From assembly GCA_029582265.1 (NCBI GenBank), contig CM055830.1, positions 29,739,172 through 29,803,171 of the forward strand: a stretch of DNA of 64,000 nucleotides, in the 5' to 3' direction. The translations under genes were made by a program, and so were the position numbers. The notes below the pieces were generated by a model, which was given only the letters and a program-made list of their open reading frames with translations, was not told the origin of the DNA and did not search any database. This DNA is from Zoroaster sp. YZ-2022 (taxonomy: Eukaryota; Echinodermata; Asteroidea; Forcipulatida; Zoroasteridae). Below, in pieces: positions 1-64,000 of the stretch (within the stretch, counting starts at the first letter, position 1; each line of letters opens with the position of its first letter).

Positions 1-246
1 AAACAGTCAGTTTTTGTTAAAGTTTTTTTCTTTTGTCTTTTTCAGCGCTTCACCGGAAGTATTGCAATAACACATGTTTCACCCTGAACGCCATTTTGCA
101 GTGTTCCATAAATGCGATTGCAATGAAACTTATGTGGACCAAAGGCAATATGGCAATAGTGGGTAGTATATTGCAAAATGACGTCATAATTACGTCATCA
201 GGTCGTTACACTAAATCAAAGATTAATAATGAAAAACATTAAAAAT
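1..246 (+). repeat. Left terminal inverted repeat of foldback element
   Basis: It runs from an AAACAGT start through a T-rich stretch, CAGCGCTT, an ACCGGAAGT block and TGACGTCATAATTACGTCA to AAAGATTAATAATG. The reverse complement of this order is found at 5576-5851. The window starts inside or at its end. Confidence 0.7.
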
Positions 247-1884
247 TAATAACTGCTGAACCACATATGTTATCAATTTCATCTATGTGGCATAATAGTG
301 GTCGTTACCCACTCCGTATTTCAAATAGATATGACCCTTATTTTGACCTTTTAGCTTCCCGGTCCAAACCGGAAGTTCAAATTTAAAGAGCTTACACCCA
401 ATATGATAAAAAATACTATGATTTCTGTGTATGTAATCATCAGTAGTATGTACTCTTTTTGATAGTAGGTTTGATGACGTCATCATATGCAAGAGCGCCC
501 TAGCGACAGGTTTAATAAGACGTTATTTTCACTTGCACTACAATGTCACATTACCACAAAATGATAGCCACGGTAGCTATGAATGAATCCTAAAGACAAA
601 CAAATTGTCATAATGACATCATCAGGTGTCAAGTTACACTAAATCAACATTAATAATGAAAACACAAAAATTAATAACTCCTGAACCATACATGCTATCA
701 ATTTCATCTATGGTATATTGTAGGTCGTTAGCCACTCCGTATTTCGCATGACATGACCCTATTTGACTTTAGCTCTGGTCCAAACCAACAAGTTTAAAGA
801 GTTCTACAGCCAATATGATAAAAATAATGCTATGATTTCGTGTATGTAATCATCAGTAGGGTGCACTCTTGATACAGTAGGTTTGATGATTGTCATCATA
901 TGCAAGAGCTCCTCTTGCGACAGGTTTAAAAATGTTATTTTCACTTGTACACTACAATGTCACATTACCACAAATGATATGTCATATTGTAGCTATGAAC
1001 CAATATTTAAAATAAATTACTATGACGTCATCAGGTGTCATAAGTTGCGCCAAGTTAGAGATTAATATTGAAAACTATTTAAAATTTATAACTTTTGAAC
1101 CACAATAGCTATAATTATGATCTTTGAGCCATATTGTAGGTCGTTACCCACTCTGTCACCCGTGTAAATATGACCTTATTGTGACGTTTGCTTCCGGTCG
1201 AAACCAGAAGTTCAACATAGCAATGCAACATGACCTGCGACTCACTACCAAACCAAATGTATTCAAAACATGATGCGCGTATACCGCAGGGCAGAAACAT
1301 AATGTTTTGGTTTAGGTGACGTCGAGGCACATTGTCTATACTGTCACTGAGAACTACTCGTCGATGCAAAACATGTTAACCCTCATGTAGTGCACCTCAT
1401 GCCCAACTGGCTTCTTTCGACTAAACTGACAAGTCTCCATAATCCCAACTGTACAAATATAAAAAGAAGGTACTCTAGAGTATGGTATTTTGTGGAAGTC
1501 TGTAACATTGAAGTAATAAACCTACTGGACATTACATTTTAGTTAACCCATATGTATTATGCAACTAAACAATTCATCAGTTGTATATATATTTTGCATC
1601 CGAAGCGAAATGGTGACATTATAGGATAAGAACAAAACATGCACTGTCACTGAAGTAAGCAGTGCATGTAAATGATAGTACATGCTTCAAAATTTGGATA
1701 TTTATTTGAGCTTACAACTAATGCTTATAACTAACAATCTTTTTGTGTCATTCCAGCTAATTATTTGTATCAACCATTCAATGATGTCATAACATTTCAA
1801 AAGTCCTCACGGCTCAAAAGTGGAAGCATATGATAAAAATATGAAATAGCTGGGTATTCGTTCACGAATACAATTGAGCTCTAG
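1..1884 (+). repeat. Long tandem unit, copy 1
   Basis: First of three direct units, ending with the hairpin near 1855-1872 and GAGCTCTAG. It holds three sub-repeats, starting near 186, 615 and 1022. Its distal part (about 1195-1560) matches 4795-5230 in copy 3. Confidence 0.7.
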
Positions 1885-3575
1885 TTTTTGTTTTTTTTTA
1901 ATTTTTCAGCTTCGTACCGAAGTGCATTGCACAACATGTTTCATTCTTGGAATGCCTTTTGCAGTGTCACAAATGCGATTGCAATGAAACTTATGGGACC
2001 AAAGGCACAGTATTGCAAATGACGTCATAATTACGCTCATCAGTGTCAAGTTACACTAAATCAAAGATTAATAATGAAACATTAAAAATTAATAACCCTG
2101 AACCACATATGCTATCAATTTCACCCATGTACATATTGTAGGTCGTTAGCCACCCGTATTTCGTGCACAGATATGACCCTATTTTTTGACCTTTAGCTCG
2201 GGTCCAAAACCGGAAGTTCAAGCTTAAAGAGCTCTACAGCCATGATAAAAAATAATGCTATGATTTCTGTGTATGTAATCAATAGTAGGGTGCACTCTTT
2301 GATAGTAGGTTTGACGTCATCATGCAAGAGCGCCCTTTGCGACAGGTTTAAAAAAAGACGTTATTTCACTTGTACACTTGCCAATGTCACATTACCACAA
2401 ATGATAGTCATATTGTAGCTTATGAACCAACTTAAATATTAAAACAAATTACGTCATTATGACGTCATCAGTGCCGTTACACTAAGTTAAAGATTATTAT
2501 TGAAAACTATTTAAAAAAAAATTATAACTGTTGGAACCACAATAGCTATAATTATGACTTGAGCCATATTGTAGGTCGTTACCCACTTGACAATTCGTGC
2601 AAATATGACCTTATTAGACGTTTGCTCTGGTCGAAAGTTCAGAAGTTCAAATATAGCAATGTTGTTAGAGCTCTAAAGATACCGTGCTGCAGAGAGAAAA
2701 ACAATTACACACACGGCTGGCTCCGAGTTTTGTCAGAGTCCAAACCAGAAGTTGAAATTTCAAAATATTTCAAAAACATTATTTTGTTTTGTTCTGTTCC
2801 CGTTTGGTGGTATGAAAAATAATGGCTGTTTGATAAAAGGACTGCTTCAATGAGCCTTTTCTTTGTTGAAAAGCCAAAAGGTTTACAAGCAAACTCATTT
2901 TATTATTGCCATTTACTCGAAGATGTGACATGTGCAGCTTGTGTAAGCTATACACAGACTCAAATCCTGATGACGTCGCTGGTTAACCGTGCATTAGCTT
3001 AAGTTCCTGACCCCCTCCCCAAAGGGTACTGTGATTTCAGACAGCGTGCAGACCATGGGATACACACACCACCGGTTCCTGATTCTTATATGTTGCTGAG
3101 GTAAACAAACTAGTCTGGTCGTTGGACATTTTGACTGGGGAAATGATTTTATAACTAGATGAGTAATATGCTATAGAGACAATATACAAGTATCTCAACC
3201 ACTTGAAAATCCTGTTTTAGAAAAATGTTTTATGAGTGTTTGAATATTTTGGCACATTTTTTGCTTAATTTGACCCAATACATAGTCCAATCAAAATAAT
3301 ATGATAAAAAAATAACCCAAAACAAATTGCAACAGAAGTCATTATTACATTAGTTTGAAGTTTTTTCCGTTAAAACAATCATATCTCATGAACCATATGA
3401 CATTAACTATCAATCTTTTGTGTCATCTTAGTAGCTAATTATTTGTATCGCCAACCATTCAATGATGTCTTAACATTTCAAAAGTCCTCACGGCTCAAAA
3501 GTGGAAGTTAATATGATGATAAAAATAGCCAAGAATAGCTGGGTATTCGTTCACGAATACCAATTGAGCCTCTAG
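1885..3575 (+). repeat. Long tandem unit, copy 2
   Basis: Second direct unit, with sub-repeats near 2030 and 2460. About 2665-3340 is not shared with copies 1 and 3; it replaces the distal part of the unit and matches nothing else I can see in the window. The terminal part (3390-3575) returns to the common sequence and hairpin. Confidence 0.7.
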
Positions 3576-5571
3576 TTTTTTTTTCTTTTTCAGCGCTTTC
3601 CGTACCGGAAGTACACAATAACAACATGTTTCATTCTGAACGTTTTTGCAGTGTTCCATAAATGCGATTGCAATGAAAACTTAAGGGGAAAATTAAAGGC
3701 AGTATAATAGTGTGTATATTGCAATGACGTCATAATTACGTCATCAGGTGTCAAGTTACACTAAATCAAAAGATTAATGATGAAAACATTAAAAATTAAT
3801 AACTCCTGGAACCACATATGCTATAAATTTCATCTATATGGTATATTGTAGGGTCGTTACCCACTCCGTATTTCGTGCACAGATATGACTTATTTTGATC
3901 TTTTAGCTTCCGGTCCAAACCGGAAGTTCAAATTCTAAAGAGCTCTACAGCCAATAAGGATAAAAAATAATGCGCAGATTTCTGTGTGCGTAATCATCAG
4001 TAGGGGAGTACTCTTTTTGGATAGTAGGTTTGATGACGTCATCATATGCAAGGAGCGCCTTCTAGCGACAGGTTTAAAAAGACGTTATTTTCACTTTGCA
4101 CACTTGCCAATGTCGCATTACCACCAAATGATATGTCATAATAGTAGCTTTATGAATCAACTTAAATACCAAAACAAATTACGTCATAATGACATCATCA
4201 GGTGTCAAGATTACACTAAATCAAAGATTAATAATGAAAACATTAAAAATTAATAACTCCGGAACCAGTAGGCTAACACTTTCACCTATGTGGCATATTG
4301 TAGGCCGTTATCCACTCCGTATTTCATGCACAGATATGACCCCATTTTTGACCTTATTTCCGGCTCGAAACCGGAAGTTCAAGCTTAAAGAGCCTACAGC
4401 CAATATGATAAAAAATAATGCTATGATTTCTGTGTATGCAATCATCAGTAAATGTACTCTTTCGGATAGTGTAGGCTTGATGACGTCATCATATGCAAGA
4501 CCGCTCCTGGCATGACAGGTTTAAAAGACGTTATTTCACTTTGCACACTTTCCAATGTCATATTACCACAAATGACATGTCATATTGTAGCTTATGAATC
4601 AACTAAATATCAAAACAAATTACGTCATCATCACGTCATCAGGTGTCAAGTTACACTGGGTTAAAGATTAATATTGAAAAACTATTAAAAAATTATAACT
4701 TTTGAACCACAATAGCTATATAATTATGATCTTTGAGAGCCATTGTAGGTCGTTACCCACTTGACAATTCGTGCAAATATGACCTTATTGTGACGTTTGC
4801 TTCCGGTCAAGAAACCAGAAGTTCAAATATAGCAATGCAACATGACCTGCGACTTCACTCCCAAACCAAATTTATTCAAAAACATGATGCGTGCGTATAC
4901 TGCAGGGCAGAAACATAATGTTTTGCTTTAGGTGTGGATGTCAGAGGGCACATTGTGTCTATACTGGGTCACTGAGAACTACTCGCACATCGCCTGCAAA
5001 ACATGTTAACCCTCATGTAGGCAGTGCAATTCTCATGCCCAACTGGCATTTTCATCTAAAACTGACAGTCTCCATAATCCTAACTGGCCACAAATATAAA
5101 AAAGAAGGTACTCTAGAAAGTATTGTATTTTTGTGGAAGTCTGTAACATTGAAGTAATAAACCCATTGGACATTACATTTGAAGTTAACCTGCATATGTA
5201 TTATGTAACCAAACAATTCATCTGTTGTATATATTTTGCATCCGGTGTTGAATGGGTGACATTATAGGGATATGAAACAAAACATGCACTGTCACCAGAA
5301 GTAAGCAGTACATGTAAATGATAGTACACGTCATCGGTTTTTGAATTGCCATATTAGTTTTCAGTTTTTCTGTTAAAACAATCATATCTCGCGAACTATA
5401 TGACATTAAGTAACAATCTTGTGTCATCTTGTAGCTAATTATTTGTATCTACAATCCATTCAACTGATGTCATAATATTTCAAAAGTCCCTACGGCTCAG
5501 AAGTGGAAGTTAATATGAAAAAGTTGAAGGAACAGCTGGGTGATTCGTTCACGAATACAATTGAGCTCTAG
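3576..5571 (+). repeat. Long tandem unit, copy 3
   Basis: Third direct unit, with sub-repeats near 3730, 4190 and 4630, a distal part like copy 1, and the closing hairpin near 5543-5558. It runs directly into the right inverted end. Confidence 0.7.
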
Positions 5572-5575
5572 TTGT

Positions 5576-5851
5576 TTAATGTTTTCATTATTAATCTTTT
5601 GATTTAGTGTAACTTTGACACCTGATGACGTAATTATGACGTCATTGCAATATGCACAATTATTGCACTATTGCCTTTGGTCCCTTAAGTTTCATTGCAA
5701 TCGCATTTATGGAACACTGCAAATAGGCGTTCAGAATGAAACATGTGTTATTGCAATGCACCTCCGGTACGGAAAGCGTTGAAAATTAAAAAAGAAAAAA
5801 AAAGCTTTTAACAATAATAGCTGTTTCGCTGCGCTTCGCTGCGAAACAGCT
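5576..5851 (-). repeat. Right terminal inverted repeat of foldback element
   Basis: Reverse complement of the first ~246 bases: AATGTTTTCATTATTAATC, then a TGACGTAATTATGACGTCA block, then CCGGTACGGAAAGCG, ending in an A-rich run. Divergence from the left end is modest, mostly small indels. Confidence 0.75.
5819..5851. other. Perfect 33-nt hairpin at the foldback end
   Basis: An 11-base arm AGCTGTTTCGC and its exact complement GCGAAACAGCT enclose an 11-base loop. The AAACAGT at the window start resembles one arm, so the hairpin is probably part of the element terminus. Helitrons also end in a hairpin, but no convincing CTRR end or 5' TC was found. Confidence 0.6.
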
Positions 5852-5853
5852 AA

Positions 5854-6131
5854 TAAATCCAGTAAAAAAAAGTAAATAATATAATACGAAAAAAGATGAA
5901 AATCTGTAAGGGAAACTATTATCACAGCTGGCCAATTCGCCCTAAATTCATGAATTGCCAGAACTAGAAACTTAGATTTTATAAAGTAATACTTGACAAA
6001 CCCATAAATATAAATCATAGGATATTAATTCCTTGCCCCTACTCTATATAAACTAAACATGGTAACTGTAAACAAATAATTAAAGCTCCTTTTGACTCGA
6101 AGATTCGGGCCAGTTTATTATCAGTCAATAA
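5854..6131. other. Unassigned spacer
   Basis: AT-rich single-copy sequence between the foldback repeat and the hAT-like element. I see no gene or repeat in it. Confidence 0.5.
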
Positions 6132-6139
6132 ACTGTGGG

Positions 6140-7497
6140 TAGTGGTGTGCGTTTTCGGATATTTTTGGAACTGGATACCCAAAATCAGGAAACTTTGGAT
6201 ACCTGGATACCATTTCCATTTTTGTTGAAAGCCATGCCTGAAACATGTACTGTAAATGGTAACAAAACATGGAGTATACCATACTTAAATCGATCTTTTT
6301 CTTTACTGTGTCGTTTTATTAAAGTAAAACCTTCATGAAATAGAGTACCATTTTATTTACTGAAAGTTATTTCTGAAATAAAACTGATCGCTGCAAAGTC
6401 TTTGATAACCCGAGCAGCAGCCTACCTGAACATGACACGTGACTAAGTCAGGAGACTAGAAGACCATGTCACTGTGCACTATTGTCACTGGGGTGTGCGT
6501 GATCTGAGCGCTCTGGTTGGTTGTTCACATTCACAAAACATGTGTTGAATTATGTCATTGGTCAAAAGGCGATGTGGCGGAACCAGGTGGGAGAAAACAA
6601 TTCATGTACTTGCGCTTGCTGCGCCCCTGCCTTCTAAATGAGGATATCCTGTACGTCATCATGTTGGCTTTGGATTATGATTTTTAGGACGTGATCTTTG
6701 GACCTAATTTTGGCCCGTACTAAGATAATCTTACATTATAAGAGTATAACTCAGGCCGTCTCTTGTGTTTGTCGTAAGTGTTCGCCGGTGCTGTAGGGTT
6801 CCCCGGCTCCAGACATTACCCCAGGCGGCATGGAAAAATCTGGAGGTGTCTTGGCCGCCCTTAGAAATCCCTGGACGTCGTCGTTTCTGCGCGAGAGGGG
6901 GAAAAGGTTGTTTCAGCATTTTTCCTGATCTTTTCTGCCATGCCACGGCTGTAGTCTGCGCCGTTAATACATTACCCGAACCTGCAGCCTGCTGCCTGTG
7001 CGTGTTTCCTCATGTGGCACCGTCTGCCGCATGTTTCATTCGTGTAATACAACACATCGAACAGCCGTTTACGTCAGGTATTTTCATAACAAGCTATATA
7101 TTACTCAATCATGATCGGCATGCACTTGTCCCACTAATCCATTAGCTGCAAACAATAGGCAAACATTCCGTCCTGCGCGGTTGTTCTTTGAAGCATCCGC
7201 TGCCATGCCCTTTGTGGTCTTAACAATTCGATACAATGTATCACAAACAGTTGGAGAAAAATGTATGGCAAATGTAAAATACTACAAAGGCTTTATTGGA
7301 GCGTAATCTCTTGAATTTAAAAATAATTGTCTGTAAAAGTGTAAACAATACATTGTTCAAGAGTCACAGATTTCTGTTCGCTCTGCTCAAATGTTAAGTC
7401 CGAATTTTAAAAAGTCGTTTACGGGTAATTGGAACCAAAAAATGGAACCAGGTAATGGCAGTTTCGGTCGGGTACCCGGATACCCGACACAGCCCTA
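6140..7497. mobile_element. Non-autonomous hAT-like element, left-arm copy
   Basis: The ends are similar inverted sequences: TAGTGGTGTG at the left and CACAGCCCTA at the right (complement TAGGGCTGTG), each followed inward by GGATACC/GGTACCC-type blocks. ACTGTGGG precedes the left end (6132-6139). The same 8 bases flank the right-arm copy of the other end (52699-52706, complement), and the left-arm copy at 7498 has lost two of them. An 8-bp target duplication is typical of hAT elements. The ~380-base open frame inside shows no transposase motifs. The outer breakpoint of the large inverted repeat falls inside this element at about 6848. Confidence 0.65.
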
Positions 7498-7843
7498 ACT
7501 GGGCAATTTCAGCCTGCCATTACCTAATCTATATTTAAACATAACATCAAAACAAATCAATTTAAGTCCAGCCCAGCTCTGCCCATTAAAATATTCTAAA
7601 CAAATTCTAGAAGATAAAATCTTGTCCTGAAAACCAAAGAAGACTTCCTAGCTTGGCACTTGCCTCTAATACTAAAAATCAAGGGGATAGTTTCTAGTAG
7701 TTAAAAGTGACATAAACAAAGGCTAACCTAGTCACCAACATGCACTGATAAGGCCCCAGGGCCTAGAATTAACTACTCTACCATAAGATCAAAGGAATGT
7801 CCACACAGGAGGCTTTGTCTCTAAGAGCATCAGGCAGTGGTGT
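7498..7843. other. Arm sequence without a recognised gene
   Basis: Mirrored at about 52355-52700 in the right arm with few differences. I see no coding or repeat signature. Confidence 0.6.
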
Positions 7844-7855
7844 CCTATGACTATA

Positions 7856-9020
7856 TATATAGGCTGATCATTAATTTTGATGGATGGTTGGACATATGCT
7901 GAGCAATGTGGCGGTTGAAAGAGGACCTCGGTTTTCTTTTCATTGATGGTGAGACCGAAGGCAGAGGCTGTTCTAGCGAATCTGCTGACAAGGCTCTGTA
8001 GTTCATCTTCAGAATGAGCCACAAGAGCAGCGTCATCAGCAAAAAGCAGTTCTTGCAGGCGGATGAGGTGAGTTTTAGTGAGTTTCAAACGCCTCAGATT
8101 AAACAGCTTACCGTCGGAGCGTGTCTTCACAAAATTCCCACCAATGGCATCCAAGGAGGTTACTTCTAGCACTGCTGCCAAGAAGATTGTGAATAGCGTA
8201 GGTGCTAGCACACATCCTTGCTTGACACCATGATCAATTTGGAAGGCGTTGGACGAAGACCCAGCGACAGAGACTTGGCCATTCATGCCATCGTGGAGCT
8301 TTCTGATCAGGGTGATAAGCTCTTCTGGACAGCCGTACCTCTCCAGAACTCGCCACAGCATAGGTCGATCTACTGAATCGAATGCCTTGGAGAAGTCGAT
8401 GAAGGCTACATAGAGAGGCATGTTTTGCTCTATAGCCTTTTCTTGAAGTTGACGTAGGGTGAATACCATGTCAATGGTGCTACGTCCGGCTCTGAAACCA
8501 CATTGACTTTCCGGCAAAATTGTCTCTGCGACTGATTGTAGTCGTCGCAGAATGAGTTTCCCAAAAATCTTCCCAGCAATAGACAACAGGGAGATACCTC
8601 GATAGTTGCTGCAATCGTGCCGATTTCCTTTCCGTTTGTAAATGGTAACTATAAGGGCATCTTTGAAGGCGTTTGGTATCTGTTCCGTCTCCCAACAGCG
8701 GAGGAACAGACCATGAAGGATAGATTGGAGGAGTGCTCCACCATGCTTGTATATCTCTGCAGGGAGACTATCCAAACCTGGTGCTTTCCCATTTGGAGAC
8801 TGGTTTATTGCTTTCTTTACTTCTGCAATTGTAGGTGGACTGGTAAGATCCTGTTGAATCGGACACTGTGGTATCAGATCAAGAAGATCCTCCTGTGTAT
8901 CAGGTGACCTGTTAAGAAGAACCTGAAAGTGTTCACGCCAGCGGTCAAGAATTTCCAAGTTCTCGGTGATAAGAGTGCTCCCATCACTAGAGAGAATAGG
9001 ACAACTTGTTGATCTAACCG
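7856..9020 (-). pseudogene. Non-LTR retrotransposon reverse transcriptase, 3'-truncated
   Basis: The uninterrupted frame encodes fingers and palm of a LINE reverse transcriptase. Visible motifs, N- to C-terminal, are NGKAPGLDSLPAEIYK, a YRGISLL block, QCGFRAGRSTIDMVF, FIDFSKAFDSVDR (first catalytic Asp), HGVKQGCVLAPTLF, ELLFADDAALV (FADD catalytic pair) and FGLTINEKKTEV. The frame runs on past the element into flanking DNA to 7789. Endonuclease and thumb are absent, so it is not a working element. The family is the one whose C-terminal half is seen at 56882-57887. Its clade within non-LTR elements is not assigned. Confidence 0.9.
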
Positions 9021-9069
9021 GACCAAAAACTTGGACTTGCACAACAAAAAAAGGACTTGCACAACTCAA

Positions 9070-9563
9070 AACTCAAAACTCTCGGGGGTCTAACCCCGAC
9101 TGCCTACGCCTGGGGTTTATAGTGCGGCATGTTTTTAAACTTATGCTAATTGTTCACAAATCTTTTAATAACATTGCTCCAATTTATATTTCTGAACTAC
9201 TTAAAGTCTACACTCCATCACGCAATTTGCGCTCCAGCAACATGTCACTCCTCAAGGAAGCAACTTCAAAACGGAACTGGGGTGATAGGTCGTTTTCTGT
9301 CGCAGCTCCGAGACTCTGGAATCATCTTCCAACTAAACTCAAATCTTGTCATAGTATAACCAGATTCAAGTCGATGCTTAAAACTCATCTTATGTCACAA
9401 CTCTTCAAAGATGATGTATATTTGTAATTGCATTGTAGGTACATGTATCTCGGTACATAATTTGTTTTCCCTATGCTATTATTGTATATTGTTTGTATTA
9501 ATGTTTTTCTTTGTTTCCGCGCCTTGAGCGCCCAGCAGGGTGGATATGTGCGCGCTAAAAATC

Positions 9564-9597
<34 letters not shown>
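9070..9597 (+). mobile_element. LINE 3'-end fragment with TTA tail
   Basis: A 5'-truncated insertion inside the minus-strand LINE. The coding part (to 9427) is the extreme C-terminus of a CR1/L2/jockey-type RT: HKSFNNIAPIYISELL, then RNLRSS, then FSVAAPRLWNHLP and FKSMLKTHL before the stop. A short 3' UTR follows with CGCGCCTTGAGCGCC and GGATATGTGCGCGCT, and then the repeat tail. That tail style is shared by many CR1/L2-like LINEs and the SINEs that use them. Confidence 0.8.
9564..9597. repeat. (TTA)n microsatellite
   Basis: About eleven TTA units directly after the LINE 3' end, likely the element's own tail. Confidence 0.9.
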
Positions 9598-9599
<2 letters not shown>

Positions 9600-10116
9600 T
9601 TGCGCAGAAGTACCAGCACTCTCTGGGTTCCAGTGGTCTGTATCCAACGGAGAGCCAAGGCTCGACAGCTGGAGAGCACGGGAACTGCCCCGCAGTACCT
9701 AGAAGAGGGAAAATGTCCCCACCACTAAGGCTAAATCCAATCCTGCCATTGACCAATTTGTAGCTCGTCTGCCATAAAAGGATACCGAAAAACCACTGCT
9801 GCCTGGTTTTGGGGTAGATAGCCAACCAAGACTAACGAGCTCTACCTGCCCGAGTTTGCGATCAGAGTTTTCCATCTCCTAGGTAGACTGCTTACCTAAG
9901 CTAACGAGTTCTACCTACCCGTAATCGCCGGAACCGTCGCCGAGTTGACTAAACAGAACCGCCGATAAGCACCGTTACCCAGGTAGGGAGGCTAGGGTGT
10001 ACTATCACTTGCCCACGGTGAACACCCAGGCTAGTGGAGGGAAGGAGTCGCCTTACTTCTCCATTCCGGACCAGCATAAAGCATAGAGCATAAAGCAAAG
10101 TCCAGCCACTGCCCAC
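9598..10116 (-). mobile_element. Probable 5' region of the minus-strand LINE
   Basis: It lies between the nested LINE tail and the right target duplication. The minus strand has repeated AACTCGTTAG/GAGCTCGTTAG and TACCTAGG phrases but no clear domain. Assignment rests on its being inside the target duplication. Confidence 0.45.
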
Positions 10117-10128
10117 CCTATGACTATA

Positions 10129-10790
10129 ATACATGTGAAAATGGCACACATGAGAAATTAAATCTACAGTCAACTTTTCTCTTCAAAATACATTAAGCTA
10201 AGAAAATATAACCTTTAAAGTCTGAACTCTCAGGAACTTTAGTTACTTATTTGCAATATCCCTGAGTTAAAGGGAAATTTAAAGAATAAAAATCTCACTC
10301 TGATCCAGAATATAGCCAATTTTGGACCAGTGTCACTATTGTTTCATAAAGAGGAATAAAATAGTTAATATCCCAAACTTTTCTCAAGTATAAATTTAAC
10401 AAAATAAAATATTCCCTAAATCAAAGTAACTAAAAAATCATACCAAAATAATCTATACACATTTTCTACTTCTGTGTTACTAAACCTTCCATGAATAAAA
10501 TAACTTTTCCTACCTGAAAAGGAGAGGGATAGAATGGACAGCAGTTAGGATCTATGTTTGGTACAGCACTGAGGAATGTTGACCACATCAACCCAGACCA
10601 CTGCACCCTTATGGACCAGGGGTCATTCCTCTTTCAAGTAGGGTCGAAAAGGCTTTAAAACAAATAGCATCTTGGAGAAACAGGGTTGTACTAAGAAACG
10701 TTATAAGGTAAAACAAATAATTATTATTGTTATTTCTTTTTTTGAGTTGGGGGTAAATTATAATAGCCTCATCAAGGGGTCCTATTTAGG
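10129..10790 (-). repeat. Unidentified segment present three times in the window
   Basis: Matches 51690-52345 (right arm, plus) and 63390-64000 (third copy, plus). One stretch sits between an acceptor-like TTTCTTAG and a donor-like CAGGTAGG, but its reading frame differs between copies through indels and stops, so I do not call an exon. Confidence 0.6.
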
Positions 10791-10950
10791 TAAGACTTGT
10801 AGCTTTGTATGGTGAAGAGGATAAGTAAGACTATTTGCGGTGACACCATGTGAAATTCTCTATTGAGTAGTAATTAGTTCTGAAAAGAACTAGAGGTTAC
10901 AACTCAACGTTTGATCACTATGCTCTGATTGTCCTCAGGAGTACACAAAT

Positions 10951-11744
10951 ACTGCAGAACAATGCATCATTGTACAGGATTCTGAACCTGTAGCTCAAAT
11001 ATATTCCGCAGAATCGTACCAAATCAGTACGAGCAGGTTAAACAACACATCAAGAGTTTGATTGATCATGGTGACTGAGAGCCATAGTCCTTCCTCTGCA
11101 CCTAGAGCCTTGACCAAGGTGCCTCGGAATGGTTTAGTCGTATAATTTGGCCCTGCTTATAGCTATTCTAACTCCAGCGCACATGCACACAGTGAATATG
11201 TGTGCACGGATCAATAATATGCATGTACATGTATATATGTACATACATGTATGTACAGTGACCATTCGTCGTCATGCCTTGAATCCTTCTGTACTTCTGC
11301 CAAAATTCAAGGTGTGAGCTCATTATGCTAATATACCAAATTAAAAAAACAAAATACATGTTGTCATTGGTTATTGGTTGGCCTAGAAACTGCTCGCTGC
11401 GATGGCAGCCAAACCCCAATTTTGTACCTTGCACTGAGGGATATACATTCAAAGATGCATGCCTTTTTCTTTGCCACTGTTAAGAGCTAGGGTAAATAAT
11501 ATAATTTTTAAGATTTAATCAAGATTGAAGTGATTTATATTTTCTTTTCATAACTTGCACAAGAAGATTTTTTGTTGTATGGGCGTTTTTAAGGGCAAAA
11601 TTTTATGATGGAACATTTTTTGAGAATTGTTTTTTGACATACAATGTACATACGTAGCTGCAGTAGCATAGGTAAAACTCTTCAGATATACATTATCTTG
11701 TCCTTGTCATAACATCAGCGATATTTGGCGACAACTACTACGGA
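10951..11744. other. Interior of the inverted-repeat element
   Basis: No gene recognised. It holds a short alternating palindrome of TACATGTA words near 11221-11262. It is mirrored at about 50740-51535. Confidence 0.5.
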
Positions 11745-12427
11745 TTGAAGGATCTTCTATATCCAAAGTCCACAACCCACCCCAGACTGAGGGATCTTCT
11801 ATATCCAAAGTCCACAACCCACCCCAGACTGAAGGATCTTCTATATCCAAAGTCCACAACCCACCCCAGACTGAAGGATCTTCTATATCCAAAGTCCACA
11901 ACCCACCCCAGACTGAGGGATCTTCTATATCCAAAGTCCACAACCCACCCCAGACTGAGGGATCTTCTATATCCAAAGTCCACAACCCACCCCAGACTGA
12001 GGGATCTTCTATATCCAAAGTCCACAACCCACCCCAGACTGAGGGATCTTCTATATCCAAAGTCCACAACCCACCCCAGACTGAGGGATCTTCTATATCC
12101 AAAGTCCACAACCCACCCCAGACTGAGGGATCTTCTATATCCAAAGTCCACAACCCACCCCAGACTGAGGGATCTTCTATATCCAAAGTCCACAACCCAC
12201 CCCAGACTGAGGGATCTTCTATCCAAAGTCCACAACCCACCCCAGACTGAGGGATCTTCTATATCCAAAGTCCACAACCCACCCCAGACTGAGGGATCTT
12301 CTATATCCAAAGTCCACAACCCACCCCAGACTGAGGGATCTTCTATATCCAAAGTCCACAACCCACCTCAGACTGAAGGATCTTCTATATCCAAAGTCCA
12401 TAACCCACCCCAGACTGAGGGATCTCC
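11745..12427. repeat. 42-bp minisatellite, about 16 copies
   Basis: The unit contains GGATCTTCTATATCC, AAAGTCCACAACCC and ACCCCAGACTGA. Copies are almost identical; one near 12210 lacks two bases. Because 42 is divisible by 3 and the unit lacks stops in several frames, long artificial frames appear on both strands. The right arm has about 10-11 copies at 50283-50735. Confidence 0.95.
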
Positions 12428-12767
12428 TAAGTTAACCACCCTCCTTCCCCCCGTGCTTGTCAACAACTGATTCGGTTCATGTGAGCACTCCTTCCCCCAA
12501 CTCCTAGGATCCTAGTCTCAACGAACTAATCCTCCAGCATCCTGTCATCGCATAATCCTCCAGCAACCTACTTAAGCAGCAGCATTTCCCAGACTCCGGC
12601 ATTCTCCTGAGGAAGATCAGAGCACACTGATCGAAACGTCGAGTTATACCTCCAGTTCTTTTCAGAACTAATTACTACTCATCAATTGAGAATTTCACAT
12701 GGTGTCACCGCAATTAGTCTTACTTATCCTCCTCACCATGCAAAGCTTCAAGTTTTACCTTGTCATA

Positions 12768-13380
12768 ACATGTTTAATTTGCAATAATGTAGGTCTTTTG
12801 TACTTGGGGAAAGTAGTATTTTGTAAAGTCAAGTTAGGGGGGATTTTTTCCTCTGGTAAAGACATGCACACACTTAATTGAGAGTTCGCCATGCTTGACC
12901 AAAAACTGAGGTAGTGAGAGAGTGGAGAACTCTGGAATGACTATTTGAAAGAGGGTGATGTTCCCTTACATGTTCAATTCTTTTTCATAAAAATGCATGA
13001 GAAGTAAAAATTCTTTAAGAAAAAGACACATCCGTTTTACGTCTTACACATATCCATAAAGAATACTGTGTCAAAGAATTAGCAGAATTGAGTAATGTAA
13101 CAAAGTTATATTAAAATAAGTTTTGGAGTGCTCACTTTGGCTCCTGTGGAAGGTACCAAAGTTTAAACAATATCACCATACAAAATGATATCATAAAAAA
13201 TTACTGCAATAAGTCTGCACAGAAGGGTGTGGGAAAGGGAAAAAAATGGGTAATTGCGCAAAGAAACACATTGGGGTAGACATGGTAAGGTAGACGTGGT
13301 AAAAGGGTGTTTTTTTATATGTAGAAACGAGGAAGGGATAAGAGTGTGCTCACAGAGGGAAAGTCAACATCAAGGAACTT
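12768..13380. other. Upstream of gypsy pol, nothing recognised
   Basis: Mirrored at about 49341-49960. It would be the place for gag or protease of the gypsy element, but no retroviral-type zinc knuckle, protease motif or LTR is visible. Confidence 0.4.
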
Positions 13381-14372
13381 TCTTTGTTGACTCAATTTGG
13401 CGATATAAATACCATAAAATATGGTACTTTAGTAAAAGCACACACTACGACAGCCTTGGTCAAGTCAAATGCACCCATTGCACTTGCCAAGAAAAAGGAT
13501 GGTTGCTTTAGAATATGCGTAGATTATCGTCTTAATTTGAAAACACAAAAAAGACGCCTTTCATTTCATTTCTGGATGCTGCAGTTGGTGCTAAGTTGTT
13601 TACATCACTTGATTTGGTGAGTGGGTATCACCAAGTCAGTGCGAGAAGAAGATCGGGAGAAAACAGCCTTTATCACTCACTCCCATGGGATTGTACGAGT
13701 ATATGTACAAATGCCTTTTGGTCTCTGTGGAGCCCCAGCCATAATTCCAACGTTTAATGCAATGGTGTGTTGGTGATATGACCTATCAGCTGTTGTTTGT
13801 GTATTTAGATGACATCTGTATCTATTCTAGAAAGCATGACATGGATTGAAGCTCAAGTCCTCGAAATGCCATTTATTTCACAAAGAGATTCACAGAGATC
13901 ATGGTCATGTTTTATAATAATAATAATGGACACTTATATTGTGTCCATAAGTTTGATGCTGATGGCACATGACATTTTATCAGAGAAAGGTATTTCAACT
14001 GAAGATGCCTTAGTAGGAGTTTGTCAAGGTCATGACCCTAAGTTCTTTCGTTATAGATGGTCACATGAGTGTCAGGAAGTCTTTGAGTCCTTGAAATCAA
14101 ACTTTTCCACTACTCCTGTTTTAGCTTTTGCAGATTTTTCTAGACCATTCACTCTTGATGTACAATAGACGGAAGCCTGTCTGGGCTTGGTGCTGTTTTA
14201 TCCCAAATCCAAGACGGTAGTGAACGTGTAATTGCATATGCTAGTCGTTCCCTTTGAGACAATGAGAAAAGATGGAGAAGTATAGTTCATGGAAATTGGA
14301 ATTACTAGGTCTGAAGTGGGCAGTGACAGATAAGTTTAAAGATTACAGTTTGTTGCACAAAAGGACAACAAT
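13381..14372 (+). pseudogene. Ty3/gypsy-like RT and RNase H fragment, left arm
   Basis: A broken pol fragment. In order there are a KKDGCFRICVDYR block, SLDLVSGYHQV, MPFGLCGAPA and a YLDD palm motif in a shifted frame. RNase H follows with ECQEVFESLK, the TPVLAFADFSRPF motif and an SGLGAVLSQ / VIAYASRSL stretch. A two-base insertion after the GAPA codons and several stops break it, whereas the mirror copy keeps the GAPA-to-YLDD frame open. Integrase lies 3.5 kb downstream because a hAT element and a LINE fragment sit between. No LTRs were found. Confidence 0.85.
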
Positions 14373-14499
14373 GTGTTAAAGTACATGTATAACAATAAAA
14401 CCGTTTACAAATAAATACTAGTACATGTAGGTACATGCATGTATCTCATTTTTTTATCTCTATATTTAATGACCCTAATGGAGATGTTGTGTTTTGTTA

Positions 14500-16830
14500 A
14501 AGATGATAATCAAGTTCCATACGACGCACCGAAATTTGACTAAAAGTGTCAATCACTGAATCAAAGTTAACTTGTTCAGAGAAATCTCGCTCTATGCTTA
14601 GTATGACTAACGAGGAAAGCCTTTCTTCCATCATTGTGGATCTGAGGTAGGTTTGTCAGCTTATAGTCGGCTGAAGATACCGCAATGGTACCCAGTATTC
14701 TGTAAAAAAAGGTCAAGTTTGGAAAGCCGCTATGAATGTCCCATTTCTTAATCATTATGCAACATTTTCTGTACGGTGTTTTGGAGGATCATCTGCAAAT
14801 TCTGGCGTGCTTTTATAGAAGTGACAAAACTGGTTCTACTCTGTTTTGGCAAGGTCAATGTCATCCTCGTACATGTACATAGATGCAAAGTGTTCAAAAC
14901 CCTCAGTATCATATAAATGTCCATTCATAAGACACTTAAAGGGGACTACCATAGTCTGGAAATCACTAAAGCGCGACTGTCCGACTAGTGTATCGTGTAT
15001 CTTGAAGAATACAGTAAACTTATCAACAGGATTTGTTATTGGCTCATCATGAGCCATCTCACCAAGCATGCGTCTGTCTTGAATTCAGTAGACACCACTT
15101 CGATTGTGGCTGTGGCACGTACTTCCTTCAAAATATCATCAAAGACTTTGCTTGATCTTTGCTGTTTCAAATTTTCAATTGCTGAATCTATCAGAGTACT
15201 TGCCATTACAAGATGCAAAGAAGTTTGCTGCAAATACTCAGAAATAGTATTCATTTCGCAAAGAACTTTGAACCAAATGTCAGTCATGATAACAAATTCA
15301 AATTTGCTGAAGAATTCCAGTAAAACCTCCAGCTTCAGCTTTTATTTCTGGGCACGTTTTGTTCTCTACAATATCTTCTAAGGCTAACAGCAGCACAGTG
15401 TACAATGTTTTGAGTGCTTTTACACAATCGTGTCTACAATACCATCTAGTTTCACAAAGGCGTTGTAATTTTGTCTTCTCCATGTTTAACTTTTCTTGAG
15501 CACTTTCTAAGTAAATCAATCGAGGTTGACTTGGAGTAAGAAAAATGTGTACACCTTATGAATAGTACCAAAAAAGTGACTGCTTCGGTACAGTTACCAC
15601 AGACATCTGCAAGAACCAAGTTTAGGTTTTGTGCACAACAATGTACATATAAGGCATTCTTATTCACTTCTTTAACTCTAGTCTGTAACCCAGAAATATG
15701 AGCTCGCACATTAGCAGCACCATCATATGACTGAGATCTTATCAGTTGGATATCAAGCCCTAAATGTGTAAGAGTTTTCTTCAGTGTTAAACAGTGTCTT
15801 AGAATCACTCTCTTGGATACTGAATTGCTCGTCCACATAGTGCAAGCAAAAGGAAAATTGGTCATTATGTGACATATCAATTGTAGAATCCAGTATGACA
15901 CCATAGTAATGCACATTTTTTACTTCACTTATAATCTGTGATCTAACATTTCCTCCCAGTGTGTCAATGAATTCGTTTTGGATATGTGGACTGAGGTAAT
16001 TTGCATTCTTTGGTGCTGTTGCACTATGGTGAGCTAAAATGCCATCATATTTTTCTTAACTTCAAGCGTTGTATTGCTTGCATCATCAGATGAGCAGCTT
16101 CACAATGTGCTGGTGTGTGTTCATGAGTTTTGAATTTGTCCGTTGCCTTTTTCCAAGTGGACTCGTAATCTTTTTTACCTCTGTTGGCAAAACCCCAGCA
16201 TGGGAAACAGTAAGCGCTATTAGTAGTGGATGAATATGTAAGCCATTCACAATATGATTTCATTTTTTTCAGTTGAGGAAAATACCAGTCCCGGCTGAAC
16301 GCTAGCCCCTTTTCATTGCGAACAAACTTGAAAGTGTCATTTAATCCCGGTTTACAAGGTCCATGAGACCATGGAGGTAAAATTCTATTTTTACCTCCAT
16401 GATGAGACAATGTAGTTTCAATAAGCTCAGGAGTAATTGGGCTATTTGTTAACAATGCAGCGTCTGTAGGAAATTCTTTGGTTTTATCTTCATTAGAGAT
16501 ATGCTCCTCCCAGGACATGCGGCTCAATTTCTTCGCTGTCATGGCAAGTGGAAGGCTGGAATGACGTTGCACTATCGCCGATGCCCTCCCGGGTGTCTTG
16601 TACTTTCTGCAGTTTAAAAAGTGATGATTTTTGTCTTGCCATACATTTTTTAAAACTTTTTGGCCTGGGTGTTTGGATTCTGTATGATTTTTCAGTTTGT
16701 CGCGTTGACATTTATGCTTACAATAAGCTCATTCGGCTTGTTCTTTTGTGATGACATCAGTGGTCGATATACATGTAATAGGATGATGTGACTTTACCTT
16801 AAAGTTTATTCTTCTCATGTAGGGCTAAAG
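14500..16830 (-). pseudogene. hAT-family transposase (TTF zinc finger / DUF4371 type), left arm
   Basis: Several frames together cover a hAT transposase. Near its start (about 16690-16640) is a C-x2-C...H finger. Next come a TTF-type zinc finger (GLAFSRDWYF, CFPCWGF, H/C residues, about 16330-16060) and a DUF4371-like core (about 15970-15530, including LDIQLIRSQSYDGAANV). The C-terminal dimerisation segment has ERLSSLVILSIERDF near 14640-14520. Stops and frameshifts separate the blocks, so it is dead. It is opposite in orientation to the gypsy pol it interrupts. The mirrored copy has the same layout, so the insertion predates the arm duplication. Confidence 0.85.
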
Positions 16831-17379
16831 CTGTTTACACTACGGTACCATTGGTATGTCTACTGCTTGTCACCAGCTCGTGATTTGTAGTCTCGTCCTT
16901 AATGGTGCAGTTGGATTTGATTATGCTCACTCGTCACTCCATACATTTATGTTAGCAATTGAGCCCCATGCAGTCTGGGACTGAGACTACAGCATTTGGA
17001 GAGTAGGCCTACATGTCAGACCTAATGTCAGACCTAATGTCAGACCTAACCAGGAAGGCGCTCGGCCAGTGAAATGCCAAAATTATCAAACTCGACCCCA
17101 TCCCTAGCTGTGACTTACCAGTAGATGGTTCATATTCACCAACCAATCCCTGCATAGGTAGATTTGACACTGATTCAACAATGTGCTCTTAAAGAGGAAA
17201 TAGAGAATCGGATTAGTAAACTGGCAGATTGTCAGATTCTTGGGCCAGCAATTGAAAATGCTTTGTCACTTGCTTTCTGAAAAGTGCATAGAATATTAAA
17301 TGTACCACGAGACTCTAAACCACCCTCGATCTTGGGCATGAGATCAATTGCATTAGATATAAGTAGGGAATAGATTGGA
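16831..17379. other. Spacer with a short tandem repeat
   Basis: Three copies of a ~12-base GTCAGACCTAAT unit near 17012-17048, mirrored near 45674-45710. Otherwise unassigned; the left part may include the hAT terminus. Confidence 0.5.
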
Positions 17380-17640
17380 TTTAACATTATACATGTTTAT
17401 GGCTGTTTTATACATTAGTTGGAAGCCAGTGAAGCTTTATGATGAATGGTGAAGTGTGTAACTGCTTTAGATAAGAGAATTTGACATTGGAAGCTTTTAA
17501 TAATTGTTTTGGAGTTTCTGTAATCTATGAATATCAGATTGTTTCAGTCTATTGAGAACTGAACTGAACAATAATCTAATCTTGAAAGTAACGATCGCGA
17601 GGCTCTAATAGAAGCATGACAGGTGTCAGCATCTACATGT
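17380..17640 (-). pseudogene. LINE RT C-terminal fragment, left arm
   Basis: The minus strand encodes pieces of the thumb/C-terminal region of a CR1/jockey-type RT: SRLDYCNS (damaged by a four-base insertion), RLQKLQN and LHWLP. The best-preserved version is the third copy at 54860-55046. It is one of two insertions separating gypsy RNase H from integrase. Confidence 0.65.
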
Positions 17641-17929
17641 ATGTACTTTCGGATTCAGCTGATGTTGCAGATATAATGATTGGCTGATCTGCAAACAGTA
17701 GTGATATGATTGCTCATTGTCATTGTAGAGTCAAAGACAAAGCCAAGATTTCGAAGTGATGAAGGTTTTCAAATTAAACGTTTCTCTTTGATGAATGGCG
17801 TACTTCATAGGAAAGTCAAAGATCCAAAGTAGGGAAGCTTGACTCAAATTGTATTGCCTTCATCTTTAAAGCCCAACCATCCTCACATTAAGTCTACATG
17901 ACTAGTTTGGTCATCGGGGTATAGAAAGA

Positions 17930-18790
17930 ACTCTCTCTTTAGTTCATTCCTACTGCTATTGGCCTAGTATGTATGCTGACATTAAAAAGTAGATTGGGAA
18001 TTGTGAGCAGTGTGCAGTTGCTAAACTTCCTAGACCTGCAGTCAGAAACCCTCTTGGTCAATTGGTTGCAAGTAATCCTTTGAATGTCATAGCCATTGAC
18101 AGTACGCTTTTAGAGTCTACTTCTGACAGAACAGAGAATGTTCTTGTGATTACTGATGAAGTTCACTATTGCCATACCAACAAAGGATCACACTGCTAAA
18201 ACAATAACATCTGTTTTTGTTAAAGACTGGTTTTTAAAGTATACTGTACCTGTAAAAAATTCATTCAGATCAGGAAGACTATTTGAGTCTAATTTATTTT
18301 CTCATCTCTGTATTAATACAACATAAATAAATCTCACACAACAGCATACCACCCTCAAGTGAATGCTCAATGTGAAAGATTTATTAGGACAATTTTGTGG
18401 AAACTTTCAGCAAAGTATTGTTGGTCTAGGTTTCTTCCTGAGATGACTTATGCATATAAATTCTACACCACATTCATCAGAATGTTTCTCTTACGGCCAA
18501 CGAAGATTGCAAAAAGCCTATCAACTTGCAATGTCTAAAAATCAACAGCAGCTAATTAGGAGAATAGCAGATTTATGATCGTAAAGCAAATCCTAACATC
18601 GGAGATCATTTTTATATGCGTAACCATGCCAGGGGTTGGAATAAGATCCAATATAGTTATCTTCCAGATAAATATCTGATTGTTGGTAAACCAGATCCCA
18701 ATAATTTTGTTTACATGGTTAAATTGGCAGAGGGAGGTGATACAGAAAGACTGTTAATTCTCTTGAGCTAAAGTTGGTCTCTACATGTCT
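17930..18790 (+). pseudogene. Ty3/gypsy-like integrase fragment, left arm
   Basis: Parts of a retroelement integrase: a CxxC zinc pair (CEQCAVAKLPRP), the first core Asp in NVIAIDSTLLES, and the HTTAYHPQVNAQCERF motif around the third acidic residue. Stops and frameshifts are frequent. It should be contiguous with 13381-14372 but is displaced by later insertions. Confidence 0.8.
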
Positions 18791-18964
18791 CGTAAATGCT
18801 AAGCTCATTATTGAGTCTGTTTGTCAACGAAGTACAACAAATCATTCTTCACTGATTCCAATTCCAGTTCGGAATATGACTTTGATATTGATATTGAGAA
18901 ATATAAGTTACCATCCTTTAGGCGATTACAACGAAAGGAAAACATAAAAACCCTTTCCGAGAAC

Positions 18965-19855
18965 TTCAGGTGTGAAATGCACACAAAAGAAAAAGATTAA
19001 AAAATCAGAGTTAGGTAGTGGTCCTTGGACCAGACAAAAGATGGATTACACATGAATAGATAGAGGTACTAGGAGTTTTTGGCTGGAAGAAAAGATAGAT
19101 TAGCAAAAAAGCAGAGACAGACGGGAATAAACAAAGCAGACAGATAGACTATACCATCAAAATAAAAGTAAAAGAATGTAAAAATAAATGTAAAAAATTC
19201 TGTGGAGAAGAAAATGAATCATCATTAGTCATTCCCTTCCTATATGTTGAGACCATGGGTGTGGTGTTGATACGCGGGATCCACATCTTTTTACTGATGA
19301 GACGGACCAATTCCCTGCGGTTACCAAGCACTCAATACCCTTCAAAATCATGTCAGAAATGAAATCATTAGGTAGATTGAAGTGCTGGCCCACCTTTATA
19401 TTCACTTGGTAACTGCAGGAAGTCGGTCCATCTCAGCAGAGAAACGATGTGGTGCAGGTGTATCCACACCATTCACCCCCATGGTCTCAACATACAGGAA
19501 GGGAATGACTAATTTTCTATTTTTCTTTCTCAACAATCTATATCCATGTCTTTACATTTGTTTGCTTGTTAGTCTATTTGTCTGTTTTTTTTATACTCTC
19601 CCTGTCTGACCCCTTCATTTTCACTCATCTTTTGCTTTGTTCTTTCAGCCAAGAACTCCTTTAATCCCTCTTTTGTCCGATCTTAGGACCACAACCTGAC
19701 TCTGCTTTTTGTACCTTTTTCTTTTGTGTTCATTTTACATGTGACTAACTTCTGTTCACTCTTGCGTTTATGTATGTTGTTTGTATTCCGTCCCATTTTG
19801 CCTTTGAGAAAGAACCTGCTATTTTCGAAACGTAAGGCCAATATCCATTATTTTG
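18965..19855. repeat. Foldback element, left arm
   Basis: Sequence at 18965-19330 is the imperfect reverse complement of 19385-19790, with the axis near 19360. Shared landmarks are ACACAAAAGAAAAAG, GGACAAAAGA, CATGGTCTCAACATA and GGGAATGACTAA. The right edge ends CGAAACGTAAGGCC. The mirrored copy is 42843-43750. Confidence 0.75.
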
Positions 19856-19950
19856 CAATTTCTTTAATACTCGGGTGATTGTAACCAGCCAGACTTCAGG
19901 GTATGCAGCCAGGCACTTGTAGATATAAATTATGTAATTCTTTGTAAATT
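19856..19950. repeat. Single copy of the 80-bp unit that is amplified in the right arm
   Basis: One monomer next to the foldback edge, with GTAACCAGCCAGACTTC, GGGTATGCAGCCAGGC and TTGTAGATATAAATTATG. The right arm carries about 40 copies at the mirrored position (39591-42842). Confidence 0.9.
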
Positions 19951-21781
19951 GCACCCGTACTTGAGATTTTGGTATAACATGTCCATACAGCGCCCTCTTT
20001 AGTTTGAAGTTAACCATGCGCTACATGTCATGTGGTATGTAGTCAAATTTGCACAAAGCATTCAATTTAAAAGCCTTTTTTTTATCCCAATGTAAGTTAT
20101 GTAAGCTGCGATAGATTTTGCGCATTCCAGTAGTTTACATGTTGAGATAGCAAGCATGTGGTGGTCATTTCCAACTTCCACTGTTGCAGCCAACACATCA
20201 ATTTTTCGAGCATTTTGTATCGCCAGAAAAAAAGTTGTTCTTGTCCCTCGTCTTCAGAGTTTGGGCATCTCATCATGAGGCATGAGCTGCAAGGAAACTA
20301 CTGGTAAGTTCTCGCAACTGAATTTTAATGGATATTTATTGTTTATTCACAAAAGACCAAGGTCAACACTCTAATTGTATAAAATCCTGACTAGAGATTG
20401 ACTAATTTTGCATTTTCACAGCATGTATTTAGAGCCAGATACTTTTAGAGACACATAAAATAATCATATAACAGAATGTATCCTAACCATTTATCTATTA
20501 GAAAAATTAGAGATATTGAGCAATATCGGAAAAGTGCCTGTTCTTTTGGGCAGCCCTTTAAATTTTACCCTTACGTTAATGAATTCTGTAATAAATAAGA
20601 ATTGAATAATCTGATGAGCAAGGAGAGAAGGAAATAATGTAAAATACAACTGCAACTTTTATGTCCAAATATGACAAAATATCACAGATTTTCATTTAAA
20701 AGATGATCGAGGATACACTTATTTAATAAGGAGAGGGAAGTGTATAGTCAAGTGAGGAATGGAAATGAAATTTTGGACATGGTGAGCACTATATAGGCCT
20801 ATGCAAATCCAGTGAGATACTGGCATTTTTGTCGTCTGCCCAAAACACAATGTTTAGGGTTCGACATTCTTTCCGAAGTGAATAATCTAAGCAAGGTGTA
20901 TAAAATAATAAGTGAATAATTTGAGCAAGTTTTATAAAGAGTTGAAACTGGGAATAATGAAGATTTTCATGCATTGTAGATTGTAGATATTTGTAACAGA
21001 TTGCAATATTTCGAATATGGATCACTTCATTATTTTAACTTGGAATCTTTCGTTATATTTTAGGTCAAAAGTGCAATGATGTAATGACTGTCGTTTTGAC
21101 GGTAGTATAGTAGTGTGATTTATACTGAATAAACCAGAACTATAAAACTCATATTTTGTTTCCAAGAAGATCTTTGTCAGTTGTGTACCTTCAATCTTAC
21201 ACCTTCGTTACAAGAAATAAAGTAGAAACGATATTTTTGTTTTGATCATCCCCATATAATCAGGGAGGGGGCACACAACATTTCAAAGTTCTGTTACATT
21301 TTTGTCTAATCAAGTTATGTAGTAGATCCTGTGGACGCTCAAATGTTTAAGCCCCAATATGCATGAACTATGCAGAGTTCATCAAATCAATTGAAATGTT
21401 TGATAAATTAAAAAGATAATTTGACATAATTTTGATTATTTCATGTGCTGGATATCATTTTGATGATGCTGTAACGATATGTTCAAAAACAAACATAAAA
21501 CCTCAAAAAGAAACAGAAATTCCCGTTTCCCATGCCCATTCAAATCTGTATACAAATAAGTGATAAGGCTTCCCCTTGGCTCGTGAGTGTATATATAGGT
21601 CGATATATAGTGCGGTGACGAGAGAATAGAGTATTCCCATCAGGTTTTATTTTTCATCATTTTAAAATTCCGATATTCGTTTCAATAAATTTCATACCCT
21701 AAATATTCATCAAAACCAGACCGAACCGAACTAAACCAATATACAGCAATCCGTAGATATCTGATCCTTCTATTTGTACAG
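19951..21781. other. Non-coding sequence upstream of FA58C exon, left arm
   Basis: Mirrored at 37762-39590 with high similarity. No further exon, RNA gene or transposon recognised. It ends in a polypyrimidine-like stretch and TTTGTACAG splice acceptor. Confidence 0.5.
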
Positions 21782-21975
21782 GTGCCTGGTGTGCAGGGGA
21801 CATATATCAGAACCAGTGGATTCGTGTGGACCTGGAGGAGTCAGTTACAGTCACTGGCATCATCACACAAGGGCGTGCCGATTATTGGGAATGGACAAAG
21901 TCATATAAAATAAAGTACGGTGACAACGAGGGTGATTTGATCTACGTGACTGGAGCCGATGGGTTACCATTGGAG
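21782..21975 (+). CDS. Discoidin / F5/8 type C (FA58C) domain exon, left arm
   Basis: An internal exon of 194 bases between TTTGTACAG and GTAAGG. The first two bases complete a split codon, and 64 full codons follow. The product matches the first part of an FA58C (discoidin) domain: an AWCAG start, NQWIRVDLEESVTVTGIITQG (split here only by function), then WTKSYKIKYGDN and IYVTGADGLPLE. FA58C domains are secreted or cell-surface modules that bind glycans, lipids or proteins through loops. Compared with the right-arm exon, all differences fall in three patches (codons about 1-9, 33-38 and 52-56), all replacing amino acids. No neighbouring exon is visible, so the gene may be partial or a stranded exon copy. 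The domain call is confident; expression is unknown. Confidence 0.75.
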
Positions 21976-22253
21976 GTAAGGTCCTATCAAGATGACATAC
22001 TTGCACTGTTGTCATATTTTACCTCGAATCAATATACTATAGCAAATGAGACCCATGGTTATTATTCACATAGTGCTACGTTAAATGTACTAACTCATAA
22101 TAGACATGGTATAGTTCTTACGCAATACAAAATGTCAAGTCTTAAATAAAATGTATAAGTTTCTATACCTGAAATCATTATTAATGTATAAAATACACAA
22201 ATAAGAAAATAAGAAATCTCCAAAATAAAGAAACAAAGTGAACAAAAAGTTTA
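21976..22253. other. Intron sequence after FA58C exon, left arm
   Basis: Starts with the GTAAGG donor. It differs from the mirrored right-arm intron (about 37300-37567) by scattered single bases and small indels only. Open frames that run from the exon into it are read-through. Confidence 0.6.
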
Positions 22254-22995
22254 AACAACGTCATGTAGGATCATCCACCTATTATGGGTATAAGGGCGGG
22301 CAACAACGTCATGTAGGATCATCCACCTATTATGGGTAAGGGCGGGCAACAACGTCATGTAGGATCATCCACCTATTATGGGTAAGGGCGGGCACCAACG
22401 TCATGTAGGATCATCCACCTATTATGGGTAAGGGCAGGGCAACAACGTCATGTTGTATCATCCACCTATTATGGGTAGGGGCGGGCAACAACGTCATGTT
22501 GGATCATACACCTTTTATGGGTAAGGGCGGGCAACAACGTCATGTAGGATCATCCACCTATTATGGGTAAGGGCGGGCAACAACGTCATGTAGGATCATC
22601 CACCTATTATGGGTAAGGGCGGGCAACAACGTCATGTAGGATCATCCACCTAATTATGGGTAAGGGCGGGCAACAACGTCATGTAGGATCATCCACCTAT
22701 TATGGGTAGGGGCGGGCAACAACGTCATGTAGGATCATCCACCTGTTATGGGTAGGGGCGGGCAACAACGTCATGTAGGATCATCCACCTGTTATGGGTA
22801 GGGGCGGGCAACAACGTCATGAAAGATCATCCACCTGTTATGGGTAGGGGCGGGCAACAACGTCATGTAGGATCATCCACCTGTTATGGGTAAGGGCGGG
22901 CAACAACGTCATGTAGGATCATCCACCTGTTATGGGTAGGGGCGGGCAACAACGTCATGTAGGATCATCCACCTATTATGGGTAGGGGCAGGGGC
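22254..22995. repeat. 46-bp minisatellite, about 16 copies, left arm only
   Basis: The unit contains CAACAACGTCATGTAGG, ATCATCCACCTATTATGGG and TAAGGGCGGG, with A/G and T/C variants grouped by neighbours. The right arm has just about one unit at 37256-37290. Confidence 0.95.
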
Positions 22996-23019
22996 ACGGG
23001 CACACATAATTTCAAATTT

Positions 23020-23093
23020 CCCTTGTCGGCGCCTTTGAATGGCTTCTAGATTAAGTGTGCCTTACAAATGATTTATTATTATTATTATTATTA
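23020..23093 (+). mobile_element. Retroposon 3' tail remnant with (TTA)n
   Basis: GGCGCCTTTGAATGGC...GTGTGCCTTACAAATG followed by TTA repeats resembles the tail of LINE/SINE elements seen at 9500-9597 and 61200-61275. Mirrored at about 37160-37240. Confidence 0.5.
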
Positions 23094-23378
23094 ATATGTT
23101 TGAAGGGGGAAAATGACCAATGTCAATATGTCCAATATGTTATTCCTGTTATTATAAATTATGACATGATTTTATTATCTGTATTTAGCTGTTGCAGCAG
23201 ATCAAATCAATTTCCCTGAATAATCCAAGCTTCAAAAGTCAACAGTAATTCTACGTTCGCACAACCATTGAGAAATAATTTGCAAAAACTACCGAGACAG
23301 TTTCGGTACATGTTGATCAAACCCTGTCTTAAAAAGAAATAAACCCTCTGATAACATCATAGCATATATTATTTTATA

Positions 23379-23779
23379 TAAGCTTGGGTGATAACACGAT
23401 AATATCGAATATCGCGATACCTTTTTTATTCGATTACGATATCGAGAACCTTTTTAAGTTATCAAGATATCAGCAAATCGCGATTAAAAAAATATATCGC
23501 GATTAAAAACAAATCGCCATTGTGAGTCAAGTCAGAAATTCCATGGAAACAAAATTAGAACAGTCTTTTTAGCTTTTGGACGTGAGAAACAAAGGCGAAC
23601 TACCGGTACTTCAGAAGTACATACACACTCTGCAAACGAATTTGTGATTTATTGTGACGCTTGTAGAGGGGTATATACCTGTGGTTATCAGCTCTAAAGC
23701 AATAATCGCGGTATTATCGAAAATCGCGATATATGTTTGCCGATATATCGTGGATGAAAAAAATCGATATCGCCCAAGC

Positions 23780-23782
<3 letters not shown>
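23379..23782. mobile_element. MITE with ATCGATAT-rich ends, left arm (intact)
   Basis: Terminal inverted sequence TAAGCTTGGGTGATA at the left and TATCGCCCAAGCTTA at the right. Subterminal ATATCGCGAT-type words form many small palindromes. Flanking TA is consistent with a Tc1/mariner-like target, but the superfamily is not proven. The right-arm copy is split by another element, and this copy preserves the empty site at 23441-23448. Confidence 0.75.
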
Positions 23783-23815
<33 letters not shown>

Positions 23816-24999
23816 GTTTTTACTGTTAACATATATTACCACTTCCCGCCCTCCGCGAGTAAGGTTATGTAGCTCATTTCAATAGTCTTGGGTTTTAGCA
23901 CATCATCTTTACTTTCGCTTGTTTTGTTTCCCTTGACTTCTCACCTATTTATACCCCTTTTAAATAATTCCGAAGTGATATTTTCGTGTGCGGTACTCCT
24001 ACGAACGCAATTGTAAACATTTTGACCTTTTTGGAAATGTTTTAACAAATTTATTTAATTTTATTTCACCTACACTAGGCGCCTACTAACAGAATTTCAT
24101 TTTAATCAAGAAAAATGCAAGTTTAATTGTTGGCACACCCATATCGAATGACGATGATTCATCAATGAGAAGTAATCTGAATTTCCTCTGTTCTTTCCCC
24201 CGAACTGAATAACAGTGCCGCCAACTGGATCCCAAGTGAGGACCCAAGTGCGAAGCCACCCCCTCCACCAACACCCGATTAGAAACCACAATGAAAAGTT
24301 CCCCAAACAAACACAGCAAACAGCTGAGAGGAATACAAATTTGGCGGCACCCGCTAAGGGCCTATTGCCAGAGAATAAGTAATAGAAATTTAGTAATCAC
24401 ATTAACATAGATTAAAATAAATAAAAAATCTTAAAGATATCATTGCACAAAACACTCTATCGGACCCAACACAGGTTCCACTGACCCTGTCCCTGTCCCT
24501 GTCCCTGTCCCAAACTCGGACCCAAGTGCGAAGCCACCCCCTTTTCCCACAGACACCCCAATCAAATACCCCAGTGAAATGTTCCCCAAACAAACACAAC
24601 AAATCCAAAAGGAACTATAAAAGAAATACGAATCCCATCAGGCCCCAACCAAGACCCCATAGATTAGCCCCCAATTAGAGAGCACATTTACATGGAAAAA
24701 GCACACAACTAACTTTATACCCTCCCAGAATTAACCATAAATTAAAACCTCAGTCTTAGAAATTTAAACTAGCAAAAGTAGAAGGCATGAAGGAATATTT
24801 AATTAACGAGGGAAGCTCATTAAATAAGTCTACTTACCGAGACATGAATTTACGTTTGCCAGATTCAGTTTTAACTTCAGGAGGAAGTAGGTTACCATGG
24901 GAACATGCCCTAGTATTAAGAGTGACTATTTGCAGCTGGAATAAAAATATTACACATTGAGGGGCAATTTGGAGACGAGACTTTGTACAACAATGAAGT
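23783..24999. other. Non-coding sequence with a partial internal duplication
   Basis: About 24200-24330 and 24500-24610 are related (both with CCCAAGTGCGAAGCCACCCCC and TTCCCCAAACAAACAC). A short GTCCCT repeat lies at 24486-24512. The first part is mirrored at 34629-35050; the rest has been lost from the right arm. Confidence 0.5.
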
Positions 25000-25009
25000 T
25001 AGGGTGATA

Positions 25010-25385
25010 AGTGCGCCGTGAACTTAGCGTTTGCCACCCCAAAGTAGAGATAACAGAATAGTGGGTTATCTCCGGAGGAGATCTAGAATTTTTTTACTAG
25101 CAGTATTTTGTAGTGTCTAGTTTGGTGAGGCAGTTTGGATGAGTTAACCCATACAGTATCACAGTAGTCAAATTGTGGCAGGAGCATCGTTTTATATAAC
25201 ATATTCAATGTGTGCTGAGGTAGAACACTGACCCTCAGGAGAACCCCCAAACCTTTGTTGACATTTTTCACAAGCTATCAATATGCACATTCCAAGGTAG
25301 TTGCAAGATGAATCTAACCATACACCAAGATATTTAAATTGGAGTAACATTATCGATGACAATATTTCTGTTCATAACGTAAAGA
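25010..25385 (-). pseudogene. LINE RT fragment, left arm
   Basis: The minus strand reads through RT thumb landmarks: MNRNIVIDN, FKYLGVWLDS-like, WNVHID, LVKNVNKGLGVLLRV-like and QFDYCDTVW. Frames are broken. The same element, with more of its N-terminal side including the palm, is at 34026-34628 in the right arm. Confidence 0.75.
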
Positions 25386-25569
25386 TTTTACCTGCTCAAT
25401 GATGTGGTGTGTAGAGTTATTTACAGCAGCTTTGGGGTCTTGTGTGTAAACCAAACAAGCGTTTTACACACAAGACCCGCAAACAATAGGTAATTCAGCT
25501 GTATTGCAAGCATCGTGTAGGCCTATATATATATATATATACATAGGAGTAATCACTTGGTGACTATCA

Positions 25570-25616
25570 GTTGTCTGATGATCGCATAACGCGTGAAACT
25601 CGGCGTGAGTTACAAC
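25570..25616 (+). ncRNA. Candidate type I hammerhead ribozyme
   Basis: The conserved CUGAUGA (25575-25581) and GAAA (25595-25598) boxes are correctly placed among three stems. Stem I is GTTGT (25570-25574) with ACAAC (25612-25616). Stem II is CGC (25583-25585) with GCG (25591-25593), closed by a U-U mismatch next to the core. Stem III is ACTC (25598-25601) with GAGT (25607-25610), with a five-base loop. The predicted cleavage triplet is GTT (25609-25611). An open stem I with a short stem III is the form known from Penelope-like elements and metazoan retrozymes. Weak points are the mismatch in stem II and U instead of C or A at the cleavage position. Confidence 0.5.
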
Positions 25617-25714
25617 CACCAGCGTTCCACTAGTTCCAATTTACTACACATAGTATAATACGCTCTGTCTATGTGGCATTGAGCACTTACTTCAAGATAG
25701 ACTGCTACATTTAA

Positions 25715-25715
<1 letters not shown>

Positions 25716-25801
<86 letters not shown>
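25716..25801. repeat. (TA)n microsatellite
   Basis: Near-perfect alternating TA, interrupted once by AGCATATA. Confidence 0.95.
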
Positions 25802-25805
<4 letters not shown>

Positions 25806-25814
25806 TTTTATTAA

Positions 25815-26270
25815 TACGTTTTTTCTGACTACAAAATTAATTCAGAAGCAACGTCCCGTGTGAGTGTGTGTGTGTGGGGAAGCATTGCTTTACGGCACTT
25901 AGAACCTCAGTCGGCAAAATGAAAGGTACTAGAATAAGGGTTGGTCAACAATAAATTTGCAGTCGTCAAAAGTAGAGCTATGGGTTTTGCTGGCTGCAAA
26001 TGTTGTCATATTTCTAAGCACTGAAGATTTGCCGAGTTTTACTCACGGACAGAGCTACGGTTTTCCAGTTTTGGGTGGCAGTCCCACCCCCCACCCTCCA
26101 TTTTAGGGGGGAAAAAAAATGCCTGGTCATATTAGTGTTGTGTCGGTAAATTCACCCACTCTGAAAATCCTGGCTACGTCAGTCAGAAAATTGGATTCCA
26201 CACCCCAAAGAAAATGCTCGCTACGCCCCTGAATTGTTAGTAGGTCTGTACAATCTTGCTGTACTTGCAT
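25815..26270 (-). mobile_element. Insertion inside Tx1-like LINE, left arm
   Basis: Mirrored at 28090-28545. One end has GGGGCGTAGCGA-type sequence, a terminus style of non-autonomous hAT elements. It separates two RT blocks of the surrounding LINE in both arms, so it was present before the arms were copied. The other terminus and the target duplication could not be fixed. Confidence 0.45.
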
Positions 26271-26547
26271 AGTTGGACGGAGCGGACAACCATACATGAC
26301 ATTATAAACATTATATTGGTTACCTGACGCTACTTTTGACAGTTTACCATACATTGTTTTGATCCAGCTTTACACAAACATCTGACCAAACTTCTTTTTT
26401 TTTCAGTGTTTCAAATAAAACTCCCATTAACCGTATCAAAAGCACTAATTTCATAATTAAACAAAAGACAACAAAGAAAACAAAACAAAACAGAGTTGCA
26501 GTGGTTTTTATTATATTGTTTTGACTAAAATGAATAACATTTTTATT
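26271..26547 (-). pseudogene. Tx1/L1-like LINE RT fragment, left inner edge
   Basis: Reverse complement of 27841-28085. It carries the AFDTVN region and a WIKTMYG-like block in broken frames, and stops at the N run. Confidence 0.65.
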
Positions 26548-27047
26548 NNNNNNNNNNNNNNNNNNNNNNNNNNNNNNNNNNNNNNNNNNNNNNNNNNNNN
26601 NNNNNNNNNNNNNNNNNNNNNNNNNNNNNNNNNNNNNNNNNNNNNNNNNNNNNNNNNNNNNNNNNNNNNNNNNNNNNNNNNNNNNNNNNNNNNNNNNNNN
26701 NNNNNNNNNNNNNNNNNNNNNNNNNNNNNNNNNNNNNNNNNNNNNNNNNNNNNNNNNNNNNNNNNNNNNNNNNNNNNNNNNNNNNNNNNNNNNNNNNNNN
26801 NNNNNNNNNNNNNNNNNNNNNNNNNNNNNNNNNNNNNNNNNNNNNNNNNNNNNNNNNNNNNNNNNNNNNNNNNNNNNNNNNNNNNNNNNNNNNNNNNNNN
26901 NNNNNNNNNNNNNNNNNNNNNNNNNNNNNNNNNNNNNNNNNNNNNNNNNNNNNNNNNNNNNNNNNNNNNNNNNNNNNNNNNNNNNNNNNNNNNNNNNNNN
27001 NNNNNNNNNNNNNNNNNNNNNNNNNNNNNNNNNNNNNNNNNNNNNNN
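26548..27047. other. Assembly gap, 500 N
   Basis: Exactly 500 Ns, a round size that suggests a placeholder and not a measured length. It sits at the inner end of the left arm, so the join at the axis of the inverted repeat is not sequence-proven. Confidence 0.99.
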
Positions 27048-27229
27048 AGGAGAGCAGATAAACTTACGCAACACATTTAGAAACCATCTATAAAATTGAG
27101 GGTCAAAGGTCAGGTCAGGAGAGAAAAATGGTTCGAGAAGGAGAAAAAAGCCACGCAATTTTTTCTAGGTTTTTAGAGATGCGTAATATTTTTATACAAC
27201 TAGAGAAAAATATCACAAGGTTCAAAAAC
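27048..27229. other. Spacer right of gap
   Basis: Short sequence not mirrored in the left arm; probably upstream LINE sequence. Nothing recognised. Confidence 0.4.
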
Positions 27230-28089
27230 GCTCAAGGTGTTTTTTTGGCACAAAGATCCTAATGACATACTCAACAGTAAAGATGTTCTGAGCAGAATAT
27301 ATTCTTCGTCCACCCTTTGCTGGCACAATTCACAGATCCTAATGACATACTCAACGAAGTAAATATGTTCTATGACAGAATATATTCTTCTAAATCACCC
27401 TCTGTAGCGCAGTTATAAACCTGTTTAAATGAAACCACCTTTGATTTTACTCTCAATGACGAAAAAAGGAAAATATGTGAATGAATGATTACTGAAGAAG
27501 AATATAAACATGTACTGGAATTGTTAACAACAACAAAAGTCCAGGCACGGACGGTTTTACAGTAGAATTTTACAGAGAGTTTTGGGGAAATATAAAATAA
27601 CTATTTATTCAATCGATGGATAGAAGCTTTTAAAAAAGGCGAATTATCAGTATCGCAATTCAGAGTACTTATATCTCTATTATATATAAAAAAGCGATCG
27701 AACAAGTTTGAAGAATTGGAGACCAATAAGTTTACTAAATATAGACTATACAAAATAACATCTCACTAAAGTCATAGGGGACATAATCCAAGATGACTAG
27801 TCAGGTTACATACAAAGCAGATTAACAATATTAAACTCGGTAATGTTATTCATTTTAGTCAAAACAATAATAAAACCACTGCAACTCTGTTTTGTTTTGT
27901 TTTGTTTGTTTCTTTGTTGTCTTTTATTTAGATTATGAAAAGTGCTTTTGATACGGTTAATGGGAGTTTTTATTTGAAACACTGAAAAAAAAAAGGTTTT
28001 GGTCAGATGTTTATTAACTGGATCAAAACAATGTATGGAAACATCCAAAGTAGCGTTAGTAACAATGTTTATAATGTCTGTTTATAGTT
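27230..28089 (+). pseudogene. Tx1/L1-like LINE, linker and RT N-terminal part
   Basis: The plus strand shows PNDILN and MFYDRIYSSKSPS linker sequence, partly duplicated in tandem (about 27250-27315 and 27330-27395). GTDGFTVEFYREFWGNIK and a VLISLLYIKK-like stretch follow, then the AFDTVN catalytic region and NWIKTMYGN. Many stops and indels. The element continues at 28662 and 30300 after insertions. Confidence 0.75.
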
Positions 28090-28661
28090 GTCCGCTCACG
28101 TCAACTATATGCAAGTTGTACAGACCTACTAAACATTCAGGGGCGTAGCGAAGGCATTTTTGGGGGGGTGTGGAAGCCAATTTTCTGACTGACGTAGCCA
28201 GGATTTTCAGAGTGGGTGAATTTACCGACACAACACTAACATGACCAGGCATTTGCTTTTTCCTAAAATGGAGGGGGGTGGGGCCGGGGGGACTGCCACC
28301 CAAAACTGGAAAACCGTAGCTCTTCCGGCAAATCTTCAGTGCTTAGAAATATGATACATTTGCAGCCAGCAAAACCCATAGCTCTACTTTTGCCGACTGC
28401 AAATTTATTGTTGACCAACCCTTATTCTAGTACCTTTCATTTGCCGACTGAGGTTCTAAGTGCCGGCTTAATGCTCCCCTCCCCCCCCCCCCCACCACAC
28501 ACACACAGGAATTGCTTCTGAATTAATTTTGTAGTCTTTTTTTTATGAACATGTTAAAAAACCTAGTCTTGAACTCGGTACGTTATTTTTGCAATGCGAG
28601 AGTTCTAACCACTTCTAACTATCATGCAACTCAGTTGATATGGTGAAAAACCTTTTCTAAA
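28090..28661 (+). mobile_element. Insertion inside Tx1-like LINE, right arm
   Basis: Counterpart of 25815-26270 up to about 28545; the remainder is right-arm-specific. It contains a C-run followed by CA repeats near 28480-28508. LINE coding sequence resumes at 28662. Confidence 0.45.
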
Positions 28662-28880
28662 TTAGATTTCTATGCCAATTTCTAAACCCTTTGACGAAGT
28701 GCTGGGTATGCTGCAGAAAAATAGCTGTCCGCTCCCTGCTATTCTTGTTCTATTTGTTGCAGAAGTCCTTGCAAATAAGATGAGAACAAACCCAGACATT
28801 TGCGGTATCGAATTGGCTAACCACAACACAAATCTTCGCATTTCCATGTATGCAGACGACACATTAATTTTGTCAGACAT
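28662..28880 (+). pseudogene. Tx1/L1-like LINE RT palm (YADD)
   Basis: One open frame with a NSCPLPAILVLFVAEVLANK block (the usual GCPLS region), then LRISMYADDTLILSD holding the YADD catalytic motif. It is followed immediately by a T-run that belongs to another, opposite LINE inserted right after this motif. Confidence 0.85.
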
Positions 28881-30290
28881 TTATTTTTTTTTTTTTTTTT
28901 AGCTGTTTTATTTATACAGGGTAACCTTATCAGTTACAAACTGCTTTCCATGAGGGCCCTGATTCAAATGATATAACAAATTCCATAACTTATGAACATA
29001 ACTTATTATAAAATCAAAACTAAAACAATTTAAGTTATTAGCACTGTAGATATTAAAATACAAAGCAAAATGTTCTAAAATGAATAAAATGTAAAATATG
29101 AATTTAAAACTTATGAATTTAAAACTTAAAACTCCGAAGGGGAAGGGGACCAAAGAATGAATAATACACTTAAAATAAGTTTAAAAGAAGAATATTGGAT
29201 ACAGAAAAGAACAATACAATTACAATAAGATAAAAGAACAGTATGTAAGAAAATGTGTATTAAGAATGTAGAATACAAGGAAAAGGGCGGAAAAATAATT
29301 AAAATTAGCCTTTAAAATACAGGACTAGCTGGACAAGTGATTAAATCAAAATTAATATGAAAGAGAAACCACTCTATATAAACAAAGATGACAACAGGAA
29401 TATTACAATTTGTATACAAAATAAATTTGAAGCAGAGATAAAATTATTAATAATTAAAACAGAAATGTCATAAAACGCGTTAATCAACAAAGAAAAGATT
29501 TGAATTTATTAAGTGACTCTGCCTGTTTCTGGGCCGTGGTAAGTTTGTTCCATCCCAGGGTTCCAAGGTACTGAAAAGTGCGCCTTGCAGCATTTGTCTT
29601 GGGAATAATTGACAGATGTAATAGCCGTTTGTCTTGGCGCGAGTATTAGCAGAGTGACATGGTTTATCAAAGCGAGAACTTAGATATGCTGGACTCAGGC
29701 TATTCACACATTTATAAACTTCACACATCTTCTGTGATTTTCCCAACGGGCCAGCAAAGGTAACCACGCATAGTGCCCGTTGTAATTCATCAGATGTGAG
29801 TTCTAGGATGAGCGTTAAGGATTAATCTGGCCAAACGATTGTGCAATTTAAGGAGTTTGTCTGAGTAGCAGTGTGCACAACCTGACCAGGCAACATCGCA
29901 ATAGTCAAACAAGGGCAATATCATGGCACTGCTCAACATTTAAACGTCGCACTAGGAAGGCAGGGCTTAGCAGATCGTCATAAAATCCCATTTTCATAGA
30001 TATTTTCTTGGCAGTAAAATCAATGTGGTCAGACCAAGACATATGCTCATCAAGGATAACCCCGAGATATTTATACAGCTGAACTCGTTCGATGGACGTA
30101 TCATTTAATGTGATCTGCACCTGAGAAAAAGTAGGTAGCCTTGGGCGAGAACCAAATATCATAAATTTTGTTTTACTCACATTAAGCGTCAGTTTATGGT
30201 TCACCAACCATTTAGTTACTTGATTAAGGCCATTCACCATGTCAGATTCGATGGTATCGGGGGTTGTACCATCAAACATTATCAATCATT
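28881..30290 (-). mobile_element. 5'-truncated LINE with poly(A) tail, inserted in the Tx1-like LINE
   Basis: On the minus strand, RT C-terminal sequence (30285-29905: KTKFMIFGSRP, YKYLGVILDEHMSWSDHI) leads to the end of the protein (29767-29480: MCEVYKCVNSLSPAYL, then a PWDGTNLP-like block). An AT-rich 3' UTR follows, and a terminal T-run at 28881-28901 is the poly(A) tail. CR1/jockey-like by these motifs. It lies between the Tx1 YADD block and its thumb, proving insertion order. Confidence 0.8.
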
Positions 30291-30299
30291 ATCAAACAT

Positions 30300-31650
30300 T
30301 ATCAATTCAATAAAAAATAATCGCTAGAAAGTGAAGCAAACTTTGGAAAAATTGTAGGGCCAAAACTGAACCTTCAAAAATCAAAAGGTCTTATTATAGG
30401 AAATACAGATCTCAACCAGCACCTACTTGAAATAATTGATTGGCAACAAGAGCCTCTTAAGACATTAGGTGTTTAGTTTTCGAAAAATATGAACGAGTGT
30501 TATGAACATGTCTGGGAAGAAAAAAATTACTAATTTCAGGAATATAATTAATCAGTGGAAAAGAAGGAACCTCACCTTACCATTTTTACCTTTTTAGGGT
30601 CCGTCATTCCCATGGCAAACATCACGTTTTTAATACAGATAAACAAACTTATTCTCTCTTTTATATGGAACGGTACAATAGACAACATATCTCGTAAAAC
30701 AATTATCCGTAAACTCAACGAAGGTGGCTTCAACTTAATAGACATTGAAATACACACTTTGGCTCTAAAATCAATTGGGTTGTTATATTTGCTCAACAAT
30801 CCCATAGAAAAATGGACAAGCTTTTGTGATTATTTACAGTTATATGGACGTATATTTAATTCTCAATACAAGCGAGAACACAGTGAAGTGTCAACAAATA
30901 AATATTGATGACTTGCCTCATTTTATAGGGAACTGATATTTTGTTGGTATAAACTTAATTCAACACGTATTCAGGAAAAACAATATTTACATGCTGCTGA
31001 AATAAAATCACTAACTATTTAGGGGTAATGACATTAACTTTAATTTTAAAAAAAGTATTTGTATTTTAGCAATTGGATTAAATCTAACATTTTTCTGTAG
31101 AAAACATAAAAAACAAACTTACTTTAAAACGTAATTGGATTGTTGAAATGTGTGTATTAAGAAGAGCCATTCCAAAGGAATGGTTTCCAATTATTCTGAC
31201 TGAAACAGAAAATATTGATGTTACACCAAATGTGTACCTCAATTCATATATAGTTGTATTATCCAATTTAACAAAATATATATATATTATTAGACAAGAA
31301 AGGAAAAACACCAATTGTACAAGAACGATGGGAACAAATAATTCAAGAAAGACCAAACTGGAATTTGGTTGGGAGAAAAAAAATCAAGATATAAAAGAAG
31401 TAAAATAAGAGATTTTAATGTCAAATTTATGTACCAAAGATTGCCTACTCATCAATGGAAATTAAAATAATCTCCGATGTGCTCCTATGTGTAATGTTAT
31501 CGATGAGTACCAACACGCATTTTGCGGTTTGTGAACCCACACAACAGAATGTTGTAACCATTTCCCCCATTTCTGTCACCGATTATCAAATCAGACCGAT
31601 TATGAAATTCAACCGTCATCAATGATTGACATAGTAACAGCAGGTCCATA
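30300..31650 (+). pseudogene. Tx1/L1-like LINE RT thumb and C-terminal region
   Basis: Continues the element cut at 28880. Visible are FGKIVGPKLNLQKSKGLIIG, then SVIPMANITFLIQINKLILSF with IWNGT and EGGFNLIDIE (a typical L1/Tx1 thumb), then RRAIPKEWFPI and cysteine/histidine-rich C-terminal scraps near 31480-31570. Several frameshifts. Confidence 0.75.
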
Positions 31651-32129
31651 TACTGACACTATCAACACAATTGTTACTCTTGCTTTATTTTGTATTTTTA
31701 AAGCAAAGGTTAATAACTTACAATGATAATAAATGGATAGACATTTTGAAATTTTTCAAAAAGAAATATCATGCAGAGCACAAAAAGGAATAATCTTTGG
31801 TGTCATAAGTTTTACGGAAAATATTACTTTGTATAAAAAGCTACAAAGGAAACAATTAATAATAATCTGATGTATGTTTTTGTGGTACACATGTTGAAAT
31901 ATAATGGGAAAGGGCGGCTTCATAAAATCATATAGAAAACGTGAAATAAGTACGGACATGTAAACGGCAAACAGTTCAATATTCTGAGAGATTACAAGTG
32001 TAACCTCAAAAGGTTTCATAAGAGAAGAAAGAAAGGATCTCAGACAATGCCTTTCAAACATTGTATTTTAAATAAGGCTTTATTGTGTTATAAACACACC
32101 GCTAAGTTCTGTTTCTAATACTTCTAATG
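31651..32129. other. Unassigned AT-rich sequence
   Basis: No gene or repeat recognised; it may be LINE 3' UTR. Confidence 0.4.
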
Positions 32130-32395
32130 TACACTCACTGGCCATAAGTATTGCAACATTGAAATTCACACCAAAGTTCAGTTTGGAGAACTGTGTTACA
32201 ATAATTTATTTTATTTTATTTTCACTATATACTTAAGACTTCTTGACAGTGCCTTTATTTTGACGTCAATGTTCTTTTTTACTGTTCTTACTATATGTAA
32301 TACACGATCGATGAAATCGGATTAAACGATCATCTCACCTGTTACTGTAAAGTGCTATTTTGAGCATGTTGCAATACTTTTGGCCAGTGAATGTA
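32130..32395. mobile_element. Tc1/mariner-like MITE
   Basis: The ends are inverted: TACACTCACTGGCCATAAGT continuing ATTGCAACAT at the left, and the complement TACATTCACTGGCCAAAAGT continuing ATTGCAACAT at the right, 28 of 30 matching. TA at each outer end fits the mariner target. The interior has no coding capacity. Right arm only. Confidence 0.85.
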
Positions 32396-32460
32396 TATAT
32401 AAAGCTGGGTAAAATACCAAATTGTCAAACAGGAAGTTTGTTAATGTTTTCTGCATAGGC

Positions 32461-32894
32461 ATATGACATAAAACACAATAAAGGGGGCCACTTTCCTACC
32501 GTCACATTAGCAGTTTTTCTAATGGTTGTAATTTTTTTTTTTTTATATCTGAAACCACCCAAAAAGAATTTCAACATTTGAATAGACATGCATGCTTATC
32601 CTAAAGATAATTTGAGTTGATTATTACTATTATTTTTTTAATTACCCTAAAATTTCCATCAACAAATGGACGGAAAAGTGAGCTAACTTTCCGTCAATTT
32701 ATGGAAATTTGAGGTAAAAAATAATAATAAATAAATAAATAAATCAACTCAAATTGGTTCTAGTATAAACCTGCATGTCCATTCACATCATTGAAATATT
32801 TTTAGTCGGTTTCAGGTACTTAAAATAAATAACAACCATTGGAAAAACTGCTGACGACTATGCAAAGTTCCCTTTATTGTGTTTTATGTCATAT
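32461..32894. mobile_element. Long foldback MITE
   Basis: The 434 bases form one near-continuous hairpin. The left end ATATGACATAAAACACAATA pairs with the right end TATTGTGTTTTATGTCATAT. Pairing continues inward with small differences to a centre at GACGGAAA...TTTCCGTC near 32671-32697. No open frame, right arm only. Confidence 0.85.
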
Positions 32895-34025
32895 ATTGAT
32901 TGATTTTACATTTTGTTCAGGTTCTTGTTTTAGAGCCATCTGCAGTTTACCTTTGCTGTGGGTCCAATGTCGGTGATTGTGTACATGTATACTTTTAAAA
33001 TGTATTTTGAATGTGAAATCATGAATCTAAATAAAAGGAACTGTATAGTTACTCCTGAAAGCGAGAAGGGAAGTTTGATGGAGAGAGAAATCTGTCCTAA
33101 ATTCCACATAAGAATGAATAACGACATAATAAGCTGGAATGTTCACTACGTTGGTTGTTTAATGTTGTATATTGGTTCAAACAGAGCTAGCATACTTATA
33201 GAATCACGAAACTATCCTTCTATTGTTTTGACTCTCCCCCCCCACACACACTTGTTGAAATAAGCAAATGTCAGTTCTTAGCAATTTACACACAAACTAC
33301 AATTTGTATTCGCTAAAATGGTACTATAACCATAGAGAGAGGATCTTCTCTATACTATAACCACAATTTAATACGGGTAAAAACAAGCTTTGGGAGAATT
33401 GTCTTTACAGGTGACAAATAAAAATCATCCCACGAATTTCTTTCTCAAGCAAAACGATTATTCACCAATTAAAAAACGAAAATTACTCCGTGTTGGATTA
33501 CGCTTTCAAAAAGTTTTCTTCATAACAGATATACAGAGACACATTTTGGTGAGATACATATTCCTGAATACACTCTCTGGTTTTATTCGGTATTTTGTTT
33601 CAATCCAAATTCGTATTGTTAAAAGATGTAAACAAAATCCATAAAACCTGTTTATACGATACTACCCTGTCTCACATTTATATACACTTACTTAAGGCCA
33701 AAAAGTCTCCCGGTGCGGTGACGCGCTTTTCTAGCCATTTTCTCCCAACAAGGTAAATACGTGATACATTGTATACGCATGGGAGCAAATTTCGCATATA
33801 CAAAGTATGGTGGTTAAAAAAGGCCTCACAAATCGAGCAAATGTTCATATCCCTATGTGAAAAAGTTGTTTAAAGCATATCACGGCAGAATTCCAATCGA
33901 TCCAGCTATTTTGGCTGCAATTGGACATCTCGTTTCATTGGAGGAAACAATTAAAAATGCCGACGCGCGGGTCTGAGGCGACGCGCGGAGACCGAACACC
34001 GGAGCCTTTATTGGCCTAAAAGAGC
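32895..34025. other. Unassigned right-arm-only sequence
   Basis: No recognised gene. A small GC-rich inverted motif GACGCGCG...CGACGCGCGG lies near 33961-33988. The start of the following LINE fragment is uncertain. Confidence 0.4.
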
Positions 34026-34628
34026 AGTGTATTAAAGATACGTTCAGCAAAAACATCTTCTTTGTCAAACTCAACAATTAGTACATGGCGCTTGAGTTTG
34101 ACTGGTTTTCATCTTACTTGCATGGACGTCAACAGGTGACCAAGATTGGTGATAATTACTCACCTTCTACTGGGGTGAACTTTAGTGTGCCACTGAGGGT
34201 CTACTTTGGGGCCACTTCTTTTTACCTTGTACATTAATGACCTTTCTCGTGTTACTCAAAATAGTGACTCTAAAATGTATTTGTAATGCTGATGATACAG
34301 CTATTTTCTTTCGGGCTAAATCAATAGAACTTATTAACAGAACACTGAATAGGGAAATAGCGCTAATATCTAAATGACTAGACGTGAATTTTGTTTAAAC
34401 TTAACGTAAATAAGACCAAAAGTATGCTGTTTGGAACTCAAGCTAAACTGCGACGTAGTGATGATAATTTACGTGTTATGAACAGAAATATTGTCATCGA
34501 TAATGTTACGCAATTTAAATATCTTGGTAGGCCTATATGGTTAGATTCATCTTTACCTTGGAATGTGCATATTGATAAGCTTGTGAAAAATGTCAACAAA
34601 GGTTTGGGGTTTTTCCTGAGGGTCGCAC
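34026..34628 (+). pseudogene. LINE RT fragment, right arm
   Basis: RT palm and thumb in broken frames: a NIFFVKLNN stretch, WFSSYLHGRQQVTKIG, a damaged VP.GS.LGPLLF.LYINDLS block, a YADDTAIFF-type motif split by a one-base shift near 34285, then KTKSMLFGTQAKLR, FKYLG and WNVHIDKLVKNVNKGLGF. It ends abruptly where the left-arm copy continues, showing a right-arm deletion of about 0.8 kb. Confidence 0.8.
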
Positions 34629-35051
34629 TTGGGTCCTCACTTGGGTTTTGTTTGGGATCCAGTTGGGGGCACTATTATTCAGTTCGGGGGGAAAGAACAG
34701 AGGAAATTCAGATTACTTCTCATTGATGAATCATCGTCATTTGATATGGGTGCGCCAACAATTAAACTTGCATTTTTCTTGATTAAAATGAAATTCTGTC
34801 AGTAGGCGCCTAGTGTAGGTAAAATAAAATTGAAGAAATTTTTTGAAACATTTCCAAACAGGTCAAAATGTTTACAATTGCACACGAAAATATCACTTCG
34901 AAATTATTTAAAAGGGGTATAAATAGGTGAGAAGTCAAGGGGGGAAACCAAGCGAAAGTAAAGAAGATGTGCTAAAACCCAAGACTATTACCACTTCCCG
35001 CGGAGGGCGGGAAGTGGTAATATCCAATATATGTTAACAGTAAATACAATT

Positions 35052-35053
<2 letters not shown>
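34629..35053. other. Mirror of 23800-24250
   Basis: Non-coding arm sequence including a small CCGCGGAGGGCGGG block. No gene recognised. Confidence 0.5.
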
Positions 35054-35565
<512 letters not shown>

Positions 35566-36860
35566 CGATTTTCGATAATATCGCGATTATTGCTTTAGAG
35601 CCGATAATCACAGGTATATACCCCTCTACAAGCGTCACAATAAATCACAAATTCGTTTGCAGAGTGTGTATGTACTTCTGAAGTAGTACGCTTTTGTATC
35701 TCACTTTCACACAAAAGCTAAAAAGACTGCACATGTTCTAATTTTGTTTCCATGGAATTTCTGACTTGACTCACAATGGCGATTTGTTTTTAATCGCGAT
35801 ATATTTTTAATCGCGATTTGCTGATATCTTGATAACAAAAGGTTCTCGATCGGTGGCGGCGCACCCATGGGGGGCTCCGGGGATCGAGCCCCCAAAGGGC
35901 CCGCTGATGTTTTATTTATTTTGTTTAAAGAAGGGGCTGGGAAGAGAGCAAAATCTGAGCCCAAGTCTTGTCTACAGAGGAGTTCGGCAAGGAGTAGGGC
36001 AGTGGTACAAGGATGGGGACTCAGGAGACTCAAGCTCCCTCAAAGTTTTCCATTTATTCCACTCACTATTATATTTTACGGCGTTGCGTATGCATGTGCA
36101 TGTAAGCTTGAAGGGCCACCAGTATATATAACAAGCATTTTAGACATTCTCCGCCCCCTGCCAGGGTGCACCCTGATCAGGGAGCAGCTTTACTTAATTT
36201 TATTTTCATTTTCTGTTGTCCGTTTCTCTTGTTGAGGTCGTTGACTGTCGTTGAGGTTACTCGTAAATGTTTTTTAAAATTTAAACACGCCGCATTATAA
36301 TCAACTCCTTTCCAGTTTGTACACAATGGCCCAGGATCGGGTTTTAATTTACAAAGATTATGCGACACTGTTTTAGCAAACACCGATTGGATAATATTGG
36401 GATTTGGTTTTGCCGCCAAATTCGTGTTTGAGAAAATTTAGCTCCGCCCGGAATGATCACAAACTTTACGTCCGCGCAATGAAAATATTTAAATATAGAA
36501 ATCTTGCAGACGAAACAATTAGCTCAAGTTCTTTACATCAACTTATCAAGAGGAGGAAATTATATGGAAGGTAAAACCCTACGAGTCTGAATCATGTCAT
36601 GTCTTCTTTTTATGACTAGAAACCACCAGGAAACATTTAACATGTGCCGTAGGTTCACTGACGAGCACGATTAGGGACATCGCTACAGCCGCGCCAGCAT
36701 TATGGATTTAAGGTCCGCCATGTCTCCCCATATTGGATTTAAAAAAAAAAAAATTGAGCCCCCCCCCCCCCCCCAATAAAATCCTGGGTGCGCCACTGTT
36801 CTCGATATCGTAATCGAATAAAAAAGGTATCGCGATATTCGATATTATCGCCCATGCTTA
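35566..36860. mobile_element. MITE with ATCGATAT-rich ends, right arm (split)
   Basis: Counterpart of 23379-23782. The right terminus is at 36860; the other terminus has been lost into the microsatellite. The element is interrupted at 35851-36798. Confidence 0.75.
35851..36798. mobile_element. Non-autonomous hAT-type element, 948 bp, with 8-bp target duplication
   Basis: TTCTCGAT flanks it at 35843-35850 and 36799-36806, and the uninterrupted site occurs once in the left arm (ATCGAGAA, 23441-23448). The ends are similar inverted sequences: CGGTGGCGGCGCACCC and the complement CAGTGGCGCACCC. Interior frames of 80-122 codons show no transposase motif. An 8-bp duplication plus CAGTGGCG-like ends supports hAT. 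Confidence 0.85.
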
Positions 36861-37255
36861 TATAAAATAATATATGCTATGATGTTATCAGAGGGTTTAT
36901 TTCTTTTTAAGACAGGGTTTGATCAACATGTACCGAAACTGTCTCGGTAGTTTTTGCAAATTATTTCTCAATGGTTGTGCGAACATAGAATTAATGTTGA
37001 CTTTTGAAGCTTGGATTATTCAGGGAAATTGATTTGATCTGCTGCAACATCAGCTAAATACAGATAATAAAATCATGTCATAATTTATAATAACAGGAAT
37101 AACATATTGGACATATTGACATTGGACATATTGACATTGGTCATTTCCCCCTTCAAACATATTAATAATAATAATAATAAATCATTTGTAAGGCACACTT
37201 AATCTGGAAGCCATTCAAAGGCGCCGACAAGAGAAATTTGATATTATGTGTGCCC

Positions 37256-37290
37256 CTGCCCCTACCCATAATAGGTGGATGACGTTGTTT
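37256..37290. repeat. Single 46-bp minisatellite unit, right arm
   Basis: One unit (complement) at the position of the ~16-copy left array: CCTACCCATAATAGGTGGAT then GACGTTG. Confidence 0.85.
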
Positions 37291-37567
37291 AAACTTTTTG
37301 TTCACTTTGTTTCTTTATTTTGGAGATTTCTTATTTTCTTATTTGTGTATTTTATACATTAATGATTTCAGGTATAGAAACTTGTACATTTTATTCAAGA
37401 CTTGACATTTTGTATTGCGTAAGAACTATACCATATCTATTATGAGTTAGTACATTTAACATAGCACTATGTGAATAATAACCATGGGTCTCATTTGCTA
37501 TAGCAGTATATTGATTCGAGGTAAAATATGACAACAGTGCAAGTAAGTCATCTTGATAGGACCTTAC

Positions 37568-37761
37568 CTCCAATGGTAACCCATCGGCTCCAGTCACGTA
37601 GAACCAATCATCCCCGTTGTCACCGTACTTTATTTTATATGACTTTGTCCAATAGTTACCATAGTAATCCCCTTGTGTGATGATGCCAGTGACTGTAACT
37701 GACTCCTCCAGGTCCACACGAATCCACTGGTTCCGATTATTGGAGTATGCAATCCAGCTAC
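37568..37761 (-). CDS. Discoidin / F5/8 type C (FA58C) domain exon, right arm
   Basis: Same length (194 bases), same phase and same splice signals as 21782-21975 (TTTGTACAG acceptor, GTAAGG donor). The product begins SWIAYSNNR, then NQWIRVDLEESVTVTGIITQ, then GDYYGNYWTKSYKIKYGDNG, then DDWFYVTGADGLPLE. The trailing intron (about 37300-37567) is close to the left copy. No other exon is seen nearby. Two functional or recently functional paralogues or alleles would explain intact frame and splice sites; a pseudo-exon cannot be excluded. Confidence 0.75.
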
Positions 37762-39590
37762 CTGTACAAATAGAAGGATCAGATATCTAAGGATTGCTGT
37801 ATATTGGTTTAGTTCGGTTCCGTGTGGTTTTGATGAATATTTAGGGTATGAAATTTATTGAAACGAATATCGGAATTTTCAAATGAAGAAAAAAAAACCT
37901 GATGGGAATACTCTATTCTCTCGTCACCGCACTATATATCGACCTATATATACACTCACGAGCCAAGGGGAAGCCTTGTCACTTATTTATATACAGATTT
38001 GAATGGGCATGGGAAACGGGAATTTCTGTTTCGTTTTGAGGTTTTATGTTTGTTTTTGAACATATCGTTACAGCATCATCATAATGATATCCAGCACATG
38101 AAATAATCAAAATTATGTCAAATTATCTTTTTAATTTATCAAACATTTCAATTGATTTGATGAACTCTGCATAGTTCATGCATATTGTGGCTTAAACATT
38201 TGAGCATCCATAGGATCCACTACATAACTTGATTAGACATAAATGTAACAGAACTTCGAAATGTTGTGTGCCCCCTCCCTGATTATATGGGGATGATCAA
38301 AACAAAAATATCGTTTCAACTTTATTTCTTGTAACCAAGGTGGAAGATTGAAGGTACACAACTGACAAAGATCTTCTTGGAAACAAAATATAAGCTTTAT
38401 AGTTCTGGTTTATTCAGTATAAATCACACTACTATACTACCGTCAAAACGACAGTCATTACATCATTGCACGATTGACCTGAAATATAACGAAAGATTCC
38501 GAGTTAAAATAATGAAGTGGCAAGTGGCCCATATTCAAAATATTGCAGTCTGTTACAAATATCTACAATCTACAATGCATGAAAATCTTCATTATTCCCG
38601 AGTTCAACTCTTTATAAAACTTGCTCAAATTATTCACTTATTATTTTATACACCTTGCTTAGATTATTCACTTCGGAAAGAATGTCGAACCCAACCACCA
38701 CTTGTGCACTATGCCTAAACATTGTGTTTTGGGCAGACGACAAAAATGCCAGAATCTCACTGGATTTGCATGTATAGTGCTCACCATGTCTGAAATTTCA
38801 TTTCCATTCCTCACTTGACTATACACTTCCCTATCCTTATTAAGTGTATACTCGATCACCTTTTAAAGGAAATTCTGTGATATTTTGTCATATTTGGACA
38901 GAAAAGTGGCAGTTATATATTTTACATTATTTCCTTCTCTCCTTGCTCATCAGATTATTCAATTCTTATTTATTACCGAATTCATTAACGTACGGGTAAA
39001 ATTTAAAGGGCTGCTCACAAGAACAGGCACTTTTCCGATATTGCTCAATAGATAAATGGTTAGGATACATTCTGTTATATCATTATTTTATGTGGCTCTA
39101 AAAGTATCTGGCTCTAAATACATGCTGTGAAAATGCAAAATTGGTCAATCTCTAGTCAGGATTTTATACAATTAGAGTGTCGACCTTGGTCTTTCGTGAA
39201 TAAACAATAAATACACATTAAAATTCAGTTGCGAGGACTTACCAGTAGTTCCTTACAGCTCATGCCTCATGATGAGATGCCCAAACTCTGAAGACGAGGG
39301 ACAAGAACAACTTTTTTCTGGTGATACAAAATGCTCATAAATTTGATGTGTTGGCTGCAACAGTGGAAGTTGGAAATTACCACAACATGCTTGCAATCTC
39401 AACATGTAAACTACTAAAATCTATCGCAGCTTACATAACTTACATTGGGATAAAAAAAGGCTTTTAAATTGAATGCTTTGTGCAAATTTGACTACATACC
39501 ACATGACATGTAGCGCATGGTTAACTTCAAACTAAAGAGGGCGCTGTATGGACATGTTATACCAAAATCTCAAGTATGGGTGCAATTTAC
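37762..39590. other. Non-coding sequence upstream of FA58C exon, right arm
   Basis: Mirrors 19951-21781. Nothing else recognised. Confidence 0.5.
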
Positions 39591-42500
39591 AAAGAATTAC
39601 ATAATTGATATCTACAAGTGCCTGGCTGCATACCCTGAAGTCTGACTGGTTACAATCACATGAGTATTACAAAGAATTACATAATTGATATCTACAAGTG
39701 CCTGGCTGCATACCCTGAAGTCTGGCTGGTTACAATCACATGAGTATATTACAAAGAATTACATAATTTATATCTACAAGTGCCTTGCTGCATACCCTGA
39801 AGTCTTCACCTTGAGTATTACAAAGAATTACATAATTGATATCTACAAGTGCCTGGCTGCATACCCTGAAGTCTGGCTGGTTACAATCACCTTGAGTATT
39901 ACAAATAATTACATAATTGATATCTACAAGTGCCTGGCTGCATACCCTGAAGTCTGGCTGGTTACAATCACATTGAGTATTACAAAGAATTACATAATTT
40001 ATATCTACAAGTGCCTGGCTGCATACCCTGAAGTCTGACTGGTTACAATCACATGAGTATTACAACGAATTACATAATTTATATCTACAAGTGCCTGGCT
40101 GCATACCCTGAAGTCTGACTGGTTACAATCACATGAGTATTACAAAGAATTACATAATTGATATCTACAAGTGCCTGGCTGCATACCCTGAAGTCTGACT
40201 GGTTACAATCACATGAGTATTACAAAGAATTACATAATTTATATCTACAAGTGCCTGGCTGCATACCCTGAAGTCTGGCTGGTTACAATCACATGAGTAT
40301 TACAAAGAATTACATAATTGATATCTAACAAGTGCCTGGCTGCATACCCTGAAGTCTGGATGGTTACAATCACCTGTGAGTATTACAAAAGAATTACATA
40401 ATTGATATCTACACGTGCCTGGCTGCATACCCTGACTTCTGGCTGGTTACACTCTCACTAGTATATTACAAAGAATTACATAATTTATATCTACAAGTGC
40501 CTGGCTGCATACCCTGAAGTCTTCACCTTGAGTATTACAAAAGGGTACATAATTTATATCTACAAGTGCCTGGCTGCATACCCTGAAGTCGGGCTTGTTA
40601 CACTCACCTTTTTAATTACTATGATTACATTAATTTATATCTACAAGTGCCTGGCTGCATACCCTGACGTCTGGCTGGTTACAATCACATGAGTATTACA
40701 AAGAATTACATAATTGATATCTACAAGTGCCTGGCTGCATACCCTGAAGTCTGACTGGTTACAATCACCTTGAGTATTACAAAGAAATAAATAAAACAAA
40801 TCTACAATAGCCTCGCTGCAAACCCTGAAGTCTGACTGGTTACAATCACATTAGTATTACAAAGAATTACATAATTGATATCTACAAGTGCCTGGCTGCA
40901 TACCCTGAAGTCTGACTGGTTACAATCACCTTGAGTATTACAAAGAATTACATAATTTATATCTACAAGTGCCTGGCTGCATACCCTGAAGTCTGACTGG
41001 TTACAATCACCTTGAGTATTACAAAGAATTACATAATTGATATCTACAAGTGCCTGGCTGCATACCCTGAAGTCTGGCTGGTTACAATCACATGAGTATT
41101 ACAAAGAATTACATAATTGATATCTACAAGTGCCTGGCTGCATACCCTGAAGTCTGGCGGGTTACAATCTGTGAGTATTACAAAGAATTACATAATTGAT
41201 ATCTACAAGTGCCTGGCTGCATACCCTGAAGTCTGGCTGGTTACAATCACATGAGTATTACAAAGAATTACATAATTGATATCTACAAGTGCCTGGCTGC
41301 ATACCCTGAAGTCTGGCTGGTTACAATCACCTTGAGTATTACAAAGAATTACATAATTGATATCTACAAGTGCCTGGCTGCATACCCTGAAGTCTGGCTG
41401 GTTACAATCACCTTGAGTATTACAAAGAATTACATAATTGATATCTACAAGTGCCTGGCTGCATACCCTGAAGTCTGGCTGGTTACAATCACATGAGTAT
41501 ATTACAAAGAATTACATAATTTATATCTACAAGTGCCTTGCTGCATACCCTGAAGTCTTCACCTTGAGTATTACAAAGAATTACATAATTGATATCTACA
41601 AGTGCCTGGATGCATACCCTGAAGTCTGGCTGGTTACAATCACCTTGAGTATTACAAAGAATTACATAATTGATATCTACAAGTGCCTGGCTGCATACCC
41701 TGAAGTCTGGCTGGTTACAATCACATGAGTATTACAAAGAATTACATAATTGATATCTACAAGTGCCTGGCTGCATACCCTGAAGTCTGGCTGGTTACAA
41801 TCACCTTGAGTATTACAAAGAATTACATAATTGATATCTACAAGTGCCTGGCTGCATACCCTGAAGTCTGGCTGGTTACAATCACCTTGAGTATTACAAA
41901 GAATTACATAATTGATATCTACAAGTGCCTGGCTGCATACCCTGAAGTCTGGCTGGTTACAATCACATGAGTATATTACAAAGAATTACATAATTTATAT
42001 CTACAAGTGCCTGGCTGCATACCCTGAAGTCTTCACCTTGAGTATTACAAAGAATTACATAATTGATATCTACAAGTGCCTGGCTGCATACCCTGAAGTC
42101 TGGCTGGTTACAATCACCTTGAGTATTACAAAGAATTACATAATTGATATCTACAAGTGCCTGGCTGCATACCCTGAAGTCTGACTGGTTACAATCACAT
42201 GAGTATTACAAAGAATTACATAATTGATATCTACAAGTGCCTGGCTGCATACCCTGAAGTCTGACTGGTTACAATCACATGAGTATTACAAAGAATTACA
42301 TAATTGATATCTACAAGTGCCTGGCTGCATACCCTGAAGTCTGACTGGTTACAATCACATGAGTATTACAAAGAATTACATAATTTATATCTACAAGTGC
42401 CTGGCTGCATACCCTGAAGTCTGGCTGGTTACAATCACATGAGTATTACAAAGAATTACATAATTGATATCTACAAGTGCCTGGCTGCATACCCTGAAGT

Positions 42501-42842
42501 CTGGCTGGTTACAATCACCTTGAGTATTACAAAGAATTACATAATTGATATCTACAAGTGCCTGGCTGCATACCCTGAAGTCTGGCTGGTTACAATCACA
42601 TGAGTATTACAAAGAATTACATAATTGATATCTACAAGTGCCTGGCTGCATACCCTGAAGTCTGGCTGGTTACAATCACATGAGTATTACAAAGAATTAC
42701 ATAATTGATATCTACAAGTGCCTGGCTGCATACCCTGAAGTCTGACTGGTTACAATCACATGAGTATTACAAAGAATTACATAATTGATATCTACAAGTG
42801 CCTGGCTGCATACCCTGAAGTCTGGATGGTTACAATCACCCG
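39591..42842. repeat. 80/81-bp satellite array, about 40 copies, right arm only
   Basis: The unit contains ACAAAGAATTACATAATTG, ATATCTACAAGTGCCTGG and TGCATACCCTGAAGTCTGG, followed by GTTACAATCAC. Spacer variants (CATGAGTATT, CCTTGAGTATT) give 80 or 81 bases, and a shortened CTTCACCTTGAG type recurs. A ~470-bp block of six units is duplicated almost exactly (about 41251-41724 and 41725-42184). More divergent units lie at 40380-40860. Confidence 0.95.
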
Positions 42843-43750
42843 AGTATTAAAGAAATTGCAAAATAATAGATATTGGCCTTACGTTTCGAAAATAGCAGGT
42901 TCTATTCTCAAAGGCAAAATGGGACGGAATACAAACAACATACATAAACACAAGAGTGAACAGAAGTTAGTCACATGTAAAATGAACACAAAAGAAAAAA
43001 GGTACAAAAAGCAGAGTCAGGTTGAGGTCCTAAGATCGGACAAAAGAGGGATTAAAGGAGTTCTTGGCTGAAAGAACAAAGCAAAAGATGAGTGAAAATG
43101 AAGGGGTCAGACAGGGAGAGTATAAAAAAAACAGACAAATAGATAACAAGCAAACAAATGTAAAGACATGGATAGATTGTTGAGAAAGAAAAATAGAAAA
43201 TTAATTAGTCATTCCCTTCCTGTATGTTGAGACCATGGGGGTGAATGGTGTGGATACACCTGAACCACATCATTTCTCTGCTGAGATGGACCGACTTCCT
43301 GCAGTTAACAAGTAAATATAAAGGTGGGCCAGCACTTCAATCTACCTAATGATTTCTTTTCTGACATGATTTTGAAGGGTATTGAGTGCTTGGTAACCGC
43401 AGGGAATTGGTCCGTCTCATCAGTAAAAAGATGTGGATCCCGCGTATCAACACCACACCCATGGTCTCAACATATAGGACGGGAATGACTAATGATGATT
43501 CATTTTCTTCTCCACAGAATTTTTTACATTTATATTTACATTCTTTTACTTTTATTTTGATGGTATAGTCTATCTGTCTGCTTTGTTTACTCCCGTCTGT
43601 CTTTGCTTTTTGCTAATCTATCTTTTCTTCCAGCCCAAAAACTCCTAGTACCTCTATCTATTCATGTGTAATTCATCTTTTGTCTGGTCCAAGCACCACT
43701 CCCTAACTCTGATTTTTGAATCTTTTTCTTTTGTGTGCATTTCACACCTG
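42843..43750. repeat. Foldback element, right arm
   Basis: Mirror of 18965-19855, with the same internal palindrome, adjoining the satellite at its CGAAA-containing edge. Confidence 0.75.
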
Positions 43751-43919
43751 AAGTTCTCGGAAAGGGTTTTTTGTTTTCCTTTCGTTGGAATCGCCTAAAG
43801 GATGGTAACTTTTATTTCTCAATATCAATATCAAAGTCATATTCCGAACTGGAATTGGAATCAGTGAAGAATGATTTGTTGTACTTCGTTGACAAACAGA
43901 CTCAATAACGAGCTTAGCA

Positions 43920-44790
43920 TTTACGAGACATGTAGAGACCAGCTTTAGCTCAAGAGAATTAACAGTCTTTCTGTATCACCTCCCTCTGCCAATTTAACCA
44001 TGTAAACAAAATTATTGGGATCTGGTTTACCAACAATCAGATATTTATCTGGAAGATAACTATCTTGGATCTTATTCCAACCCCTGGCATGGTTACGCAT
44101 ATAAAAATGATCTCCGATGTTAGGATTTGCTTTACGATCATAAATCTGCTATTCTCCTTATTCTTATTTAGCTGCTGTTGATTTTTTAGACCTTGCAAGT
44201 TGATAGGCTTTTTGCAATCTTCGTTGGTGTAAGAGAAACATTTTGATAAATGTGGTGTAGAATTTATATGCATAAGTCATCTCAGGAAGAAACCTAGACC
44301 AACAATACTTTGCTGAAAGTTTCCATTGTCCTAATAAATCTTTCACATTGAGCATTCACTTGAGGGTGGTATGCTGTTGTGTGAGATTTATTTATGTTGT
44401 ATTAATACAGAGATGAGAAAATAAATTAGACTCAAATAGTCTTCCTGATCTGAATGAATTTTTACAGGTACAGTATACTTTAAAAATCACTCTTTAACCA
44501 AAACAGATGTTATTGTTTTAGCAGTGTGATCCTTTGTTGGTATGGCAATAGTGAACTTCATCAGTAATCACAAGAACATTCTCTGTTCTGTCAGAAGTAG
44601 ACTCTAAAAGCGTATTGTCAATGGCTATGACATTCAAAGGATTACGTGCAACCAATTGACCAAGAGGGTTTCTGACTGCAGGTCTAGGAAGTTTAGCAAC
44701 TGCACACTGCTCACAATTCCCAATCTACTTTTTAATGTCAGCATACATACTAGGCCAATAGCAGTAGGAATGAACTAAAGAGAGAGTTCT
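43920..44790 (-). pseudogene. Ty3/gypsy-like integrase fragment, right arm
   Basis: Counterpart of 17930-18790 with the CxxC pair, the core Asp block and the HTTAYHPQVNAQ motif, again with stops. The longest intact pieces are at 44037-44355. Confidence 0.8.
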
Positions 44791-45079
44791 TTCTATACCC
44801 CGATGACCAAACTAGTCATGTAGACTTAATGTGAGGATGGTTGGGCTTTAAAGATGAAGGCAATACAATTTGAGTCAAGCTTCCCTACTTTGGATCTTTG
44901 ACTTTCCTATGAAGTACGCCATTCATCAAAGAGAAACGTTTAATTTGAAAACCTTCATCACTTCGAAATCTTGGCTTTGTCTTTGACTCTACAATGACAA
45001 TGAGCAATCATATCACTACTGTTTGCAGATCAGCCAATCATTATATCTGCAACATCAGCTGAATCCGAAAGTACATACA

Positions 45080-45345
45080 TGTAGATGCTGACACCTGTCA
45101 TGCTTCTATTAGAGCCCTCGCGATCGTTACTTTCAAGATTAGATTATTGTTCAGTTCAGTTCTCAATAGACTGAAACAATCTGATATTCATAGATTACAG
45201 AAACTCCAAAACAATTATTAAAAGCTTCCAATGTCAAATTCTCTTATCTAAAGCAGTTACACACTTCACCATTCATCATAAAGCTTCACTGGCTTCCAAC
45301 TAATGTATAAAACAGCCATAAACATGTATAATGTTAAATCCAATC
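45080..45345 (+). pseudogene. LINE RT C-terminal fragment, right arm
   Basis: Counterpart of 17380-17640: QSDIHRLQKLQN and an LHWLPTNV-like end, with a frameshift from a four-base insertion near 45151. Confidence 0.7.
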
Positions 45346-45889
45346 TATTCCCTACTTATATCTAATGCAATTGATCTCATGCCCAAGATCGAGGGGTGGT
45401 TTAGAGTCTCGTGGTACATTTAATATTCTATGCACTTTTCAGAAAGCAAGTGACAAAGCATTTTCAATTGCTGGCCCAAGAATCTGACAATCTGCCAGTT
45501 TACTAATCCGATTCTCTATTTCCTCTTTAAGAGCACATTGTTGAATCAGTGTCAAATCTACCTATGCAGGGGATTGGTTGGTGAATATGAACCATCTACT
45601 GATAAGTCACAGCTAGGGATGGGGTCGAGTTTGATAATTTTGGCATTTCACTGGCCGAGCGCCTTCCTGGTTAGGTCTGACATTAGGTCTGACATTAGGT
45701 CTGACATGTAGGCCTACTCTCCAAATGCTGTAGTCTCAGTCCCAGACTGCATGGGGCTCAATTGCTAACATAAATGTATGGAGTGACGAGTGAGCATAAT
45801 CAAATCCAACTGCACCATTAAGGACGAGACTACAAATCACGAGCTGGTGACAAGCAGTAGACATACCAATGGTACCGTAGTGTAAACAG
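45346..45889. other. Spacer with short tandem repeat
   Basis: Mirrors 16831-17379, including the three GTCAGACCTAAT-type units (complement). Confidence 0.5.
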
Positions 45890-48226
45890 CTTTAGCCCTA
45901 CATGAGAAGAATAAACTTTAAGGTAAAGTCACATCATCCTATTATATCGACCACTGATGTCATCACAAAAGAACAAGCCGAATGTGCTTATTGTAAGCAT
46001 AAATGTCAACGCGACAAACTGAAAAATCATACAGAATCCAAACACCCAGGCCAAAAAGTTTTAAAAAATGTATGGCAAGACAAAAATCATCACTTTTTAA
46101 ACTGCAGAAAGTACAAGACACCCGGGAGGGCATCGGCGATAGTGCAACGTCATTCCAGCCTTCCACTTGCCATGACAGCGAAGAAATTGAGCCGCATGTC
46201 CTGGGAGGAGCATATCTCTAATGAAGATAAAACCAAAGAATTTCCTACAGACGCTGCATTGTTAACAAATAGCCCAATTACTCCTGAGCTTATTGAAACT
46301 ACATTGTCTCATCATGGAGGTAAAAATTGAATTTTACCTCCATGGTCTCATGGACCTTGTAAACCGGGATTAAATGACACTTTCAAGTTTGTTCGCAATG
46401 AAAAGGGGCTAGCGTTCAGCCGGGACTGGTATTTTCCTCAACTGAAAAAAATGAAATCATATTGTGAATGGCTTACATATTCATCCACTACTAGTAGCGC
46501 TTACTGTTTCCCATGCTGGGGTTTTGCCAACAGAGGTAAAAAAGATTACGAGTCCACTTGGAAAAAGGCAACGGACAAATTCAAAACTCATGAACACACA
46601 CCAGCACATTGTGAAGCTGCTCATCTGATGATGCAAGCAATACAACGCTTGAAGTTAAGAAAAATATGATGGCATTTTAGCTCACCATAGTGCAACAGCA
46701 CCAAAGAATGCAAATTACCTCAGTCCACATATCCAAAACGAATTCATTGACACACTGGGCGGAAATGTTAGATCACAGATTATAAGTGAAGTAAAAAATG
46801 TGCATTACTATGGTGTCATACTGGATTCTACAATTGATATGTCACATAATGACCAATTTTCCTTTTGCTTGCACTATGTGGACGAGCAATTCAGTATCCA
46901 AGAGAGTGATTCTAAGACACTGTTTAACACTCGAAAGAAAACTCTTACACATTTAGGGCTTGATATCCAACTGATAAGATCTCAGTCATATGATGGTGCT
47001 GCTAATGTGCGAGCTCATATTTCTGGGTTACAGACTAGAGTTAAAGAAGTGAATAAGAATGCCTTATATGTACATTGTTGTGCACAAAACCTAAACTTGG
47101 TTCTTGCAGATGTCTGTGGTAACTGGACCGAAGCAGTCACTTTTTTTGGTACTATTCATAAGGTGTACACATTTTTCTTACTCCAAGTCAACCTCGATTG
47201 ATTTACTTAGAAAGTGCTCAAGAAAAGTTAAACATGGAGAAGACAAAATTACAACGCCTTTGTGAAACTAGATGGTATTGTAGACACGATTGTGTAAAAG
47301 CACTCAAAACATTGTACACTGTGCTGCTGTTAGCCTTAGAAGATATTGTAGAGAACAAAACGTGCCCAGAAATAAAAGCTGAAGCTGGAGGTTTTACTGG
47401 AATTCTTCAGCAAATTTGAATTTGTTATCATGACTGACATTTGGTTCAAAGTTCTTTGCGAAATGAATACTATTTCCGAGTATTTGCAGCAAACTTCTTT
47501 GCATCTTGTAATGGCAAGTAATCTGATAGATTCAGCAATTGAAAATTTGAAACAGCAAAGATCAAGCAAAGTCTTTGATGATATTTTGAAGGAAGTACGT
47601 ACCACAGCCACAATCGAAGTGGTGTCTACTGAATTCAAGACAGACGCATGCCTGGTGAGATGGCTCATGATGAGCCAATAACAAATCCTGTTGATAAGTT
47701 TACTGTATTCTTCAAGATACACGATACACTAGTCGGACAGTCGCGCTTTAGTGATTTCCAGACTATGGTAGTCCCCTTTAAGTGTCTTATGAATGGACAT
47801 TTATATGATACTGAGGGTTTTGAACACTTTGCATCTATGTACATGTACGAGGATGACATTGACATTGACCTTGCCAAAACAGAGTAGAACCAGTTTTGTC
47901 ACTTCTATAAAAGCACGCCAGAATTTGCAGATGATCCTCCAAAACACCGTACAGAAAATGTTGCATAATGATTAAGAAATGGGACATTCATAGCGGCTTT
48001 CCAAACTTGACCTTTTTTTACAGAATACTGGGTACCATTGCGGTATCTTCAGCCGACTATAAGCTGACAAACCTACCTCAGATCCACAATGACGGAAGAA
48101 AGGCTTTCCTCGTTAGTCATACTAAGCATAGAGCGAGATTTCTCTGAACAAGTTAACTTTGATTCAGTGATTGACACTTTTAGTCAAATTTCGGTGCGCC
48201 GTATGGAACTTGACTATCATCTTTAA
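45890..48226 (+). pseudogene. hAT-family transposase (TTF zinc finger / DUF4371 type), right arm
   Basis: Best-preserved copy. The first frame (45902-46330) has the CAYCKHKC...H finger and an ITPELIE segment, then a stop in the KN*ILPPW region. The TTF finger is at 46380-46669 (SRDWYF, YCFPCWGF, HEHTPAHCEAAH). The DUF4371-like core is at 46690-47200, starting near LGGNVRSQIISEV and including HYYGVILDSTIDMS and QSYDGAANV. Linker pieces follow at 47198-47887, and the C-terminal dimerisation segment (ERLSSLVILSIERDF) at 48090-48226. At least three frameshifts make it inactive. It is encoded opposite to the surrounding gypsy pol. Confidence 0.88.
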
Positions 48227-48359
48227 CAAAACACAACATCTCCATTAGGGTCATTAAATATAGAGATAAAAAAATGAGATACATGCATGTACCTACATGT
48301 ACTAGTATTTATTTGTAAATGGTTTTATTGTTATACATGTACTTTAACACATTGTTGTC

Positions 48360-49340
48360 CTTTTGTGCAACAAACTGTAATCTTTAAACTTATCTGTCAC
48401 TGCCCACTTCAGACCTAGTAATTCCAATTTCCATGAACTATACTTCTCCATCTTTTCTCATTGTCTCAAAGGGAACGACTAGCATATGCAATTACACGTT
48501 CACTACCGTCTTGGATTTGGGATAAAACAGCACCAAGCCCAGACAGGCTTCCGTCTATTGTACATCAAGAGTGAATGGTCTAGAAAAATCTGCAAAAGCT
48601 AAAACAGGAGTAGTGGAAAAGTTTGATTTCAAGGACTCAAAGACTTCCTGACACTCATGTGACCATCTATAACGAAAGAACTTAGGGTCATGACCTTGAC
48701 AAACTCCTACTAAGGCATCTTCAGTTGAAATACCTTTCTCTGATAAAATGTCATGTGCCATCAGCATCAAACTTATGGACACAATATAAGTGTCCATTAT
48801 TATTATTATAAAACATGACCATGATCTCTGTGAATCTCTTTGTGAAATAAATGGCATTTCGACGACTTGAGCTTCAATCCATGTCATGCTTTCTAGAATA
48901 GATACAGATGTCATCTAAATACACAAACAACAGCTGATAGGTCATATCACCAACACACCATTGCATTAAACGTTGGAATGTGGCTGGGGCTCCACAGAGA
49001 CCAAAAGGCATTTGTACATATACATGTACAATCCCATGGGAGTGAGTGATAGAGGCTGTTTTCTCCCGATCTTCTTCTCGCACTGACTTGGTGATACCCA
49101 CTCACCAAATCAAGTGATGTAAACAACTTAGCACCAACTGCAGCATCCAGAAATGAAATGAAAGGCGTCTTTTTTGTGTTTTCAAATTAAGACGATAATC
49201 TACGCATATTCTAAAGCAACCATCCTTTTTCTTGGCAAGTGCAATAGGTGCATTTGACTTGACCAAGGCCGTCGTAGTGTGTGCTTTTACAAAAGTACCA
49301 TATTTTATGGTATTTATATCGCCAAATTGAGTCAACAAAG
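48360..49340 (-). pseudogene. Ty3/gypsy-like RT and RNase H fragment, right arm
   Basis: Counterpart of 13381-14372. Here the frame from MPFGLCGAPATFQRLMQ through LLFVYLDDICIYSRK is open (49101-48874), so the palm motif is intact. The preceding CVDYRLN block is in another frame (49338-49102). RNase H is at 48700-48480. Still broken overall. Confidence 0.85.
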
Positions 49341-49964
49341 AAAGTTCCTTGGTGTTGACTTTCCCTCTGTGAGCACACTCTTATCCCTTCCTCGTTTCTA
49401 CATATAAAAAAAACACCCTTTTACCACGTCTACCTTACCATGTCTACCCCAATGTGTTTCTTTGCACAATTACCCATTTTTTCCCCTTTCCCACACCCTT
49501 CTGTGCAGACTTATTGCAGTAATTTTTTATGATATCATTTTGTATGGTGATATTGTTTTAAACTTTGGTACCTTCCACAGGAGCCAAAGTGAGCACTCCA
49601 AAACTTATTTTAATATAACTTTGTTACATTACTCAATTCTGCTAATTCTTTGACACAGTATTCTTTATGGATATGTGTAAGACGTAAAACGGATGTGTCT
49701 TTTTCTTAAAGAATTTTTACTTCTCATGCATTTTTATGAAAAAGAATTGAACATGTAAGGGAACATCACCCTCTTTCAAATAGTCATTCCAGAGTTCTCC
49801 ACTCTCTCACTACCTCAGTTTTTGGTCAAGCATGGCGAACTCTCAATTAAGTGTGTGCATGTCTTTACCAGAGGAAAAATCCCCTAACTTGACTTTACAA
49901 AATACTACTTTCCCAAATACAAAAGACCTACATTATTGCAAATTAAACATGTTATGACAAGGTA
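49341..49964. other. Mirror of 12768-13380
   Basis: No gene recognised. A 63-codon plus-strand frame is not conserved as a protein. Confidence 0.4.
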
Positions 49965-51690
49965 AAACTTGAAGCTTTGCATGGTGAGGAGGATAAGTAA
50001 GACTAATTGCGGTGACACCATGTGAAATTCTCAATTGATGAGTAGTAATTAGTTCTGAAAAGAACTGGGGGTATAACTCGACGTTTCGATCAGTGTGCTC
50101 TGATCTTCCTCAGGAGAATGCCGGAGTCTGGGAAATGCTGCTGCTTAAGTAGGTTGCTGGAGGATTATGCGATGACAGGATGCTGGAGGATTAGTTCGTT
50201 GAGACTAGGATCCTAGGAGTTGGGGGAAGGAGTGCTCACATGAACCGAATCAGTTGTTGACAAGCACGGGGAAGGAGGGTGGTTAACTTAGGAGATCCCT
50301 CAGTCTGGGGTGGGTTATGGACTTTGGATATAGAAGATCCTTCAGTCTGAGGTGGGTTGTGGACTTTGGATATAGAAGATCCTTCAGTCTGGTGGGTTGT
50401 GGACTTTGGATATAGAAGATCCTTCAGTCTGGGGTGGGTTGTGGACTTTGGATATAGAAGATCCATCAGTCTGGGGTGGGTTGTGGACTTTGGATATAGA
50501 AGATCCCTCAGTCTGGGGTGGGTTGTGGACTTTGGATATAGAAGATCCCTCAGTCTGGGGTGGGTTGTGGACTTTGGATATAGAAGATCCCTCAGTCTGG
50601 GGTGGGTTGTGGACTTTGGATATAGAAGATCCCTCAGTCTGGGGTGGGTTTTGGACTTTGGATATAGAAGATCCCTCAGTCTGGGGTGGGTCGTGGACTT
50701 TGGATATAGAAGATCCTTCAATCCGTAGTAGTGGTCGCCAAATATCGCTGATGTTACGACAAGGACAAGATAATGTATATCTGAAGAGTTTTACCTATGC
50801 TACTGCAGCTACGTATGTACATTGTATGTCAAAAAACAATTCTCAAAAAATGTTCCATCATAACATTTTGCCCTTAAAAATACCCATACAACAAAAAATC
50901 TTCTTGTGCAAGTTATGAAAAGAAAATATAAATCACTTCAATCTTGATTAAATCTTAAAAATTATATTATTTACCCTAGCTCTTAACAGTGGCAAAGAAA
51001 AAGGCATGCATCTTTGAATGTATATCCCTCAGTGCAAGGTACAAAATTGGGGTTTGGCTGCCATCGCAGCGAGCAGTTTCTAGGCCAACCAATAACCAAT
51101 GACAACATGTTTTTTGTTTTTTTTAATTTGGTATATTAGCATAATGAGCTCACACCTTGAATTTTGGCAGAAGTACAGAAGGATCAAGGCATGACGACGA
51201 ATGGTCACTGTACATACATGTATGTACATATTTACATGTACATGCATATTATGGATCCGTGCACACATGTTCACTGTGTGCATGTGCGCTGGAGTTAGGA
51301 TAGCTATACAAAGAAAAAGAGTATAAGCAGGGCCAAATTATACGACTAAACCATTCCGAGGCACCTTGGTCAAGGCTCTAGGTGCAGAGAAAGGACTATG
51401 GCTCTCAGTCACCATGATCAATCAAACTCTTGATGTGTTGTTTAACCTGCTCGTACTGATTTGGTACGATTCTGCGGAATATTTGAGCTACAGGTTCAGA
51501 ATCCTGTACAATGATGCATTGTTCTACAGTATTTGTGTACTCCTGAGGACAATCAGAGCATAGTGATCAAACGTTGAGTTGTAACCTCTAGTTCTTTTCA
51601 GAACTAATTACTACTCAATAGAGAATTTCACGTGTCACCGCAAATAGTCTTACTTATCCTCTTCACCATACAAAGCTACAAGTCTTACCT
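49965..51690. mobile_element. Inverted-repeat element carrying the 42-bp minisatellite, right arm
   Basis: Counterpart of 10791-12767. Inverted ends lie at about 49965-50125 and 51538-51690, with the CCTGAGGA / AAACGT / TTTTCAGAACTAA landmarks. The interior includes the minisatellite at 50283-50735. Confidence 0.6.
50283..50735. repeat. 42-bp minisatellite, about 10-11 copies, right arm
   Basis: Same unit as 11745-12427 in reverse complement, with fewer copies and one unit shortened near 50388. Confidence 0.95.
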
Positions 51691-52345
51691 AAATAGGACC
51701 CCTTGATGAGGCTATTATAATTTACCCCCAACTCAACAAAAAAAAAAAAAATTATTATTTGTTTTACCTTATAACGTTTCTTAGTACAACCCTGTTTCTC
51801 CAAGATGCTATTTGTTTTAAAGCCTTTTCGACCCTACTTGAAAGAGGAATGACCCCTGGTCCATAAGGGTGCAGTGGTCTGGGTTGATGTGGTCAACATT
51901 CCTCAGTGCTGTACCAAACATAGATCCTAGCTGCTGTCCATTCTATCCCTCTCCTTTTCAGGTAGGAAAAGTTATTTTATTCATGGAAGGTTTAGTAACA
52001 CAGAAGTAGAAAATCTGTATAGATTATTTTGGTATGATTTTTTAGTTACTTTGATTTAGGGAATATTTTATTTTGTTAAATTTATACTTGAGAAAAGTTT
52101 GGGATATTAACTATTTTATTCCTCTTTATGAAACAATAGTGACACTGGTCCAAAATTGGCTATATTCTGGATCAGAGTGAGATTTTTATTCTTTAAATTT
52201 CCCTTTAACTCAGGGATATTGCAAATAAGTAACTAAAGTTCCTGAGAGTTCAGACTTTAAAGGTTATATTTTCTTAGCTTAATGTATTTTGAAGAGAAAA
52301 GTTGACTGTAGATTTAATTTCTCATGTGTGCCATTTTCACATGTA
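51328..52345 (+). repeat. Arm segment repeated directly at 63021-64000
   Basis: Near-identical to the window's last kilobase. A 65-codon frame (51366-51563) recurs at 63058-63255 with one replacement, but the left-arm copy has a two-base indel, so coding is not supported. 52346-52698 mirrors 7498-7855 without features. Confidence 0.85.
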
Positions 52346-52706
52346 TTATAGTCATAGGACACCACTGCCTGATGCTCTTAGAGACAAAGCCTCCTGTGTG
52401 GACATTCCTTTGATCTTATGGTAGAGTAGTTAACTCTAGGCCCTGGGGCCTTATCAGTGCATGTTGGTGACTAGGTTAGCCTTTGTTTATGTCACTTTTA
52501 ACTACTAGAAACTATCCCCTTGATTTTTAGTATTAGAGGCAAGTGCCAGGCTAGGAAGTCTTCTTTGGTTTTCAGGACAAGATTTTATCTTCTAGAATTT
52601 GTTTAGAATATTTCAATGGGCAGAGCTGGGCTGAACTTAAATTGATTTGTTTTGATGTTATGTTTAAATATAGATTAGGTAATGGAGGGCTGAAATTGCC
52701 CACAGT

Positions 52707-53326
52707 TAGGGCTGTGTCCGGTATCCGGGTACCCGACCGAAACTGCCATTACCTGGTTCCATTTTTCGGTTCCAATTACCCGTAAACGACTTTTTAAAAT
52801 TCGGACTTAACATTTGAGCAGAGCGAACAGAAATCTGTGACTCTTGAACAATGTATTGTTTACACTTTTACAGACAATTATCTTTAAATTCAAGAGATTA
52901 CGCTCCAATAAAGCCTTTGTAGTATTTTACTGACATTTGCCATACATTTTTCTCCAACTGCTTGTGATACATTGTATCGAATTGTTAAGACCGCAAAGGG
53001 CGTGGCAGCGGATGCTTCAAAGAACAACCGCACAGGACTGAATGTTTGCCTATTGTTTGCAGCTGATGGATTAGTGGGACAAGTGCATGCCGATCATGAT
53101 TGAGTAATTTATAGCTTGTTATGAGAATACCTGACGTAAACAGCTGTTCAATGTGTTGCATTACGCGAATGAAACATGCGGCAGACAGTGCAACATGAGG
53201 AAACATACACAGGCAGCAGGCGCAGGTTTGGGTAATGTGACAGCATGGACTACAGCCATGGCATGGCAGAAAAGATCGGGAAAAATGCTGAAACGACCTT
53301 TTCCCCCTCTAAGGGTGGCCAAGACT
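52707..53326. mobile_element. Truncated hAT-like element, right arm
   Basis: Counterpart of 6848-7497. It has the TAGGGCTGTG terminus and CCCACAGT flank (52699-52706). Its other half is missing: after GGTGGCCAAGAC the sequence switches to gypsy integrase at about 53326. Confidence 0.75.
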
Positions 53327-53590
53327 GCAGGTCTAGGAAGTTTAGCAACTGCATACTGCTCACAATTCCCAATCTACTTTTTAATGTCAGCATACATACT
53401 AGGCCAATAGCAGTGGGAATGAACTAAAGAAAGAGTTATTTCTATACCCTGATGACCAAACTGGTCATGTAGACTTGTGAGGATGGTTAGGCTTTAAAGA
53501 TGAAGGCAATATTTGAGTCAAGCTTCCCTACTTTGGATCTTTGACTTTCCTATGAAGTACATCATTCACCAAAGAGAAACGTTTAATTTG
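53327..53590 (-). pseudogene. Third-copy gypsy integrase fragment, part 1
   Basis: Matches 44680-44945 and 54405-54680, i.e. the integrase zinc-pair region and upstream sequence. It is duplicated within the third copy itself. Confidence 0.75.
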
Positions 53591-53655
53591 TCCCAACATA
53601 GTTTGTACCGTTCGAGATTCACCCTTTCACTGTCATCTAGACAATCAAACCTTCA

Positions 53656-53780
53656 TCCGCGATATATAGGTTGGTGAAATTCATACAGTGCTATACACAC
53701 GTCGGTGTAGGGCAAAATTAAATCAATTGTTTATCTCCCGACGCAAGAATTTCACCAACCTAATGTATATATATCGCGGA
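53656..53780. mobile_element. Short MITE with inverted ends
   Basis: The 125-base element has ends TCCGCGATATATAGGTTGGT continuing GAAATT, and its inverted complement ending ATATATCGCGGA, with a three-to-six-base difference inside the TA part. No target duplication is clear. Confidence 0.75.
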
Positions 53781-53820
53781 ACCCGCTGCTATATGGGATT
53801 CTAGCCGGCCAATTGTCATC

Positions 53821-53950
53821 GGGCAAGCTCAGTGGTCTAGAGGTTAAGACGTCTGCACTAGAAAGCAGGAGGTCGTGGGTTCGAATCCCGCCCAAGTCGC
53901 CTGTGTAGTTTTTCACAGACACTCAGAAAGCACTGGGCAAAATTAAATCA
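53821..53950 (+). mobile_element. tRNA-derived SINE-like sequence
   Basis: The tRNA-like head at 53821-53898 has an A-box-like GCTCAGTGG, an anticodon arm CTGCACTAGAAAGCAG and a B box GGTTCGAATCC (53878-53888). The acceptor ends do not pair and there is no long variable arm to match a Ser anticodon, so a working tRNA is unlikely. The phrase GGGCAAAATTAAATCA occurs both here (53936) and inside the adjacent MITE (53708), suggesting a shared history. Confidence 0.65.
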
Positions 53951-54740
53951 AAGGCTTTTTGCAATCTTCGTTGGTGTAAGAGAAACATTTTGATGAATGC
54001 GGTGTAGAATATATGCATAAGTCATCTCAAGAAACATCATAAGAAACCTAGACGAATAATGCTTTGCTGAATGTGTCCACAAAATTGTCCTAATAAATCT
54101 TTCACATTAAGCATTCCCTTGAGGGTGGTATGGTGTTGTGCAAGATTTATTGATGTTGTATGCTACAGAGATGAGAAATTAAATTAGACTCAAATTGTCT
54201 TCCTGATCTGAATGAATTATTACAGGTACACTATACTTTAAAAACCACTCTTTATCCAAAAGAGATGTTTTAGCAGTCTGATCCTTTGTTGGTATGGCAA
54301 TAGTGAACTTAGAAAACACATCAGTAGACTCTAAAAGCATACTGTCAATGGCTATGACATTCAAAGGATTATACTTGCAACCAAATGACAAAGAGGGTTT
54401 CTGACTGCAGGTCTAGGAAGTTTAGCAACTGCACACTGCTCACAATTCCCAATCTACTTTTTAATGTCAGCATACATGCTAGGCCAATAGCAGTGGGAAT
54501 GAACTAAAGATCGGGAGAGTTCTTTCTATACCCTGATGACCAAACTGGTCATGTAGACTTGTGAGGATGGTTAGGCTTTAAAGATGAAGGCAATACAATT
54601 TGAGTCAAGCTTCCAGACTTTGGATCTTTGACTTTCCTATGAAGTACACCATTCACCAAAGAAAAAACGTTTAATTTGTCCCAACATAGTTTGTACCGTT
54701 CGAAATTCACCCTTTCACTGTCGTCTAGACAATCAAACCT
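53951..54740 (-). pseudogene. Third-copy gypsy integrase fragment, part 2
   Basis: Matches 44203-44950. The frame 54391-54179 keeps NPLNVIAIDSMLLES (core Asp) and VPVIIHSDQED (second core Asp). Surrounding parts are broken. Confidence 0.8.
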
Positions 54741-54859
54741 TCAACATCACTTCGGAATCTTGGCTTTGTCTTTGACTCTACAATGACAATGAGCAATCAT
54801 ATGACAACTGTTTGCAGATCAGCCAATCATTATATCTGCAACATCAGCTGAATCCGAAA

Positions 54860-55046
54860 GTACATCGATGCTGACAACTGTCATGCTTCTATTAGAGCCC
54901 TCGTTACTTTCAAGATTAGATTATTGTAATTCAGTTCTCAATAGACTGAAACAATCTGATATTCATAGATTACAGAAACTCCAAAACAAAGCTTCCCATG
55001 TCAAATTCTCTTATCCAAAGCAGTTACACACTTCACCACTGATCAG
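54860..55046 (+). pseudogene. Third-copy LINE RT C-terminal fragment
   Basis: Best-preserved version of this fragment: LSRLDYCNSVLNRLKQ, then IHRLQKLQNKASH and FSYPKQLHTSPLIS. It is cut by the CR1 insertion and resumes at 61385. Confidence 0.8.
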
Positions 55047-55061
55047 CTTCACGACAGAATA

Positions 55062-56789
55062 ATGGCGTCGGACGGAGAGGCACGCATGTTAGGAGCTCCC
55101 AGTTTTCTCAAGAATATCAATCCATTTATAAGGGAATCTCTCGAAACAGTCACTGTTTGTCAATCATCAACAAACTTTATTAGTGTAGCAATAAGCAAAG
55201 TTTCTTCGGACGAGCTGTTATCGAGCAGATCGAGATTCGTTGTTTAAGGAAGCAGTCTAGAGAAGCATCTTAAAGCGTTGAGCGGCATAGAACAATGTAA
55301 CATTGACTATGATGGTAAGGACCCGTCCCTTGTGCCTAAAGCTAGAAGATCTTCTGAGGCCCTTGCTGATAACTTGAAAGAACTTTACCTGTATTTGACG
55401 GATCATTGGCCTACTTTTCCTAAGAGCACACTCAGCTCCTGTTGTTTTGCTACATGTAAGCCTATAATTGACAGTTGTACTTTACCCACTGGTTGCAAAG
55501 GACCAGATATTATGGTCAACACGGACAAAGTGCAGATTAGATCCTCTCCTTCGATCACCCTACAAAATATTTGGGATATTATTACTGAATTTAAATCTGA
55601 AGTGAAAAGTCTAAGGCAAGAGCTCAAAGACAATGCCCTGGGTGTAGGGACTGACAAATTATCCGAAAATCACAAATCAAAAAAATAAATGGCCGCCAAA
55701 ATCACTAACCTGGCAGTGGGATCTATAGGCGACACGGAACTTTGTAACATGGATAAAGAAACCATTGATGAAATCTTCAGCAAACACAATGCTACACAAG
55801 ACTCACAATCAATATCTTGTCATCCACCACTGTCTACTGATCTACACACTACATTGTCTACATCTTCACTCAAGTCAATCACAACCATCACTATGTCGAA
55901 CCGCTTTGATGCACTTCTAATAGATGATGATCCCATTATCTCCTTTGACGAGGACTCCATTGCTAATAGCAATAGATAGCTAGATGAATATCGTCTTGAA
56001 CAGACCAAGAAGTTTCAAGACAGCTTAGTGGCCCGACGTAGCAGCATAGACGTCATACTTCTTGGTGACTTGATGGTAAAGAGGATTCAGGGACAGAAAC
56101 TTAGTCGCATGAAATCTGTATCTGTTACTTCTCACCCTGGAGCTACAATTGAGGCTCAGTCAACATTAATCATAAACGGTGAAGTTAATCCCACTCCTAC
56201 TGAGCTCATTCTACATGTTGGCACAAATAATACCAGAGACAACCCTGAAACAATCTTGGCTAAACTGGTATCTCTCTGTGATATGGCGCAGAAGAAATTC
56301 AACATTAAGACAATCACCATTTCTTCAATCATTCACAGAGTTTCAAGGATATCTGCTGCTAACAAGCTCATCAGGCAGTCCTGTGAGTATCAACATTGGG
56401 GTTTCATAAACAATAACAATATTGGTCATCGATTCATTGCTTGTGACGGTGTCCACCTTAACCACTCCGGCACTGTTGTCTTTGCTAGGAATGTCATAAG
56501 GCATCTGCAGGGCATGCAGCCTGTCACAGTCAAAGCTGTGCTACCAGCAGATATGACTGCCATTGAAAAACAAAAGGAAACTGCTACCCATTCCGTCAAA
56601 CCCAAACTGAATACCATACGGCGGGACGAAAGGAGACTTGTTACTAAAAGGGAGGACAGAAATAATTTCAGACAGCACCCAAATTCATCTTGGGATTTTC
56701 ATCACCGAGGCTGGAAATCACGCATGAAACATCAGCCGACAATGTCTCAAGTACCAGTACGGTCAATTCGCTCCCCAACTCGATTCTAA
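55062..56789 (+). pseudogene. CR1 ORF1, SGNH/GDSL esterase-like domain
   Basis: A single frame of about 575 codons from the ATG at 55062, with three in-frame stops (55245, 55686, 55977) and no frameshift. The N-terminal half has no recognised fold but includes a helical, charged stretch near 55575-55640. The C-terminal third (56028-56520) is an SGNH hydrolase-like domain as known in CR1/L2 ORF1 proteins: block I ILLGDLMVKRI, a HVGTNN block and DGVHLNHSG with the usual Asp/His pair. The family's nucleophile Ser in GDS is Leu here (TTG, one base from TCG), so esterase activity would be lost. A basic tail follows. Confidence 0.85.
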
Positions 56790-56881
56790 GAACTACATTG
56801 CCAGAAGAGACACCATCGATTTATGTGAACAATCCAAATTAAAATTTACATTGTTATTACAGTGAATTGGATAATGGTAGT

Positions 56882-57887
56882 CTTCTTCTTCTTCTTCGGC
56901 TGTTCATCGATTTCGATGATGACAGTGTTTGAGAGGTTTATTTTTAACAGGCTCGCTTTTGGGCCGCAAGGCCAGCTTTGGATCGACAGTGTCATCCACA
57001 TCGATCACAGATACATGTATATCTTGACTGGTCTGGCATGCAATGTCTGCGTTCATGAGCCCTTTCATACTCTTTCTGCCTCCTTTCTTCAATAGCTGTG
57101 ACTGACTTCTTCACAATGCCGCACCATCTTTTTCGGTCCATGGCATCTCTTTCCCAGGTGTTGTCATTCATGGCAGTGTTCTTCATGTGTCGCTTGAGCA
57201 CATCTTTGAAGCGCAGCTTCTGACCACCTTGCTTCCTCTTTCCTTCGCATAGCTCACCATAAAAGACTGCTTTTGGCAGGCATTTGTCAGTCATTCTTCT
57301 AACGTGTCCAGCCCAACGCAGCTGAGAGGCTGTAATGATAGATTCTACACTGACTGTCTCAGCACGTTTGAGCACCTCTACATCTGGTATCTTCTCTTGC
57401 CACTTAATGTGCAATATTTGTCGCAGATGTCGGAGCCATGTCCTGGTCAGCTTTTTGATGTGTTCTCGGTACAGTGTCAATGTTTCAGTTGAGTAGAGCA
57501 GGGATGGTAGAACAGCACTATTGTACACTTTGATCTTAATTGCTATTTTTATGTCATGATGAGACCACAGTCGCTTCTGAAGAGCACCAAAGGCTTTCGT
57601 GGCTGATTGGATCCTCCTCTCAACTTCCAAGTCCGATGAGTTGGTGTTGTGGTCACGGCACTCCCTAAGTAAGTGAAAGACTCAGTGTTTTTCAAAGCTG
57701 TTCCATTGACCAATATGTCAGGTGGTTGTGCTCTGTTGGAATTACAGCGGGGAGGAGGAGGCTGGTATAGAAACTCAGATTTTGAGACATTTATTTTCAG
57801 CCCAAATAGAGTGGCAGCATATGAGAAATGGTCAGCAATTTCAGTAGCGACCAGGGCTGAGTCATCTGCGTACAGGAGCTCTCTGAC
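56882..57887 (-). mobile_element. Nested 5'-truncated LINE with 6-bp target duplication
   Basis: GGTAGT flanks it at 56876-56881 and 57888-57893. Removing the insert leaves the host frame continuous into the endonuclease. The element reads on the minus strand from RELLYADDSALVAT (YADD) through the thumb to TITLYREHIKKL-like, QLRWAGHVRRM and YGELCEGKRKQGG sequence, with a frameshift near 57640. It ends in ATCGATGAACAGCCGAAGAA and an AAG-repeat tail. The RT type is that of 7856-9020. Confidence 0.85.
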
Positions 57888-57899
57888 GGTAGTATCCCA

Positions 57900-58620
57900 C
57901 GTATAAAAACAAAGGGTATTAAATTCGCTCATCTTAATATTCATAGCCTCGTCGGTAAGATTGATGAATTTCATATTTTACTTAAGCATAGACCTTTTGA
58001 TGTTATTTGTCTGAACGAGACGTTGTGCGATTTCAGTATCTCAAATGTTGAAACCTGTATAGATGTTTTTGCATAGTAAGAAAAGACAGAACCAGACATG
58101 GTGGTGGTGTAGCTATTTATGTCTAATGATATTCATTTTACCAGACGACAAAATCTTGAATCTGAGGCATTAGAAAATGTATGGATTGAACTAAAGTATA
58201 ATAGGAAATCTCCCATTCTGGTTGGTGCTTTTTATAGTCCACCGAGTGTGAATAGTTTTTTCTTTGACAAATTTGACATGGTTTTAGCAACAGCCTCAAT
58301 TGAGAACAAAGAATGTGTTTTATTAGGTGATTTTAACTGTAATTTTACTGATGGCGTGTCAAATGCTAATACTGATAACCTGAAATTTTATACTAATACG
58401 TATTGGTTTTCCCAGATTATCAAATCCCCAACTAGAGTCAGCAGTCAAAGTCACATTGTCATTGATTTGATATTTGTAAATAATCCTGCTGTCTTTATTG
58501 ATAATGGTGTATTTTGTACCATTATTAGTGATCATTTTTTGACTTATTCAGTTCGTTGTTTTAATTGTAAACCATTCTCTCAACAAGGTCATAAATATAT
58601 GGAGTCTAGACCATTCAATA
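57900..58620 (+). pseudogene. CR1 ORF2 endonuclease domain
   Basis: An AP-type endonuclease: IKFAHLNIHSLVGKIDEF, the catalytic Glu in FDVICLNET, then CVLLGDFNCNF (Asp/Asn) and TIISDHFL (final Asp-His pair). Breaks occur near 58075-58118. It belongs to the same ORF2 as the RT that follows. Confidence 0.85.
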
Positions 58621-58628
58621 AACTGTAA

Positions 58629-60680
58629 GTGCAAGATGTTAATAATGATTTAATTAATGTACATTGGGATGCCATTGATGACATTGATGTCATTGAGTTG
58701 GCATGGCAAACCTGGTCTAATCTATTTATGGATATTGTGAATTTACATGTTCCACTCTGTAAAAAGAAAATTAGGCACAATGCTTGTCTGTGGATCACAG
58801 ATGATATTGTTAAACTGATGAAAGAGCGTGATCAGATCCCTAAAGTTGCCGTCAAATACAACTGTCCGAACTTATGGCATAGCTACAGGTGTTTACAAAA
58901 TAAAGTAACTCATAGGAAGCAGAAGCAAAAGTCTTACCACTACTGTGGTCTGATACGTGACAATGCGGGTAACAGCAGAAAAATCTCAAGTTACCTTAAA
59001 GAAGTTACCCCAAACCAAAGCCGTATCCTCCCTAATTCTGTTGAAGTCAATGGTTCGGATTGCCGTGAGACAGAACTTATTGCTGACACATTCAACGATT
59101 TCTTTGTGAATTGTGCTAAGAAAGTTAGAGAATTTGCCTGTCATTACATCTAACATGTACTCCGAGGAAGCTGATCATTCCTTAGAAAATAATTGTGTTT
59201 AATCTAATGCTCGTCTCACCTGCTTTTGTTGAGAAAACTATCACTAATACGAATGTCAACAAATCTACCAGAGATGATCATATCAGCTGCCGTTTATTAA
59301 AAATTGCTTTGCCTTAATAACCAAGGTTATTAATTTGTCATTAATACACTCCTTAAGTCTGGTGATACATCTGATGTAGGAAACTATTGTCCTATTTCTA
59401 TCTTACCTGTTGTAAGTAAGATTCTAGAACGGGCGGTTTGTGACCAGTTGTATGAGTGCCTTAATGAACAATAATTTATGCACTCCAACCAATCAGGATT
59501 TCATCCATTGCATTCTACAACAACTATTCTTGCCAAATTGGTCAATCAGTGAAGCAAGAATGTTGAGGGGGCGATCTAACCAGAGTAGCTTTCATAGACC
59601 TCCAGAAAGCTTTCGACACAATTAACCACGAGATCCTTCTTGTTAAACTGGGTTCACTAGGCTGTTCAACAAGTACTATGAAGTGGTTCGCTAGTTATTT
59701 GTCTGGTCGTACACAAAGAGTTTACTTGAACAAAACTTTTTCCACTCTCAGAGTGTTGTTAATGGTGTACCTCAGGGCTCCATTCTAGGTCCGCTTTTGT
59801 TTTCCATATATGTTAACACTATGCCTTCATCGATCAGTAATGGTATTGTTGACATGTATGCTGACAACACAACTCTCACAGTCAAAGGCAAGACAGCTAG
59901 TGAAGTTGAATGACAATTATCATTTGCTTTAACTCAAATATCTAGTTGGTTGAATAAAAATCGTCTTGTTCATAACTACGATAAAACCAATGTAATGATC
60001 ATAGGATCTACAGCAAAACTTATTGACATCACTGAATTCAAAGTAGAGGTAAATGGCATTTTACTTAAACGAGTTAATAAAACTAAATGTCTTGGAGTGA
60101 TCATTGATGATGAATTGAAATGGAATGATCAAATAGACAAAGTTGTGAGTACTGTACAAGCTAAGTTGGGTATGTTGCGGTGAGTGAAACAATATATTCA
60201 GTTGACTCCGTCAAAATGCTTTATGATGCGTTTATTTTACCCCATTTTGATTACTGTTCGCAAATCTGGTCAGAAAGGTTCCACATGCACACCGAAAAGT
60301 TGTGTAAACTTCAAAACTGTGCGGCCAGATTAGTTCTAAGTAAAGGTTATGATACAATCCATCAAGTACATTATTTAATACATTGGGTTGGATGCCTTTA
60401 CAAAAGCGATTCCTATACCTGCAATCAGTACTTATGTACAAATGTAACCATAATCTTGCCCCTTCTTACCTCACTGACGATATTATGAAAATCTTAGATA
60501 TGCATAATTACACCACTAGACAAGCAACTGATGATCTAGACTATTTATTCCAAAGTTCAAAACAGAGTGTTTAAAACATAGCCCGTTTGTTACTGGAATA
60601 ATTTAAGTAAAGCGACTAGATCAGTCCTCTCAGTTGCTTCTTATAAGTCTGCGCTCAAGGTTGAAATTTTAAGTAATTAG
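58629..60680 (+). pseudogene. CR1 ORF2 reverse transcriptase
   Basis: Linker sequence (58629-59153, including WITDDIVKLMKERDQ) leads into RT: GDTSDVGNYCPISILPVVSK, a KAFDTINHEILLVKLG block, VPQGSILGPLLFSIYVN, and a palm motif read as MYADNTTLT where YADD is expected (second Asp is Asn). The thumb then has NYDKTNVMIIGSTAKL, LGVIIDDELKWNDQI and FILPHFDYCSQIW. Multiple frameshifts and stops. Confidence 0.85.
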
Positions 60681-60907
60681 TTTTTGTTTATTAAGCAAAG
60701 ATATATAAATATTTATTGTATTTTTTATGGTTTACATGTACTGTGACCTTTACTAAGTGTATCAAGTAATGACCCATTTTTATATTTAGCTTGTTCATAC
60801 ACATGCCTTTTTTATTTTACTTTTACTTTTGACCACGTTGGTTTTATTTATAAATGAATATGTATATGTTTCTTTAACATATTTTTAGATGTATTTATCT
60901 ACATTTT

Positions 60908-61275
60908 GCCATGGTCGAGCGGTTTAGTGCATCGGATTTGTGTTCTGATGGCTGAGTCGTCAGAATGTGGGTTCGAATCCCAACCGCGACTGTGGTGCTT
61001 GTGTCCTTGAGCAAGACACTTTACCATAATTGCTTCTCTCCACCCAGGGGTAAATGGGTACCTGTGAGGGCAGAGTTGGTTGTTGTGTTTGATTAGCCCA
61101 TATGCGTTGTAATGGCAGCAATTGAGCTGAATACTCCCCAGGGAGCTGAGATGGTTTCAGGAATGATTTATGAGCCCGATGAGCAGGGGTAATAATGTAA
61201 TGCGCCTTGAGCACCAGTTTGGTGGATACGTGCGCTATATAAGTCCACATTATTATTATTATTATTATTATTATA
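60908..61275 (+). mobile_element. tRNA-derived SINE with (ATT)n tail
   Basis: The head at 60908-60991 resembles a class II (Leu/Ser-like) tRNA with an extended variable arm and B box GGTTCGAATCC (60970-60980). The body contains GTGTCCTTGAGCAAGACACT and GGTAAATGGGTACCTG, a block common in invertebrate SINEs. The 3' part GCGCCTTGAGCACCAG...GTGCGCTATATAAG resembles the LINE end at 9500-9560, then an ATT repeat. It sits in the CR1 3' UTR. Confidence 0.8.
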
Positions 61276-61384
61276 TTAATTTTACTTTTTTAATTATTGT
61301 TATTCTCAGGGCCCAGTGGAAGACCACATTTTATGTGAACGGGTTACCCTGGTAAAGGTCAGAAATTAATAAATTAATAAATAA

Positions 61385-61734
61385 ACTGGCTTCTGACTAA
61401 TGTATAAAACAGCCTTAAACATGTATAATGTTAAATCAATCTATTCCTACTTATATCTAATACAGTTGATCTCAGCATCTCAGGAGGGGTGGTTTATGGT
61501 CTCGTGGTTTATGGACATGTAGGCCTACTCCACAAATCCTATAGTCTCAGTCCCAGAGTGCATGGGGCTCAATCGCCAACATAAATATATGGGTGACGAG
61601 TGAGCATAATCAAATCTGGCTGTGCTGCTAAGGACGAGACTACAAATCATGAGCTGGTGGCAAGCAGTAGACGTACCAACAGTACCGTAGTGCAAACAAC
61701 TTTAGCTTTATTTTCATGAGAAAAATAAACTTTA
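61385..61734 (+). repeat. Third-copy remainder of LINE fragment and spacer
   Basis: Resumes the sequence cut at 55046 and follows 45290-45890 with deletions (for example the GTCAGACCTAAT repeats are reduced). Confidence 0.75.
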
Positions 61735-63015
61735 AAATAAGGTAAAGTCACATTAGTCCTATTATATCGACCACTGACCATGTCGTCTCAAACAGAACAA
61801 GCCGAATGTGCTTACTGTAAGCATAAATGTCGACGTGACAAACTGAAAAATCATACAGAATCCAAACACTCAGGCCAAAAAGTTAAAAAGAAAGTATGGC
61901 AAGACATATTATCACTTTAAACGGTAGAAAGTATGTCATTTCAGCCTTCCACGAGCCATGATAGCAATGAAATTGGGACAAAGACATGACCGATGCAGAT
62001 CCTGAGACTGACATTGGCTCGGACGTTGGTCAAACATTGGTGTGAAGCCTCTTCTGGATAAAACCAAAGAATTCCCTACAGACCCTGCATTGTTAACAAA
62101 GCGCCCGATTACTCCTGAGCTATAATGTCTCATGGACCTTGTCAACCGGGATTAAATGACACAAAGGGGTGAGCGTTCCGCTGGGACTGGTATTTTTCTC
62201 AACAAAACAACAAAAAATGGTATAAAATCATATCGTGAATGGCTTATATATTCATCCACTACAAATAGTGCTTCTGTTTCCCATGCTGGGGTTTTCCCAA
62301 CAGAGGTAAAAAAGATTACGAGTCCACATTTGATGAAAATGGGTTTCAAAATCGGAAAAAGGCAACGGACAAATTGAGCCGAAATTGAGCCGCGTGTACT
62401 GGGAGGAGCATATCTCTGATGAAGATGAAGACCTGATGCAGATCCTTCTGGATAAAACCAAAGAATTCCCTACAGACCCTGCATTGTTAACAAAGAGCCC
62501 AATTACTCCTGAGCTTATTGAAGCTACATTGTCTCATGGACCTTGTAAACCGGGATTAAATGACACTTTCAAGTTTGTTCGCAATGAAAAGGGGCTAGCA
62601 TTCAGCCGGGACTAGTATTTTCCTCAACTGAAAAAAAATGAAATCATATCGTGAAAGGCTTACATATTCATCCACTATATACTAATAGTGCTTGTTTCCC
62701 ATGCTGGGGTTTTGCCAACAGAGGTAAAAAAGATTAAGAGTCCACATTTGATGAAAATGGGTTTCAAAATTGGAAAAAGGCAACGGACAAATTCAAAACT
62801 CATGAACACACACCAACACATTGTGAAGCTGCTCATCTGATGATGCAAGCAAAACAACGCTTGAAGTTAAGAAAAACAGTCAAAGAAGAACAATTTCGTG
62901 CCTGTGAAAGACAGGTCAAGCAAAATCTCACTAAGCAAAACCTTGCCTTCCGCGGTCATCGTGAATCTTTCCCATCCACAAGACAAACTAACTATGAGCA
63001 GTATAAGCATAGCTA
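61735..63015 (+). pseudogene. Third-copy hAT transposase, rearranged
   Basis: Starts with the C-x2-C...H finger (about 61795-61870). The TTF-finger region is present twice in tandem, at about 62045-62380 and 62445-62870. 62870-62995 contains VKEEQFRACERQVKQN and NLAFRGHRESF, a segment lost or unreadable in the other two copies. It then stops abruptly at the 63021 junction; the catalytic C-terminal half is absent. Confidence 0.8.
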
Positions 63016-64000
63016 TAAGCAGGGCCAAATTATACGACTAAACCATTCCGAGGCACCTTGGTCAAGGCTCTAGGTGCAGAGAAAGGACTATGGCTCTCAG
63101 TCACCATGATCAATCAAACTCTTGATGTGTTGTTTAACCTGATCGTACTGATTTGGTATGATTCTGCGGAATATTTGAGCTACAGGTTCAGAATCCTTTA
63201 CAATGACGCATTGTTCTACAGTATTTGTGTACTCCTAAGGACAATCAGAGCATAGTGGTCAAACGTTGAGTTGTAACTTCTAGTTCTTTTCAGAACTAAT
63301 TACTACTCAATAGAGAATTTCACATGGTGTCACCGCAAATAGTCTTACTTATCCTCTTCACCATACAAAGCTACAAGTACAAGTCTTACCTAAATAAGAC
63401 CCCTTGATGAGGCTATTATAATTTACCCCCAACTCAAAAAAAAATAATTATTATTATTTGTTTTACCTTATAACGTTTCTTAGTACAACCCTGTTTCTCC
63501 AAGATGCTATTTGTTTTAAAGCCTTTTCGACCCTACTTGAAGAGAATTACCCCTGGTCCATGAGGGTGCAGTGGTCTGGGTTGATGTGGTCAACATTCCT
63601 CAGTGCTGTACCAAACATAGATCCTAACTGCTGTCCATTCTATCCCTCTCCTTTTCAGGTAGGAAAAGTTATTTTATTCATGGAAGGTTTAGTAACACAG
63701 AAGTAGAAAATGTGTATAGATTATTTTGGTATGATTTTTTAGTTACTTTGATTTAGGGAATATTTTATTTTGTTAAATTTATACTTGAAAAAAGTTTGGG
63801 ATATTAACTGTTTTTTTCCTCTTTATGAAACAATAGTTACACTGGTCCAAAATTGGCTATATTCTGGATCAGTGTGAGATTTTTAACTCAGGGATATTGC
63901 AAATAAGTAACTAAAGTTCCTGAGAGTTCAGACTTTTAAGGTTATATTTTCTTAGCTTAGTGTATTTTGAAGAAAAAAGTTGACTGTAGATTTAATTTCT
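63016..64000 (+). repeat. Direct repeat of 51328-52300, runs off the window
   Basis: Highly similar to the right-arm segment including the CTCCT(A/G)AGGAC...AAACGTTGAG end and the unidentified segment. It shows the third copy continues beyond base 64000. Confidence 0.9.

Follow-up and report, generated by a model that had tools for sequence, protein, structure and literature searches.

Discoidin (FA58C) exons of the Zoroaster genome form a family whose copies differ from one another chiefly in a few loop codons and mostly through substitutions that replace the amino acid, and this loop-centered diversification on the discoidin fold is real and family-wide. What we observed comprises the family itself, the positions of its variable sites, a bias toward replacement, the lack of any stop codon in 52 copies and, within one of two clades, a decoupling of loop divergence from intron divergence. 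We consider it probable that these exons belong to a germline discoidin family of recognition type, whose ligand-pole loops diversify under very strong positive selection together with some exchange of tracts. The encoded proteins may bind variable partners, be they foreign, self or gamete ligands, and the main driver is more probably selection than a dedicated mutator.

The exon pair and its genomic setting

The stretch of DNA analyzed here, the window, comprises 64,000 nucleotides (C15:29739172-29803171) from a genome of 1.0 Gb in 616 contigs. It holds two copies of exon B, the middle exon of a three-exon FA58C domain (A-B-C), with WL in the left and WR in the right arm of an inverted duplication (Table 1). 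An earlier note, made from the letters of this DNA, had identified both as FA58C exons, and Pfam agrees, the two scoring 43.5 and 50.4 bits with PF00754, for which the cut-off is 28.2. With WR alone used as query, the best solved-structure matches were factor V and neuropilin-1; amongst named proteins, the closest is lactadherin-like and comes from Acanthaster planci.

The comparison of the two exons reported in that note was reproduced almost entirely. Each exon is 194 bp long, has ag and gt borders and runs from phase 1 to phase 0, and between WL and the reverse complement of WR we count 29 substitutions and no indels, confined to 17 of 64 codons, with all 17 replacing, none silent, and the other 47 codons free of any base difference. 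The adjoining intron, described earlier as changed by a few percent, differs at 6 of 147 positions on the 5′ side and 2 of 105 on the 3′ side. Three clusters are present as described, but they occupy codons 1-9, 31-36 and 49-53, the latter two having been placed at ~33-38 and ~52-56. Changes fall at codon positions 1, 2 and 3 in 12, 13 and 4 cases, and comprise 8 transitions and 21 transversions. When 29 random substitutions were simulated, zero silent codons occurred in 0.3-0.8% of runs, and 17 or fewer codons were hit in 0 of 20,000 simulations at each of two settings. The lack of silent change in the framework of this pair is unremarkable taken alone, as 31 silent sites would all stay unchanged with P = 0.39 if divergence were 3%. 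That WL and WR might be an isolated pair was ruled out, as the same pattern recurs family-wide in 52 copies.

Table 1 Positions in the window of the two exon B copies, their patches and the surrounding duplication
Feature	Coordinates	Strand	Basis or remark
WL, FA58C exon B, left copy	21782..21975	+	phase 1 to 0; splice sites, reading frame, Pfam
WR, FA58C exon B, right copy	37568..37761	-	splice sites, reading frame, Pfam
WL patch 1, codons 1-9 (core of family hypervariability 5-7), loop before strand beta2	21784..21810	+	pair and family comparison, model
WL patch 2, codons 31-36, beta3-beta4 loop (L4 / spike 3)	21874..21891	+	pair and family comparison, model
WL patch 3, codons 49-53, beta4-beta5 hairpin, mildly variable family-wide	21928..21942	+	pair and family comparison, model
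WR patch 1	37733..37759	-	pair comparison
WR patch 2	37652..37669	-	pair comparison
WR patch 3	37601..37615	-	pair comparison
Inverted duplication, left arm with WL	6894..26541	+	homology broken by insertions
Inverted duplication, right arm with WR	27842..53310	-	arm alignment
500-N assembly gap separating the arms	26548..27047	.	read from sequence
46-bp minisatellite, ~16 units, ~280 bp 3′ of the WL exon	22254..22989	+	repeat scan

Divergence between the arms varies by aligned block, from 0.9% at 12-20 kb to 4.4% at 19.8-22.3 kb, where the exon is included, with values of 1.5-8.0% in blocks closer to the 500-N gap. The right arm is without an array of the 46-bp minisatellite, and such arrays are present in the related loci L085 and L088; an 80-bp minisatellite has ~40 units in the right arm (39587-42849) versus about one unit in the left (19841-19947). 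Frames at 7789-9069, 13809-14168 and 16045-16572 resemble proteins of what we take to be retroelements and DNA transposons. Two tRNA-like matches, one by Rfam and one by ARAGORN, lie at different sites (53826-53899 and 60906-60990).

WL and WR may be paralogues, or they may represent one locus in two haplotypes. The latter, with an inverted join at the gap, is a possibility that we take seriously without leaning toward it, and it is compatible with every reading of the loops weighed below. The arms meet at the gap, and runs of 500 N are what certain Hi-C scaffolders put between joined pieces; arm divergence of 0.9-8% could be allelic; and inverted homology is seen again beyond the window, at 84-89% between 5845-7200 and C15 sequence past 64000. 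This outer match may be a repeat, however, and the loop pattern is equal in copies on other chromosomes, so that a join of haplotypes leaves the central observation unexplained.

Copies across the genome and the three-exon module

A genome search for PF00754 matches, in which 150 of 746 candidates were scored, yielded at least 52 exon B copies, a lower bound. For comparison we fetched 56 matches of exon B type picked by eye together with the 8 best; B-like matches outside this sample include several on C7, C12, C14 and C16. From 84 exon matches, 18 with less than 60% identity were set aside as other subfamilies, and with WL and WR added there were 68 exons, of which 16 were duplicates (14 repeated loci and 2 locus pairs identical over the first 180 bases), leaving 52. 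The two pairs whose exon B is identical across 180 bases, L064/L065 and L075/L076, are distinct loci; both pairs are on C1, one inverted ~2 kb apart and the other 25 Mb apart. Most copies lie on C4, and others on C1, C5, C7, C10, C13, C15, C17 and C22. Assigned by the start of the 3′ intron, 29 copies belong to clade 1, the window type, and 23 to clade 2. All 52 have an AG acceptor, and all have a GT donor except one, which has GC; a count from the DNA found stops, one kind of counterevidence named in the earlier note, in none of the 52. The exon B at 4913 of L033 carries an in-frame 18-base tandem duplication, so that DWFYVT appears twice. Related loci sought in viral contigs, in prokaryote genome contigs and by a phage search gave nothing usable, and a protein search with a padded query gave no match.

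In the module, exon A (CRDPLGMES..., spike 1) lies upstream of B and exon C (FQGN...LLGCRG) downstream. Scored alone against PF00754, one exon C reached 19.7 bits and one exon A gave no match; cysteines stand near the domain ends in all 14 exon C translations and in all but one of the 10 from exon A, every one of these translations coming from copies other than the window's. Locus L045 contains parts of two modules in tandem, and tandem exon A pairs, ~130-145 bases apart, occur at L037 (9534-9777) and L038 (2121-2378). An HYR-like piece adjoining the L037 module scored 20.8 bits, slightly below the cut-off of 21.7, and a second such piece, from L046, gave no HYR match.

Around WL and WR, neither exon A nor exon C was found in the 64-kb window and 6 kb past each end, a weak exon A match at 53877-53957 (E 0.056) being taken as chance. 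Amongst 22 long-flank loci (20 with 10 kb, plus WL and WR), exon C was at most 5 kb away in 11 of 12 clade 2 versus 2 of 10 clade 1 loci (Fisher P = 0.0015), and exon A was nearby in 5 of 12 versus 2 of 10. At L085-L088, clade 1 loci with 3 kb of sequence that stand outside these counts, neither partner was found, and at L031 exon A was absent across 12.9 kb upstream. WL and WR look like lone B exons inside an inverted duplication, and many window-type copies may lie outside complete genes; at the window, the missing A and C exons would follow from any one of giant introns, the gap in the sequence, or orphan cassettes. If WL-type exons are orphans, selection at those loci could not have made their loop pattern, and this possible orphan status is our strongest reason for keeping exchange and mutagenesis in consideration.

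Position, codon make-up and tempo of the variation

Entropy across the 52 copies is highest at exon B codons 5-7 and 31-36, with 2.2-3.5 bits; none of the 55 other codons exceeds 1.74 bits (codon 18), and 31 of them have less than 0.5. Patch 3, codons 49-53, has 0.24-1.34 bits, no more than some framework codons, and the idea of three equal binding loops is ruled out by this mild variability. The 14 exon C copies are hypervariable at codons 32-34 and differ also in the first base of codon 7; in exon A (10 copies, one truncated) variation lies after SVSS and includes length changes.

We located these positions on a model of Acanthaster P0004 with a mean pLDDT of 79. In it, loops between strands hold codons 5-7 of exon B as well as codons 32-34 of exon C; the loop at codons 31-36 includes isolated bridge residues, and codons 49-53 lie in the hairpin that follows. 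In the alignment to neuropilin-1 b1 via P0004, exon B codon 3 stands opposite T316 and codon 7 opposite D320, and the loop with S346, T349 and Y353 is the one in which codons 31-36 lie; all five are amongst the neuropilin-1 b1 ligand residues given in PMC8945599, their numbering having been placed on the alignment by hand. For DDR domains, PMC4332414 describes a ligand pole of loops L1-L3, L4 and L6, and the beta4-beta5 hairpin (codons 49-53) lies outside the top loops given there. The hypervariable codons of exons B and C thus appear to coincide with loops on the ligand pole of the neuropilin and DDR domains, L1-L4 and L6 having been placed by alignment and model secondary structure. The earlier suggestion that the patches are binding loops would fit two of them, both hypervariable across the 52 copies and both matched by alignment to loops of the ligand pole, but not the mildly variable hairpin at codons 49-53.

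Parsimony assigned 134 replacing and 6 silent steps to codons 31-34 (14.1 versus 2.4 per site), compared with 233 and 92 in the framework (1.8 versus 2.6 per site); over all nine loop codons the rates were 14.1 replacing and 6.0 silent steps per site. Path-averaged over all pairs, pN and pS were 0.515 and 0.125 at codons 31-34, 0.093 and 0.121 in the framework, and 0.608 and 0.493 at codons 5, 7, 35 and 36, where the replacement excess is weaker. Both measures lend support to the strong diversifying selection that had been proposed for the patches. Amongst 44 clade 1 pairs with introns less than 3% apart (mean 0.020), codons 31-34 had a pS of 0.141 and codons 5, 7, 35 and 36 one of 0.517, and framework pS was 0.055 versus 0.020 in the introns. 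Codons 31-34 look young and changed by replacement only, and the other clade 1 loop codons, and less so the whole exon, exceed the introns in silent change. This raised silent change comes in part from path counting in multiply hit codons and may in part reflect imported or older tracts.

Codon make-up at codons 31-34 is peculiar in its third base, which is T in 48, C in 52, T in 50 and T in 47 of 52 copies, and each of these codons encodes 8 to 11 amino acids with a diversity of 0.38-0.74 at positions 1-2; in codons 5, 7, 35 and 36 the third base varies along with the first two. NNR codons account for 4 of 208 at codons 31-34, compared with setting means of 7-39% in star-like simulations favoring any amino-acid change, and 3 of 20 simulation settings had some run with zero NNR codons. 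Replacing steps at the third base numbered 3 versus 15 expected under free replacement, in a binomial that takes parsimony steps as independent. The scarcity of NNR codons reflects either a restricted choice of amino acids, which antibody loops also show, or mutation aimed at positions 1-2.

The relation of loop to intron divergence, for which 1282 of 1326 exon B pairs were binned (44 pairs lay above 0.5), differs between the clades. In clade 1, mean loop divergence is 0.45-0.51 in all intron bins from 0.7% to 27%, with single pairs differing at 1 to 21 of 27 loop bases. In the four closest clade 1 pairs the loops differ by 0.45 and the introns by 0.007, and the changed loop codons comprise 27 replacing and 1 silent, so silent change in the patches, which the earlier note had likewise named as counterevidence, does occur across the family. 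Between WR and L073 there are 2 differences in 252 adjoining intron positions and 10 in 27 loop bases; over ~1.9 kb, exon included, they are 2.9% different, and the nearest introns therefore understate the wider divergence. The clade 1 loci L052 and L068 differ at one loop base, with 9 of 247 intron differences. We know of no case of ordinary selection with a contrast between replacement and neutral change as high as that in clade 1. In clade 2, loop divergence is 3.7% at 1.8% intron divergence and climbs to 42% at 15%, and 20 pairs with less than 10% intron divergence show 0 silent versus 51 replacing codons; this rise with intron divergence is what stepwise positive selection predicts. Loop and framework distances are correlated in clade 2 (Mantel, P = 0.0045 and 0 of 2000) and not significantly so in clade 1 (P = 0.07 and 0.13).

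Sources of the loop diversity and known systems

If positive selection is the main driver, as we favor, the barrel framework would be kept while three-exon FA58C modules dispersed in the germline as a large family. The exon B loops (beta3-beta4 and the last part of the beta1-beta2 connection) and the exon C beta7-beta8 loop would diversify by replacement, exchange of short tracts among copies would add to loop diversity, and each copy would probably show a different binding surface. Weighing against this reading are the height of the clade 1 contrast, the raised silent change in clade 1 loops, the scarcity of partner exons at clade 1 loci, the few third-base replacing steps at codons 31-34, and the pairs that barely differ or are identical over 180 bases. 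Exchange might instead be the chief source of loop differences between close copies, with patchy gene conversion taking short loop tracts from a large donor pool, which strikes us as rather unlikely. Single cases bear out the patchy conversion raised in the earlier note: L053 and L054 are identical in patch 1 and different in patch 2, with introns differing at 1 of 238 positions, and patch 2 is identical in L068 and L074, which belong to different clades. A wider contribution is possible, given that silent change in clade 1 loops is raised above that of framework and introns, and the excess of framework over intron (0.055 versus 0.020) also fits imported tracts. Yet 41 of 52 patch 1 and 48 of 52 patch 2 sequences are distinct, which leaves few donors among the sampled copies, themselves an incomplete sample.

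Targeted mutagenesis, in which a mutator or template-directed rewriting alters positions 1-2 of NNY loop codons, much as a diversity-generating retroelement would, and selection only clears broken results, appears very unlikely to us. It would account for the almost fixed third base beside diverse positions 1-2 at codons 31-34, for the 4 NNR codons in 208, for the nonsignificant loop-framework correlation in clade 1, for loop divergence that is saturated already at less than 1% intron divergence, and for the numerous clade 1 exons with no partner exons nearby. However, amino-acid selection against K, E, Q, M and W would yield an equal NNY bias, zero-NNR runs arose in 3 of 20 simulation settings, codons 5, 7, 35 and 36 are variable at every position, and clade 2 moves by single replacing steps. 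Less credible still is that the genome keeps lone discoidin exons as a scattered library and that targeted, stop-avoiding mutation rewrites positions 1-2 of their loop codons, which would amount to a germline repertoire resembling antibody loops. Least probable of all is that the loops are ancient and held by selection while conversion homogenized introns and framework: the decoupling of loop from intron divergence in clade 1 and the higher level of silent change seen at codons 5, 7, 35 and 36 would suit it, but third bases are near-uniform at codons 31-34 in 52 copies, and conversion could hardly homogenize one base beside diverse positions.

The puzzle posed by the family is that introns less than 1% apart flank loops in which nearly half of the bases differ, almost all of them replacing. 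With at least 52 natural loop variants on a fold of well-mapped ligand loops, it is a candidate for a hypervariable recognition system. Framework motifs and, judging by alignment and model, probably also the ligand-contact loops are common to this exon family and to neuropilin b1, DDR DS and factor V C2; those, however, are conserved receptors or factors, whereas here many copies in the same genome differ in their loops. Among the matches listed in the literature on variable discoidin families, none was recognized as the exon B family. Large, diversified invertebrate families tied to immunity, such as sea urchin Sp185/333 and snail FREP, offer a likeness; their proteins are unrelated to the discoidin exon family, and by comparison the variation described here is concentrated in loop codons of the discoidin fold. 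Oyster bindin, whose F-lectin repeats form a jelly-roll domain under positive selection, is similar in these two respects and differs in being an F-type lectin. Diversity-generating retroelements vary NNY-like codons at positions 1-2 on a fixed scaffold; in contrast, the host here is an animal, and the variation also fits selection or exchange.
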